A stretch of DNA of 64,000 nucleotides, taken from the NCBI GenBank assembly GCA_019448385.1, contig JAGTXO010000034.1, positions 341,429 through 405,428 of the forward strand, given 5' to 3'. Numbering within the stretch: the first letter of the stretch is position 1; each line of letters begins with the position of its first letter. The DNA is from Diacronema lutheri (Eukaryota > Haptophyta > Pavlovophyceae > Pavlovales > Pavlovaceae). The translations under genes and the position numbers were made by a program. Shown here piece after piece: positions 1 to 64,000 of this stretch. The notes below the pieces were generated by a model. That model had not been told where the DNA came from and searched no databases. It saw only the letters and a list, made by a program, of their open reading frames with translations.

Positions 1-683
1 AAGCACGCGGAGAGCACGCCCCAGAAGCGCGAGCGGAACGGTGCTGGCACGAGCGTCGCCGCGACCAGCTGCAACGCGGGCACGCACGCCGACTCGCCGA
101 CGCCCATGAGCGCGCGGCACGCGAGCAGCGCAGGGAGGCCGGCGTCGGCGGCGAGCGGCGTCGCGCCCTGTGCGAGCGACCAGAGGACGAGCCCACCGAG
201 GAGGACGGGCGCGGGCGAGCCAGCCGCCGCGGCGAGGCCCGCCGGGACGAGCCCGATGCAGTAGCCGCCGGAGAAGGCCGCGGCAATCGCGCCCTGCGTC
301 TGCGCGTCGTAGTGGAGCTGCGCCGCCATCGGCAAGATCGCGACAGACATGACGACGCGATCAAGCGAGCAGAGCGTCGCAATCGCGCAGCAGAGCGCGA
401 GCAACGCCGCGCGCCCGCCGGCGAGCCACGCGCCGTCCCATGCGCCGCCCGCCTCGCCGTCGTCCGGCCGCCAGCCGCTCGGCGCGTCCGCGCCGGCCGG
501 CGACGCGCGGAGCGGCGGGGCCGCGGGCGCGCGCGCCACGCGAGGCAGTGCGCGTGGCTGTGGCGCGCGCGCGTCCGAGCGCGCGCGCAGCGCGCGCGCG
601 CGCAGCGCGTGCGCTGGCGCGAGCGCCACCAGGATGCACAGCGCACCGGCGCGCATCCTGGATACCTCCGGGATCGACGACAT
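1..683 (-). CDS. PHT4/ANTR-like MFS anion transporter, N-terminal part
   Basis: A membrane transporter of the major facilitator superfamily, most like the plastid/organelle Na+-phosphate (PHT4/ANTR) group; only the 5' part lies in the window and the C-terminus runs off the left edge. After the first hydrophobic helix comes the family signature CSLDRVVMSVAILPMAAQ, then a Gly-rich second helix, a WSLAQGATPLAA stretch and RALMGVGES, all in the order expected for PHT4 proteins. ATGs at 683 and 656 are in frame; the second is followed directly by a signal-peptide-like segment (ALCILVALAPAHA) and then an Arg/Ala/Pro-rich stretch without acidic residues, which fits bipartite targeting to a secondary plastid. 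No intron is needed in this part. Substrate (phosphate, glutamate, ascorbate) cannot be told from this fragment. Confidence 0.8.
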   Translation of the reverse strand, partial: MSSIPEVSRMRAGALCILVALAPAHALRARALRARSDARAPQPRALPRVARAPAAPPLRASPAGADAPSGWRPDDGEAGGAWDGAWLAGGRAALLALCCAIATLCSLDRVVMSVAILPMAAQLHYDAQTQGAIAAAFSGGYCIGLVPAGLAAAAGSPAPVLLGGLVLWSLAQGATPLAADAGLPALLACRALMGVGESACVPALQLVAATLVPAPFRSRFWGVLSAC

Positions 684-806
684 AATATTGGTGGCTACTC
701 GATCCCCCCGCAGCTGAGACCTATTTGTTTTGTGGCCAGTCGTGAGCTGCTGTCGCGCTCTGCATGGTCAGTCCATCTGCTCGCCACGCCCGCCTCCGTC
801 CCCGCA

Positions 807-1574
807 TCAACCGACAACAAGCGTCTCGCTCCATGCGCCCGCCGCGCCGTTGGCGTCGTCGCGAGCGCCCGCGCCCGCCTCGTCGATCTGGCGCAGGTTG
901 CCGTGAAGGCAGAGGTAGTCAACGCGACGCGGCCTGAGAAGCAGCAGCGCGAATGACCGCGGCGGCTCGAGCACGCGGCCGGTGGCCGCGTCGCGCCCGC
1001 CCGCCGGCACGTCGGCCGCCGGTTCCGCGCCGAGCGGCCGGCCGGGCGTCGGGTGGAAGAATTGCTCGCGCGCCTGGTCGGAGAGGTTGCCCCACTGCTG
1101 CTTGCGCGCGGCGAGGAGTGCGTCGCGGATCGCGGCGTTCGGCGTCGCCCGCGCAAGTGCGTCCGCGGAGAAGGCGGCGGAGAGCGCATCGTCGGCGGCG
1201 ACAATCTCGACCGGCCCGGCGATCCGAAACTGCTCGGAGCTGCGCGCAAACCACCACACGAGCTCGGCTTCGGGACGCGCGACGAGCTGAGCAACCTTGT
1301 CCGAGCGCGTGTCCGTGACCATCCGTAGCACGTCGCCATTCTCGCCCGCCGCCGCTTCGAACCCGCGGCAGACGACTGAGCGGCAGTGCGGCGCGCCCGA
1401 CGCGTCGACGGTCGCAAGCTGCACAAAGTTGGCACCGCGCTCCTTGCGGCTGCGCGCCATCGCCGCGTCGAGCCGCGCGCGCCAGCGCACCGTGGTCGGC
1501 ACGCCCGAAGCCATCGCGGAGGAGAGCGCGACGACGACGCTCCACGCGAGAAGTCTCGGGAGGCCGTGGTGCAT
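807..1574 (-). CDS. PNPOx-like FMN-binding split-barrel protein (Alr4036 type)
   Basis: Resembles the pyridoxamine 5'-phosphate oxidase-like flavoprotein family (Alr4036 group), small FMN-binding split-barrel proteins. The core reads FVQLATVDASGAPHCRSVV, then CRGFE, TDTRSDKV, ELVWWFARSSEQFRIAG, a LSDQAREQFF motif and a C-terminal strand (SFALLLLRPRRVDYL), the usual order and spacing of the family. The frame is open further upstream, but I chose the ATG at 1574 because it begins a signal-peptide-like helix (LLAWSVVVALSSAMASG) leading straight into the domain; the product is 255 residues, slightly longer than cyanobacterial homologues, as expected for a targeted form. Single exon. Enzymatic activity is unproven for most members; an FMN-dependent oxidoreductase role is inference. 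Confidence 0.8.
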   Translation of the reverse strand: MHHGLPRLLAWSVVVALSSAMASGVPTTVRWRARLDAAMARSRKERGANFVQLATVDASGAPHCRSVVCRGFEAAAGENGDVLRMVTDTRSDKVAQLVARPEAELVWWFARSSEQFRIAGPVEIVAADDALSAAFSADALARATPNAAIRDALLAARKQQWGNLSDQAREQFFHPTPGRPLGAEPAADVPAGGRDAATGRVLEPPRSFALLLLRPRRVDYLCLHGNLRQIDEAGAGARDDANGAAGAWSETLVVG

Positions 1575-2078
1575 CCCGTGGAGCACGAGAGCGCGAAAAT
1601 GCGAAAAACCTAAAACTTGGGCGCAGCGCTTTTTCCATGATTGTGCTTGCGCGTCCCGCCTACCTGATGGCGACTGCTGGGCTGCGGCTGGTTGGCGTAA
1701 AATCGCCGCATGGCATGGCGAGCCGCGCGCGCCCGCGCATTGACGCCACAAGCGCCGTTTGGCACGCCCGGGGACAAGGCTCGGGCCGAGCGAGTTCGGA
1801 GACCGGGGCGATTCTTGATCCGAACCAAAATTTTACACGTCGCTCTCCGAGGAGAGCGCGCGAGCGTCGATGACGGGTGGGGGAGGGAAAGGGACGCCTC
1901 GACGCACTCAAGCTAAGCGAGCATCTCGTGCAAGCCGGGCGGGAGAGCTATGAGTGGGATTTGTGTGTGCGACTGAGCGGCCAAGCTCGTGGCGCGCGAA
2001 CGCAATGGCAACCTCCGCCTGCGACCTCACGCCGAGCCCGGTCGAGCAGCGCCCCTCGCGACGACACCCGTGGCTCGC
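1575..2078. other. intergenic, no gene seen
   Basis: Lies between the 5' end of the PNPOx-like gene and the 3' end of the duplicated small gene. It is less GC-rich than the neighbours around 1800-1850. All open frames are short and without recognisable motifs. It probably holds the promoter of the PNPOx-like gene and the 3' end signals of the next gene, but I see no distinct element. Confidence 0.5.
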
Positions 2079-2669
2079 TCACTTGGCCGAGTGGTTGATC
2101 TGCGCGCAGTCCCAATACGCGGCGACGCCCGGCGGCAGCTGGTTGACGTGCGATCGACGGCTCTTCTGCTCGTGTGGGACGGGTTGCGGGACGGGACGGA
2201 TGGACGTATGACGCCGGTGAGTGCACCGAGCGGGGCGCGTTGTGGGAAGGGCGGCGCGCGTGGCGCAGCGGTGGCGCCGGCACGCACCAGCGCATGTGTG
2301 TTCTCCGGCTCGAGCATCGACGAGCGCCGCTTGACCATCTGCTTCGGCTTGTCGACCGCACTCTGCGCGGGCTGGAGCGCGCTCACCGTCGGCTGCGCCG
2401 CCTCGTACGTCGCGGCGGCGACGGCGGCGCTCGTGACAAAGACGCCGACGCGGAACGAGAGGAGCTTGCCGAGCGTGCGCGGGTTGCGCAGCGCGCTGAG
2501 CGAGCTCTGGAGGGCGGCGGGGAGCAGGACGAAAACCATCGCGAGCGGCTTCTGGACGGTCGTCGGGATGTCGAACGCGCTGGAAGCTTGCGCGGGCTTT
2601 TTTTGGAAAAGCGCGCGGATGCGCGAACGTTCGCTGTTCGCTTGGCGCCAAAGGGCGCGGGAAGCGAAA
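2077..2669 (-). repeat. 593-bp segmental duplication, copy A
   Basis: Nearly identical to 30271-30862. The homology starts two bases beyond the stop codon of the enclosed gene and ends about 130 bp upstream of its first ATG, so it captures the gene with its intron and a short upstream stretch. I count about a dozen substitutions or indels. Intron retention means a DNA-level copy, not a processed one. Confidence 0.95.
2079..2539 (-). CDS. small unknown protein, duplicated gene copy A
   Basis: Not recognised. Two exons (2539-2288 and 2165-2079) joined by a 122-bp GT-AG intron, phase 0, giving 112 residues. The N-terminal part is hydrophobic (MVFVLLPAALQSSLSAL, later GVFVTSAAVAAATYEAA), the middle is basic (KPKQMVKRRSS), and the C-terminus ends in LPPGVAAYWDCAQINHSAK. 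That tail, the clean splice sites and the pattern of differences from copy B (all coding differences synonymous) argue that it is a real gene. The frame is open upstream of the ATG (FDIPTTVQKPLA is conserved in both copies), so an upstream exon is possible; a one-base T-run difference between copies shows the frame is not used beyond that point without splicing. Weakly membrane-like; function unknown. Confidence 0.65.
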
Positions 2670-2851
2670 TGGGCAGACCGGCACGCCGCCGCCACGTGAC
2701 TCGTGAGTCGTGACGGCCCGCGCCGTCAAGGCCATGGGGCTCGTGGCCGCTGCGCCGCTCGTCGTGCGGCCAGCTGTCGGCGAGGGGCCACACTTTCCAT
2801 TGGCGATCGCCTGCAGGTGGACTTGTGAGAGTCACTGGCGCATCCTTCTGA

Positions 2852-3527
2852 TCAGCGCTGCGCGCTCGCGCTGCCCCTGGGCTGGATGCTTGGCTGGAGC
2901 ACGCCCTTAAGCTCGCGCACATCCCCCTCCATCGCGGCGAAGAGGTCGGGCAGCACGTCTGAGAGGTCGCGCAACCACGCCTGCATCACCTCGCCGTTGC
3001 GCGCGGCGGCGCCGGGCGAGTCGAGGTCGAGCTCGGGGAGCGTTGCGCGGTCGCCCATGACCTCGCGCACGTGCGACTGCGCGCTCGCAAGCACGTGCTG
3101 CGTGTCGGACAGCTCCGAGGTCGAGCGCTGCAGGTCGGCGTCGAGCCGGTCGAGGAAGCTCGGCAGCCGCTGCGCGCGCGCACGCGGCGGCGGCGGGCAG
3201 GGCGATGCGGCGGGCGCGAGGCCGAGGCGCAGAGCGGAGTGGGTAAGCGTAACGCTTGGGCGCGCGGGGCGCACTGCGCGCCTGAGCGCGCGCGCGCACC
3301 TCCGCCATCGAGTTGAGCGTCGACTTGAGGCCGTCAGCGCGCGCGCGGCCATCGGGCCCGTCGAGCTTGTGCAGAGCGTCGAACGGCGTTGGCGAGGCGT
3401 CGTCGTGGAGCGCGGGCGGGAGCGCGGGCTTGCTGCGCACGTGCACGTCCATCGCGAGCAGCGCCATCGTGGCCGCGCACATCGCCGTCGACCACGCGGC
3501 GAGCAGCGCGCCCCTGGACACCGGCAT
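2852..3527 (-). CDS. small single-pass membrane protein with coiled coil, unknown
   Basis: Not recognised as a named family. Two exons (3527-3300 and 3169-2852) separated by a 130-bp intron, phase 0, give about 181 residues. The N-terminus has one hydrophobic helix (ALLAAWSTAMCAATMALLAM) and a short lumenal or cytosolic linker; the second exon encodes a helical, heptad-like segment (FLDRLDADLQRSTSELSDTQ) and an acidic amphipathic region ending in a Pro/Gln-rich tail. The topology resembles small organelle-membrane tethers, but that is only a shape argument. The start codon is 113 bp from the divergent IFT56 start, so the two may share a promoter. Confidence 0.6.
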
Positions 3528-3640
3528 CTTGGGCGGCTGCGGAGATAAAGAGTGATAACGGGCGTTGCCGTTGGCGGCCCTCACACAGGCACCGTAGTGG
3601 GAGGGGTCGCCGTGCGCTCGCCGCACGCCGTCCGGCAGCC

Positions 3641-6600
3641 ATGATGCTCACCAACAAGGCGAAGCAGCAGGGCGCCAAGCCGATCGCGCAGCGCAAGGTT
3701 GCCGAGACGCCCAAGCTCGACGCGCTCATCGCCAAGCGCGACTACGTCGGCGCGATCACGCTGCTCGAGTTTGAGCTGCAGTCGCAGCGCGACGCGCACT
3801 CGGCGTCGGGCTGGCAGCACAACCCGACGACGGGCGAGTACGAGTGGGTGGCCGGTGGCGCACAGCCGCCCCGCCCCGACGCCTCGACCGAGGAGGTCCG
3901 CCGCCTCCTCTGGCTCGCGTACGCCGCGTTCCACTGCGGCGACTTCAAAAAGGTGCGCGGCGCGGGCCCGCACGCTGCGCCCGACCGAGCGCGCCCGCGT
4001 CCAAGGCGGCGGGCGCGGTGCGCGCGGGATGGGAAGGTGCACGTGTATGCCTGCCGCGCGTCCGCCGGCATACCCACGCCACGAGGCGCTCGTGACGGGC
4101 GGCTTGGCGGTAGCCGACCGAGCTCGAGCGCGAACCCTCCCCCTCCCCCCCCTTCCGGCCGCTACCCCCGCGGCGCGCGGCGCGCGCGCCCGCGCCGCGC
4201 AGGCTCTCGACACGTACGCCAAGCTTGAGGAGGAGCACGGGTACGCCGACCCTGAGCTGCACACGCACGCCGCGTGCTGCCTGCTCGGTCTCGGCTGGTA
4301 CCGCGACGCGGATGAGCGGGCCGCGCGATCGCCGCCCTCAGCATTGCAAAACCGTCTGCTCTTCCACGTCGCGCATCGGCTTAACGACGAGGTGCGTTGG
4401 CGCTGCGCGCACCGGCGCGGCGCGCGCGCAGCTCGGCGCGGCCGCCGCGCGCCGCCGCCCGCGCGCGTCGCGCACACCCCGCTCACCCCGCGCTGCGCGC
4501 AGCGCCACCCCACTCTACCCCCCCCCCCCCCCCCCTGGCTCATCCGTATTTTCCCTTGTTTGATTTGAAATGGCGCAGGCCAAGCTGATGGAGCACCACC
4601 AGCAGCTGCAAGACACAACGGAGGACCAGCTCTCTCTCGCATCCATTCATTACCTGCGCAACCACTTCCAGGCAACTGCTTTCGCCCCTCCCCCTCCCCC
4701 TGCCCTGCCCCTGCCCCCCCTTCCCCTCCCAACCAACCCGCTGAGCCACCAGGCCCCTCCCCCTGCCCTGCACCCTGCACCCTGCCCCCCCCCCCCCCCC
4801 CCCCCTCAGGAGGCGACTGACATCTACAAGCGGCTGTTACTCGAGAACCGCGAGTACGCCGCTCTTAACGTGTACGTGGCGTTGTGCTACTACAAGCTTG
4901 ACTATTACGATGTCTCCCTCGAGTGCGCGCAGCAGCAGCAACCGCAGCCGCAGCGCTGCGTACCGGCAGGCCGTGCGTCGCGCGCTCATTGCGCGCCACC
5001 CTCTCCCCTGACACCCTCTCCCCTCCCGCCCTCTCCCCTCCCGCCCTCTCCCCTCCCGCCCTCTCCCCTCCCGCCCTCCCCCCTCCCGCCCTCTCCCCTC
5101 CCGCCCTCTCCCCTCCCGCCCTCGCCGCCCGCTTCTCCGCCCGCGCGCGCACTTGCAGGATTCTCGCCTCGTACCTGCAGCAGCACGCGGATTCCGCTGT
5201 GGCGCTCAATTTGAAAGCGTGCAACCAGTTCCGCCTGTACGACGGCAAGGCCGCCGAGGCGGAGCTCGCGCCGCTCGTCGCCTCCGCGCCGTCGATCGAG
5301 AAGATTGAGTTTGACCTGGTCTGCGCCGCCTGCCACCCCCCCCCCCCCCCCCCCCCCGCGCGCGCGTGCTCCACGCCGCCCCGCTCGCGCGCCGCCCCAC
5401 GCCCCACGCCCCACGCCGCGCGCCCCACGCCGCGCGCCGCGCGCTCACGCCGGCCTACGCTCCGCCCGCCTGCCACCCCGCCCGCGCGCGCCCATCGCAG
5501 GTTCGTCACAACATGGTCGTTTTCCGTAACGGCGAGCGCGCATTGCAGGTGCTGCCAGCGCTTATCGAGGTGGTGGCCGAGGCGCGCCTCAACTTGGTGA
5601 TCTACCACATGCACCAGAACGAGGTGGAGGAGGCGTACAATTTGCTCAAGGACCTCGAGCCCACCTCGCCGCAGGAGTACATCTTGAAGGGTGTCGTCAA
5701 CTTGGCCATGGGGCAGGTGCGGCATGACGCGGGCGCGTGGCGGGGCGCGGTGCCTTCAAGGGGCGTGCGCGCGCGTGGGTGGGACGGTTTGCGCTGCGCA
5801 TGCTTTCACGCGCGCTACCCCCCACCCCCGTGACCCTCATCCCTGCCCCACCATCCCCCCACCCCCGTGACCCTCATCCCTGCCCCACCATCCCCCCACC
5901 CCCGTGACCCTCATCCCTGCCCCACCATCCCCCCACCCCCGTGACCCTCATCCCTGCCCCACCATCCCCCCACCCCCGTGACCCTCATCCCTGCCCACCA
6001 TCCCCCCACCCCCGTGACCCTCATCCCTGCCCCACCATCCCCCCACCCCCGTGACCCTCATCCCTGCCCACCATCCCCCCACCCCCGTGACCCTCATCCC
6101 TGCCCACCATCCCCCCACCCCCGTGACCCTCATCCCTGCCCCACCATCCCCCCACCCCCGTGACCCTCATCCCTGCCCCACCATCCCCCCACCCCCGTGA
6201 CCCTCATCCCTGCCCACCATCCCCCCACCCCCGTGACCCTCATCCCTGCCCCACCATCCCCCCACCCCCGTGACCCTCATCCCTGCCCACCATCCCCCCA
6301 CCCCCGTGACCCTCATCCCTGCCCCCCCACCCGCCTTTCATCCGCCCGCCAACGGCGCGCGCAGGCGCTCGACTCGCGCGAGCACCTCAAGGTCGCGCAG
6401 CAGTACTTCCAGCTCGTGGGCGCGTCCGCCTCCGAGTGCGACACGATCCCCGGCAGGCAGTGCATGGCTTCGTGCTTCTTCGTACTCCGCCAGTTTGACG
6501 ACGTGCTCATCTACTTGCGATCGATTGAGGCCTACTTCCCCAATGACGAGGCGTTCCTGTACGCAGGGAAGGGGGGAGGGGGGGCAGGGGGGGGGGGGGG

Positions 6601-7653
6601 GGGGTTGGGGGGGGGTTGGGGGGGGGGGAAGACGTAGCGCGCGGCGTTGTGGCGGCTCGCGCTGATGGCGATGGCCGCCATGCTGCTCCCCCCCCCCCCG
6701 CTGTGCAGGTACAACTTTTCGATCACTCGCGCTGCTGCTGGCCAGACCAAGGACGCGGAGGCGGGTCTGCTCCAGCTGCAGCAGGGCGCCAATGGCGACC
6801 AGTTCCGCGCAGACTATGTGTACGCGTGCTCTGCCCTTTTGAAAACCACCCCCCCCCTCCCTCCCTCCCCTTCTCTCTGCCCTTCTTTTTGCTGGGTTAG
6901 TTCGCGTGTGCTGGGCAGGGTGCGTGCGTTCATTGAGCGCCCCCCCCCCCCCCCCTCCCCCCCTTCACCATCTTTGCCTAGCTACAACATGTGGCTGGCG
7001 CGCTGCTTTGTGCTCAACGGCAAGAGCCGTGCGGCCTGGGAGCTTTATCTTAAGCTCGAGGGGAGTCAGGAGAGCTTTGCGATGCTCCAGCTCCTCGCGA
7101 ACGATTGCTACAAGGCATGCGCCACCCCCCCCCCCTCCCCCCCTCCCCCGTTCTCCACTTACAAAGCCACGCAGCGCCAAATTTGAAAGCGCTCTTGGGC
7201 CCACGAGGCCAGCCGTTCGCCGCGGCCATGCCCCGCTCGACCCGCTCTCGCAGTCGCCACGCGCCGCCGCGCGCGACCCTTTGCCATGCACCGCCGCTAC
7301 GCGTGCAGCGCTTGTACCGAATCCCTCGCCCCCCCCCCCCCCCCCCCCCCTTTCGTCCCTACCCCCTTATCCGCCCCTCTGCGACAAACAAACACAACAA
7401 ACAGGTGGGCGCCTTCCTCTACTCAGCAAAGGCCTTTGACACGCTCGAGCGCCTCGACCCGAATCCCGAGTACTGGGACGGCAAGCGCGGCGCGTGCGTC
7501 GGCGCCTTCCAGCAGATCGTCGCGGGGCGCGAGCGCAAGGAGACGCTGCGCGACGTGCTGTCTATCCTGAAGAACACGCGCAACCCGCAGGTCGAGTACC
7601 TGATGCGCCTCATGAAGAAGTGGGCGCGAGAGAATGGCGTCACTGTCACGTAG
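3641..7653 (+). CDS. IFT56: intraflagellar transport protein 56 (TTC26/DYF-13)
   Basis: TPR-repeat subunit of the IFT-B complex, needed to carry a subset of motility proteins into the flagellum; acts at the flagellar base and in the axoneme. Ten exons: 3641-3952, 4203-4391, 4579-4671, 4810-4922, 5159-5318, 5501-5716, 6365-6558, 6709-6819, 6982-7114, 7405-7653, giving 589 residues (human 554). Family landmarks in order: [145 protein letters not shown] and the C-terminal MKKWAREN. All exon phases close without frameshift. Introns 3 and 9 begin with GC instead of GT. Intron 6 holds a large minisatellite. Its presence implies a flagellated cell. Confidence 0.97.
5001..5122 (+). repeat. CT-rich short tandem repeat in IFT56 intron 4
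   Basis: About eight tandem copies of a 15-base unit (CTCCCCTCCCGCCCT with small variants) fill most of the intron just upstream of the acceptor region. They form an extended polypyrimidine stretch. Confidence 0.9.
5822..6330 (+). repeat. 36/37-bp minisatellite in IFT56 intron 6
   Basis: About 14 head-to-tail copies of a unit built from CCCCCCACCCCCGTGACCC plus CTCATCCCTGCC(C)CACCAT. Units of 36 and 37 bases alternate, differing by one C. It is the reason intron 6 (5717-6364) is several times longer than its neighbours. The array contains no splice-like GT or CAG of good quality. Confidence 0.95.
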
Positions 7654-7809
7654 AAGGCGGCTTCATGCATGGGACTGCGGGGCGGGAGCCCCCCCCCACC
7701 CCCGGGGTGGGATGGATTTCGAAAGAAGACGGGACGCAAAGAGGCGGGAAGAATCCAACTGTCGACGATGATTAGCAACGGGCGGTTCCCCACTCGTCCC
7801 GGTCGAAAC
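7654..7809. other. convergent 3' intergenic
   Basis: Space between the convergent IFT56 and JmjC stop codons. It contains one short C-run and an AT-rich patch near 7745-7780 but no clear terminator-like signal. Confidence 0.4.
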
Positions 7810-10016
7810 TCAGCGCGAGCCAAAGCCTTTAGCGCTGCTTGGCTTCCCCTTGCCGACCTTCCCCTTGCCGCCCGCCGGCGCGAACTCACCGCCGCCGGTG
7901 GCGCGCACCGCCGCGCTCGCGTCGGCGCGCGCGCCGGCGGACGGCGCCGCCGCACGCGGCGCCGACTCGTCGCGCCCGTCGGCCCAGTCGGCGAGGGCCT
8001 GCTGCGCGTCGTCGAGCGCACCCATCAGCGGCTGCGCGCGGACGAGCGGCGGCTCGCCGCTCGCCGCCGCGCCGCCCTGGCACAGCGCGCGGCACGCCGC
8101 CATCACGCGCGCGTGGTGCTCGAGCAAGCGCGCGGCCGCGGCGGGCAACTCCAAGGACACGGCGAGCGACGTCGGGTCGGCCGCGTGCTCGGCCCAGCGG
8201 AGCGGCTCGACGGCGAGGAGTATGGACGCGCACTGGGTGGCGATCGCGTTGGCGAGCGCGGCGCGCGCGCGCTGCTGCGCGCCCGCCGCGCTCTCAGCGC
8301 CGCCGCCGCGGTGCCCGCCGTCGGCGGCGTCGGCGTCGTCGGCGGCGCGCACGTTGGCGAGCGCGCGCTGGGCGAGCATGCCGACGGGCAGCGGGTGCTG
8401 CAGCGCAAAGTAGGCGGCCCTGTCGAGGGACGTGGGCAACTGCCGCCCGTTGATCAGCGTCGAAAGCCGTTGCCGACTGAGCGCAACCTCGCGTAACCGC
8501 ATATACGAGAGCCCCCATAAGTGGGTATCCACACCAAGGGTGAGGTGCACGCTGGGCGGCTCGGCAATGGTGGCGGCGGCGGCGGCGGCGGCGGCGGACG
8601 TGCCGCCGGCGCCGCCGTCCGCGCGCGCGCCGTCGGCGCGTGGCACGGCGGTGCTCGTCGTGTGCGGGAAGCCAGCCGGGACATAGAGGATTTGTCCGGG
8701 TTCCATGATGGTGTCGATCAAGGGAGCGTCGAGGGCACTTTCAGCAAGTGCGTCGAGGCCTTTGCCCCGCGCGAGCGGGTTGGAGCTGATCGCGGCGGAT
8801 GGGTCGGGCGGTGCGTAGACGCGCCATCTTTTGCGGCCTTGCGTCTGCACAACGAACACGTCCTGCGATTCAAAGGGGGCGGCGCACATGGCAGCGGGGG
8901 CAAAGGGGGGCAGGGGGGGGGGGGGGGGGGGGGCAGGGCAGGGTGGTGGTGAGAGCGCTGCTGCGCGGGGGGCGGAGCGCGAGCGCCGCGCGCGCGGGCG
9001 AGCCGCGAGGCAAAGTGCACCGCGCGGTCGCGCCTGCGCTTGCCTGCAGGTCTGTATGGAGCTGTGTGGACAGTAACTGCCCGGGGCGCGTGAGGTACAC
9101 TGGGGGATGGGCGGGCGGGAATGGGGGGGGATGGGTGGGCGGGCGGCGGGCACGGGCGAGTGGGTGGGATTGGCGGGCGGGCGGGCGGGCGAGCGAACGG
9201 GCGGGCGGGCGGGCGGGCGTCAGGCGCGCACGCGGGCGCGGGTGGATCGTCCGCCCGCCCTGCGCCCGCGTGCGGTGTAACGGACGGCGCCACCCCGCGC
9301 GCACTGTTCAGCCAAACGGGCAGCTCGAACGCGTCGGCCATGCTGAGAGCGATCGCGGCGAGCGGTGCGATGAAGAAGCCCGCCGAGTTGAGCACGACCG
9401 TCGACGACGAGAGCGCGTCCGCGACGGCGGCCGGGTCGATGCGCGCGTCGTCGCCTTCCGGAAGGTCGAGCGCCCACGCGCCCGGCCGGCCGGACGCCTT
9501 CACGTTCGGGTTGAAAGAGCGCATCAGGTACGCCTCGTTGTACTTGACCGCCGCCGCGCCAAACACCGCGGGGTACTCCGCCGCGCGCGCGTGCAGGTCG
9601 GCCATCGTGAACGCGCCGGCGGCGAACGCGAGGTGGCCGTCGTGTTTCCACGCGGTGCGGCCAAACGACGCGACGAAGCCGGCGTCCGCCGCAAGCGCGC
9701 GCCAGAGCTCGGCCCACGGGCGGATGCTCAGCCCGGAGGACGACGCGGCGGCAAGCGCGCGGTCGTACGCCGCGTCAGCGCGCGCGCCGCCGAGCGCGCC
9801 GAGCGGCGCGGGCGCGCTCGACACGTCGTCGGACCGCGCCGCGCACGCGACCGCCGGCGGCGCGCGCCGCGCGCGGGCGGGCGGCGCGGCGGGCGGCGCG
9901 CCGAGGCGCACCGCGCGCGCCGGCACGCGCGCTGCGGCGACGGGCCGCGGCGTCGCGACCAGCGCGGCGGCGGCGAGCGCGGCGAGGAGAGCGCGCCGCG
10001 CCGTGGGCCCTTCCAT
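7810..10016 (-). CDS. JmjC/Cupin_4 2-oxoglutarate oxygenase with N-terminal targeting peptide
   Basis: A JmjC-type Fe(II)/2-oxoglutarate dioxygenase of the ribosomal-oxygenase/cupin_4 kind, which hydroxylate or demethylate proteins. Three exons: 10016-9305, 9099-9044, 8862-7810, coding 606 residues. The small middle exon carries MYLTRPGQLLSTQLHTDLQ with the HxD metal pair; exon 3 continues DVFVVQTQGRKRWRVY, a PGQILYVPAGFPHTT strand and VHLTLG with the distal His. Joining at A|TG TAC and CAG|GAC restores the family sequence exactly. The second intron begins with GC. The N-terminus (RALLAALAAAALVATPRPVA, then Arg/Pro/Ala-rich) looks like a signal plus transit peptide, so the enzyme may enter the plastid or secretory path, unusual for this family. 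The C-terminus is a basic Gly/Lys tail. The start lies 42 bp from the divergent HARS start. Confidence 0.9.
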
Positions 10017-10058
10017 CGCTCGGCCGCAGACTTTGCGCCCGTGGCCGGACCCGCGTTG
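10017..10058. promoter_or_regulatory. very short bidirectional promoter region
   Basis: Only 42 bp separate the ATG codons of the divergent JmjC and histidyl-tRNA synthetase genes. Promoter elements must overlap coding sequence or be very compact. No TATA-like motif is visible. HARS also has a downstream in-frame ATG at 10092 that would leave slightly more room. Confidence 0.4.
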
Positions 10059-11242
10059 ATGGCGCGTGTGCTGCACCGCGCGCTGCTCACGATGGCCCTC
10101 GCGAGCCGGTGGGGCGGCGGTGGCGCGGCGGCGGCGGCGGGGCTCGCGCGGCTCGGCGCGCCGCGCACCGCCGTCGCGCGCCTCGCGCGCGCGTCGCGCG
10201 CCGCGCTGCGCGCCGATGCGAGCGCGCCGCCCGCAGCGGCAGCGGGCGGCGGCGGCGGCGGCGGCGGGCGCGGCAGCGCGGCGGTCGTGCAGGACGACGC
10301 GGCGCGCGGCGGCGCGGCGGACGGCGCGGCGCAGGGTTCGCTCGACCTGGCGCCGCCGCGCGGCACGCGCGACTTCTACCCGCCCGACATGCGCGTGCGC
10401 AACTGGCTGTTCGGCAAGTGGCGCGACGAGGCGCTCGGGCACGGCTTCGAGGAGTACGACGCGCCGGTGATGGAGTCGGAGGCGCTCTACATCCGCAAGG
10501 CGGGAGAGGAGGTGACGCAGCAGCTGTACAACTTTGACGACAAGCAGGGCCGCCGCATGGCCCTCCGCCCCGAGATGACGCCATCCCTCGCGCGCATGGT
10601 CCTGGCGCAGCGCTCAACCCTCCCCACGCCCGTCAAATGGTTCGCCATCCCGCAGTGCTGGCGGTACGAGCGGACGACACGCGGGCGGCGACGTGAGCAC
10701 TACCAGTGGAACATGGACGTGTGGGGCGTGCCCACCGTCCACGCCGAGGCCGAGCTCCTCTCCGCGTGCACCGCCTTCTGCACGCGCGTCGGCCTGGGGC
10801 CCGCCGACGTTGGCGTGCGCATCTCGTCTCGCGCCGCGCTGTCCGAGCTGATGCGCGCGCTCGGCGTGCCCGACGCGCTCTTCACGCGCACGTGCGTGCT
10901 CGTCGACAAGCTCGACAAGATCGGCGGGGTGCGCCACGCGTCGCGCGCGGCGCGGCGCGCCCCCGGGGGAGGAGGGGGAGGGGGAGGAGGGGCGGGGGGT
11001 GGGAGTGGGGCGGGCCCGCGCGCGCTCACGGGCCACGCCGCGCCGCGCGCGCGCGCCGTTGCGTGCGGCAGGAGGAGGTGCGCGTGCAGCTGCTGCAGCT
11101 CGGGCTGCCCGACGGCGTGTGCACGTCGCTCTTCGAGACGATGAGGATCACGACCATCGAGGCCCTCGCCGAGCGGCTCGGCGGCGAGTCGGAGGCGGTG
11201 GCGCAGTTGCGGCTGCTCTTCGAGCTGGCGCAGGTGAGGAGA

Positions 11243-11281
<39 letters not shown>

Positions 11282-12497
11282 GCTCAGCTGGGCTGTGTGC
11301 ACACGCTGCGTGCTGCCCTCACCACGCCCTGCCCCCCCCCCCCATCCCCCATCCTTGCGGTGCGTAGGAGTACGGCTACGCTGATTGGCTGCAGCTCGAC
11401 CTGTCGGTGGTACGTGGCCTCTCCTACTACACGGGCGTGGTCTTTGAGGGCTTTGACCGGAAAGGCGAGCTGCGTGCCATCTTTGGCGGAGGCAGGTGCG
11501 TGGTTGGGCAGGCGGGCTGGGGCTAAGATGGGCGAGTGGGTTGGGTGGGTGGCTGGTCGGTTGGCTGGTCGGTTGGCTGGTCGGTTGGCTGGTCGGCTCG
11601 CGATGCGCCCTTTTCCCTCTGCGCATGCACCCACCGCCCAGCGGCGATGCCAAGCGCCAATGCGCGATACATCCTGCCCCCCCCCCTCCCCCCCCCGCCC
11701 CTCCCATCCCATCCCCTTCTCTCCATTGCAACACGCAGGTATGACCGGCTGCTCGAATCCTTTGGCGCCGAGCCGATGCCCGCCGTTGGCTTTGGCTTTG
11801 GGGACGCGGTCATCGCCGAGCTGCTCAGGGACAAGGGCTTGCTCCCATCGGTGAGGCCATGGGGGGGGATAGGAGGGGAGGGGGAGGGGGAGGGGGGGGG
11901 GGGGGGGGCGTTGTTTCGTGGCTGCTGCGCCCATCTTACCCCCCCCCCCCCCCCTCCCTCCCCTCCCCCTCCCCACACCCTCCCCCCCCCTCTCGCAGTT
12001 TGAACGCGGCGCGTCGGGCGTCGACGCCGTCGTGCTCGCCCTCGACCCCGCGCTCGCGCCGCACGCCGTCCGGGCCGCGTCGACGCTGCGCGCGGCCGGC
12101 CGTCGCGTCGACCTGGTCCTCGAGCCGAAGAAGCCCAAGTGGGCGATCAAGCACGCGGAGAGGCTCGGCGCGCCCGCGCTCGTGCTCATCGGCAAGGACG
12201 AGGCGGAGCGCGGCGTGCGTGCCGCGATCCGCCGCCGCGTCCTCCGAGCGCCGGCTGCGCGCATCGCTGCGTCGCGTTCTGATGCACCGCACCGCCCCGC
12301 ATCATCCACATCGTATGATCCCCTGCCCCCTATCACCCTCTATACCCCCCATCCCCTCCCTTTCCTCTTGTCGTGCAACTCAGATGGTGAGCGTCAAGTT
12401 GCTTGACAAGGGCGAGCAGTCCGAGCTGCCCGTCGAGCAGCTCGTCGATGCGATCCCGCGTGGCGCTGACCGCGCAACTGCCGACGGCGTGCGGTGA
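10059..12497 (+). CDS. HARS: histidyl-tRNA synthetase, probably organellar
   Basis: Class II aminoacyl-tRNA synthetase charging tRNA-His. Six exons: 10059-10928, 11072-11233, 11368-11495, 11739-11850, 11999-12214, 12384-12497, total 533 residues. Motif 1 region [13 protein letters not shown] and [13 protein letters not shown], motif 2 [24 protein letters not shown], the histidine A motif [13 protein letters not shown], motif 3 [13 protein letters not shown] and a C-terminal anticodon-binding domain ([12 protein letters not shown]) are all present; the R-G-R-R-E-H-Y-Q motif-2 loop matches the bacterial/organellar class. The first roughly 90 residues are Ala/Arg/Gly-rich with few acids, consistent with a plastid or mitochondrial presequence. 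Several introns have a G-rich 5' half and a C-rich 3' half. No broken exon phases. Confidence 0.96.
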
Positions 12498-12576
12498 AAC
12501 CTCAGGCGGTTTGGCCCTAGAGTGGTCAGAAAGCGCTCGTCGAAACTCGGAATCACTTTCCCAGTCCGCAACTTTC

Positions 12577-15500
12577 TTAGCCGTTCACGAGGAATTCGTC
12601 AAACTCGTCGTCTTCCCGCCCGCCATGCTGCACACGCACCTCCGTCCCGTCGGGCAGCGCGAGCGCCGTGACCATCTCCTCGGCGAGCGCGCCCAGCTCG
12701 CCGCCGCCCAGCCCGCACTCGGCCCCCGCCCACAAGAATGCGTGCGTCATGCCGTCCTTGCGTCCGACGAGCGCGAAGACGCCGTCGTTGAGCAAGTCGT
12801 CCGAGTCGAACATGCTCAGCTCCTCCCACCCACGCACCGCGTACAACTTGGCCGTTACACCCCCGCCCGCGCCCGCCGCCCCATGCCCCGCTCCGGCCCC
12901 GCCCCCGCCCCCGCCCTCGCCCCCGCCACCGTCCCCTTCCTCGTCCGCCACGCCGCGTGCGCGGTGCGTCCTCGACCCGTCGTTGCTGTCGGCCCCATCA
13001 AACGGCGAGCTGCCCTGCCGCGCGGTGTAGTTGGCCGTGTACGCGCGCGCGCTGAGCGGCGGAGGCGGGGGCGGCGGCGGCGCGCGCGCGGCCAGATCGC
13101 TGCCCACCCCGAGCTGCTGCGGCGACTTGAGCGAGAGCGAAAAGCTACCGCCGCCGCCGGCGGGCGTGGCGGGCGCGGCGGTGGCGCGCGCGGCGGGCGC
13201 GGCAGGCGCGGCGAGCGCGGCGGGTGCGGCGGGTGCGGCGGCACGCTCGCCATCGCCACCGCCGCCGCCGCCGCCGTCGCCGCCGTGTCGCGCGCGGAGC
13301 GGCGGCGGCTTGAGCGAGCCGACGCCAAACTCCTTGTCGTACGCCGGGTTGTGCCCGATTGTCTCGGCGGGCGGCGGCACCTCGCCAGGCCGCACGCCGA
13401 GCGCTTCCCAAAACTGCCGCCACTCCACCGCGCGTTCTATCGCCTCGTCGCCCTGCTCGGCGCGCAGCACGGCGGTCGCGCCGTGCTCGAAGGCCTGCAG
13501 CGTCTGCACCCACCGCTCGGCGTGCTGCGCGTAGTTGGCGTGCGCCGACGCGCCGCGCCACACGAAGAGCGCGCGCGCGTGGTGCAGCACAAAAACGCCA
13601 CGCCGGTCGAGTGCACTCACGGTGGGCGCGGCGGAGTCGAACGGTTCGACCGATCGGGCGATGACGAGCAGCGACCCACCCCCGCCCTCGTACTCACTGC
13701 CGTACGACACATCCGCGTCCGCCGCCGCGCGCGCCGTGCCGCCGCCGCCGCCGCCACCGCCGTCGTCGTCAGCGCCGGCGCGAGCCATGTTGCGCACCGC
13801 GACGCGGGGCGGGTGACGCAGGACCGTCACAAGGCGCGAGAGGCGCGGCTTGTCAACGCGCACGCCATTGGTGAGCCGGCGGCCCCACAGCATCAACTGC
13901 ACGGCAAAGCCCGCGTTCGGGTTGCACACGCCGCGCAACGCGCGCACGTGCGAATACGCCTCGTCGTAGCTTAAACGCGATTCGCTGGGCGCCCCGGACG
14001 CCCCGGACGCCCCGGACGCCCCGGACGCCCCGGACGCCCCGGACGCCGCGGCGGGCGCGCCGCGGCGCGTGGCGGCGGTGGCGGCGGCGAGCGCGCCGGG
14101 CGGCGGCGGCGGCGGCGGCTCTGCCGCGCCGCCGCCGCCGTCGCCGCCCGGCGCGGCGTCGTCCGCACCGTCGCCGCCGCCGGCCTCGTCGTGCGCGCGC
14201 GTCGCGTCGGGCGCGCGCATGCGTCGCGTGCCGGGCGGCAGGCCGCGCGCCATGAGCTGCGCGATCACGATGGCGGCAGAGCGCGAGACGCCCTGGTGGC
14301 AGTGGACAAACACGCGTCCGTCATCGTGCAGCGCCCCATTGACGAAGCGCAGTGCTTCATAAATGTATGGCACAAGATCCTCGCCTTTCGCGTCGAGGAT
14401 TGGGAGCGTGCAGTACCACAGCTCCGACCTGCCCTCCCAGTAGTTGGCGCACGCGACGCTCGCCGCGTTGAGCACGTGCGTGATCCCCACGGCGCGCAGC
14501 GCGGCGAGGTCGCGCGCGACCGTGTCTGAGCCAAGGAAGAGAGAAGGTGTCACCTGCGAGCAAACGCCATCAAAAAGGCGCAGTTTCGTCTCCTTGAGCT
14601 CGCGCTCACTGGGCGCTGTTCCACCCAACTCTCGCAGCCGGCTCAGGTCGAGACGGCCGCCGTCGAGCGCGCCGCCGCCGCCGCCGAGCGCGGGCAGGGC
14701 GGGCGCCGCCGCGCCGCTGAGGCCAAGGCGCGGCAGCGGCGGCGGCAGCGGCGGCGGCGGCGCGGCGCCGCGCGGCGCGAGCGGCGCGGCCGCGCCCGCC
14801 GCGCCGGCGCCACGATCCGCACAATCACCGCCACCGCCACCGCCACCGCCGTCGTCGTCGTCGTCGTCGTCCTCGTCGTCCGACGAGCCGCCGTCGCCCC
14901 GCGGCGGTGGCGGCGCGCGCGCGCGCACGACGCCACCACCGCCCGCGCTCTGCGGGCGCGCGCGGCGCTCGGCCGGCGGGACGGCCGCGCCGCGCGGCTC
15001 GACGAGCGGTGCGCGCGCCCGCGCGCCCGCCGCGGGCGCACCGGGCGGTAGATCACGAATGCTACCCGCCGCCGGCCGCGACCACGGATGCAAGAAGCGC
15101 GCGGCGGAGCGCGGGTCCGGGTCCGGATGCGGGTGCGGGTCCGGATGCGGGTGCGGGTCGGGCAGCCCCGCAGCGGCCGCGGCGACCGTCGCGTCACGCT
15201 GCGCGGCGAAGCGCACCGCGGCCGCGTCGGCATCGCCGCCGTCGGGCGCGCGCGTCGACGCGTCCGCACCCGCCGCGGCGTTGGCCGCAACGTGCGGCTG
15301 CGTGAACTTGGGCCCAGCCCGCCAGAGCACTTGTAAAAAGGGCGCGTGCGGCACTGCCTCCGCGTCGCGCTGCTGCTCGAGAAGGCGCAGCAGCTCGTTG
15401 GCGCCGCGCAGCTGCGCGCGCGCGGCGCCAGCGCCGTCGCCGCCGCCACCATCGCCGCCGCCACCGTCAGCACGCTCGGCGTCACGCGCGCCCGCCGCCT

Positions 15501-15842
15501 GCTCGGCCGCCCTGAATAGGTCGGCGGCGTACACGACGGGTGCGGCGCCGCCCGCATCGTCCGCACCGCCATCCTCGCCCTCGACGCCGCCGCCCTCGCC
15601 CCGCCGCACGCGCGGCGCGTGCAACCGACCAACCGCGCGGCGGTAGCCGCCGTCCCGCAAAAGCGCGCGCTCGATTTGAAAAGCGGCGCTCACCGCGACG
15701 GCGCGCGTGAGCGCGCTCGCGTGCGTGCCGTTCCACACGTACAGGCAGTGCGCGAGCCGTTCGGCGCCACCGGCGCCCGCCAACGTGGCGGTTGGCGCGG
15801 TGTCGGCCGGCGGTGCGGCCGGCGTGCCGGCGGGCGTGTCGA

Positions 15843-15884
<42 letters not shown>

Positions 15885-16377
15885 GGAGGAGAAAGTCCGA
15901 GGGCTCCAGGCCGTAGTCGTCGTACTTGGAGAAGGGCGCGCGCACGCCGCGCGGCGAGAGCGCGAGCGCCGCCGCCTCGTCCAGATCAGCGAGCGACGGT
16001 AGCCGCGGCTGCGCGATCCGCTTGCGCGGCGGCTCGCCCACGCCGCCGAGCACGCCGTCGCGCGCGTCGCGCGCGTCGCGCGTTGGTTCGGGCGTGGCGG
16101 CGGGCCGGGTGTCGCGACGGTACGTGTGCAGCACGAGGTAGCACTCGCGCGCGTCGAAGCCCTCAAACTCCTCTGGCCGGATCGGCGCCGTGCGCGCGCC
16201 GCCAAGCTCGGCGGGCTCGGCGAGCACGCGCCACGCCTTGATGTTGGAGCGGTAGGCGAACGGGCCGACGGGCGGCTGCGCGGCGGGACCGCGCCGCTCC
16301 GCGTCCGCGAGCAGCTGCGCCAGCGCGGGCGGCTCCGCGTCCAGCACGACGCGCGCGCGCGAGTTCGCCGCGCCCAT
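12577..16377 (-). CDS. MKP1-like dual-specificity phosphatase with gelsolin-like regions
   Basis: A dual-specificity (Tyr/Ser-Thr) phosphatase with gelsolin-like segments on both sides, the architecture of plant MAP-kinase phosphatase 1. The N-terminal part has a gelsolin-type strand (FEGFDARECYLVLHTY) and LYVWNGTHASALTR; the phosphatase follows (LFLGSDTVARDLAALRAVGI, VLNAASVACANYWE) with catalytic VFVHCHQGVSRSA, the active Cys near residue 693. Between that loop and the last helices (LSYDEAYSHVRALRGVCNP, NAGFAVQLMLW) sits a low-complexity insert of roughly 100 residues with a nine-base repeat coding Ala-Ser-Gly. C-terminal gelsolin-like motifs include VFVLHHARALFVWRG and FDSDDLLNDGVFAL. The frame opens upstream to 16494 but only with a GTG; the first ATG is 16377, and an upstream exon starting near 16594 is possible. 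1,266 residues, likely cytosolic. Confidence 0.85.
13985..14046 (-). repeat. 9-bp coding tandem repeat in phosphatase insert
   Basis: About seven copies of GACGCCCCG (plus strand) encode an Ala-Ser-Gly repeat inside the disordered insert of the phosphatase. The unit length is a multiple of three, so copy changes keep the frame. Confidence 0.9.
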
Positions 16378-16563
16378 CTGCTCAACGTCCTGCCCGAGCC
16401 GCAGATCGGCGGAATTTCGCGCGATGGCGCCGATGCGCGACTGTGCGTGGTCGGACAGTCGAACGGCTGCCACTCCCTCCCTCGGTCGTCGCACTACTGA
16501 CTGCGAAACTGGGAATCGTGCGGGTGCCGCCGTGACTGAGGAACTGAGCCGGAGTGCAGTCCT

Positions 16564-17465
16564 TCATGTCGCCTCCTCCTCGCGCGCTCCGCAATCAGCG
16601 CTCGCCGCGTCTCGCGGGGGCGCGGGCGGCGGAGGCGCGGCGTGCGCCTGCGCCGCGTGCGCGAGCTGCCTCGACTCCTGCTCGTGCCGTGCGAGGAGGA
16701 GCTGCGCGGCGCGCAGGGCCGCGTCGCTCGGCACGGGCAGCGCGCCGCCGGGCGAGGAGGCGCGTGGCTGCGCCCCGAGCATCGGCTGCGCCTGCCACGC
16801 GTGCTGCGGCTGCGTTGTGCAGTGCGCGGCACGCTGCGCGTTGTGCACCCAGTGAGCCGCCTGCGGCAGCGCGTCAAGCCGCGCCAACGGTGGGAACTGC
16901 CACGCCGACGGCTGCGCCGGCTGCTGCGCGGCGCTCTGCGCCGGCGGCTGCGGCGGCCATGGCGGCGCAGCCGGACGGCTGTTACAACCGCACGCTCCGC
17001 AAAGCAAGGGCACTCCACCGCAGCAGCCGCCGCCGCCGCGCGCGCACGCAGCCCAGTTGGCGGGCTGCGGTGCCATCGTTGCCGCCGGCTGCGCGCTCGC
17101 GTGCACGAAGCCGACCGGACCGCCGCCCCAACCGCCGCCACCGCAGCCCGCTGGCAGACATCTGCCATCGCTGCCGAGGATGTGCTGGTGCTGCTGCTGC
17201 TGCTGCTGGTGCTGCTGCTGCAGCAGCTGCTGGTGCTGCTGCTGACACTGGTGCTGCTGCTGCGGCTGCTGCTGAAATTGGTGCTGCGGCTGCGGCTGCG
17301 GTTGGTGCAACCCGTACCCGTTCAGCTCGCGCGCGCCGCCGCCCGTAGGCGACTCTGCGAACGCCTGCGCCGCGCACTCGTCCACCTGCGACACGCGCAG
17401 CGGCAGCGGCAGCGGCGGGCGCGCGTGCGCGGCGCGCGCCGCCGCGACGCACACACGCTGGTGCA

Positions 17466-17503
<38 letters not shown>

Positions 17504-17663
17504 TGCTGGTGCTGCTGCTGCTGCTGGTGCTGCTGCTGCTGCTGCGGCAGCTGGTGCTGGTGCTGCTGCTGCTGCTGCTGGTGCTGGTGCAGCAGCAGCT
17601 GCTGCTGCTGCTGCTGCTGGTGGTGGTGCTGCTGCTGCTGCTGCTGCTGCAGCTGCTGCTGAC

Positions 17664-17696
<33 letters not shown>

Positions 17697-19889
17697 AATG
17701 CGGCGGCTGTAGCGACGCCATGCACGCGGTCGCGGTGTACGCGGCGACGGCAGCCGCCGCACTCGCGGTGTCGACGTGCATGGCGTGCGCGTGCTGCGCG
17801 CACGCGTTCGCGTAGCCATCGCCACAGCCGCAGCCGCCGCACGCCGCGAAGCGCGCCACGCCGGGCATTGGCAGGCCACCGCCGCCCGCCGCCTCGCCGT
17901 TGTCGCGCGCGCGCTTGACGGCCGGCGCGGAGTGCAAGCCCACGCGCGCGTCGGTCACGTGCGCCGGCGCGTTCTTGCGCGGTCTGCCCCCCCTGCCTCC
18001 GCGCCCGCGCCCGCGCCCTGCACCTGGCGGATTCGTCGGCAGCGCTCCGCCCGGTGCTCCGATGGCGGCCCCGCCCAACGCCACGGGCACCAGCGCCGAT
18101 CGGTCGCGGACGTGCGCCTGCGCGAGCCCCGCCACGCAGCCCGCCGCGCGCTCCCCGCCGGCCGCGCTCTGCGCCGTTGCGACCGCCTTCGACTGGGCGC
18201 TGCCCAACCCGCCGGCTAGAGCGGCTGCATGCTGCTGCGAGTCGCGATGGAAGGGGGGGGGGGGGGGGGGGGAGAGAGGAACGCACGTGAGGCGATGTCT
18301 GCGCGCGGTGTCCCCGCTGCCGCGCGTGCCGCTCGCAACTCGTCCCCCGTCCCGCTGCTCGCCCTGCCCCTGCCCTCTCCCCTGCCCCTCTCCCCTGCCC
18401 TCCTCCCCTGCCCCACTCACACCGCCCACCCACACCACACCGACCACGGACACCACACCGACACCACACCGAGCACGGACACCACACCGAGCACGGACAC
18501 CACACGACGCGCGCGCGCGCGCGCGGGATCGCTCGCGCACCGCCTCGGCCAATCCCGGCAACCATCGGAGCGCCTCCGGGTCCTCCGACTCCGACTCGGA
18601 GAAGGCGTCCGCCTCGCCCGCCTTGAACGAGCTCACTGTCCAAATGTCGATGTCGTTGTCTGCTGCACCAGCCGCCGCCGCCCCCCTCTCCCCCTCCTCC
18701 TTACACGAGCGCACGGGCGTCGGCGCGGCTCGCACCGCAATGCCAGGCTCGGGCTCGCGCTCGCGCGCTGGGGCGGTGCACGCCAGCGCTGGAGCGGCCG
18801 GACACGCGGCGGGTCCGGGTCCGGTACATCCCGCGTGCGGCAGCGACTGCATGCAGCCGTTTGCATCGCCGCATTCGCCGCCCGCTGGCCCAGCCGACAC
18901 GCCGCAGACGCGCCCGCCAGCCGCGAGGTCGCTACCGCCGCGGCTCTCCTCTCCGCCATCGTCCGTGCCGTGCGTCGTGCCCGCCGTTGCCGCCACGGCA
19001 TCGCTGCACGTGCGCTCGCCGGCCGCCATGACCGACACGCCGGCGACCACACCGTCGGTCCCCATGACCGCGTTCGCCTCGTTCTGCCCGACCGCCTCCG
19101 CCTCCGCCTCCGCCTCCGCCTCCGCCTCCGCCTCCGCCTCCGCCCCCGCCTCCGCCTCCGCCTCCGCCTCCGCCTTCGCCTCCGCCCCCGCCTCCGCCCC
19201 CGCCTCCGCCCCCGCCTCCGCCCCCGCCTCCGCCCCCGCCTCCGCCCCCGCCTCCTCCGGGTCGAACAGGTCGAACTCGCCCTCGTGCTCGACATATTCC
19301 TCATTCTCCTGCGCACGTTTTGAAAAGGGGCGGACGCCACGCGCTCCCATGGCTGACGTCAGCATCCGTCGGCGACAGGGCAGCGCCGCTCGTCGCCCTA
19401 CCCCCCTCCTAACCCCCCCCCCCCCCCACCCCCCCCCCCCACCCCCGGCCCCGCCCCGCCCCGCCCCGAGGACACGCAACGTTCCGCTGCTGGCCCCGCA
19501 CGCGCAGTGCACACCTCGAGCTCTTTAAAATCGGGCGCGAACGCGCGCCAGTTCTCCGAGTAGCGTTTCGTCCACACATAGACGCTGCCTCCGACTGAGA
19601 CGGACAGCAGCAGCAGCCGGCGCGGGTGCCACAGCAGCAGGCGCGCGCCGTCGCCCTTGGCGTGGCGCAGCGTGCCTGCCGCGCGCGGCAGCGGCAGGGG
19701 GGCGCACGCGCCGGGCGCGCGTTTTTAAAAAGGGCGCAGCGGCGAGCCGCGCATGGCCGAGCGCGCGTCGCCCATCGCGGGTGGTCCGACGTTCGAGCAC
19801 CGCGCGCGCTCTGCCCTGCCCCCCCCCCCCCCCCGCCTCCTCCCGCCCCCCGCCTTCCCCCGCTCGCGCTTCGCCGCTGGAGCCCTGCC

Positions 19890-19922
<33 letters not shown>

Positions 19923-22072
19923 CGTATCCTCCCCATCCCCCCTCACCACGCACCTATGAGCCTGCGAGGCTGGCGGTTCCAAAAATAGACGGACGCATCG
20001 GTTGACGATTCGGTCGCTGCCACAATCGTGCGGCCGTCCGATGAGGGGATCGCATGCGACCAGGTCGTGTGGTTCACCTGAACGCTCGCGGCGGTGCAGG
20101 GGGCGGGGCAGGGGGGGGGGGGGGGGGGGTCGAGGGGAAGAGCGCGGCGTGAGGGGCGCGGGAGAGGGGTAGGGGCATGGGCAGCTGTGAAGCTCCAAAG
20201 TGCATTGGACGCACCTTGTCGCGGTAGGCGGCAAACAGCGCGTCGCCCGCGGCGTCTCTCGCGTTCCCCGCGCCGACCGCGCAGCCCCAGCCCCTGCAGC
20301 CAACGACGCAGCCCGAGCGCACGGCCTTGTCCGCGCACGTCAGGGCGACGTGGAGCCCGTCCCTCGAGATTGAAATCTGAGCGCGGCACAGGTGGGCGGG
20401 AGAGGATTGGGGGGGGGGGGGGGAGGAGGAGGGGGATGGGAAAGGGTGGAGGGGATGGGAAAGGGTGGAGGGGGATGGGAAAGGGTGGAGGGGGATGGGA
20501 AAGGGTGGAGGGGGATGGGAAAGGGTGGAGGGGGATGGGAAAGGGTGGAGGGGGGATGGGAAAGGGTGGAGGGGGATGGGAAAGGGTGGAGGGGGATGGG
20601 AAAGGGTGGAGGGGGATGGGAAAGGGTGGAGGGGGATGGGAAAGGGTGGAGGGGGGATGGGAAAGGGCGGAGGGGGATGGGAAAGGGGATCAAAGGGCTG
20701 GCGTGCGGCGCGGCGCCCACCCCTCGCCCGCGCGCCGCCCGCCCCACCCCCCGCCCCCCGCGCGCCGTGCCGCGCGCGAGCACCCGCGCCTCACCTGCCG
20801 GATGGCAGCGGCGGGCGGGCCGACATGCACGCGCGAGTGGACAGCGAACGTCGTGGCGTCCACGACGAGGAGCACGTGCTTGAACCCGACGAGCAGCGTG
20901 TCCACCGCGCCGTGCGGCGACGTGCGGCACAAGCAGAAGACAGGCGCCGCTGCCGCCGCGCCGCCGCCGCGCGCGCCGCGCGCGCCGGCCGCCGCGCCGG
21001 CGGCGGGCGCGCGCGCCGCGCCGACAGCGGCGGGCGGCGCGGCGGCGGGCTCAGCAACGACGCCGCCGCCCGCCGCAACGGGCGCAGCCGCCGGTCCGCC
21101 GGCGCCGGCGCTCGAAGGCGCGGCGGCGACCGCGGCGGGCGCCGCGGCGGTAATAATAACGGGCGCAAAGGTGGCGGCGGGAGTGGCGGTGGCGGCGGCG
21201 GGCGTGGCGGCAGCGGCGGCGGCGGCGGGCGCGGCGGCAGCGGCGGCGGCAGCGGGCGCGGCGGCAGCGGCGGCGGCGGCGGGCGCGGCGGCAGCGGCGG
21301 CGGCGGCGGGCGCCGCGGCAGCGGCGGCGGGCGCGCCCGCGCCCGCCGCGTCCGCCGCCGGCGCGGTGTCAGACGGCGTGGGCGTGTCGCTGGGCTCGGC
21401 GAGGGTGACCTCGCCGTGCGTGCGCGCGTCCAAATCGACCATGAAGATCCGCCCGCCCGCCGCGCCGATGAGCGCGCGCAGCCCGGCGACGCCCGCTCCG
21501 TGCGCGCCCCGGCCCGGCCGGACGTGCGACAAGGCGACCGCGTCCGCGAGCTGGCGCGCGGCGCGGCGTGCGGCGCGGTGCGCATCCTCGCGCGCGGCCT
21601 GCGCCTCGGCGAGCGCGATCGCTTCCGCCGTCTCGCCGCCATCGCTGTCGCCGCCGTTGCCGGCGGCGGGCAAGGGCCGGCGCGCGCGCGTGGGCATCGG
21701 CAGCAGCAGCGCGCAGGCGATCGGCACGCCGAGGTCGATGCGCGAGAGGATCTCGCCGCGGAGCACGCCCCACGCGAGGAGGATGCCCGACTGATCTGCC
21801 GAGAGCACCGTCTGCCCGTCGCGCGACCACGCCACCGCTACGACCGGCGCGGCGTGCGCGGAGAGGTTGCGCGAGACCGCGTGCGTGTCCCACGAGAAGA
21901 TGAGCACGCGCCCGTCGCGGCAGCCGGCGGCGAGGAGCGAGCCGCGCCGGTTGAAGGCGGCGCAGACGCAAAAGCCCTGGTAGAGCGTGTCGTCAAAGCA
22001 CAGCTTCTCGTCGAGCACCTCCGGGTAGTCCGCCTGCCCTGGGCCAAATCCCTGGAAGCCCGAGGCGGCCAT
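16564..22072 (-). CDS. RBBP5: RBBP5/Swd1, WD40 subunit of SET1/MLL COMPASS
   Basis: Nuclear WD40 scaffold of the H3K4 methyltransferase complex. Six exons: 22072-20795, 20376-20215, 20077-19954, 19675-19515, 19308-18541, 18234-16564, about 1,387 residues against 538 in human. The first exon gives LYQGFCVCAAFNRRGSLLAA, GCRDGRVLIFSWD, AVAWSRDGQTVLSADQSG; later exons give WHPRRLLLLSVSVGGSVYVW, NWRAFAPDFKELE and, across the splice, ENEEYVEHEGEFDLFDPEE, the RBBP5 hinge; further on AFSESESEDPEALRWLPG matches the conserved acidic ASH2L-binding segment. Exon phases all close. Insertions: an Ala-rich loop in the propeller, an Ala/Glu repeat after the hinge, and a C-terminal tail with an AT-hook-like [15 protein letters not shown] and long poly-Gln runs. 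The last intron (18235-18540) is a multiple of three and stop-free, so it could be retained. Confidence 0.92.
17180..17700 (-). repeat. CAG/CTG trinucleotide tracts encoding poly-Gln
   Basis: Runs of CTG on the plus strand (CAG in the coding sense), broken by GTG/CAC, encode poly-Gln with His and Leu interruptions in the RBBP5 tail. The longest uninterrupted Gln run is around 11-13 codons. Confidence 0.95.
19085..19258 (-). repeat. 6/12-bp coding repeat (Ala-Glu / Gly-Ala-Glu)
   Basis: Alternating CCTCCG and CCCCCGCCTCCG units on the plus strand encode (AE)n and (AGAE)n directly after the RBBP5 hinge. The units keep frame. Confidence 0.95.
20430..20695 (-). repeat. 20-bp G-rich minisatellite in RBBP5 intron 1
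   Basis: About 13 copies of GGGATGGGAAAGGGTGGAGG, with one-base length variants, fill intron 1 (20377-20794). Because the gene is on the minus strand the transcript carries the C-rich complement. The plus strand could form G-quadruplexes. Confidence 0.95.
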
Positions 22073-22443
22073 GCGCTCCAGCGGGGGCTCACCACGTTCT
22101 TTCGCGCGCTCCGCAGCTTTTCCGCCGTTGGCCCATTTCACAAGGTCTCGGACGTCGAGCACGCGCGGCCGGGCGCGGGCGCGAGGGGGTGCCCGCCGCG
22201 GCGCCGGGGCTGGGCGCGCGCGCGGGGCGCGCACGACGTGGACGCGCCCTTCTCATCGGGCACGTCGCGGACGCCGCGACCGCGTTCAGCGCCGTGATCT
22301 CGGTGGATGAGCGGCGCGCAGGCCGACGAGGCGGTCGCGCTCACCGACCGCGCCGCGCGCCACCTGCCCTCGACCGACGTATCCAAGGCCAATGCGGGCG
22401 CACGTGCGGCGACCATACAGTGTCAATTTGTGTACGTCACCCC
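22073..22443. other. intergenic between RBBP5 and DHHC genes
   Basis: Upstream region of RBBP5 and downstream region of the DHHC gene, both on the minus strand. The RBBP5 reading frame is open upstream for a further 54 codons without family similarity. A plus-strand frame ending near 22446 looks protein-like at its end but has no plausible beginning. I see no element I can defend. Confidence 0.4.
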
Positions 22444-24145
22444 CTAGGCCGCTATCCTCGCCGCATCGTCCGCGCCGGCAGCGCTCGGCATCTCGACATG
22501 CACCTCAGAAATGGCCGCCACACGCCCCTCGGTCGCCCACGTGCGCGCTCGCGCGCCGTTGCCTGCAGCCGACGCGCGGCCGAGCGCGCCATCGCTCGTG
22601 CCGGCCGCCGCTGCGGGCTTGCGCGCGGGCGGCAGGCACGTCGCGCCTCCGCTTCGCCTATGCGCGCGGGCGGGCGGCGCGAGCGATGGCGCGGCCATCG
22701 GTGAGAAGGGCACGGGCTGCAGCTCGAACGGCGGCAGGTCGTCGTCCGCCAGCGTCGACGCGCCTCCACACGAGCCCACACCGAACGAGCACTGCGAGTC
22801 TGACGCTCGCAGGAGCCGAGGCGACGTGAGCGGGGAGCGCCTGTGGCCGCCAGAGTCTGCGGCGCGCGCAGCGTCGTCGTGTGCGCGCGCTCGCTCGCTG
22901 GCGCCGGCTGCGGCGCCATCTGCGTCGGCGCCCTCGTCGGCGCGGCTCGTTTTGCGGCCGAGCGCAGCGAGCTCATGCGCGGACGCCGGGCCAAAGGGCC
23001 TGAGCTCGACCAACCCCGCATCCTTCGCCACGTCGCCTTCGCCCTCCTCACCGCCGCCCTCGCCCCCGCTCTCACGCCCCTCCAAGCCGACGCCGGCGTT
23101 GACGCCGGCGCCATCCGAGAGCACACGCACGCGCTCGAGCTCGGAGCGCACCTCGGCGTGCGCCTCGGCGAGCGCCGCGTCGCACTGCGCGCGAAGCCGC
23201 GCGAAGAGGCGTTCGGCATCGCACAGCACGGCGCGGCAGTTGGACAGAACCGACGTGCGGTCATACACGCGCCGGTCGGCCTGCGACGTCGTCGCGTCGG
23301 TCGTGAGCAGCCTCGTGTGCATCGCGGTGAGCGGGGCGACGCACAGCACGCCTGCGCGCGGTTGGCGAACGGGGACGCGGTGGTCGGGCCGCAGCGCGAG
23401 CCGTGCGCGGAACGGAGCGGCGGCGCGCGCGCGGGGCCGCACCGATGAGGACGCCGAGCGCGACGGCGACGATGAGGAGACCGTTGTACAGCACCGCGTC
23501 GCGCTGCCCGCCGATCTGCCGGACGAGCGCGCGCCGGTCGATGGACGCCCAAAAGCCGAAGGCGTAGACTGTGAGGAAGGCGCCCGTGTAGCAGCAGAGC
23601 AGCGTGAGCGACCAGAGGTAGGCGAAGAAGTACTTGTAGTTGCGCTGGCCGACGCATTGCGAGATCCACGGGCAGTGGTGGTCGAAGCGCATCACGCACA
23701 CGTTGCAGTCCGGGCAGTGCACCGCGCGCGGCGGCCGGAAGACGCGGCAGTGGTAGCACCAGCGCATCGGCATCACGCGCCCGTCGGGCATCACGACGTC
23801 GCGACGCAGCTGCGCGACGTGCGCAGCGTCCTCGGCCGAGATCTCGTCGGAGCGCGCGATGATGCCCGGGTGCGTCGTCGCCGCGAGAAACCACGCGCCC
23901 ACGACGAACATCCACAGCAGGCTCCCGATCGCTGCGATCGACGGCGGGCTTGCATTCGCGATCAAAAAGAGGAAAATGGCCGAGAGCGCTGTCGCGAGGC
24001 CGACGCCGGCGAACGCCGTGCGCCAATCCGGCCCAAACAGGTGCTCATCCCGCCGGTACGAGCCCAACCGCTCCTCAGACTTGCTCAAAGCCGCCTTGCA
24101 CGGCAGCTGCTCCATGAGCAGAGCGGATCTGACACTGCACACCAA
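22444..24145 (-). CDS. DHHC-type protein S-palmitoyltransferase
   Basis: Transfers palmitate to cysteines of membrane-associated proteins; a four-helix Golgi/ER or plasma-membrane enzyme. Two exons: 24145-23443 and 23351-22444, joined at G|GC to restore LIGVLCVAPLTAMHTRLLTT, giving 536 residues. The zinc-binding DHHC domain is complete: MRWCYHCRVFRPPRAVHCPD, CNVCVMRFDHHCPWI (about residue 155), CVGQRNYKYFF. Hydrophobic helices lie before (ALSAIFLFLIA, WMFVVGAWFLAATTHPG) and after (YLWSLTLLCCYTGAFLTVYA, LLIVAVALGVLIG) it, and TTDATTSQ corresponds to the TTxE region. The long C-terminal tail is Ala/Gly/Glu-rich with a possible coiled coil (RAQCDAALAEAHAEVRSELE) and looks regulatory. A second in-frame ATG lies at 24115. 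The start is 86 bp from the divergent Mrp-like gene. Confidence 0.93.
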
Positions 24146-24231
24146 CCTCCCTCATTACGACCCAACTTTGCCCCCATACGCCCCCCATCTTCGCCCCACG
24201 ATGGCCGCGCCGAGTTGACGAAGTTTCGCGG
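24146..24231. promoter_or_regulatory. short bidirectional promoter region
   Basis: 86 bp between the divergent DHHC and Mrp-like ATG codons. It is notably less GC-rich than the surrounding coding sequence and is the only place for both core promoters outside coding sequence. Confidence 0.45.
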
Positions 24232-25104
24232 ATGTCGGGGGCGGCCACCCAGATCTCGGGCCGGATCTCGCGCATCGTCGCTGTGCACTCGTGCAAAGGG
24301 GGCGTGGGCAAGTCAACCGTCGCGATCGGCCTCGCGCGCGCGTTGCAGCGCACGGGGCGGCGCGTGGGCGTGCTCGACGCGGACATATATGGGCCGTCGC
24401 TCCCGTCGCTCGTCGACGGCCTGCCGAGCACCGAGCCCGAGCTCTCGCCCAACGGGCGGCAGGTGCTCCCGTTTGTGAGCGCTGATGGCCTCATATGCCA
24501 GTCCTTCGCTTTCGTCGCGCGCCTCTGGCGCCGACGGCTCGGCGACGGCTCGGTCGTGCTGCGCGGCGACCTTGTCGCAGAGCTCATGGCGGCGATGGCG
24601 AATCATACGCGGTGGGGCTCGCTGGACGATCTGGTCGTCGACTTGCCGCCGGGCACGGGTGAGGTGCCGCTCACCCTCGCCACCGCCTTCCCGCTCGATG
24701 CGGCCGTCGTCGTCTCGACGCCGCACGCGCTCGCGCTCGCCGACACGATCAAGGGCGTCGAGATGCTCGCAAAGCTCGGCGTGCCCGTGCCCGCCGTCGT
24801 ACAGAACATGGCGCTCTTCCGCTGCACCGGCTGCGGCGATGTCCACCGCCCGTTCGGCCCAAGCGCCGCCGACGCGCTCCGCGCGCGCCTGCCGGACGCG
24901 CAGCTCGTCGAGCTGCCCATCATGCCGCACGACTCGGGCCTCGGCGGCTCGCTCGCCGCCGAGTTTGACGTGGTCGCGCGCGCGCTCGACGCGGTCGACG
25001 CGCGGCTCAAGCGCGGTGGGCACGCGCTCCCGCTGCCGACCAAGCAGTGGAGCGCGCCACACTGGCCGACGCTGATGGCGACTGCAAAGCTCGAGCTCAA
25101 GTGA
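24232..25104 (+). CDS. Mrp/NBP35-family P-loop ATPase (Fe-S cluster carrier)
   Basis: ParA/MinD-like ATPase of the Mrp/NBP35/IND1 group, which bind and deliver iron-sulfur clusters. Single exon, 290 residues. Deviant Walker A CKGGVGKST at residues 21-29, LDADIYGPSLPSLV, the DLPPGTGE motif, VVVSTPHALALADTIKGVEM, then QNMALF with the pair CTGC (C-x-x-C) that bridges a cluster between subunits, and the C-terminal ELPIMP/DSGLGG element. The usual VxNM is QNM here. It lacks the N-terminal four-Cys motif of NBP35 and an N-terminal DUF59 domain, so it is closer to the IND1/Mrp class, but the absence of a clear presequence leaves its compartment open. Confidence 0.92.
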   Translation: MSGAATQISGRISRIVAVHSCKGGVGKSTVAIGLARALQRTGRRVGVLDADIYGPSLPSLVDGLPSTEPELSPNGRQVLPFVSADGLICQSFAFVARLWRRRLGDGSVVLRGDLVAELMAAMANHTRWGSLDDLVVDLPPGTGEVPLTLATAFPLDAAVVVSTPHALALADTIKGVEMLAKLGVPVPAVVQNMALFRCTGCGDVHRPFGPSAADALRARLPDAQLVELPIMPHDSGLGGSLAAEFDVVARALDAVDARLKRGGHALPLPTKQWSAPHWPTLMATAKLELK

Positions 25105-25110
25105 GGCTCC

Positions 25111-25112
25111 CC

Positions 25113-25147
<35 letters not shown>

Positions 25148-25154
25148 CCCCCCC
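25111..25154 (+). repeat. poly-C tract
   Basis: A nearly pure run of cytosines just after the stop codon of the Mrp-like gene, interrupted by a single T. Homopolymers like this in the window are otherwise found inside introns, next to acceptors or donors. Confidence 0.95.
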
Positions 25155-25219
25155 GACAGCACACTACACAGCCTGCATCGCGCAAACACAACGCGACGCT
25201 CAGTGACTGCGGCTGCGCT

Positions 25220-25402
25220 TGACCTGATGCCAGATTCCACGATGTGTAGGCGGATGGCAAGCCGGTCGCGCGCGAGCACGGCGTCCCGGCCGGCGGTGCG
25301 GTCGCGCGGTGCAGCGAGCGTGCCGGCACACAATGCAACGAATGTCGCGACCGCTCGCGCGTTCACGCCGCGCGTCAGCTCGATCGTCAGCTCGCCGAGC
25401 GC
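25220..25402 (-). pseudogene. possible cyclophilin (PPIase) N-terminal remnant
   Basis: The minus strand reads LGELTIELTRGVNARAVATF then VALCAGTLAAP and RLAIRLHIVESGIRS. This resembles the start of a cyclophilin domain (GxxxIELF, xTxENFxxLCxG, Y, FHRII). Only this N-terminal third is seen. The expected QGGDF and later strands are missing, since the frame runs into the poly-C tract and the Mrp gene. It could be a truncated cyclophilin or an exon of a gene rearranged by the adjacent repeat-rich stretch. Similarity is by eye only and a chance match is possible. Confidence 0.3.
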
Positions 25403-25583
25403 ACCGTCCGCGCCCGAGCCCGGCGTCGCAATTATGCGAGCAATGCGAGCAGTGCGTACCGCGGGTCCGCGGTGGCGGCGGCGCCGGCGGGCGCGGCCAA
25501 ACGCGGCAGCGGCGAGAGATATGCGAGTCCGCCCAGCGCTGCCGAAGCCTGGCGCACCGCTTGCCGCCGGGCGAGCGTGCGCA

Positions 25584-26819
25584 ATGCCGACGGAGCGCCC
25601 TTTTTTTGGCATTATTTACTACACGGAAGTGCGCGTCCTCCGCCTGCCGCCCGGCTCCGTCGCGCCCGCCGCTCCCGCCGCCGGACGCCGGCCTAGCCTC
25701 TTGGCCGACATCACTGGCGACCGCGAGCGCTGCCGCTTCGACATGCTCAACGCTGAGCACGCCGCCATGCCGCCGGGCTCGCGCCCACGCGGCCTCTGGT
25801 TTGGCCTCGGCAAAGAGAGCGGCCTCTTCCTCGAGGCACTGCCGCGAGCTTATGCCGCTTTCTCGCCGGCGGAGTGGGCCGAGGCGGTTGCGCGCTACTT
25901 GGGTCTGCCGAGCCCCGTGTGCGCGCAGCTCGCGGCGGCGGGCGCGCGCCTCGCGCGCAGCGGCAGCCAGCGCCCGATCCCGGTCGATGCGTTCGGCGAC
26001 GCGCTCGCGGCGGCACCGGGCGTCGCCCACGACCACGTCGCGAAGCTTCGCCACGACCCCGCTCTCAACCTGCTCGCCTCGCTGGCTCGCGGATACGCCG
26101 GGACCTACGCGCGGCGCGAGGACGCGGACATCTTTGGCTCCGTGCTCGCCGGCGTGCCGCCGGCCGGGCGCGCGGCCCTGCGGCGTCGGCGCGTGCCCAC
26201 CGTCGATCTCGTCGTCGTGCTCAACGGTGCGGGCTCGGCCCCTCAGCTCGTGCAGACACTGTGCGAGCTCAAGTCGATCTCGTACTGCCCCACGCGCTAC
26301 GGCCAGTCGGACACGCGCCGCTGCCAGGCCGCTGAGCGGCGGGCGGCGGCCGTCGGCGGCGAGCGGCGGCGTGCGTGCGCTCAACTCGACGAGGAGCTCT
26401 TCGGCATGCAGCCGGGCCAGGTGGGCCCGATGCAGGCGCGCCTCAACTCGTTCCCGCCGATCCGCGCGCTGGTCATCGGCTCGTTCGGCGAGTGGTCGGC
26501 CGGCCTCGCCGACCTGCTCGCCACCTTCTCGCACATGGGCGCGGACGCGTGGATGGCGCGCATGGGCGCGCCCTCGCGCGACGTCGCCCGCGCGGCCCTC
26601 GAGCGCCACATGCGCCTCCAGCTCGCCGCGTGCGTCGTGCGTGGGCACGCGCAGCTCCTGCTCGCGCGCGCGCAGATGGCGCGCGGACAGGCGCCGCCGC
26701 ACCGCCACGCGGCTCACGGCGTCCAGGCGGATGTGGACGCCTGCGGCGGTGTGGACGGCCTCTGCTTCCGGCGCGGCGACGGCGGCGGCGGCCGGCGGGG
26801 GCCGGCGAGGGGTGGCTAG
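25584..26819 (+). CDS. dispersed algal repeat ORF with PD-(D/E)XK-like motif
   Basis: 411 residues, single exon, start at the ATG 25584 immediately before FFGIIYYTEV. The middle has VDLVVVLNG (Asp208) followed after 20 residues by CELKSIS (Glu228, Lys230), the D...ExK spacing of PD-(D/E)XK nucleases. After it comes a Tyr/Arg-rich helix and ALVIGSFGEWSAGLADLLA, ending in a helical region resembling RLQLAACVVRGHAQLLLARA. From memory, ORFs of this type are scattered and repetitive in algal and oomycete genomes, often near retroelements; I cannot confirm that here. The tail just after the stop (from 26810) recurs in inverted orientation at 30876-30962, supporting a mobile origin. No reverse transcriptase is present, so it would be a solo or decayed copy. 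Nuclease function is inference. Confidence 0.6.
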   Translation: MPTERPFFGIIYYTEVRVLRLPPGSVAPAAPAAGRRPSLLADITGDRERCRFDMLNAEHAAMPPGSRPRGLWFGLGKESGLFLEALPRAYAAFSPAEWAEAVARYLGLPSPVCAQLAAAGARLARSGSQRPIPVDAFGDALAAAPGVAHDHVAKLRHDPALNLLASLARGYAGTYARREDADIFGSVLAGVPPAGRAALRRRRVPTVDLVVVLNGAGSAPQLVQTLCELKSISYCPTRYGQSDTRRCQAAERRAAAVGGERRRACAQLDEELFGMQPGQVGPMQARLNSFPPIRALVIGSFGEWSAGLADLLATFSHMGADAWMARMGAPSRDVARAALERHMRLQLAACVVRGHAQLLLARAQMARGQAPPHRHAAHGVQADVDACGGVDGLCFRRGDGGGGRRGPARGG

Positions 26820-26895
26820 GCGTGTGTGGGTGTCCGCCCATGACGCGTCCTGCCACGTCCTTGCCGTCCCGGCCGTTCCCGCTGCCGGCGTGCAC
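26810..26895 (+). repeat. 86-bp dispersed repeat, direct copy at the repeat ORF 3' end
   Basis: Begins at the stop codon region of the nuclease-like ORF (GGGTGGCTAGGCGTGTG) and matches the reverse complement of 30876-30962 with scattered mismatches. It looks like a shared 3' untranslated tail of a transposon family. Confidence 0.85.
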
Positions 26896-27014
26896 AGGGT
26901 CGACGCCCTGATTTCGGCCTGATGTTGCGTGCGCCCTTTCGCTCGCTCCGTTTGTCCAGCCTCGGCCCCGTGCGCGCCCCTCCTGCTGACCCGCCTGTAA
27001 GCGTCGTTAGTATA

Positions 27015-27023
27015 TTTACTTAT
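27015..27023 (+). repeat. target-site duplication, left
   Basis: TTTACTTAT, directly adjoining the left inverted repeat; identical to 27620-27628. Confidence 0.95.
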
Positions 27024-27619
27024 GGGAGTTCCGTACTTTTCCACGTTTCAAACTTTGCCTCCGTACTTTTAGACAAAATGTTTGCAAACTTTCGCCCGGA
27101 CTCCGCCCGGACTCCGTACTTTTCGACGCTGGACCCAAAACTATCCACGCGGCCATCTTCTGCGATAAGGTCTGCAACGGCGAGGGCGACGGCGACTACC
27201 TATGCGGCCACTGCTTTGCTGTGGCCGGCTCGCCGGCGCCGGCGCCCCCTCCGGCCGGCGGCGAGGAGGACTGGGAGGACTACGATGATTCGTCTGAAGA
27301 CGTTCCCAAAAAGCGCCGCAAGACAAGCATGGGCGCGCAGCAGCAGCCGCATGGCGAAGTGAACCAGCGGAAGCAGAACTGCTGCAAGCAGTGCGGGAGG
27401 CCCGGGCACAACAAGAGGAGCTGCCCGGAGCTCGAGCAGCAGAGAGCTAAGTGAGTTCAGCTGCGCGTCGAAAAGTACGGAATAACACGTCGAAAAGTAC
27501 GGCGCCTCCGTACTTTTCGACGGCGCCTCCGTACTTTTCGACGGCGCCTCCGTACTTTTCGACGATTTGTCTAAAAGTGCGGAGGCAAAGTTTGAAACGT
27601 CGAAAAGTACGGAACTCCC
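27024..27619 (+). mobile_element. MULE-like DNA transposon, non-autonomous, with 54-bp TIRs
   Basis: 596-bp element bounded by 54-bp terminal inverted repeats (27024-27077 and 27566-27619, two mismatches, termini GGGAGTTCCGTACTTTT). It is flanked by a perfect 9-bp direct duplication TTTACTTAT. A 9-bp duplication with long inverted repeats is typical of the Mutator/MULE superfamily. Inside are repeated CCGTACTTTT motifs on both sides, a three-copy 21-bp tandem unit at about 27502-27565, and an ORF fragment with a CCHC zinc knuckle. It is too short to hold a full transposase, so it must rely on another copy. The perfect duplication and near-perfect inverted repeats suggest a recent insertion, just upstream of the WDR33 gene. 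Confidence 0.88.
27122..27454 (+). pseudogene. transposase-derived C-terminal fragment with zinc knuckle
   Basis: Open frame inside the MULE-like element. It encodes a Cys-rich segment (CDKVCNGEGDGDYLCGHC), an acidic linker (EEDWEDYDDSSED), a basic patch PKKRRK that could be a nuclear localisation signal, and a CCHC knuckle CKQCGRPGHNKRSCPE close to the stop. MULE transposases often end in such a knuckle. No DDE catalytic region is left. No ATG begins the frame; the first in-frame ATG is 27329. Confidence 0.6.
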
Positions 27620-27628
27620 TTTACTTAT
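27620..27628 (+). repeat. target-site duplication, right
   Basis: TTTACTTAT, directly adjoining the right inverted repeat. It lies 36 bp before the WDR33 start codon. Confidence 0.95.
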
Positions 27629-27663
27629 TCGATTTTTTTCTGCATTGTTTTCGCGCCGCCGCC

Positions 27664-30004
27664 ATGCTGCGCGATGGGCGGGAGGCGCGGCCGCTCAAGC
27701 GGCCGCTACCCGGCCGGGGCGGCGAGGATGAGCGCGGAGGCGCCGGCTTGCCCCGGCGACGGCCCGCCGCGCGTCGCACGGTTGACTTTGCCGGCCCGAT
27801 GCTCCGCTACCTCGCCGAGCGCCGGTATGAGCCGTTGTTGCGCGAGTCGTTCGTGCTCCAGCCCGAGGGCTCGTACGCGCGCCACGTGCTGCCGCCGGGC
27901 GCGTACGCGGGCAACTGCGCGACGGGCGTGTGCGCGCGGCTCGCGCACGCCTCGCACAACTACCCGCGCGCGCCGATCAACTCGCTCAGCTGGATGCCCG
28001 AGGCGCACCGGCTGCTGACGGGCTCGGGCACGGGCCTCTTCACGCTGTGGAACGGCTTCTCCTTCTCCTTCGAGGCGATGCAGCAGGCGCACGAGCGGGC
28101 AGTGCGCGCGATGGCGTGGTCGCATGACGAGCGCTGGCTCGTGACCGGCGACCAGACCGGCTTCGTCAAGTACTGGCAGCCGACGCTCAACAACGTCAAG
28201 GAGTAGGCCGCGCAGCACAACGCCCGCAGCGCCCGTGCGCCGCGTGGCCGTCCGGCGGCGCGGCCTCGCCGGCACGTGCCGTGCCATGCCCGCGCTCCGC
28301 GTAGCGCCATAGCCCTCCCACCATCCCTCCACACCCCTCCCACCCCCCCCCTCCCTTGGGGGCTCATCCCACCCTGAGCGCGCGCGCGCGTCCACGGCTG
28401 CTCGCTGCGCTGCTGGCACTGTGCAGATTTCCCGCGCACGAGGGCACGTCCATCGGCCAGATCTCTTTCTGCCCGTCCGACCGCAAGTTCGCCTCGTGCG
28501 CGGACGACGGTCCAATCAAGCTGTGGGATTTTGAAAGTTGCCGCCTCGAGCGCAAACTGCACGGCCACGGCTGGGACATTAAAAGTTGCCAGTGGCACCC
28601 CACCAAGGCGATCGTTGCATCGGGCTCCAAGGACGCGCTCATCAAGCTGTGGGACCCAAAGTCGGAGAGGGACGTGGCCACCATCCACGCGCACAAGGCG
28701 TCGGTGCTCGCATATGCCCCTCATGCCCACACACCTTGCGGCCGGCGTGTCGCCTTTCCGCGCGGGCCGACGCCATGCCTGCTGTGTGCGCGCCATATCA
28801 CACACACTCCTCCCCCCTCTCTCCCCCCCCCCCCCCCCCCACCCCCCCCCCCCCCACCAGGTGGTACAGCTGCGCTGGCATTCGAACGGCTTTTTGCTTC
28901 TCTCCGCGTCGCGCGACCAGCTCGTCAAGCTGTGCGCTGCCCGCACGGCGCGCGTGCGCCCCGGCCGCGCGCCGCGCCGCGCCTTGAGCGCACACACCGC
29001 GCAAATGCGCCAACGCCGCCCTGCGCGCCGTCCGCCCGTCCGTCCGTCCGTCCGTCCCCTCTTCACTCGCACGCGGCGCGCCTGCGGTACGCAGCTACGA
29101 CATTCGCACAATGCGCGCACTGCGCATCTTCCGCGGGCACACGCGCGAGGTGACGGCGATCGCGTGGCACCCCGTGCACTCTGAGCTCTTCGCCTCCGCA
29201 TCGTACGACGGTGCGGTGTGCCAGTGGGCGGCGACGTTGACTGAGCCACTGTCTGAGCTGCCCGGCGCGCACTACCTGGCGGTGTGGGGCCTCGCATGGC
29301 ACCCGCTCGGCCACCTCCTCGCCTCCGCCTCACAAGACGGTTCCGTCAAATTTTGGGCGCGAAACAGGCCGGGCGATGCCGAGCCGGACCACGATGGCCG
29401 GCGCGATGGCGATTCGACCGGCGCGCGCGGCGGCGCGCACGGCGCGGGCGCGGGCGGCGGCGCAGTGGCGGCGCTGCTCGCGGCGAACGCGGCCGCCGCC
29501 GCCGCGGGCAGGGCCGCCATGCTTCTCGCGCCGCCATCGACCGCGCAGTGCGCCGCCGCTCCGCCGGCCGGCGCCACGGGCGGCGCGGCCGCGCCCGTCC
29601 ACGCGCGCGGGCTGATGGACGGAAGGGGCGTCGGCGGCCTGGACAGTAGCATCGCGCCGCTCGGCATCGCCGACCCGAGGAGCGGCGCGATCGGCGCGTG
29701 CGGCACGCACGCGCGCGGAGGCGGCGGCGCCGCGCCGTGCGCGGCGGCGGCGGCGGGCGCGGTCAGATCCGCGGGCGCATGGGGCGATGGCGCGCTTGGC
29801 GACGTCAGTAGCGGCGGCTTTGCCTTCATCGATGGCGGCTATGGCGGCAGTGGGCTCGGCGCTCGCCTGCCGACTTCCGCTGAGATTGGCGCCTCGTGCG
29901 CTGCGGGCTGCGCGTCGAGGGCGGAGGGCGCGGTCGCGACGTGCCCGGCCGCGTCCGTCGCTGCGTGCGCACCCCACGGCGACTATTGGGCTCTGCGGAG
30001 GTGA
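27664..30004 (+). CDS. WDR33: WDR33/FY/Pfs2, WD40 subunit of the mRNA 3'-end processing complex
   Basis: CPSF subunit that recognises the polyadenylation signal together with CPSF30. Four exons: 27664-28202, 28427-28703, 28861-28931, 29095-30004, 598 residues. Landmarks: TVDFAGPMLRYLAERRYEPL, PINSLSWMPEAHRLLTGSGT, LFTLWNGFSFSFEAMQQAHE, WSHDERWLVTGDQTGFVKYW, ISFCPSDRKFASCADDGPIK, HGHGWDIKSCQWHP, LLLSASRDQLVKL, YDIRTMRALRIFRGHTREV, LAWHPLGHLLASASQDGSVK and NRPGD, the end of the conserved propeller in this family. The C-terminal part is Ala/Gly-rich with no CCCH fingers or collagen-like repeats. A GTGAGA just before the stop could be a further donor. Intron 2 contains long C-runs. The MULE-like insertion sits in its 5' flank. 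Confidence 0.95.
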
Positions 30005-30270
30005 GATTATTGAGATGAGATTCGCAGGTGAGGCTCAGTGCTCCTGCGATGACGAGCATGCCGTCCTCATGATCGTTCATGTCAGACTCGGCTCCCACGG
30101 TGGGGGAGGGGGGTGAAAAGGGGGAGACAGGCATGAGACATCCGCAGAAAACTGCTCGCTGCGTGACGAGTGTTTGGATGACGCGATGGTGCTTGACCTC
30201 AGCGCGAACAGAAAAACAACGCACTCCACTCCTCTCGTCGGCTCGCTTATTTCTACTTGAGGTCGCCATC
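30005..30270. other. intergenic between WDR33 and duplicated copy B
   Basis: Relatively AT-richer stretch between convergent 3' ends. No protein-like frame or repeat is recognised apart from a short G-run near 30105. Confidence 0.4.
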
Positions 30271-30862
30271 GCTCACTTGGCCGAGTGGTTGATCTGCGCG
30301 CAGTCCCAATACGCGGCGACGCCCGGCGGCAGCTGGTTGACGTGCGATCGACGGCTCTTCTGCGCGTGTGGGACGGGTTGCGGGACGGGACGGATGGATG
30401 GATAACGCCGGTGAGTGCACCGAGCGAGGCGCGTTGTGGGAAGGGCGGCGCGCGTGGCGCAGCGGTGGCGCCGGCACGCACCAGCGCATGTGTGTTCTCA
30501 GGCTCGAGCATCGACGAGCGCCGCTTGACCATCTGCTTCGGCTTGTCAACCGCACTCTGCGCGGGCTGGAGCGCGCTCACCGTCGGCTGCGCCGCCTCGT
30601 ACGTCGCGGCGGCGACGGCGGCGCTCGTGACGAAGACGCCGACGCGGAACGAGAGGAGCTTGCCGAGCGTGCGCGGGTTGCGCAGCGCGCTGAGCGAGCT
30701 CTGGAGGGCGGCGGGGAGCAGGACGAAAACCATCGCGAGCGGCTTCTGGACGGTCGTCGGGATGTCGAACGCGCTGGAAGCTTGCGCGGGCTTTTTTGGA
30801 AAAGCGCGCGGATGCGCGAACGTTCGCTGTTCGGTTGGCGCCAAAGGGCGCGGGAAGCGAAA
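30271..30862 (-). repeat. 592-bp segmental duplication, copy B
   Basis: Second copy of 2077-2669, same strand. Its right end is 13 bp from the inverted transposon tail at 30876-30962, which hints that mobile-element activity or ectopic recombination at that repeat moved it. Confidence 0.95.
30273..30733 (-). CDS. small unknown protein, duplicated gene copy B
   Basis: Same structure as copy A: exons 30733-30482 and 30359-30273, intron 122 bp, 112 residues, identical protein. Compared with copy A I count three differences in the 339 coding bases, all at third positions and all synonymous (a Pro, a Val and a Phe codon). The intron carries about five differences in 122 bases. The splice donor and acceptor are intact in both. 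This pattern fits purifying selection on both copies. Function unknown. Confidence 0.65.
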
Positions 30863-30875
30863 ATAATGGCTTCAT

Positions 30876-30962
30876 GTGCAAGCCGGCAGCGGGGACGGGC
30901 CCGGGCGGCAAGGACGCGGCAAGAGGCGGCATGGGCGGACACCCACACACGCCTAGCCACCC
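30876..30962 (-). repeat. dispersed repeat, inverted copy
   Basis: Reverse-complement match of 26810-26895, including GGTGGCTAGGCGTGTGTGGG. In this copy the sequence before the shared tail is not the nuclease-like ORF, so only the 3' tail is present. Confidence 0.85.
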
Positions 30963-31030
30963 AAGCGAGGGGGGGTGTGCATGCGGGCACTTTGACTCAA
31001 CTTTTTGCTCGCTTCGACTCATTCACCGCC

Positions 31031-33019
31031 TCACACTCGCCCCACGCCTGCAAGGTTGTACGTGGCGGCCAACTCGTCGCACAGCGCGTGCTCGCGGCCG
31101 TGCGTGACGGCCAGCACCGCGAGCGCGCCGGCGGCCGCCTCTCGCGCTTCGTCCGCGCGGCCGGCGAGCGCAAGAAGCTTGGCGAGCTTGAAACGGTGGA
31201 GGCCAAGCGGCGCGCTCGGGCAGCCATGGGCGAGCGCACATGCCGCTTCGCTCGCGGCCACGTGCGCGAGCGCGTCCGCCCAGCACGCGCGCTCGAGCGC
31301 GGCGGTGGTGAGCGCCGCGCGCGCGCGGTAAAGCGCGAGGCTCGTGGGCAAGAGGCGCGGCGCCCACGTGCCCACCGCGCGCGAGAGCGCCGTGTACGCG
31401 CCCTCGGGCAGCGCGGGCGGCGCGCTCGCGATGGGCGAGCGCGCTGCATCGACGGCGCCGTCCGGCGGCGCGCGGTCGGGCGCTCGCGCGTCGATGAGCG
31501 GTGGCTCGTGCACTCGGAGTGCCGCGTGGGCGTCGCGCTGCTCCTCGCCGAGTGCGGCGATCGCGGCGGCGTCCTCTCCGAGCGCGCAGCCGTTACAGCA
31601 CACCGCGACCACGCCCCCGCCCCCGCCCGCGCCGCACGCTCGCACGAGCGCCGCGTCGCCGCACCGCGGGCAGCGCGCGCCGCCGAGCGCCGCCTCGTGC
31701 GCCCACGCCGACGGGCGGCGCGCGCCGTCGCGCGGCTCGAGCGCGCAGCGCGCGCAACGGCAGCGGAAGCCGAAGGCCGCGCGCAGCGTCTCAGCGCGCT
31801 CGGCGGCGTCGGCGGCGAGGTCGATGTAGCTGACGGTCACCGCCTCGCCCGGCGCGAGCGGCCGCAGCGCGCGGAGCACGAGGCAGGGTAGCGCGCCACG
31901 CCCGGCCGGGCGCGCGCGCGTCGCGTGCGCGGCGTCCGCGCGCGGGGCGTCGGCGCGTGCGTCCGCGTCCGCGCCGGCGCGCGACGGCGGCGGCATGGCG
32001 GGCTCGGGCCGCACGAACTCGAAGGTGGCGCTCGTGGACGGGTCGCACGAGTGGTTTGAAAGTGCGGCGAGCGGGAAAAGTCCGGCGCCGATTGGCTGCA
32101 GTTGGCCGTCCGTGAGCGAGTGCGCGTTGGCGCGGAGGCGGGCGAGGAGGGCGGCGAGGAGGTCGGGCTTGGGCGCATGCTGCACGCCGGCCGCGTGCAG
32201 CAGCCGTGCGAGCAGCAGCGCGACTGCGCGCACGTCGCCGTCCGAGCGGTCGGCCGAGCCGTCGCGCGGCTGCAGCGACAGCAACGCGGGTGTGGCGCAG
32301 GCGGCGGCGGCGGCGGCGGTGGCGGTCGGCTTGCACGCGCCGTGCGCGCCGATCGCCGCGAGCCGCATTGAGCGCGTCGGCACACGCGGCCGGCTCGCTT
32401 GGATTAGCCGGCACTCGGCGGCGTGGCCGAGTTTGGCCCATGCGATCCTCTGATGCGCCTCGCTGCAATAATGCGCCAGCTGGCAGCCCGAGCAACGGCG
32501 GAGCTCGGCGCCAGCGGACGGTGGGCGGAGGCACGTTGCGCAGAGCGTGCTTGCACACTCCACGTCGAGTGCGATCGCCGCCGGCGCCGCGCGCAGCACG
32601 ACCTCGCCCGCGCGGAACGGCCGCGCGGCGACGAGCTGCCGGCCGAGCCCGCCACCGGCGAGCTCGACGCCGAGCCCGTGCGGCGCGACGGCGGCGCGCC
32701 AAAACGTGAGCGCGCGCGTGCCGCCGCCGTGCGCCACTCGCGCGCGCGCGAGCTCCGCCTCCGCCTCCTCGCTCGTGTCGTCGGCCGCATCGGCGGCCGC
32801 ATCGGCGGCGTCGTCGTCGTCTGCGGCCGGCCTCTCGGCGGCTGGGTCAGAGCGCCCGAACGACGTGGCGTCGCTCGTCTCGCGCAGGCTCGCGGCGGCG
32901 CGTTCTACCCACGCGGCCTCCTCCGCCTCCTTCGCGGCGAGCAGCTGCTCATATGCCGCCATCTTGCGCTCCTCCTCGTCGAGCTCCTCGAAGGTCCACC
33001 CGCGCTCGGAGTCCGCCAT
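31031..33019 (-). CDS. SET-MYND (SMYD) lysine methyltransferase
   Basis: Single exon, 662 residues. An acidic, helical N-terminus (EELDEEERKMAAYEQLLAA) precedes a split SET domain. The start of SET (LGRQLVAARPFRAGEVVLR) is followed by a MYND zinc finger (CATC...CSGC...HYCSEAHQ...H...C, about residues 154-207), then the SET core with LSNHSCDPSTSATFEF (about 320-335) and VSYIDLAADAAER, and the post-SET cysteines FGFRCRCARC. The C-terminus is a helical TPR-like region typical of SMYD proteins. The MYND, NHSC and post-SET motifs are all intact, so it is probably an active S-adenosylmethionine-dependent enzyme. Targets could be histone or non-histone proteins. It lies 63 bp downstream of the TRMT61A stop on the same strand. 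Confidence 0.92.
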   Translation of the reverse strand: MADSERGWTFEELDEEERKMAAYEQLLAAKEAEEAAWVERAAASLRETSDATSFGRSDPAAERPAADDDDAADAAADAADDTSEEAEAELARARVAHGGGTRALTFWRAAVAPHGLGVELAGGGLGRQLVAARPFRAGEVVLRAAPAAIALDVECASTLCATCLRPPSAGAELRRCSGCQLAHYCSEAHQRIAWAKLGHAAECRLIQASRPRVPTRSMRLAAIGAHGACKPTATAAAAAACATPALLSLQPRDGSADRSDGDVRAVALLLARLLHAAGVQHAPKPDLLAALLARLRANAHSLTDGQLQPIGAGLFPLAALSNHSCDPSTSATFEFVRPEPAMPPPSRAGADADARADAPRADAAHATRARPAGRGALPCLVLRALRPLAPGEAVTVSYIDLAADAAERAETLRAAFGFRCRCARCALEPRDGARRPSAWAHEAALGGARCPRCGDAALVRACGAGGGGGVVAVCCNGCALGEDAAAIAALGEEQRDAHAALRVHEPPLIDARAPDRAPPDGAVDAARSPIASAPPALPEGAYTALSRAVGTWAPRLLPTSLALYRARAALTTAALERACWADALAHVAASEAACALAHGCPSAPLGLHRFKLAKLLALAGRADEAREAAAGALAVLAVTHGREHALCDELAATYNLAGVGRV

Positions 33020-33082
33020 GGCGTCGCGTGGCCGTGTTTCACTGTGGACACTGAGGTGGGCACGGGGTGTCGGCTGTCGCTG

Positions 33083-33739
33083 TCAGTGCCCATTCTCGAC
33101 GCCGTCGGTCTGGGCGCCACCGTCGCCCACCGGCGCCGCAGCCGCACATGCGCTCGGCGTCGCCATCGGCACCGCCGAGGGCGCGGCCGTCAGACCCGCA
33201 GGACGTGCGCCCGCTCGCGCTCCGCCCCCCGGCCATACTGAAAACAGGAGGTAGCCAGTATGGCCGCGCAGAACGCTACCCGCGCCACTGCGCGCGCCGA
33301 CGCACGGCGCGGCATGCTCGGCGGGCGCGGCCGCGTCGCGCGCGCGCAGCGCGGCGAGCAGGTCGGGCTGCTGCGCCGCGCGCACGTCTGCGGCCGGCGC
33401 GGCGGCCGGCGCGGCGGCCGGCGCGGCGGCCGGCGCGGCGGCCGGCGCGGCGTTGGCCGCGCACCCGTCGGCGTGCGCGCTGCCGTGCTCGTCGCGTGGT
33501 CGCTTGCGTCCGGCGGCCGCACCGGCCGTGCCCGCGACTTTCCCGCTGCCGCTGTCGCGCAGCCTGCTCGTCGGAGGCTTTGGGCGCGACGCGCCGCGCG
33601 GCGCCTCGTCTGTTGGTCGGCAGCTGCCGACATCGTGCGATCGGATCAGGACCTGCGTGCGGTTGGATGGGGCGCGGGAAGGACGGGAAGGGAGACGGGA
33701 AAAGGGGGGGAGGAGGGGGGAAAGGGGGGAGGGGGAAAG

Positions 33740-33771
<32 letters not shown>

Positions 33772-34906
33772 AAGGGGCCACGGGCGGGTTGGGCGGGGGT
33801 TGGCGCGCTAGGTGGGCTGGGCGCACGCGTGGGCGGCATGGGGCGGGCAGCATTGCGACGAGGGCGCGACGCAGCCGGTTGGCCAACGGGGCGAGGCGCG
33901 ACGGCGCGGGCGCGGTGGCGCGGCGCGCGCCTCGAAGACGCGCGTGCCGCTGAATCTCGACGCGGCGAGCGCGGCCGCGGTGCGGTTGACTTGCTCGATG
34001 CACGGAGAGAAAGTGCAAAAGCGGCCGCCGCACTTCAGCATGGCCGCCGCCTTGGGCACGACGAGCCACGGCGATGGCAGGTCGAAGATAGCCGCATCGG
34101 CGAGATGTGCGACGAGCGGCGCGAAAGCAAAGGACGCCTCGCACACGTCTGCGTGGTGGCAACTCAAGATGTCGGCGCCAAAGCCGTTCGCGCGGAACTC
34201 GCGCTCGGCGTACCTGGAGGCGTCCCGTGCGGGGCGGTCGGCAGAGGCGCGCGCGGCCGGTCAGCGTGCGCGGAGAGCGAGGACGCGCTCGAGCGCGAGA
34301 CGCGCGTCGCGCTTCGCCGCCCGCGCGCGCTTCGCCGCCCGCGCGCACGCGCATCGTTGCTCGTTGAATTCAAACGTGGTGAGGTGGCCGTGGGGACTGA
34401 GTGCGGTGACGAGGGAGGTGGAGAGCGCGCCCGAGCCCGTGCCCGCCTCGACGACGCGCGAGCCGGGACCGATGCCGAGCCGCGCGACGATCGTCGCGAC
34501 GTCAGCCGCGTAGCTGCGCCGCATGGTGCGGTGGCGGTGCGGGCGCGGCGGCGCGCGTGAGCGCGCGCGGCGCGCGGGCACGCGCGGCGCGCGGGCACGC
34601 GCGGCGCGCGGGCGTGACGGCGCGCGGGCACCACGGCGCGCACAGGATCTGCGTGCGGTGCGAGAGCGAGAGGGACCAAAGCTCAGGCGTGGGCGCGAGG
34701 ACATGCACGTAGCCGCCGCGCTTGTCCACCGAGGCGGCGCGGTGCCCAAACGGCCGGCCTATGAGCGCGTCGTGGCGGAAGCAGCCGGCGCGGTTGTTGT
34801 ACAACGTGCCTGGGCGCACGTAGAGCGGGGCGAGCTTATCGCCGTCGTCGATCACGACCAGATCGCCCGCCCGTATCGGCCTGCCGAGCAGCGCCGCGTC
34901 GTTCAT
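33083..34906 (-). CDS. TRMT61A: tRNA (adenine-58-N1)-methyltransferase catalytic subunit
   Basis: Catalytic Trm61 subunit of the m1A58 tRNA methyltransferase, normally partnered with Trm6. Four exons: 34906-34644, 34513-34349, 34213-33931, 33652-33083, 426 residues. Landmarks: RAGDLVVIDDGDKLAPLYV, HDALIGRPFGH, LAPTPELWSLSLSHRTQIL, then across intron 1 YAADVATI, VVEAGTGSGALSTSLVTAL (SAM-binding motif I), TTFEFNEQRCA, ADILSCHHADVC, DAAIFDLPSPW, GRFCTFSPCIEQVNRT and the C-terminal GHTGYLLFSVW. The third intron begins with GC; using the GC site after GAG aligns FEVLIRSHDV with the family, whereas the nearby GT would delete three residues. Exon 4 has an Ala-Ala-Ala-Pro tandem repeat. The start is 54 bp from a divergent gene. 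Confidence 0.95.
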
Positions 34907-34960
34907 CCGGACGACGTCGAGCACGATGGCGGCGGGCCGAGCCGCGACGTTTCAAGGTCG

Positions 34961-36060
34961 ATGGGGCGGCTCGAGCTCGGACGCGCGCCCGCCCTAAACC
35001 CAAACGCGTCCGCGTCGGCGTGGGTGCGGCGCACGACCAAGGAGGACACGGCACTCTTCAACCTGGTGGCCAACCTGTCGCGCGAGCCCGGCCATCCCAT
35101 CGCCTACCTCCGCGCGTCGCACGCTGCCGGCGCCCTTGAGCTCGACGCCGCGAGCGCGGCCGAGACCGCGCCGAGTGGCGGCGCGCGGCGCGCCAGCACC
35201 CCCTCCGACGCGGGTGCGCGCGCGCGCGGAATGGCCGCTGCAACTATGGGCATGGCCAGCATGGAGCCGGGCGCGGACGCGCCCGTCGACGATGCGCGCA
35301 GCGTCGCCACTCGGTGCGCGCCGCGCCCGCGCGGCAGGCTCCGCGCGCCGCCATCGCACGAGGCATGTGTTGCACGGGGCGCGCCCGCGGCGCCTCCGAT
35401 CGGCGGCGAGCGCGAACATTAGATCGCGCCTTGCGCTTTGACCTCGAACGCGCGCGTGCCCGGACCGCGCGTCTGCGCGCCTCGTGCGCCACCCCCTTCC
35501 CCCCTTTCCGACCCCCCCCCCCCCCCCCCCCCCCCCTTTCCCCTTCCCCTTCTCCCTTTTGCAGCGGCTACTCTGAGGTGTCGCACCTGCGGCTGGGCTC
35601 GGAGCGGAGCGGCGGTGACCGCGCGCGCACGCACGCCGCCTCGACCGCGAGCGCCTCCGCGTCTCCGTCCGCGCTCTTCCACCTCGAGGAGGAGAACGAA
35701 CGTCTCGAGGAGGAGAACCGCACATTGCGCTCCCTCATCCTGGAGGCGAGGATCAGGCCGACCGTTTCGGCGACGCCGGGAGCGGTGGCGCATGCGGCGC
35801 ACGCGCCGGGCGGGCCCGCGCGCTCTGCGAGCGGCGGGCACTCGGCGCAGCCGCGCGCGCGGCCGGTTTCGCTCGCAGCGTTCTCGGCGTCTGTGCGCGG
35901 GGCGACGGCGGCTGCGGCGAGCGCAGCGGCAGGTGCGGGCGCGTCCGGCTCTGCGCGCGGCGTCGGCAGCACGTCGCTCTCGGGCCGGAGCGGCGGCGCA
36001 AGTGCGCGCGCTGCGAGCGCGGCCGGCGCGGCGGGCGCAGCGGCAGCGCGACGCATGTGA
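34961..36060 (+). CDS. unknown protein with short acidic coiled coil
   Basis: Not recognised. Two exons (34961-35313 and 35565-36060) joined at CG|C across a 251-bp intron that ends in a long C-run; the product is 282 residues. The first exon contains a folded-looking stretch (KEDTALFNLVANLSREPGHP, IAYLRASHAAGALELD). The second has a strong short coiled coil (LFHLEEENERLEEENRTL, then RSLILEAR) followed by an Ala/Ser/Gly-rich tail. The coiled coil resembles a leucine-zipper dimerisation segment, but the basic region before it is missing, so bZIP identity is not supported. The splice join is inferred only from phase and coiled-coil continuity. Confidence 0.5.
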
Positions 36061-36299
36061 CTGCGAGCCTCAGACTGAGGCGGTGAGCGTGACGCGTGCG
36101 ATATGACGCGCGCGATTGAGAGTACGACGCGTGCCGTGTGCGCGCGCGTGCGGCCTGCCGGCTCTGCACGAGGCGGGAACAGCTGGGCGACCAGCTGACG
36201 CGCCGACTTTGTGCCGTTCGAGGATTTTACGTTTTGACTTAAGCCGGGCGGATGATGGAGGCGGCGTGCCCCACCTCTTCGTAGCGCCAGCCGCGTGTC

Positions 36300-38458
36300 A
36301 TGACATGGCAGAGCATCGGGTTCACCGCGAGCGCGTGCGGGGCGAGCGCGGCGACGCTGTTGTTTTTCTATGCCGTCTTCCACCGCGCCGCGTCCCTCCG
36401 CCACGTCTACCACCGCGGCCTCAACACGTCGGTCCGGCCGCTCTCGCACGGGCTCGACGCGGTCGAGCAGATCCGCTTCGTCGGGCTGCTCTCGAGGCTG
36501 ACGCTGTGGTGGTCGGTGGTTGGGTGCGGTATGCTCGTGCCACTCTATGCACTCGCCGAGCCCGAGGCGGGCTCCGCCGACCAAACCGATGCGGGCGCGT
36601 GGCTGCCCGACTTTGAGCGCTTCACGCTCGCGGCCGTTCCGAGGGGCGGGCCCGAGTTTTGGTACAGCGCGATGGCAGCTTGGCTGATGTTTGGGATCGC
36701 GGTATCGTTCATCACGCGCGAGTACGCGCGCTACGGCGACGACCGCCTCGCCTTCCTCTCCGACACGATGTCGCAGCACGCATACTCGGTCGTGATCGAG
36801 CGGATCCCGCTGCACCTGCAGGACCCGGCCGCGCTGCGCGACCTGCTTACGGCAGCGACGGCCAAGGACGCGGTGTTCTCCGTCTCGATGCCATCGACGC
36901 CCGTCCTCCCGCCCACGCGCTTCGAGCGTGCGCTCGGCCAGGTCGTACGCCTCCTCCTTGTCCTCCTCGGCCGCGCGATGCGCGCCGCGCGCGCCGCGCG
37001 TGACCGTGCGGCCGACACGCAGCGCGATGGCGGCGGCGGCGGTGGCAGGCGCAGGCGGCGGCGTGCGGCGGAGGGCGCGCAGCGCGCTGCCGATGCGCCG
37101 CGCTTCGGCGCCGACGGCGCCGCCCACCTTGCGCGCGGTCAGCGGCTGTCGGACGGGCCGGCCGAGGCCGCGGCGGAGCGCTGGTCGTACAGCACGGCGC
37201 GTGGCGGCGGCTGCGCGGCGGACGCGCCGGCCACGGCGGTCTTGGAGGTGCCGCTCGATGCGGGCGCCGAGCGCGCGCGCGCTGGCGGCTACCACGACCT
37301 CGACGCGATCGAATTTGAAATCGGCGCGCGCGGGCGCTCGGGCGGCGGCGAGCGCGCCGCGATGCCGAACTTCGCCGACGGCGCCGCGCCGCCAGCCGCG
37401 CTCGCGCCGTCGCGCATGCCGTCGCGTGCGCCCCTCGCGCGCGCGCCGGGCGGCGCGGCGCCGTCGCTTGGCGCAACGCGCTCGCCGCTCGAGCCGCGCG
37501 GTCCGGCGCGAGTCCGACAATCCACGCCGGACTGCGCATCGGAACGACCATCGGCAGATCGCCGCGGCGCGGACGCGCGCGCCGGCGGCGCGTCGTGCGA
37601 TCGCCGATCGACGAGCCGCGCATCGGATCGGCCATCCGACGCCGAGGCGTGCCGCCCGTCCTCCTTCGCCGCCGCCGCTGGCGCGCTCACCGCCGCGCGC
37701 GGCTGGCGCGCGCGCGCCGTGCGCGCGGCGCTCGCCAAGCTGGCGGATGGGACCGACGACGTGTTCGCCGCGGCCGGCCTCGCGTCAGGCGACGAGGAGG
37801 AGAACGAGGTAGAGAGCGATGGGCTCGACGAGCAGGGCGGCGCGGGTGCGCGGAGCCACGCGCGCGTGCGCGACAAACACCGCGCGCGCGCACACGCCGA
37901 CGGCGCGCGCGACGGCGCGGCTCAAGCGGCGCCCGGCCGCGCGCGCGCGGCGTGCGCGTCCGCGTCACGCGGCGGCCTCGGCGTTGGCGACGGCGACGGC
38001 GTCGCCGATGGCGGCCTTGGCAAGGGCGGCGGCGTCGGCGACGGTGGCCTTGGCAAGGGCGGCGGCGGCGGCGACGGTGGCGGCGGCGACGACGACGACG
38101 ACCTGCCTTTCGCCGAGCGGGCGGCGCTGCGGCTGCGCGTGTCGCGCTCCACGGGCGAGCATGACGAGATTGCTGCGTTTGGCGCGCACGCCGGCGCAGA
38201 CACCAGCCTGCGCGGCGTGGGCGGTGGCACGGCGACGCGCGCGGCGGCGGAGGCTGGCGCGCAGCCGCCGCGCGGGGCCGCGCCGCCGTCGCCACCGCCG
38301 TCGCCGCCCGCCGCACCGCGCGCGCGAGAGCCGGCGCCGCAGCGGCAGGCCAGCGCGGCCCCGCGCGTGGTCGCGGTTGTCGCGGAGGCCGGCGGATGCG
38401 GGGGTGGCGAGGGTGGTACGGTATGCGCGCCGTTGCCCGGCGCGCCGCCGCCGCCCGC

Positions 38459-38489
<31 letters not shown>

Positions 38490-39581
38490 GCGCCTGTGCC
38501 GCAGGCCGGGACAGCGCAGGCCGGGACAGCGCAGGCCGGGACAGCGCAGGCCGGGACAGCGCAGGCCGGGACAGCGCAGGCCGGGACAGCGCAGGCCGGG
38601 TCGCCACGCGCGCGGCGCGCGCGGCTCGCCGCGCGCGTCCTGGCGCAGCCCGGCGGCGCGCAGAGCGGCGCGCGCGTGGCGAGCTCGTTCGGCCCACCGC
38701 CGGGCGCGCCTGCGGTGAACCGACGGTGTTCGATGCCAGAGCCGGCGCGAGGGCCAAGCGCGCGCTGGCCCGGGCACGCGCCGCCGCCCGTGGTTGACGG
38801 CGGCCGCGCGAGCGACGCGGGCGTCGCCGGCGACGAGCCTCCGTCCGCCGCGCTCGCGGGCGGTGACGGTGACGGTGACGGTGACGCTGAGATGCGAAAT
38901 GACGGCGCGCCGCGCGCGGGTTGCGATGGCGCCATGCCACGCGCCCACGCCGCGCGCGGCAGCGGCAGCGCCGCCACCTCGCCGGTGCCGGCGCGGCTGC
39001 GCGCGGCCTCCGTCTCGACGCCAGGGCCCGGCGGTGGTGTGCGCGGCGGCGGTGGGTACGGCGGTTACGGCGGTTACTTTGGGTTTGCGCCGATTGCGGG
39101 CGGCGCGGCGGAGTTGACGCCGCCGGCGGACTCGGCGCCGCCCGCGCCCGCGCTCCAGCGGAGGTGGGGACGTGGCGCCGTCCGCGATGCGCGCACAGGG
39201 TCCGCCGCGCAGCCAACGCCGCCCGCCGCTCAGCAGACGCCGCCCGCCGCGCAGCCGACGCCGCCCGCCGCGCAGCCGACGCCGCCTCCCGCACCTCCCG
39301 CGCCTCCCACGCCTCCCGCGCCCCCCGAGTGGTTGCACTGGTCCGCCGAGGCGGAGGAGACGGCGCGCAATGAGCAGCGCGAGGCGGCCGCCGCCGCGGC
39401 CGCCGTCGTCGCCGCCGCCGCACGGCGCGAGCGGCGCGCGTCCGACATTGGCGCGGGCGCGGGCGGGTTGGATGCGCGCGCGCGCGGCGCCTTGGACGCG
39501 GGGCCGCCATGCTTACACGGCGAAAATGGCGACGTGGGCGCCGTCCCGTCCGCCTCACCGCCGGCGTGCGGCGGCGGCGGT

Positions 39582-39612
<31 letters not shown>

Positions 39613-41673
39613 ATGCACTCGGTGCGGAGCAGTCGGTGGCGCAGGCGCCGCGCCGCGACGGCGACGGCGCGCCTCGGCCAGCGCCGCGGCGAGCAGGGGG
39701 CGAGTGCCGGCTGTCGGACGCATCGGACGCATCCGACCGCTGGTCGGAAGCGTCCGACGCGGGCAGCACGTGCGGCCGCGACGAACACGCCGCGCGCGCC
39801 GACGCGAACGACCGCCGCGTGCACGGCGCGGCGGCCGGCGGTCGGGGCGGCGACGGTGCGCCGGGCATTGGCGGCGCGCGCGGCGCGCTCCGCCGGCGGC
39901 CGCGCGGTGCGACGTGCGGCGGCGTGCATTTCTCGACGGCGGGCGGCGGCTTTGGTAGCGGCGGCGGCGGCGGCGGTGGCGGCGGCTTTGGCAGCGGCGG
40001 CAGCGGCGGCGGCGGCGGCACGTCGCACCGCGCGGGCGCGCGTATCGCAAAGGCGATCGCCCCATCGCAACTGATCTCGCTCACCGCCGCGCAGATCACC
40101 GACGCGAAGACGCTCGCGACGGGCTCGCTTGACGCGCTCGGCCGCGCGGTCGAGCTTGTGCGAATGCTTACCCTCGGCGTGAAGGCGGGAAAGTCGACAA
40201 CCGCCTATGTCACGCTCTCGTCACTGTCACACGCGGCACTCGTGCGCAGAGCGCGCCTCGCGAGCGCGAGCAACATGCTCGAGTGCTTTGACGCGCCGCA
40301 CGCCAACGATGTGATCTGGGCAAACGCGCATCTTGACCTGCGCCAGGTGCGCCCAGCGCGGCCCGCGCGGGGCGGGCTGGGCGATCGAGCGCGCGTGCGC
40401 GCAGCGCGCGCGCGCAGCGCGCAGCGCGCCCCACGCCGACGTCGACGTCGACGCCCTCGCCGCGCGCGTCGCGCCGTCGCGTGTCGCGCGCGTGCAGGTG
40501 CGCGCGCGCCACCGCTTCGTGCTCATGCTCACCAACGTGGCCATCTTCTTCTGGTCCTTCCCGATCACGCTCACGTCGGCGCTCGGCACGTTGCTCACCG
40601 CGCCCGACTCGCGCCTGCTGCGCGACTTCTTCATGCCCGTCGCGCTGCTCGCGGGCGGCGAGACGTCGCTTTACTTCGAGACGTCCTTGGCACGCCTCGC
40701 CGTCGTCGCGCTGCAACTTGGCCTCCTCACGCTCGTTCCCATCGCGCTCACCGCAGTCGGTGAGCGGTGGGAGGGGGCGAAGACGTACTCGACAGTGCAG
40801 CGCACGCTATTGCGCTCGTACACGGCCTTCTCGCTCATCAACGTGTACGTGACGGTGCTCGCGCCGTCGGGCGGCAACGCGCTCTACTCGTACGTCCAGT
40901 CCGCCGTCCGCTCGCCGCGCGACGTGCTCGACCTCGCCGTCGGCGCGGTTGGCGCGCTCGCCGACGCGCTCCCGCGCGTCGCCGCGTACTGCTGCGAGCT
41001 GTTGATCGCAAAGGCACTGATCGGCCTGCCGCTCGAGTTCGCACGGCCGTGGCCGCTGCTGCAATGGGCCGTTGCGACGCGCTGCGGCCGCCGCCGCCCA
41101 TTCGCGCCCGCCGCGCCGCCCGGCGCCGCCGCCGCCGATGCGGACGGCGCGCCCGCCGCGCCGCGCGCGAGCGCGCACGCCGGCTTTGTGCCGCCTCCCT
41201 TCTACGGCTTCGACCAGCTCGAGGTGGGGTGGGTGCTGCCGCCGCTCGTCATGTCCTTCCACATGGCGGCGCTCTATGCCGTCATCTCGCCCCTCCTCCT
41301 GCCCGTCACCGCGCTCTATTTTGGGCTGGCGGCCCTCGTGTTGGACCACAACGCACGGCACGCCTACCGCACGACGCGCGAGGGCGGCGCAATGTGGTGG
41401 CCGACGGCGGTCAGCATGGTGGTGTGGGGCCTTGGCGGCTCGCAGCTGCTCCTCATCGCCTACCTCGCGATCCGCCAGGCATACGCGCCCGCCGCGCTGT
41501 GCGCGCCATTGCCGGCGCTCTCGTGGCGTTTTCTCGCGCATTTGCGGCGCAAGCACGCCGAGCCCGCCGCGTTCCTTGCGCTCGACGCCGCGGCGCGGCG
41601 CGACGCGGAGGTGCGCGCCGCGGGCGTGCAACCGCCGCTGCGCGCCGACTACTACCGCCCGACAAAAACATGA
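36300..41673 (+). CDS. CSC1/OSCA/TMEM63-family mechanosensitive cation channel
   Basis: Member of the OSCA/CSC1 family (RSN1_7TM), osmo- and mechanosensitive Ca2+-permeable channels. Two exons, 36300-40346 and 40498-41673, 1,740 residues. The N-terminus has three hydrophobic helices and the family segment LRHVYHRGLNTSVRPL...FWYSAMAAWLMFGIAVSFITREYA, then HAYSVVIERIPLHLQD. A linker of about 1,000 residues, mostly low complexity, follows where normal proteins have roughly 200; the RNA-recognition-like fold resumes at STTAYVTLSSLSHAALVRRA and NDVIWANAHLDLRQ. Exon 2 holds the pore half (FVLMLTNVAIFFWSFPITL, FDQLEVGWVLPPLVMSFHM, LLLPVTALYFGLAALVLDHN). The splice LRQ|VRARHRF restores the family. 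Likely plasma or endomembrane. Confidence 0.93.
38501..38600 (+). repeat. 15-bp coding repeat in the OSCA loop
   Basis: Seven near-perfect copies of GCCGGGACAGCGCAG encode (Ala-Gly-Thr-Ala-Gln)n within the disordered cytosolic linker. The unit is a multiple of three and the copies are almost identical, suggesting recent expansion. Confidence 0.95.
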
Positions 41674-42149
41674 TCGAACAGGGCTTGGCCCCCACTTTCC
41701 CCGTTGACCCTACGTACGCTTTACTTACGTTTTAAAAAGGACCCGTATAGATGGTCAAGCCAAATCCGATCAGGGGCACGATCGCGCCCCGAGTGCAGCG
41801 CGGGCCGTTCGGAAGGACGTCCTTGTGAGGGAGCTCTTCGCGTTTGGCGAGCGGGGGAGCACGACGCGCAGCGTTGCTGCGGCGGCGTGCGGGCGGCGAG
41901 CAGCGGTCGGGCTGCTCGCGACGAGGCCGGAGCAGACGGCGCCGTGGCCGCCGGCGCAGGTGACGCGCGCCGACGAGCCGTAGCGAGCGTCCGTGATCCG
42001 CACGGCGGTTGGAGCGGGCCGGCTGGTGCGGCGCGCTCGGCCACGGGTGGCGGCGTGCACGGTCGTGCCGCGCGCGGCACGCGTCGCCAGCCGCGCGCGA
42101 CCTGGGCAGAGCCCGCAAAGCGTCGACCGCTGCGCGGCTCGGCCGTGCG
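41674..42149. other. convergent 3' flank of OSCA and the giant Fanzor gene
   Basis: No protein-coding frame is supported. It contains an AT-richer patch (about 41705-41770) that probably holds the OSCA 3' end signal. There is a 12-bp perfect palindrome AAGGACGTCCTT at 41813-41824 and a small hairpin GGGGC...GCCCC at 41773-41790. In TnpB/Fanzor elements the guide RNA is usually encoded at or beyond the 3' end of the nuclease gene, so this is the place to look for one. No guide RNA is demonstrated. Confidence 0.35.
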
Positions 42150-45100
42150 TCAACGCCGGCCGCGCTTCGGCCCGCGCGCGCTGCCGCCGCCGGCACTGGC
42201 GCTGGCAGCTCCGCGGGCGGGGGTGCGGGCGCGAGAGCCGCCGCCGCCACCGCCGCCGCGCCCGCCGCCGTCGTCGCCACCGCCGTCGCCGCCGCCGCCT
42301 CCCCCGCCGTCATCGTCGTCGTCGCCGCCGCCGCCTCCGTCGCCGTCGCCGTCGCCGTCGCCCTCGCCGCCGCCGCCGTCGCCGCTGCCATCGTCGTCGT
42401 CGTCGTCGTCGCCCTCGTCGTCGCCCTCGTCGTCGCCGTCGCACTCGTCGTCGCAGTCGTCGCCCTCGCCGTGCACCATGCGCTCCTCACGCTCCCACAC
42501 CTCGCCGCGCGCCCACCAGGCGAGCACGAGGGCAAAGCGCTCAGGCGTCGACGTGGTGTCGCGCCCGGCCGCGTGCGCCGCCATGTCGTGCACGTCGTAG
42601 AAGATGTTGCGCGCGGCGTTGTAGTCGCGGTGCACGGGCTTCTTGCCGCCGTTGCACGCCGGGCAGATGACGAGCGCGTGCACCGTGCGCGTGCCGCCCT
42701 TTGCCACGGGCAGGCGCGGGTTCTGCGCGAGCTCCGCGCCGCAGCGCTGCAGCCTGCCGCCCTTGGCGAGCCGCGGCATCGAGCAGTGCATCGACGTGTA
42801 CGGCTCGGGCACGAAGACGGCCGCGACGCCGCGCCGCCGCAGCTCGCGCAGCAGCCCCACCTGGAAGGCGGGCGGCGCGCCCTTGGGCTGCGCGCCCTTG
42901 TGGTCGCGCAGCCACTTGCCCACGCACACGAGCAGCCGGTCGCGCGTCACGCCGTCGACACAGTGCGCCGCGATGAGCGCCTCGGCGACGCGCGCCGCGT
43001 TGGACCGCCCGCCGCTGTCGCGCCGCCAGCGCTCCTTCCGGCGCGCCGGCGCGTCGTACACGTGCTCGGCGGCGCGCTCGCGCACCCGCGCGCTCTCGCG
43101 GTGGAAGGCGTGGAACTCGCCCTCGCCGAGCACCTTGGCGCTGTGCGCCTCGCCAAGCCGCGCCTCGTCCGCCTCCACGCTGAACTCCTCGCCGCGCCCG
43201 TCCTTGCGCACGCGCCGCCGCGCCGCGTTGGTCTTGGCCGTCTCGCGCGCAAAGCCCGCGGCGCGCGCGCGCGCGCGCTGCGTGAACTGCCGCCAGACGG
43301 CCGCCCGCCCGACGTGCGCAGAGTAGGTGGTGATGTTGCCCATGTTCGGGTCGGCCGCGACGACGACCGCCGCCTCGACGTCGATCGCCCGCCGCAGCTC
43401 GGAGCCGAGCGCGACGGCGATGCGCCCGTCCGGCCGGCGCCAGCGGTGCAGGACGCCCGAGCCGCCGGCCGGCGCCTGCGCCTTCGGCACGAGGACGGTC
43501 CCGACGGCGTGCACGGCGACGCCATCTGTCACCACCGACTTGACGGGCTGCCGGCCCGGGAGCGGCACGCGCGGCAGCGGCGCGAGGCCAACCCACGAGC
43601 GCCGCGCGTGCCACGGCAGATCGGCCGGCGGCCGCTCGCGCCCGGCGTAGTCGAAGACGCGGTTGGAGATGTCGAAGCGCGTCGCAAAGACCGCGTACCT
43701 GACGCGCACGTCCGACATCGGCGGGGTGTTGCCGTTTGTGCCTGTCCACTTGATCGGCTCGCCATCGTGGTCGCGCAGGTCCAGCGCCTTGAGCCGCGCG
43801 CGCAGCTCCTTGCGCTCGTCATCCGAAAGCGTCACCCAGATGGCGCTCGCGGTGAGGCGCACGTTGCGCGGCACCTGCGCGCAGCGCGCGGCGCGCGAGC
43901 GCGCGGGCGCGTGACCAACCTGGCCGCGGGGCGGCGCGCACGGCGGCGGCGCGCGCGCTTGGGCGCTCGGCGGCGGCAGCGGCAGCCGCGCCTCGCGCGC
44001 ACATTGTGCGTGCGCAGCGGCGCCACATTGTACCGCGGCGGCCGTCCGGTCAGCTGCGTGTGGATGTGCGCGAGCCGGCAGAGCAGCGCCTGCCCCTCGG
44101 CCACGTGCTGCAGGGTGCGGATCTGCACGAGGAAGTAGCGCGTCGTGTGCCGGTCGTAGTTCCACCTTTTCGTGGGCGTGCACTTGTAGTCGATCTTGTG
44201 GAGGACCATGTCGGGCAGGTGGCGGTCGAGCGCGGCGGGGCAGCCGACGCGCGCGCCCTCCACGTCGCCGCGCAGCAGCCGCTCGCACAGCTCGCGCACG
44301 CGCGCGTTTCGCTGCATCTCGGGCAGCGCGACGAGCGCCTCGTCGCGCTCGACTGCCGCGCGGACGACGTCGCGGAGCAGCCCGTTCACGACGCGCGATG
44401 GATGCATCAGGCACGCGGTGGACACCTGCGTCGCCTCCGCCTCGAGGATCTCCGTGAGGCCCACCGCGCAGACGGGCTGGACGCCCTCGGCCATCTCGCC
44501 GACGGCGCGCGCCGTCGCCGCCTTGGTCTGCGCGGCGGCTTGCTCGGCGGGCTTGCCTCGCGGCGCTGCACCGTACGTGCTCTCGTCCTTGTGCCAGCCG
44601 ATGGCCGAGAAGATCGCACGGACGGATCCCTTGTCCATCGTGGTCGACGTGTGCACGCTGGTCGACGGGCCGCCCGACGCCGCGCCGACGGCCTGCGCGC
44701 TCGCCACCGCAGCCTCGTCGCGCACCACCTTGTTGATGACGCGGTACGCCTGTGTCGTGAGCCTGTGCACGGCCGCCGCGATGCGCCGCAGCTCCTTCCG
44801 CGCACCGGGCTGCGCCGTCACCGCCTGCGGCCCCGCGTTGAGCGTCGAGCGCTTGACCACAAAGCCCGGGAGCACGCTGCCGCGCGTGCGCGCCGTCGCG
44901 CCGCCGGCGGCGCGCGCGCTCGGCGCAGCGGGCTCGTCCACGCGCGCGCGCTCGACGCCGCGCGCGCGGGGAACGCTCGGCGCGCGCGCGCCCGCGGCGT
45001 CGCGCGCGCTCGCGGCGGCACCCGCCGCGGCGCGCTTGCCCGCGGCGCCCGACTCGCCGTGCGCGCGAAGCGGCGCCGACGCCAATGCCGACGCCGCGCC

Positions 45101-48100
45101 CGCGCCGCCGCTGCCGCTGCCCGATACGCCCGCGCGCCGCTTCTGCTCGTCGCGCGTCTTGCGGAACTGGGCGACGAGGTCGCTGCTCACGTTGGCCTCA
45201 GGCTCCCACGTGTCGGCGCTCTCGTCGTAGCCCCGCCACCTGATCCGGAACTGGAACGTCACCTTCTTGCCCGCCTTGCGGCGCTCGTCGACGACCGCCT
45301 CGACCTCGTACGTGCGCGCCTCCTCGTCGACGCTCGCGCCCGCCGCGCTCGCGCCCGTGTCCGGCCACCCAGCGACCGTGCCGCCCAGCCTCTCGGCGGC
45401 CGCGCGCAGCTGCCGCTCGCGCTGGGCGGCCGCGGCGCCTCGCGCGACCAGCGCGGGCAGCATGCCCGCGCCGCCCGCGAGGCCGTGCGCGCCGACGCTG
45501 GCGGTCATCAGCGCGTCGAGGCACGCGAACGTTGCGAGCGCACGCGCGCCATCGTCGCCGCCGCGCGGCTGCGAGCGCACGACGGGCGATGGCCGCGGCT
45601 CCCCCTCGGCCGCGAGCAGCGGCCAGATCGCACTGGCCAGCGCGACGGCATGCGCGCCGACCGCGACGGCCACGTCCGCGTCGAGCGGCGCAAAGTCGTA
45701 GCGCACGAGCGCGGCCGGGCGCGAGTCGTCCGTCGGCCGGTCGGCGACGAGCAGCCCGACCGGGCGCGGCGGCTCGCCGGACGGCGCGGCGACGGGCACG
45801 CAGAGGAGCACGACGAGCAGGCGCGGCGTGCCGCCGAGCAGCGCGCGCGCGGCATCCGCCCCGTCGGCTCCGCCGCGCGCGGCCGCGGCGAGCAGCTCGG
45901 CCGCGCGCGTCGGGCCCAGCGCCGTGCGCGCGTCCTTGCGCGCGCGTGCGCGGGCCGTGTACGCGGCGCAGGCGTCGTCGAGCACCGCCGCGCTGGGCGC
46001 GGTGCCAGTCGTCGCCCACGCGCGCAGCGCGTCGCGCACCCGCGTGACGATCGCCTGGTCGACCGCCGCCTCGCCGGCAGCGTGCGCCGGCGCGCACGCC
46101 GGCGGTGCGGCGGCAGGCGCGAGCGCGGGCGCGCCGTCGGCGCCGTCAACGCCGACGGCGCCGTCGGCGCGCCGCCACGCGAGCTTCGCCTCGATCTGCT
46201 GCCGGACGGCGTGGCAGTGCCGGTCGATGCCGCGCGCGTCGTCGAGCGCGGCCAGCGCGTCCTCAGCGGCGGGACGGCCGCTCGCGTCCGCGACGGCCTG
46301 CAGGCAGAGCAGCGCGGCCGCACGCGCGTTGCACGCGCTCTGCGGCTCGGGCGCGAGCGCGAGCTCGAGCTCGAGCGGCGACGCGCCTCGCGCCGCGGCG
46401 ATCGCGTCCATCAGCACGTCCAACCGCTGCACCAGCGCCCTGTGCGCGTCGCGCGGCGCGCCCGTCGACGGCGCGCGCGAGCGCGTCGCCAGGAGCCCGA
46501 GCGCGCGCGCCGGCGCGCCCGCCGGCGTGTGCAGCACGAGCAGCGCCGCGCCCGCCAAGCTCGCGTTGCGCGTGACGAGCGCGAAGATGCGCGTCGCCTC
46601 GTGCGCGCCCACCGACGCCCAGATCGCAGCGCGATCGGCGTCCGTCTGCGCGTCGCACAGGTCGCGCACGTCGTCCGGCGCGAGCAGCGCGCCGCCGCCG
46701 GCGGAGCGCGCGACGATCGCCCGCGCCTCCGCCACGAAGACGGCCTGCGGCAGGTCGGCGTGGCGCGCGTCGACGATGGCGCGCGTCGCGTGCACGCCGA
46801 GCTCCACGCCGCGGTAGAAGGCGCGCGCGTTGGCCGCGCGCGCGTGCGCCGGCCGTCCGTCCGCGTTGCGCCTCGCGCGCGCCTGCTTGCTCGTGCGCGC
46901 GAGGCCGTCGCGTGGCGGTGGCGGCAGCGTGGCGAGGAAGCGCGCGGCGGGCGGCGGCGCGCGCACGCCGCGCTGCCGCCGTGCGATGGCCGCGAGCCGC
47001 CGGCCCGCCGCGCTGCCGCCCGCGCCGACGTGCTGCCGGCGGCCGAGCGCCGCCGGTGGCGGCGGCGGCGGCGGCGCGGCGGCGGGCGGCGGCGCGACGG
47101 CGGGCGGCGGCGCGGCGGCGGGCGGCGGCGCGGCGGTGGGCGGCGGCGCGGCGGCGGGCGGCGGCGCGGCGGCGGGCGGCAGCGGCGGCGGCGCGGCGGC
47201 GACGGCAGCACCAGTCGGCTTGTCCGCCCACGCACCCGAGACTCTGTCCCAGACCTTGCCCCATGGCGCGCGCCCACGCGGCCGCGCGAACTGCCCCGGC
47301 TCGAGCGCCTGGCCGCGCTTGGCGGCGGCGGCGGCGGCAGGGGGCGGGCGGCCGGCGCGCCAGTCGAAGACAGGTGCAACCGTGGCGGCAGGCGCCGAGT
47401 GCCGCGCGTCGGTCACAGAGCGCGTGGTGCGCGCGGCGACCGTGGCACGCCTGGCGGGCGGGCGGTGAGCAGCGCCCGCCGGCGCGCCGGCGGGCGCGGC
47501 CGCCTCGAGCCCGGCGGAGGCGCCGCGCTTGCGCTTGCGCGTGCCGCCGCGCGTGCGCCTGCGCGCGCGCCCGCCGCGCGCCCGTTCGGCCTGCGCGTCG
47601 CCAGCCGCGTCGCCGGCCGCGTCGCCGCGCCGCACGTAGACGACCGCGAACGCCTCCTCGCCGGTCCCGTCGACGCCGCCGCGCGCGCGGCGCAGGACCG
47701 ACCGCCACTGCAGCCGCCGCGCGCGGCCGGGCTCGCACGCAAACCAGCGCCCACCGCGCCTGACGACGGCCACAAAGTCGTCGTCGCGCCGCCCGCGCCG
47801 GCGCGTGCGCAGCAGCACGCACTGCACGTCGAGCCAGCCCTCGTGCCAGTCGGCCGTGCTGGGGGCGACGCGAATCGACTGCGGGAGCTCGACGCCAAAG
47901 CCGGCGAGGCGCACGATGTGCGCGACGATGACGCTCGAAATGGCGGGGGCGCTCGACGGGTCGCCCGCTGCAGCGAGCACCGCCCCGCCCCAGTGCTCAC
48001 GCGTGACGCAATCCGCGTCCTCGACGTGCACGTGCGCCACGCTCGCGCCGAGCTGGTGCAGCAACGCGCAGATGTCGGCGTCGACCGTCCTCTCCTCCTC

Positions 48101-51100
48101 GGCCGCCTCGGCCGTGCCGCGGGCGGCGGCGTCGCCTGCCGGCTGCCCGAGGTACGCGATCGCCCGCTCGACGGCCGCGCGCTCCGCACGCGCTGCGCTG
48201 TCGATCGCCGCATTGCCGACGGGCGCGCGCAGCGCCGCGATCGCGTCTTGCAACGCCGTCGCGTCGCCCGTCGCCGCCGCCGCCGTCACCGCCGCCGCGC
48301 TCGCGGTGCCGTGCGCGACGGCGTGCAGCGCGGCGGCGCGCGCGGCGGGGATGCGCCCGTCCAGCGCGAGCACGAGCGGCGGCCCGGCCGGCGTCTGCTG
48401 CCGCCGGTGCCGCCGGCTCGCAGCCGGGTGGTCGGCGCGCGCGCGCTCGAGCCGCGCGCGCCGCTCGACGACGCGCGCCCAGAAGGCCTGCACCCTCGGC
48501 TGCGCGAATGCAAGCCAGCCGGCGCCGCGCGTCACGACGTGCACGACGATCCGGTCCTCGTGCCTGAGGTACTGCACGTAGAGCGCTTTGCTCACGCCGA
48601 GGACGTGCATGCCGAGCTGCAGCTGATCGCGGTGCGGCTGCGGCGGCCCGTCCTCGTGCGCCGTGGCGCCCGCCTTGGTGAGCGTCTTCACCTCGACGAG
48701 GACCTGCTCGTTGTTTTCGGGGAGGATGGCGAGCCCGTCCGGCGAGAAGGCGAACGGCGCGCTCTTGTCGTGCGGGTCCGCACGCACCATCGGCAGGTTG
48801 CACACGACGGTGATGCCGTACGCGGCCGCCAGCTTGCGCAGCGCGACGGCCTCGCCGAGGATGCCCGCGGTCGTCGCCTTGGTCCGCACCTCGCGCCGCC
48901 GCCGGTGCACGTACTCGTCGGTGAGCGTCTCGTGCGCGACGCCGGCGTTGTCGTTCACGACGTCGCCAACCTTGCTGCCCGTGACCTCCTCCCATCGCTC
49001 GTCGTGCCAGCGCGGGCTGCGCTGCGCGGGCGCGCCCGCGCCGACGGCGTCGAGCACGCGGCGCAGCGCTGTGCCGTCGGGCGCAGCAGGCACGCGCGCG
49101 CGGTCCTGGGCCTCGCGAGCGTCGAGGACGCGGCCCGTAGTGGAATCTTGGGCTAGGTCGAGCTTGCTCGCCTCGCCGTAGCGGCTCTCCAGCTGGCGCG
49201 GTGCGTCGGCAGGGCCGCCGTCCGTGCGCGCACCCGACGCGCCCGCCAGTGCACGCGGCGCAGCGTCCGAGGCGCCCGCCGCGCCCGCGCCGCCGCCAAT
49301 CGCGCCAGCGCACGCGCGCGCCGCGACCTGCGGACGGCCAGCCGCAGGGACCTCGTCCGCTCGGCCGGCCGCTGCGTCGGCCGTCCGCTTGGCCACCTCG
49401 CGCACGTCTCCGAGCGCGAGCGTGGCTGGCGCCGTCGAGTTCCCGTGGCGTTTGTTCCAAAACTCGAGCAGCCCGCCAAGGAAGGGCGTGCCCGTCGGGC
49501 GGTCCTCGGGCACCTCCGCCAGGATCGCGTCGACGCGCAGCGCGGCCGCCACATCGCAGAACGCGCGCGCGGCGCGCGCCATCCGCTCGGCGCGCGCGCC
49601 GCCGTCGTCCGCCGCGCGGCGGATGGCGTGGCTCACGTGCGCGACGCGGAGCGAGACGACGGCGTGCGCCGGCGCGTCGGCGCCCGTGCCGAGCGTGTGC
49701 CGCCGGATGGCCAGCTGCCCATCGCCCATGCGCGGCGGCAGCGACGCGCACGCCGCGACGGTCGTCGTGCCGGCCGCGCTGTCGCACAGCCAGCTCGCCT
49801 CGCCGCCGCCCGCAAACTCAAAGGTCGCGAAGCCCTCGCGGCCGAAAAGCGCGACGAAGTGGTCGAGCACCGCCTTGTTGATCGCGCGCGCCGCCGGCCG
49901 CGTCGATGCGCCGCGGGCAGCGCCACCCGCCGCGCCGCGCGCATCGCTGCACGTCGCAGGGCAGGTGCAGCCGGACGCGCGCACGCCGTCCGACCGCGTC
50001 CGCGGCAGCTCGAGCTCGCGCACCTTGGGGCAGAACCAGAGCGGGTTGGACGCCTCGAGGCACAGCACGACGAGCCGCCCGTCCGTGCCGGCCAGCGCGC
50101 GCGCGTCGCGCAGCAGCTCGACGGCGAGCTCGGACGTCGCCGCGTGCACCGCCGGCTCGCCCGTCGCGCGGTCGGGCGGGAAGAGGCCGCCGCCGACGAG
50201 CGGGCTGGGGCAGCGGCCGAGCATCACGAGCAGCGGCGGCGGCGGCGTCTGCGGCGCCTGCTGCCCGACCGCAGCCGCCGTCAGCCCGGCCAGGTCGGAG
50301 CTCGTGCGGAGGGCCTTGAGCGCGACGCGCGAGCCGGTGCCCGCCTGCTCGGAAAACGTGGCGAGCATGGCGCACGTGCTCGCCCTCGCGCCGCACTGCC
50401 AGCTGACGCGCGCGAGGAGGCCTTCCAGCGTGTCGTTTTCGCGCGGCCGCGTGACCGCGTCGAGCGCCGCCGGGCCGAGCTGGAGGCTGCCGGGCGTGAC
50501 GCACAGCACCGCCTCGTGGTAGGCGCGCAGCAGCTCCCTCGGCAGCTGCTCGGCGGGCGTCGCCGCCTGCCCGCCCACCCACCGTGCACCGTGGCCGCCG
50601 TCGCCCGCGCCCGCGAGCCGGACCGCCGGCCCGCCCGTGATCGCCGAGGTCGGTGGCGTGCCGAGCGCGTCGACGAGCGCGCGCACGGGCGCGACACGCC
50701 TGCGCGCAGCGTCCGCGCCGACGGCGAGCGCGGCGATCTGAGCGCCGTCCCATGCGCGCTCCCTCGCGTCGTCCCGCGCGGCCGCCGGCGCGGCGCCCGG
50801 CCGCGCGCCGGGCGGCACCGCGCACGCCGCCGCGACGACCTCCGCGCGCGCGCCGGCGGCGTCGGGCGCGTGCAGCTGCGCGAGCGCGCCAAAGAGCGCG
50901 GCGGCCGAGCGGTAGCGGCCGTGCGCCGCGACGAGCGCGTAGAGCACGCGCAGCGCGGCCACGCCCGCCTGGTCGGGCGCGTCGCCAGCGATTTGCTCGA
51001 CCTCCCACGTGCGCGTGGGCGGCGGGCTGCCGTCGGCCGGGTCCGGACGCAGCGCCCACGCGCGCTCGACGATCGCGTTGAACACGCCGTGCGCGGCGCC

Positions 51101-52723
51101 CTCGTCAAACTCGGCGGCGCCCGCCGCGTGCGCGCACCACCCGTGCACGCGCGACGTGGGCGCGTCCACGGCGCGCTGCACGACGAGCACCGCCGGCCGG
51201 TCGACGCAGCCGAGGCTCACCGCCGCGTGCTTGCCCTCGAGCAGCGCCGCCGCCGCAGCCTCGACCAAGGCGTCATCAGGCGCGTCGCCGACGACGACGG
51301 CACAGCCGTCGCCGTACTCGGCCTGCATCGCGGCGACGCACGACGCGACAAAGTCGCCGCCCGCGGCCGCCGCGTGTCGCGCCGCCAGCATCCGGCGCGC
51401 GATGGCAAGCCAGACGTACTCGGCCGGCGCGCGCGCGGCGCGCGCGCGAGGCGCGCCGGCCGCGCCGCGTGCGCCCGCGCGTGCGCCTCCAGCGGCCGCA
51501 ACGGCCGAGGCGGCTGGAGCGGCGGTGAGCGTGCGCCGCGCGCGCTTCGCCGGCCGCGTGATGGGCGATGCACCCGCCATCGCACCGCCCGCAGCAGCCG
51601 GTGCGGCCGCCACAGCGCCCGCCGCAACGCCACTCGTCACGACGCCCGTGGCGGGCGGCGCGGCGGCGGACGTGGCCGCCTCGACGGGCGTCGCGCAACT
51701 ACCGCCAGCGGTCGCGGACGCGCCCGGCGACGCGTCGGCGAGGAGGTGGCGCAGCACGCCGCGCGCGAGCGCGACTCGCACGGCGAGCGTCAGCGCGCGC
51801 AGGCGGTCGGAAGGCGAGGCGTCGCGCTCGGCGTCGGCGGACGTGGCGGCAGCAGGCGGGGCGGCGGGCGGCACGGCGGCGGGCTGGGCGGCCGCCGGCG
51901 CAACCTCGTCGGCCTTGGCCAGCCAGACGAGCCCGGCGACTGCGAGCACGACGCTGTACGCGCCGACATCGTCACCCGCAACGCGCGCCAGCCGGGCGTG
52001 GGCGTCGGCCTCGGACACGGCGACGTGGAAGAGCACGTCGTCGCGGGCAGCTTGCTCGGCAAACTGACGCAGCTGCTTGGCCATCGTCACGCCGGCGACG
52101 CACGCCTCGCCCGCCTCTGCCTCGACCTGCTCGTCCTGGCCGATGGCGGACGCGCCGGCCTCGGCGCCAGCGTCGAGTGTCCGGCGGCGCTCGAGGGCGA
52201 AGCCACGCACACAGACGCGCTGGAGGCCGCCGAGCGCGCCCGCCTTCTCGTGCAGCGCGCACGACAGCTCGACCACCGAGTCCACGCGCCTCGCGGCGGC
52301 GCCCCCCCGCTCGCCGCGCGTGGCCGCGCGCACGACGAACACCGTGAATTGCGCGCGCTTCGCCGCGCGCGCCGACGCGCACGCGTGCTTCAGGAGCCGG
52401 CAAAGCGCGGGCCTTTGCGCCGCTGCGCCCCGCGTGCACAGCAGCAGTTGGCCGCGCTCGTCGCCCAGCTCCTGCTCGACGGCGGCCTCGAGCGCGTCGT
52501 CCGTCAAATCGCCGTGCTCCGTCGAGGCGAGCGCGCGCGCAGCCGCGAGCGCCAGCTCGCCTGCGCCCGCGCGCCGCCGGCGGCGCGCACCGGCGGGCGC
52601 GTGCGGCGCCGACGCGTGTGACGACGCCGCCGCGTCCGCGCGCGCACACGCGGCGCGCAACGCCTCACGCGCCGAGGCGGCCGCGCGCGCCCTGGGCGCG
52701 AGCTTCAAGAACGTGCGCGCGGC

Positions 52724-52796
<73 letters not shown>

Positions 52797-55700
52797 TCGC
52801 CCGCGTCGCCGGCCGGCGGCGGCGGTGGCGGCGGTGGCGGCGCGGCCACGGCGGCGGCAGCAGCGGCGGCGGCGGCGGTGGCGGCGGCGGCGGCGCCCAG
52901 CGCGGGCGGCGGCGGCGTGGCGGCGGCGGTGGCGGCGGCGGTGACGCCAGCGGCGGCCTTGGCGCCGCGCGTCTGCGGCGGCGTTTCGGCGCCATCGGGG
53001 CTGCCCCCGCCACGCACCGCGCTCGTGACCGCGCAGACGCCGCCCGGCGCACGATCGCTGGCCGCGCCGGTCAGCGCGACGCGGAGGCGCTCGCCGACAG
53101 CGTACATGTCCGCCACGCTGAACGTGCGCGGCGCGGACGAGCAGCCCGCCGCGGCGAGCGCGTCGTTGAGCGCGCCCACTATCGCGAGGCCGCACGTCGC
53201 GCCACGCTGCGCCGCCTCGTTGAGCAGCAGCGCGCGGCGCACGCGCGAAATGTCGAGACCCGCCGCGTGCAGCGTGGCAGTTATCGCCTTGGCGAGCATG
53301 AGCGCCTGCCTGCAGGGCGACGCGAGCGTGTCGACGAGCACCGCGTCGTAGCGATGCTCGCCCGCGCGCGCGACGCGCACAAGGCGCAACGCGGTGAAAT
53401 GGCCGGAGGCGAGCTGCGCGCCGTCGTCACCGCCCGCGCCGCCGCGCTCGTCCGACGGGCTCCACACGCCGATGACAGCCTGCGTTGTCGCCTCGCTGCG
53501 CAGGCGGTGCAGCAGCGCGGCGCGCTCGGCGTCGTCCTGAAACACCGCGGGTTGCGCGGCGAGCGGCACGTGGCAGACATGCCCGCCGCCGGCCTGCCCG
53601 TGCACGCGCAGCACGACCTCGCAGCACGCGTCGACGGTTGAGGCGAGCATGTCGCCGCTGGCGATGCGCTCCACCTCTGCCTGCGGGAGGCCGGCGCTCG
53701 CGGCGGCGGCGGCCAGCCGGCGCGCAGCCGCGTCGCCCGCCCACGCAAGCAGCGCCGAGTTGGCGGGTTGGAGGGGAAGCTCAAGGGCGGCTGGTTCGGT
53801 GGCGGTAGCCTCGTTGGCAACGGGCACGTTGGCGGTGCGCGCGTTGGCGGCGGGCGCGGCGGCGATGGCTGGTGGGGCGGAAGACGCGCCCGCGGCGGCG
53901 GGCGCGGACGCGGCAGCGGCAGCGGCTAGTGGGGCGGGGAAAACGCCGTCGGTGGCAGGCGCGGAGGCGAATGCAGGAGCAACTAGTGGGGCGGGAAAAT
54001 CGGCGGCAGGCGCGAAGGCGGATGCAGCAGCGGCTAGTGCGGCGGGGAAAACACCGTCGGCGGCAGGCGCGAAGGCGGATGCAGGAGCGCCCAGCGGGGC
54101 GCAGAAAACACCGTCGGCGGCAGGCGCGAAGGCGACAGCAGCAGCGGCCAGTGGAGCGGAGGCGCAGGGCCACGCGCGCGCCAGCCGTGCAAGCCCAAGC
54201 CGCGCGCGAGCGACGCACGCGCCGATGGCCGAGGCGGCGGCGCAGGCCACGACGTGGCCTGGCACCGGTGTGGCCAGCCGCTCGCGGGTGTGCACGTCGA
54301 GCCGCGCCCCACGCCAAGAGCGGCGGCGCGCTGAACGGAGGCGCGCGACCCCGATCGATCCGCCCGCGCACGCGCGCGCCGGCTCAGTGTGGCCAACGCG
54401 CGCCGCTATGCAAGGCGCGCGCGCGATAACGGCGGCTGTCGGCCGTGGCGTGCGCGTGGCGGCGCCGCGGCGACGGGCGCGGCACACGAGCCGCTCGGGC
54501 GCGCCGCCGCCGCGCGGCACGATGTCGAGCAGCACGGTCACGCCGCGCGCGCGCGCGACCGCCGTGCACGCGAGCCGCACGGGCAGCGGCGGCCCGTCCG
54601 GGCGCGCGAGCGCCGCCACCTCGGCGTCGGTGAGGCTGTGCAGCTCGCGGCGCGCGCGCGCGAACGCGGCGATGTCCGCGCGCAGCTCCGCGTCCGTGCC
54701 GAGCGCGGCACGCGCGTGCACGGGGAGCGACGCGCGCAGCGCGTGGAGCACGCCGCCGCGCGCGCCGCGCGGCGCCGGCGCGCGCTCGCGCTCAGCGCGC
54801 GCGGCGCGCGTGAGCTCGCGCACCGCGCGCGCGAGATTGCGCCGCGCGGCCGCGACGGGAGGGCTAGGTGCGCGCGCGCGCCGGTTGTAGCGCGGCCGCG
54901 CCGAGTCGAGGGGCGGCGGACGCGGTGCGTACGCCGCGGCGCGGCCCGCGCGCCAAAAGGCCGGCGGCGGGCGCAGCTCCGTCGCGTCGACCGCGGCCGC
55001 GAGCGCGCCGAGCGCGGCGTCGCTGTCGCCCGCCGCGTCGGCCGCGTCGACGAGCACGAAGAGCGCGCCGAGCGCGCGCGACGCGGCCGCCTGCGCGGCG
55101 GTGGGGCGGGCGCAGGCAGCGACGCATGCGGCCGCCATGCCGCGCGCCGCGGCGAACGCCGGTGACGTGACGGCCGCGCCGATGGCAACGGCGGCGGCGG
55201 CGACGGTGGAGGCGGCAGCGCCGGCGATGGAGGTGGCAGCGGCGGCGGCGCTTGCCATCGCGCGGCGCGCGAGACGCGAGGCGCCACCGACCGCCGCCGC
55301 CGCAGCGCGCGCTGCGCGCGCGCCGGTGGCGCGCATCGTCGCCGCGCCAGGCGCCGCCGCGCCGACGCCGCCGGCGCCCGCGCCGTCGCCGCTCTCGGCC
55401 GTGCAGGGCTCCGATGGCGAACCCGGCGTGCGCTGGCGCGTGATGCGCGCGCCGAGGCGCGCGCTCCGCGCCGCGCGGCCGGCGACGTCGAGGAAGCGCC
55501 GTGCGCGCGCCGCGCGCAGGCCACGCGCGCGCGGCGGCGCACCGACAGGCGCCGAGCGCCGCGGCGCGCACGCCGGCGCGTCGCTGTCGGGTTGCGCAGC
55601 GCGCGCGCGGGAACTCGGCGCGGCGTGTGCGGGCGGCGGGCGCGCGCCCGCGCGGCGCAGAGGCGCGAGGCGCCGGCCGCAGACGAGGCGTGTGCGCAAC

Positions 55701-58700
55701 CAGGACGGCGAGGGCCGCAGGGCGCCGTCGACGTCGCGCATCGGCGGGCCGCGAGCCCGCCGCGCAGCCGTGCGGCGCGCGCGAGGCGCTCGGCGGCGCG
55801 CGCGCCGCACGGCGCGCGCGGCGGCGCGCACGCCAGCGACGGCTGCGGCCACGCCGCGCGCCAACACGGCCGCGGCGTGCGCCATCGCACCGAGCACGGC
55901 GCGTGGCGCGCCGAGCAAGCGCAGCAAGCGCGACGCCGTCGCGCGCGCCGGCGCACCGTGTGCAGGGGCCTCGCCAGCGCCAGCACCGACGCCGCCATCG
56001 CCGCAGCCGCAGGTGGCGTCGCCGCCGCCGCAGGCGTCGCGACGGACGCCGCCGCCGCCGAAACAACCGCCGCACACGTCGCCGCCGACGTTGCCACCCC
56101 AGCCGCCGTTGCGTGCGCAGGTGGCTGCGGCGCGTGCGTGCGGGAGGCGTGCCGTGCGGCGCGCATCACACGGGCTGCGCGACGCGAGCGACGCCGCCGG
56201 GGTCCCCGCTGCGCCAGGCGCGCCGTGCGCGCCAGCCTCGCCGGCCTCGCCGGCGCGCGGTCGCGCGCTCGCCTCGACGTGGCCGCCTCCGCCGCCATCG
56301 CCGCCGTCGAACCGGGCGGCGGAGGGCTGCCGCTCGAACCGCTCGTCGGCGTCGGCCGCCACCGCCGCCTCGCGCTCCGCCGCCGCGGCGGCCGCACGGC
56401 GCGCGTGGCGGAGCGCGCGGCCGCCGTCCGCTGCGCGGCGTGGCGGCGCGGGCGCGGGCTTCGGCGCGCGCGGCCCCTCGGCGCGCTCGCGGAGCACGGC
56501 GAGCGGCGTGCCCGTGGCGACGCTCGTGCAGACGCGCCGCAAGGCGGCGCTTACGCACGCGTGGACGACGCGCGCCGTCCGCTTGTCGGCGGCGCGCGCG
56601 GCGCGGCGCGCGGCCTTGGCGGCGGCCTTTTTGGCGCGCCTCTGCTCCGCCTGCTCCGACAGCGCGCGCGCCTGGCGCTCGGCTGCGAGCGCGTCCTCGG
56701 GCGAAACGGTCGGCCTCGGCGGCCGCGCGCGCGCGCTGCGACGCTGCGCGCTGCGGCGGTCGGACGGCGGCTGCCGCGGCGGCGAGGACGGCGAGCGCGA
56801 GCTCGGCGTGGGCGACCAATCGCCGCTGACGGTTGCGAGCGGCGCAAACGGGTTGTCGTCCCCGCGACCCGCGGCGTGCGACAGTGCACGCGGCGTCGGG
56901 CGCCGGCCGACCGCTGGCGGGCCCCACTCGGACGGCGGCTCCGAGGGCGAGCGCGCCGTCGGCGCCGCGCGTTGCGCGGCCGGCGGCGCCTCCCGGTCCA
57001 GCGCCGCCTGCTCTCTCGCCGCGGCCTGCTCGTCACCCTCCGGCACGCCACGCGGCGCGAGCACCGCGGTGGCGCAGCGCGTCGCGTTGAGCAACGCCGC
57101 CTCCATCTGCCGCACGCTGGCCTTGGCGCACGCCACACCCTGTCTCGCCCGGCGCAGCGCCTCGTGCGCGCGGCGCACATCCGCGTCGGCATCTTCGCGC
57201 ATGCCAAAGTGCGCCTGTTGCAGCCGCAGGTCCGCAGGGCGCCCCTGCGCGCGAGGGGCACGGGCGCGGCGGCGCGCAGGTGACGGAGCTGGCGCGCCGT
57301 TCTGCGCTGCGCGCACGCCAATCGACGGGCGCGCGCGCGGCGGGGCGCGCGCGCGCGCGCGCGCGCGCGCTGCCTACCCAGCCGCCGGCCGGCTCGCGCG
57401 AGCGCGCCAGCTGCTCCGCCGCCTCGGCGTCGAGCACGCGCTGCTGCGCCTCCTCCTCGCCCAGTGCAGCGAGGTGCAGCCGGCGGGCTGCCTTGCGGCA
57501 GTTGCCCTCCGCCTTGCCCACGGCCTTGCGCGCCGCGTCGACGGGGTCGTCGTTGGCTCTGGCGCGCCTGCGCTTGCCCTTGTCGGCGGGCGGCGGCTTG
57601 GCGCGCTGCAGCGTGCCGAGCGCGTCGTCGGCTCCGCGCGCGGCCGCCCGCGGGCGGCGGGCCCCAAAAAGCGCACCGGTCGCCGTGCGCGCCGCGCAAG
57701 CAACGACCAGCGCTGACATGCCGGCGAAGACCGCACCGCCCAGCGCCACGGTTGCCACGATGCGCAGCGTCCCGTGCGCAAGCTGCGCTGCCTCCGCCGC
57801 TTTGGCGGCCTCGCGCGCGCGCGCATCGGCGGCTCTCATCTCGTGCAGCAGCCCGGCCGCGCCGCTCGCGCCGTCGCGGCCGCGCGCGAGCTCGCACAGC
57901 ACCGCCGCCGCGCGCCGCGTGGGCTCGCGCGCGAGCAGCTGCGCGCCGCCGTCGGGGCGCAGCTTCTCAACGAACTCGACAAACGTCGCGTCGCGCCAGA
58001 GGGACATGCGGAAGGCCCTGTGCACCGCCCCCTCCTGCTCGCGCATCCGCCGTGCCGCCCGCCTGCCGTCGCGCGCGTGCGCGTGCGCGGCCGCGTCGAA
58101 TCCCGCGACGCCGCGCTGCGCGTCGCGCGCGGCCGACGACGGCGCCGCCGCGCTGCCCGCCAAGGGCGCCGCAGCGGCGACGCGCGCGTGCGGAGCGACG
58201 GGATCGCCGGCGGCCGGCGGCTCGGCGCGCTGCGGCGTGCCGTTTGCTCCGCGCGCGGCCGTCCCGGGGGAGATGGCCGCGATGGCGCCGCCAGCCGCGC
58301 CGCGCGCCAGCCACGCGCATAGGCTGCCGACGAGCTCGCCGAGACCCCCGACGGTCGCCGCGGCGGCGAGTGCGCCGGGCTTGCCGGCCGACAGCGGCTC
58401 GCGAGCGTCGTCGTCGCAGCCGCCGGCACCCGTCTTGGCGAGTGCGTCGCGCTCGCCCTCGACGCCCGCCACGACCGCCGCCCCTCCGTCGTCCGCCGCG
58501 CCGGCCGCGCGCGCGGCCGGGCGCAGAGGAGGCGTGCCGGTGCAGCCGTCGCCGCTCGTCTTCGCCGTTTCCTCCACTTTGGTCACTTCGTCGCCACCTG
58601 CGCCATCTCCGACGCCGGGGCCCTTGGTCACGCTTGCCGCCATGCGCGCCGTGCCCGCCGGCCAGCCCGCCGACTGCTCGAGCGCGGCGGCGAGCGGCGC

Positions 58701-61053
58701 GACGCGCGTCGACTCGGGCGCGCTCTCGTCATCGGGCTCGAGCGCGTTGTGCAGGCGCGCGAGCGCGCGCTCGACGGCCGCGGCGCCACTGCCGGGGGCG
58801 CGGCTCGCCGCGCGCACCGCGCGCCGCCAGGCCGGCGCGAACATGAGCGCCGGCTCGAGCGCCGCGAGCGCGCGCGCCTCGCGCGCGTCGCTCGCGCCGA
58901 GGCGCGGCGGCACGCGCGCGGCTCCGCGCGGCGCGGTGCCTCGGAAGCGTGGGCTCAGCGTGTAGGCGAGGTGCTGCGGCACGCCGCGCGCCTCCGCGCG
59001 CGCGCGTCCGTCCTCGACCTCGCGCCGCGCCTTCGCGATCGCCGGCGTGGCGCGCGCGAGCCAGTCGGGGTCGGCGGGCAGGTGGATCACGACGAGAATC
59101 GGCGCCCAGTCCAGCCGCGGGTTCTTGTGACGGTCGGGCACGACCCACACGAGCAGCACCGTGCCCTCCGCGCCGCACGCCGCCTCGTAGATCCTGGGCT
59201 GCGAGCGCCAATCGGGCCTGACGCGCAGCGCCCGCGCGTGGTCGATGGCGGCGGCGCGGTCGCCATTGAAGTGAACCGTCGTCACCTCGCCGATGACGGA
59301 CCGGCCGGACCGCCAGCAGAACACCGCGTCCGCCGACCCGCCGGCGATGGCCGCGAGCGATTCGGGCGCGGCGAGCCGCGGCAAGCCCTCGAAGGCGGCA
59401 AAGTCCTCGTGCGCATTGTACACGCCGCCCCAGCCGTCGTGCGCGTACGCGCGCGCGGCCGCTCGTACCGCGCGCGGCTGGTTCTCCACGCCCGACGTCA
59501 TGTGCCATGTCGTCCCCGCGAAGCCGGGCTCGCCCAGCTCGGCCCGCACGACGGTACCGTACCCCGCGCCCTGCGTCGGGGCGGCGAGGTGGTGCATGCC
59601 CGCGCCGGTCACGCCCTCCGTGCGCTGCCGCGTGACGATCGTGCCCGTCGCGTGCGCGAAAAGCGTGTCGACCACGGCGGGCGCGCGCCCGCTGTTCGCC
59701 CGTAGCCGCGCCCTGCCCGCTTTTAGCTGCTCGGGGTCCTTGGCGTCGTACACGCGCGCGTCCGCGTCGCCCTCATCAGGCGCAGTGTAGACGCAGCGGC
59801 GTTCGAGCGGCGCCGAGCCACCGCCGTCCGCCGCCGCCGGCGAGGTTGGCGCCGCGCCCGCCGCCACCGCGCTCGTCGCCGCCGTGCCCGTCGCCACCGC
59901 CGCAGCCGCCGCGCCCGCGGGGTCGTCGTCCCCGTCCTCCGCGCCCTCCCCGTCGTCAGCGGTGGTGGCGTCGCCATCGTCCCCGTCGCCCTCGCCCCCG
60001 CCGAGGCTGCTGAATGGTCGGGGCCCCCACGCCGAGGCGGCGCGCCGCTGCGGCGCACGCGGCGGTGGCGCTCGCGACGGCGGCCTTGGCGCCGCCGCGC
60101 CGCGCGGCCTGGCCGCCGTCGACAGCGCGCGGCCTGCAGCGCCCGTGAGCGCGTCGAGCGCGGCCGTGCGTGCGATGCGGTCGTCGGGCGCGCGCAGCGC
60201 CGCCTCGACGGCCTGCAGCAGCCCGTCGGGCGCGGATCCGCCGACACTGGCATCGCACGCCTCGGCGAGCCGCGCGGCCTCGGCGAGCCGCGCGGCCTCG
60301 CGGGGTGAACGGGCCGAAGCGCCTGGCGCGGTCGCCGAGCAGAGCGCCGATGGCGGCGCGGAGCGTGCGCGCGCGGGTCTCCTCGTACGCGGCCGTCGTG
60401 AGGCGCGCGAGGCGCGCGTCCAAAGCCTTCTTGATGTCGACAAGGACACTCGCGCGGCGGCCGTAGAGCGTCGATGCGCTCGCCACGACCTCGGCCGCGA
60501 CTGTTGCCGCGGCGAAGCAACACGCGGCCCCACTCTGCGGGGGCGCCTTGAAGGCATCGATGGGCGGCGCTGTTCTGCCGATGCGCTGCGCAAGCTTCTT
60601 GATGAGCACGCCGGCCGCCGTGGCGTACGCCGATTCGCCGTTGCCCAAGGTGCGCGAATCGGCGAGCAGGGCGAGCGCGGCGCCGGGCGGCGCGCCGCGC
60701 TGCGCGGGCGGCGCGAGGAGCAGGTACGCCGCCGTCCAGTGCACGAGGCCGCTGGACGCGCGGAGGCAGAGCGGTAGCACGACCACGAGCACCTGCCCAA
60801 ACCGGTCCGCATCCGCGCATGCTTTGCGCAGGTTGCGCAGCGCCACCTTGAGCGCATGCTGCGAGCACCCCGTGTCGCCCACCCTAACCCTGCTCGTGCC
60901 GAAATCCGCGTAACGCAGCAGGGCGATGAGGCAAGTGGATGGGACCACGTGGGGGTGGGTATCTCCCGGCGACAGAATGGTGCTGAGGGCCAGCGAGAAA
61001 CTGTCCGAGCCGCCCCGCCCGCCGGGCAAAGCGTCCTTCACGGAGTCCTCCAT
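42150..61053 (-). CDS. giant multidomain protein: protease, YqaJ nuclease, chromodomain, Fanzor
   Basis: About 6,213 residues from three exons: 61053-57378, 57244-44003, 43874-42150, with phase-0 GT-AG introns of 133 and 128 bp; exon 1 needs a one-base correction at the C-run 60302-60305. N to C: an unknown N-terminal region; an uncharacterised folded-looking segment (about residues 420-650, coding 58950-59650); a hydrophobic helix (VATVALGGAVFAGMSALVVA, about 1100); low-complexity Arg/Ala regions and an Ala-rich repeat; an intact C48/Ulp1-like protease (His2507, Asp2530, Gln2571, Cys2576); further helical, possibly degenerate protease-like modules; a YqaJ exonuclease (Asp4061, Glu4076, Lys4078); an AT-hook-like RPRGRAPWGK; a chromodomain (about 5200-5250); a Fanzor nuclease (Asp5814, Glu5996, Asp6056) and an acidic tail. 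Shared frame across 13 kb and clean joins support one gene; cleavage into parts is inference. Mobile or viral origin is likely. Confidence 0.8.
42500..44800 (-). other. Fanzor (eukaryotic TnpB-like) nuclease region of the giant protein
   Basis: C-terminal about 750 residues. After helical regions the sequence YNVAPLRTHN|VPRNVRLTAS (the bar marks the intron) resembles the Fanzor core start. RuvC-I is VVAADPNMGNITTYSAHV (Asp5814). The bridging region is Arg-rich. RuvC-II is AVFVPEPYTSMHCSM (Glu5996), where E-x-x-T-S next to the first zinc cysteine is the alternative glutamate position described for Fanzors. The zinc ribbon uses HC, RC and CPAC pairs, and RuvC-III is HRDYNAARNIF (Asp6056), nearly identical to the TnpB D-x-N-A-A-x-N-I motif. 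All catalytic acids are present, so it may be active. Family knowledge: Fanzors are RNA-guided DNA nucleases of eukaryotic mobile elements. A GPKRGRR basic patch ends the protein. Confidence 0.88.
43875..44002 (-). other. intron 2 of the giant gene (inside the Fanzor core)
   Basis: 128 bp, donor AAT|GTGCGCGCG, acceptor GCGCAG|GTGCCG. The flanking frames differ and the join restores a Fanzor-like segment. The length is not a multiple of three, so splicing is required to make the nuclease. Confidence 0.85.
45160..45330 (-). other. chromodomain of the giant protein
   Basis: EEARTYEVEAVVDERRKAGK followed by VTFQFRIRWRGYDESADTWE and PEANVSSDLVAQF. This is a clear chromodomain with the three aromatic-cage positions (Tyr, Trp, Tyr) that bind methylated lysine. 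In retroelements and some DNA transposons such domains guide insertion to heterochromatin. Confidence 0.9.
48400..49060 (-). other. YqaJ-type exonuclease domain of the giant protein
   Basis: SPRWHDERWEEVTGSKVGDV starts the domain, then GEAVALRKLAAAYGI, FAFSPDGLAIL (Asp4061), VLVEVKTLTK (Glu4076, Lys4078) and PHRDQLQLGMHVLGVSKALY. This is the S..R/W..TGS, E, SPDG, ExK, QLQ order of the YqaJ/lambda-exonuclease family found in phages and large eukaryotic DNA viruses and in transposons. All catalytic residues are present. Confidence 0.88.
52722..52797 (-). repeat. GGC/GCC trinucleotide run encoding poly-Ala
   Basis: About 24 consecutive triplets (GGC on the plus strand) encode an alanine run in the giant protein between the protease and downstream modules, next to a poly-Pro run. 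Confidence 0.95.
53150..53760 (-). other. C48/Ulp1-like cysteine protease domain of the giant protein
   Basis: LASGHFTALRLVRV carries the His (2507), YDAVLVDTL the Asp (2530), and AAQRGATCGLAIVGAL the oxyanion Gln (2571) and nucleophile Cys (2576). The residue order and spacing (23 and 46 residues) fit the Ulp1/adenain fold. It could remove SUMO-like modifiers or cut the giant protein itself. Confidence 0.75.
53930..54165 (-). repeat. coding tandem repeat (Ala-rich, about 21-residue unit)
   Basis: Four to five imperfect copies of a 60-66-bp unit containing SAFAPAADGVFPAPL-like sequence directly N-terminal to the protease domain. It is probably a flexible linker. Confidence 0.85.
57245..57377 (-). 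other. intron 1 of the giant gene
   Basis: 133 bp, donor TGG|GTAGGC, acceptor GCGCAG|GGGCGC. It moves the reading frame by one base and links the coiled-coil region of exon 1 (EEEAQQRVLDAEAAEQLA) to exon 2 (ADLRLQQAHFGM). It contains a run of alternating CG. Confidence 0.8.
60302..60305 (-). other. apparent +1 frameshift in exon 1 of the giant gene
   Basis: Upstream of this four-base C run (coding sense) the protein-like frame begins at the ATG 61053; downstream it continues one base over. Exon 1 is one base longer than a multiple of three, so a single extra C explains both facts. A tandem 18-bp duplication coding Glu-Ala-Ala-Arg-Leu-Ala follows immediately. It could be an assembly error, a real inactivating indel, or programmed frameshifting at CCG CGA G. 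Confidence 0.65.
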
Positions 61054-62958
61054 CTGCAGACTGTGGGCACGTCAGTGTCCGGATGGCGGCCCGGATGATA
61101 CTTGGGAGAATTTACATGATGCCCTGGAGAATGCCCCGCTCTCCCACAACCAGGACCCGCCAGCGCGCCGAGCCTACTCGTTTGCCCGCGCCGCCTCTCT
61201 TTGCGCGCCCGAGCGCGGCCTCCGAGCGCGGCCAACGTCCTCCGGGGGCGTGCATCGTGGCTGCTCGGAGGGGCTGCGACGCGGCGAAAGCTCGCTGCGC
61301 GGCCGCAACGTGAGCGCGCGCGCGCGGCCGCGCGCCGGCCTGCGCTGCTCTGCACGGCCGCGCGCCGGCCTGCGCAGCCTCGTCGCGCAGCGTGAGCGCG
61401 AGCGCGCGCGAGGTGAGCTCGGCGGATGGGTGCGCGGCGGCGTTGGCGGCGGGTGCGGCGGCAGGCTGGGCGGCGGGTTTGGACGGAGAGTGTCGGGGAA
61501 GAACGGGGCGCATCCTGGCTGGGAGTTGGACGGCGCCCACCACGCGCTGGCGGATCCTGGTTGCCACCACCACCCCCCCCCCCCCCCCCGGAGACGAGGA
61601 CCAGGGGCATGGCCGACTCGCTGCGCCGCACAGCGCGCGGCGCGCGGCATGCTGCGCGACCTCAAGCACATCCAGCCGCGCTCCGCCCACGCAACGCGCG
61701 CAATGCCGCGTTGCACTGCAGGTGTGCACGTGCGGCTCTCACGCGCACTGTGTTGCACGAACGGCATCACGCCACCGAGCTGCGTCCGGACCACGCGCCG
61801 CGCGCAGGCGACCACACAGGGGCGCGCCGCGCCGCGCGTGCGCGCCCTCGCAACCGTTGCAGCACGCTCTGCCTTGCACTGCGCCGAGCCGCCGCGCGCT
61901 GTGCGCGTGCATGCAGGGCGCACGCGTGCGACGAAGCGCGCGCGCGGCGAGGCGCGCGGGCGGCTCGCTGCGCGGGCGGCAACGCGCCCAGCTGCGCCCA
62001 GGCCAGGCGCGCGCCCGCGAGTGCCACCGGGACGCACTGCCCCCGCCGGGGTCGCCGCGCGCTCTGTGTGTGCGCTCGCGCGCTGCGAGCGCGGCGGAAC
62101 GTTCGTGCATGGCGCGAAGAGCGCGGCACCCGAAGACGGCTGCCCCGAGCCCGCGCCGGGTGGCAGCGAGCGGCGGCACCTCCTCGGCGAGCCCGCCCCG
62201 CGCCTTCCCCTCCACGTGGCGTTTTGAGGCAGACGGACACGCGCCCACACTGCGACTGGGCACGCTGCTCGAGGCAGACACGCACCCAACGCGCGCGCAC
62301 CACGCGCCCGCGTCGGCGGGCCGGTGTGAACGAGCGAGAGCTCGGTGTCGCCAACGGGGGCACGGGCGCGACTTCGGTCCGCCTCTCGACGGACGCAGGC
62401 GACGCTGCCGGGAACTTCCCCGACGCCTGCACATCCAGGGCTTCGAGGTACAGAGCTGGCAACAGTGCCGCTCGTCACCGATGAGGCGGCCAAGCTCGCT
62501 ATCCTTGCTGCCCTCGGCTCCACCAAACAGCCGGGCGACCCAACGGTTCGTGATCGCCTGGCCGCCAGGTGCGAACCGCGCCCGTGCAAGCGCTTCACCC
62601 GCATTCTCCGCCCCGCTGCGGACGTCCGCCTGCCGGCCGCGAACACGGCCGGTGCGCGTTGCCGCCTGGCCCAACACGAAAACCCGCCCGCCCCCGAGGC
62701 CGCAGGTCCTACCTGCCCAAGCGCAGCCCAACGGCACGCAGACAGCCCGCCTTGGCAACCGACTCGTGCGCGAGCGCTCCGCCCTCCACAAGAGCCTGCC
62801 CCACGCCACCGCCGACGCGGAGCCAGCGCAGCCGACGCCCCTCCGCGACGCTCGCGCCGCAAGGCGCAAGGGCCCCGGCGAGACGGCGTCAACCAAGCCC
62901 GCCGCTGGCACAGCGCCGGCACCCGGAGCCCACCCCAAGCCCCCGCGCACGTGCCTCG

Positions 62959-62959
<1 letters not shown>

Positions 62960-63004
<45 letters not shown>
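62960..63004 (+). repeat. poly-C tract of about 44 bases
   Basis: The longest uninterrupted C homopolymer in the window; it is followed by GATCGG and not by an acceptor AG. Confidence 0.95.
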
Positions 63005-63005
<1 letters not shown>

Positions 63006-63408
63006 ATCGGCGGACCGATTGCGTTTTGGTGCGCCAGGCTCAATGCGCCATCGCAGTGGCGGGCCCGCAGACGCAGACGCTGACATGCCCAACGCTGGGC
63101 ACTGAGGCCGCAGGCCGGCCCTCCTGGACCTGGCGGGCGAGCTGCCCGCGCAGCGGCCACGCGAGCCTCGCACTGACCGTGGCGGTCGCTGCCACCGTGA
63201 TAGCTGCGGGTGCGGCGGCCTTGGCCCCAACCCCATCATCCGTCTTCATCCCCGCCCTGCTCGCGCTCGCGGCCTACGTCGGCAATCCCTGCACCGGGAT
63301 CCGCCCCGCGAAGTCCACACAAGACTTATCCGTGCTGCACGCCAGCCGCGCGCCGCCGACGCGCGCCGCTCCCACACGCTCACCTCCGTTTCCGCGGGCG
63401 GCCCAACG

Positions 63409-63452
63409 CCCCCCCCCCCCCCCCCCCCCTCCCCCCCCCCCCCCCCCCCCCG
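63409..63452 (+). repeat. poly-C tract with one T
   Basis: Two runs of about 20 C separated by a T, followed by GGCAGG, which could serve as a splice acceptor for an unrecognised plus-strand gene. Confidence 0.95.
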
Positions 63453-64000
63453 GCAGGCGGCCATCGAGCCGCATTAGCACACCCGCCCGGGGCCTCCCGC
63501 CGCACCCGCAGCGGCTCGGCGCCTTGATCCTCCCGTCCCCGGGGTGAGGCCTTCAACCCGGGCCCAGCGCGCTCCGACTGCCTCACGCGCGCCAGCGCCA
63601 ACCTCGGCGGCATGTAGACCCCGAGCGAAAAGCCGCACTTCTCGCCGTCCTCGTCAGGCGCAAGTACGTTATCCTGCTCCTACTGCCGACGCGGCTCCCG
63701 CGCGCGCGGACTACTACGCCGGGCAGATCGCCGCAGACGCACGTGAGTGCACACGTGCGGACAAGGCGCACACGCTCGACGTCCAGTTAGCGCACGTGCA
63801 CGTGCGCGCCACTGGTCACATTTGAGCGTCCGTGCTCGCCCACAGCGTCGCCATCCACAAGATGCGCGCTGGAGCCATCCAAGCAGGCTCTGCCTGCTCG
63901 GCTTCCGCAAGGCAATTTGGGCCGCGGACAGCGGACAGCGGACGGCGTGCGCGTGCGAGGTGCGAAAGGAGGAAGAAGGTAGGGAGAGTTTGTGTGTGTT

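Follow-up and report, generated by a model that had tools for sequence, protein, structure and literature searches.

Fanzors are known from transposons (PMC3627910), a YqaJ exonuclease is known from ISL2EU elements (PMC4482050) and ubiquitin proteases from Helentrons (PMC9741609); very large Helitrons have also been described (PMC6431247). What Fanzors do for their hosts or elements is described as unknown in PMC10432273, where it is suggested that cutting at the sister chromosome could aid their spread. For Fanzor-related TnpBs, PMC10711439 gives a rule by which the rearranged catalytic glutamate stands six residues before a zinc-finger cysteine, the pair having the form CxxC, and both search patterns set out there keep the glycine of the DPG/DxG motif.

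The published account of the genome of Diacronema lutheri, a pavlovophyte haptophyte, puts repeats at 22.9%, with LTR and LINE elements making up most of the annotated ones; its main text does not contain the word stem 'transpos' (PMC8379373). Here we analyze a stretch of 64,000 bp from this genome (contig JAGTXO010000034.1, positions 341,429 to 405,428), hereafter the window. A preliminary description of the window had proposed that its minus strand carries one gene with two phase-0 introns, encoding a ∼6,200-residue protein that terminates in a Fanzor nuclease.

At 42,150–61,053 on the minus strand, the gene lies within a mobile DNA element of ∼31 kb that has multiplied recently. It is very likely that this element carries a Fanzor, a chromodomain and an exonuclease in a common frame and, further upstream, a helicase and a ubiquitin-hydrolase-like domain. 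Features of the locus are collected in Table 1.

Table 1. Coordinates, strand and basis of the features of the element and its giant gene, in window positions.
Feature	Position	Strand	Basis or remark
In-window part of the element	41745..64000	-	copy boundaries, contig end, C30 copy
Outer end adjoining the Fanzor gene, GTATAG on the plus strand	41745..41750	+	exact 24-mer, differing flanks
405-nt segment, Fanzor stop to element end	41745..42149	-	expected site of a guide RNA scaffold (inferred, from position)
Subterminal hairpin GGGGC...GCCCC, ∼30 bp inside the end	41773..41790	-	sequence; paired in folds, overall z −1.13, not significant
Exon 3, Fanzor catalytic part, 574 aa, acidic/Gly-rich tail	42150..43874	-	
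TNB zinc-ribbon/RuvC-III region, RDYNAARNI	42603..42842	-	PF07282, E 3.8e-6, 27.4 bits (cut-off 26.3)
Predicted RuvC-III Asp (RD)	42624..42626	-	second-family alignment
Predicted catalytic Glu, rearranged position (E, six residues, C)	42804..42806	-	second-family alignment
Predicted RuvC-I Asp (DPN)	43350..43352	-	identical in the second Fanzor family
Intron 2, 128 nt, phase 0	43875..44002	-	GT-AG; spliced junction matches KFE25_006464
Exon 2, 4,404 codons, stop-free	44003..57214	-	frame; codon signal 44.0–53.7 kb
N-terminal third of the Fanzor part	44003..44881	-	extent by eye
Chromodomain	45158..45310	-	PF00385, E 5.7e-12
YqaJ/RecE-like (lambda-type) exonuclease domain	48566..49027	-	phrog_434, E 5.6e-17
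Ulp1/C48-like motif set GHF, VDT, QRGATCG	53177..53404	-	by eye
Open, weakly coding stretch with dips, linking the halves of the gene model	53700..57300	-	codon scores
Proposed intron 1, 163 nt, phase 0	57215..57377	-	GT-AG; by eye, without homologue support
Proposed exon 1	57378..61053	-	one-base frame break at ∼60.3 kb in the window copy
N-terminal 240 aa, Ulp1/C48-like VHW, ADSR, PPQSGAACC	60334..61053	-	by eye

Results

A giant, recently multiplied element

The genome scanned comprises 43,492,796 bases in 103 contigs. Alignment of 16 internal copies to the window (identity 99.1–99.9%) defines a sharp boundary beside the Fanzor gene: the match is lost at 41740–41745 in 15 copies and at 41757 in the remaining one. 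On the other side the contig itself (C19) stops at position 405428, which is window position 64000 and lies inside the element; the part of the element on the 5′ side of the gene is thus missing from the window copy. In a copy on contig C30, spanning 646409–677466 (31 kb), that part measures ∼9 kb.

An exact 24-mer taken from the 3′ end of the element is present at 194 places in the genome, and exact 24-mers from elsewhere in the element at 155 (exon 1), 148 (63.66 kb), 194 (helicase) and 162 (near the far end) places. Thirty of the 3′-end places were sampled: 26 carry the Fanzor end, with a match to the window of at least 1 kb, and four consist of the last 141–383 bp of the element alone, at 93–95% identity and without the Fanzor gene; the stretches fetched around these four contain no far end. 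Mean identity is 99.5% over 46 loci from 42 copies, a level of similarity that argues for a recent burst. If 26/30 of the 194 places are multiplied by mean copy size, the family amounts by estimate to roughly 4.5 Mb, or about a tenth of the genome, a figure that copies cut by contig ends would lower.

The copies differ in length. Among 49 for which end markers were paired by eye, 26 measure 29.8–31.6 kb, 13 measure ∼21 kb, six ∼25–26 kb and four fall elsewhere. The exon-1 24-mer is absent, among the matches listed, from all 13 members of the 21-kb class, from which it appears that new copies can form without the exon-1 part. The Fanzor exon in this class retains a frame of at least 574 codons, and the nine of the 13 that are represented in the scored YqaJ matches (see below) have exon-2 frames of 3,762–4,193 codons.

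The element ends are CATCTATAC and (C/G)TATATA, the latter being seen as ...GCGCC(C/G)TATATA or a variant thereof at 11 of 12 far ends fetched (the exception is L082). Palindromes occur close to both ends. In 13 flank pairs, those of C9 and C30 included, the longest repeat common to both flanks is 3 bp, and no flanking base is fixed in 38 distinct flanks. One insertion interrupts a host gene: joining its flanks, minus two bases, restores the host frame, which means that no target duplication was made at that insertion. The sharp 3′ end, the high number of copies, the lack of a target duplication and the insertion into a host gene bear out the earlier proposal of a new element architecture and a giant transposon.

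Three other readings of the ends were set aside. Terminal inverted repeats were rejected: an inverted copy of the 3′ end is absent from the window, and the pairs shown are of low complexity. Truncation at the 5′ end in the manner of LINEs had come into question when the first far-end 18-mer gave four exact matches; it was rejected because the inner 24-mers matched 162 and 194 places, the 18-mer having contained flank. Where a contig starts at the end of the element, attachment to a telomere might be suspected; assembly breaks at the repeat are the simpler explanation. Compared by eye, the two ends bear a brief resemblance to one another, S-TATA(TA)-G.

TnpB sits at the end of its element, and by its position the 405-nt tail downstream of the Fanzor stop would be the likely place for a guide RNA scaffold. 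The fold of this tail has a z of −1.13 in two tests, which is not significant, and no Rfam family was found in the window. Conservation of the tail is not above that of coding sequence (20 distinct variants in 410 sites versus 58 in 1,722 in exon 3).

The reading frame and its limits

Three minus-strand frames are present, at 57,033–61,037, 43,832–57,373 (4,513 aa) and 42,150–45,197. Joined by two phase-0 GT-AG introns of 163 and 128 nt, the sites of which were chosen by eye, they provide three exons and ∼6,200 residues. Intron 2 agrees with KFE25_006464, an annotated D. lutheri protein that reads across the junction (...RTHN/VPRNV...), whereas intron 1 is without such support. The earlier single-gene model is in this respect confirmed in part. 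The gene model behind KFE25_006464 combines SAM domains with a piece of the element.

On the assumption of independent bases, a frame of 4,513 codons would be expected to contain 41.5 stops (P∼1e-18). YqaJ matches in the genome numbered 203 candidates; 150 were scored, and in 105 of these the match lies in a frame of at least 4,000 codons. Similarly, 108 of the 115 Fanzor matches assigned to the main family by bit score, with one borderline row (31.1 bits, frame 325) excluded, lie in frames of at least 574 aa. Since a continuous frame is kept in many copies, the earlier claim of a Fanzor fused with an exonuclease and a chromodomain is supported at the level of DNA sequence.

Codon scores, trained on 44,003–53,014, are positive in the gene frame in all bins from 44.1 to 53.7 kb, which is mostly the training set itself, and also in all bins from 57.3 to 60.3 kb, which lies outside it. 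The claim of a ∼6,200-residue protein finds partial support in these two blocks; the signal between them is weak, however, and exon 1 of the window copy contains a frame break, at a position (∼60.3 kb) where both other copies compared stay open. A predicted exonuclease–chromodomain–Fanzor chain of at least ∼3,800 residues is well supported by the DNA sequence. The full chain of 6,200 residues is possible; the shorter figure is the safer one because of the weak stretch at 53.7–57.3 kb, the 21-kb subfamily without exon 1 and the exon-1 frame break.

Variants among copies comprise 84 non-synonymous, 27 synonymous and no stop changes (∼2 stops expected), which is near neutral expectation, and purifying selection is not visible in this set of 46 loci, drawn from 42 copies. 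Nor does the YqaJ match that scores best apart from these, on C71, provide a test of selection, its identity being 99%.

Fanzor, exonuclease and chromodomain modules

Matches to PF07282, phrog_434 and PF00385 confirm the Fanzor, YqaJ-type exonuclease and chromodomain modules that the preliminary description had recognized; all three share the stop-free frame of exon 2 or its spliced end.

Judged by its sequence, the product of the 3′-most part of the gene is a Fanzor-type nuclease and a candidate RNA-guided cutter. The D-E-D set of a RuvC domain is present as D175, E357 and D417 of the exon-3 fragment and is common to a second Fanzor family in the same genome, with which the window Fanzor shares the aspartate, the rearranged glutamate and RD-x-NAARNI. 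Unlike the rule given in PMC10711439, the first cysteine pair of the window Fanzor is not CxxC. The RuvC-I subgroup motif DPG/DxG is also lacking, the window Fanzor having DPN where the second family has DPG. The NCBIfam TnpB model scores 12.1 of 100 bits, far under its cut-off. A profile built from the window and second-family Fanzors matches a Cas12f1 structure (E 3.6e-5) and TnpB-like structures at 0.37–0.42; the window Fanzor as a single sequence gives 0.35. With the best 8,000 candidates scored, two protein homologues of the Fanzor part were found, one 99% identical and one a D. lutheri protein.

The exonuclease domain is additionally hit by TIGR03033 (E 3e-5) and PF09588 (E 0.031), each under its own cut-off, and the motifs GE, SPDG, VEVK and QLQLG can be read by eye; searched by sequence against structures, the domain matched no exonuclease. 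The stretch from exonuclease to Fanzor has no homologue among 1,302 similarly giant candidates; both homologue searches depend on shared words and may miss diverged relatives.

A cysteine protease, and with it self-processing of the protein, had also been proposed. The order His-Asp-Gln-Cys is readable by eye in both exon 1 and exon 2, but library and structure searches returned no Ulp1/C48 family match and the structure model of the proposed protease was poor, with a mean pLDDT of 44; this claim stays at the level of motifs and was not upheld.

Genes upstream of the window

The genes beyond the window were read in the C30 copy. They include a Helitron-type helicase (PIF1, E 1.8e-24; Pif1_2B, 5.2e-13), and seven of the 17 relatives listed, from the best 8,000 candidates scored, carry the Helitron domain PF14214. 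A profile of these seven RepHel proteins matched its helicase half in five pieces distributed over three frames. Its Rep (HUH) half gave no match in the six frames of window 41745–64000 and of the 12.6-kb upstream part of C30, and Pfam scans for Rep were likewise negative. In C30 the helicase sequence shifts from one frame to another several times, and the part compared with the C10 copy shows no difference in length; the gene is accordingly either split by introns that could not be placed or broken. Near the helicase lies a ubiquitin-hydrolase-like domain (UCH match 8.4e-7, over the cut-off). Helitron_like_N has a single match genome-wide, on C63. No transposase was found; the frames scanned, which on the antisense side reached no lower than 60 kb, contain no DDE family.

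Discussion

The arrangement of the element invites a mechanism, which we offer tentatively. Like TnpB, the Fanzor occupies the extreme end of its element, and transcription of the 405-nt tail into the flank could yield a guide RNA. So guided, the Fanzor would cut the sister or the empty copy of the insertion site – much as suggested in PMC10432273 – and resection of the broken end would fall to the attached exonuclease, with the helicase assisting copying and the chromodomain keeping the complex on chromatin. The outcome would be an element copied back to, or retained at, its own site; movement to new sites would call for a further activity, either a Rep supplied in trans or an unrecognized domain of the giant protein. 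That guide RNA, cutting, resection, copying and tethering all operate in this manner is rather doubtful. The observed architecture and this mechanism taken together, as one statement, fall a little short of probable. A bolder version, in which the giant protein acts as a self-contained RNA-guided homing machine whose Fanzor makes the break and whose exonuclease resects it, with the helicase of the element driving break-copying of 31 kb, so replacing a conventional transposase, seems to us improbable.

How much of the locus constitutes one gene can be read in other ways. The 6,200 residues may be an over-join of two adjacent genes, one at ∼61.05–57.3 kb and the other, with exonuclease, chromodomain and Fanzor, starting somewhere within 53.7–57.3 kb. 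We regard this as a serious possibility: coding signal is weak and dips across just this interval, intron 1 is unverified, and the ∼21-kb copies (13/49) lack the exon-1 24-mer among the matches listed while keeping the Fanzor exon frame. The exon-2 frame nonetheless runs stop-free to 57,373, at least 4,000 codons are maintained in 105/150 scored copies, and the proposed intron 1 is GT-AG and in phase 0, all of which argue for a single gene. Alternatively, translation might begin internally, at 45,508 or 45,463, and yield the Fanzor by itself, a protein of ∼1,075 aa with the chromodomain; the locus would then contain an ordinary Fanzor gene. Two Met codons do lie just upstream of the chromodomain, and the second family looks stand-alone, the 2.9 kb fetched upstream of it showing no Pfam domain, although its frame is open for 1,518 codons. 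Against this, the coding signal from 44.0 to 53.7 kb is unbroken by stops, so that a separate upstream gene would have no end, and we hold translation of the Fanzor alone to be unlikely. The reading we prefer is the fused exonuclease–chromodomain–Fanzor frame.

As to how the element reaches new sites, the leading rival has it descend from a Helitron or Helitron2 and depend on a Rep in trans for its movement, with the Fanzor and the remainder as cargo. Helitron ends follow a TC...CTRR rule. The ends of the element do not, there is no fixed base in its 38 distinct flanks, and in the element parts searched the helicase half was found and the Rep half was not. Such a derivative is still quite conceivable, given the Helitron-type helicase, the lack of a target duplication, the palindromes near both ends and the single Helitron_like_N match, on C63, together with the occurrence of Fanzor1 in Chlamydomonas Helitron2 (PMC3627910) and of Helitrons of up to 39 kb (PMC6431247). 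By the tests made the element is not a Helitron, though it may work like one. The preliminary description had also raised an endogenised virus, and a virus or virus-derived element would account for the large size, the lambda-type exonuclease and the helicase. A PHROG 'virion structural protein' family even matches at the exonuclease stretch (9.6e-8), more weakly than the exonuclease families do. Pfam scans, which on the antisense side reached no lower than 60 kb, nevertheless gave no family of capsid proteins, packaging ATPases or DNA polymerases (PolB), Phage_cement_2 (0.044) being below cut-off, and three regions of the element are without relatives in viral contigs; we therefore consider a viral origin highly improbable and continue to regard the element as a transposon.

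A Fanzor in frame with a lambda-type exonuclease and a chromodomain, in a young, giant, high-copy element, does not appear among the titles and abstracts listed from openly licensed papers, nor does any Fanzor–chromodomain fusion. With a Fanzor whose frame also encodes a resecting enzyme and a chromatin reader, the 'cut and copy' idea becomes testable in a native host, and nature may here offer an RNA-guided nuclease already fused to an enzyme of resection. Together the modules might allow the element to spread through the genome by cutting, trimming and copying. By our estimate the family may occupy about a tenth of that genome, and it appears to go unnamed in PMC8379373.

Comparison with known systems

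Of the described systems, ISL2EU likewise carries a YqaJ exonuclease. The features that characterize it in the text of PMC4482050 – a DDE transposase, terminal inverted repeats, AT duplications and a length of ∼4.8 kb – are not found here, and the element is not ISL2EU. Helentrons with deubiquitinases (PMC9741609) have in common with it a Helitron-type helicase and ubiquitin-protease-like domains; they differ in that the domain of the element is UCH-like rather than OTU/VTD and that neither a Rep nor an AP endonuclease was found in it. The ghost Fanzor elements of Spizellomyces (PMC10432273) resemble the four of 30 sampled places at which an end occurs without the Fanzor gene, although what is seen here is the 3′ tail alone.

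Helitron2 CRe-1,2,3 of Chlamydomonas are nearer: they too are algal, carry a Fanzor, have hairpins near both ends and leave complete insertions without a target duplication. The element differs from them in that no Rep was found, in its other terminal bases and the lack of a TTTT target, and in being far larger, with a giant fused gene. Its Fanzor, finally, matches the pattern given for Fanzor1 in PMC3627910, D-X(125,275)-[TS][TS]-X-X-[C4 zinc finger]-X(5,50)-RD, and, like Fanzor1, resides within a transposon. It departs from Fanzor1 as described there in having DPN for DPG and a first cysteine pair that is not CxxC, and in being joined in frame to an exonuclease and a chromodomain, in a giant gene of a ∼31 kb element.

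The element in host genes and at contig ends

The host gene model KFE25_006464 (contig C69) includes a spliced piece of the main element's Fanzor and also bears SAM domains. One copy of the element splits a host gene (HHKYN/FGMFTVLWD) without a target duplication; from its motif we take this gene to be fatty-acid-hydroxylase-like. Contigs C1, C12, C8 and C14 start or stop at the 3′ terminus of the element or one base from it, and these contig ends are probably assembly breaks at the repeat.

Positions of features in the genome assembly (G000) and in the window
Feature	Position	Loci
Element copy within host gene	C11, about 767.4k and 799.6k	L015 / L074
Second Fanzor family	C1:150300-156428	L083, L002; further copies L003-L008
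Helitron Rep-domain match	C63:35738-36019
Other repeat family	window 26203-27015	L021, L024
Putative protease-like modules	window 45101-53000, minus strand

Possible further modules and other repeats

Several more stretches of the giant protein look, by eye, like degenerate Ulp1-like or ubiquitin-protease-like modules. Genome-wide, one Helitron Rep-domain match was found (E 8.3e-23), a possible partner in trans.

From window 26203-27015, one piece of 227 bp is found again at 99.6% identity and one of 813 bp at 100%, close to two other insertion sites; this is another repeat family.

A second Fanzor family, distinct from that of the main element, bears the motifs DPG, E-x6-C and RD-x-NAARNI and seems to stand alone. 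There is a likeness between the far end of the main element and the 3′ terminus of this second family, which reads ...GCGCCCTATATATG and carries a strong palindrome.

At four of the 30 sampled 3′-end places (L044, L052, L055 and L057) only 141-383 bp of the element tail is left, at 93-95% identity. These tail-only places resemble the ‘ghost’ elements of other Fanzors.
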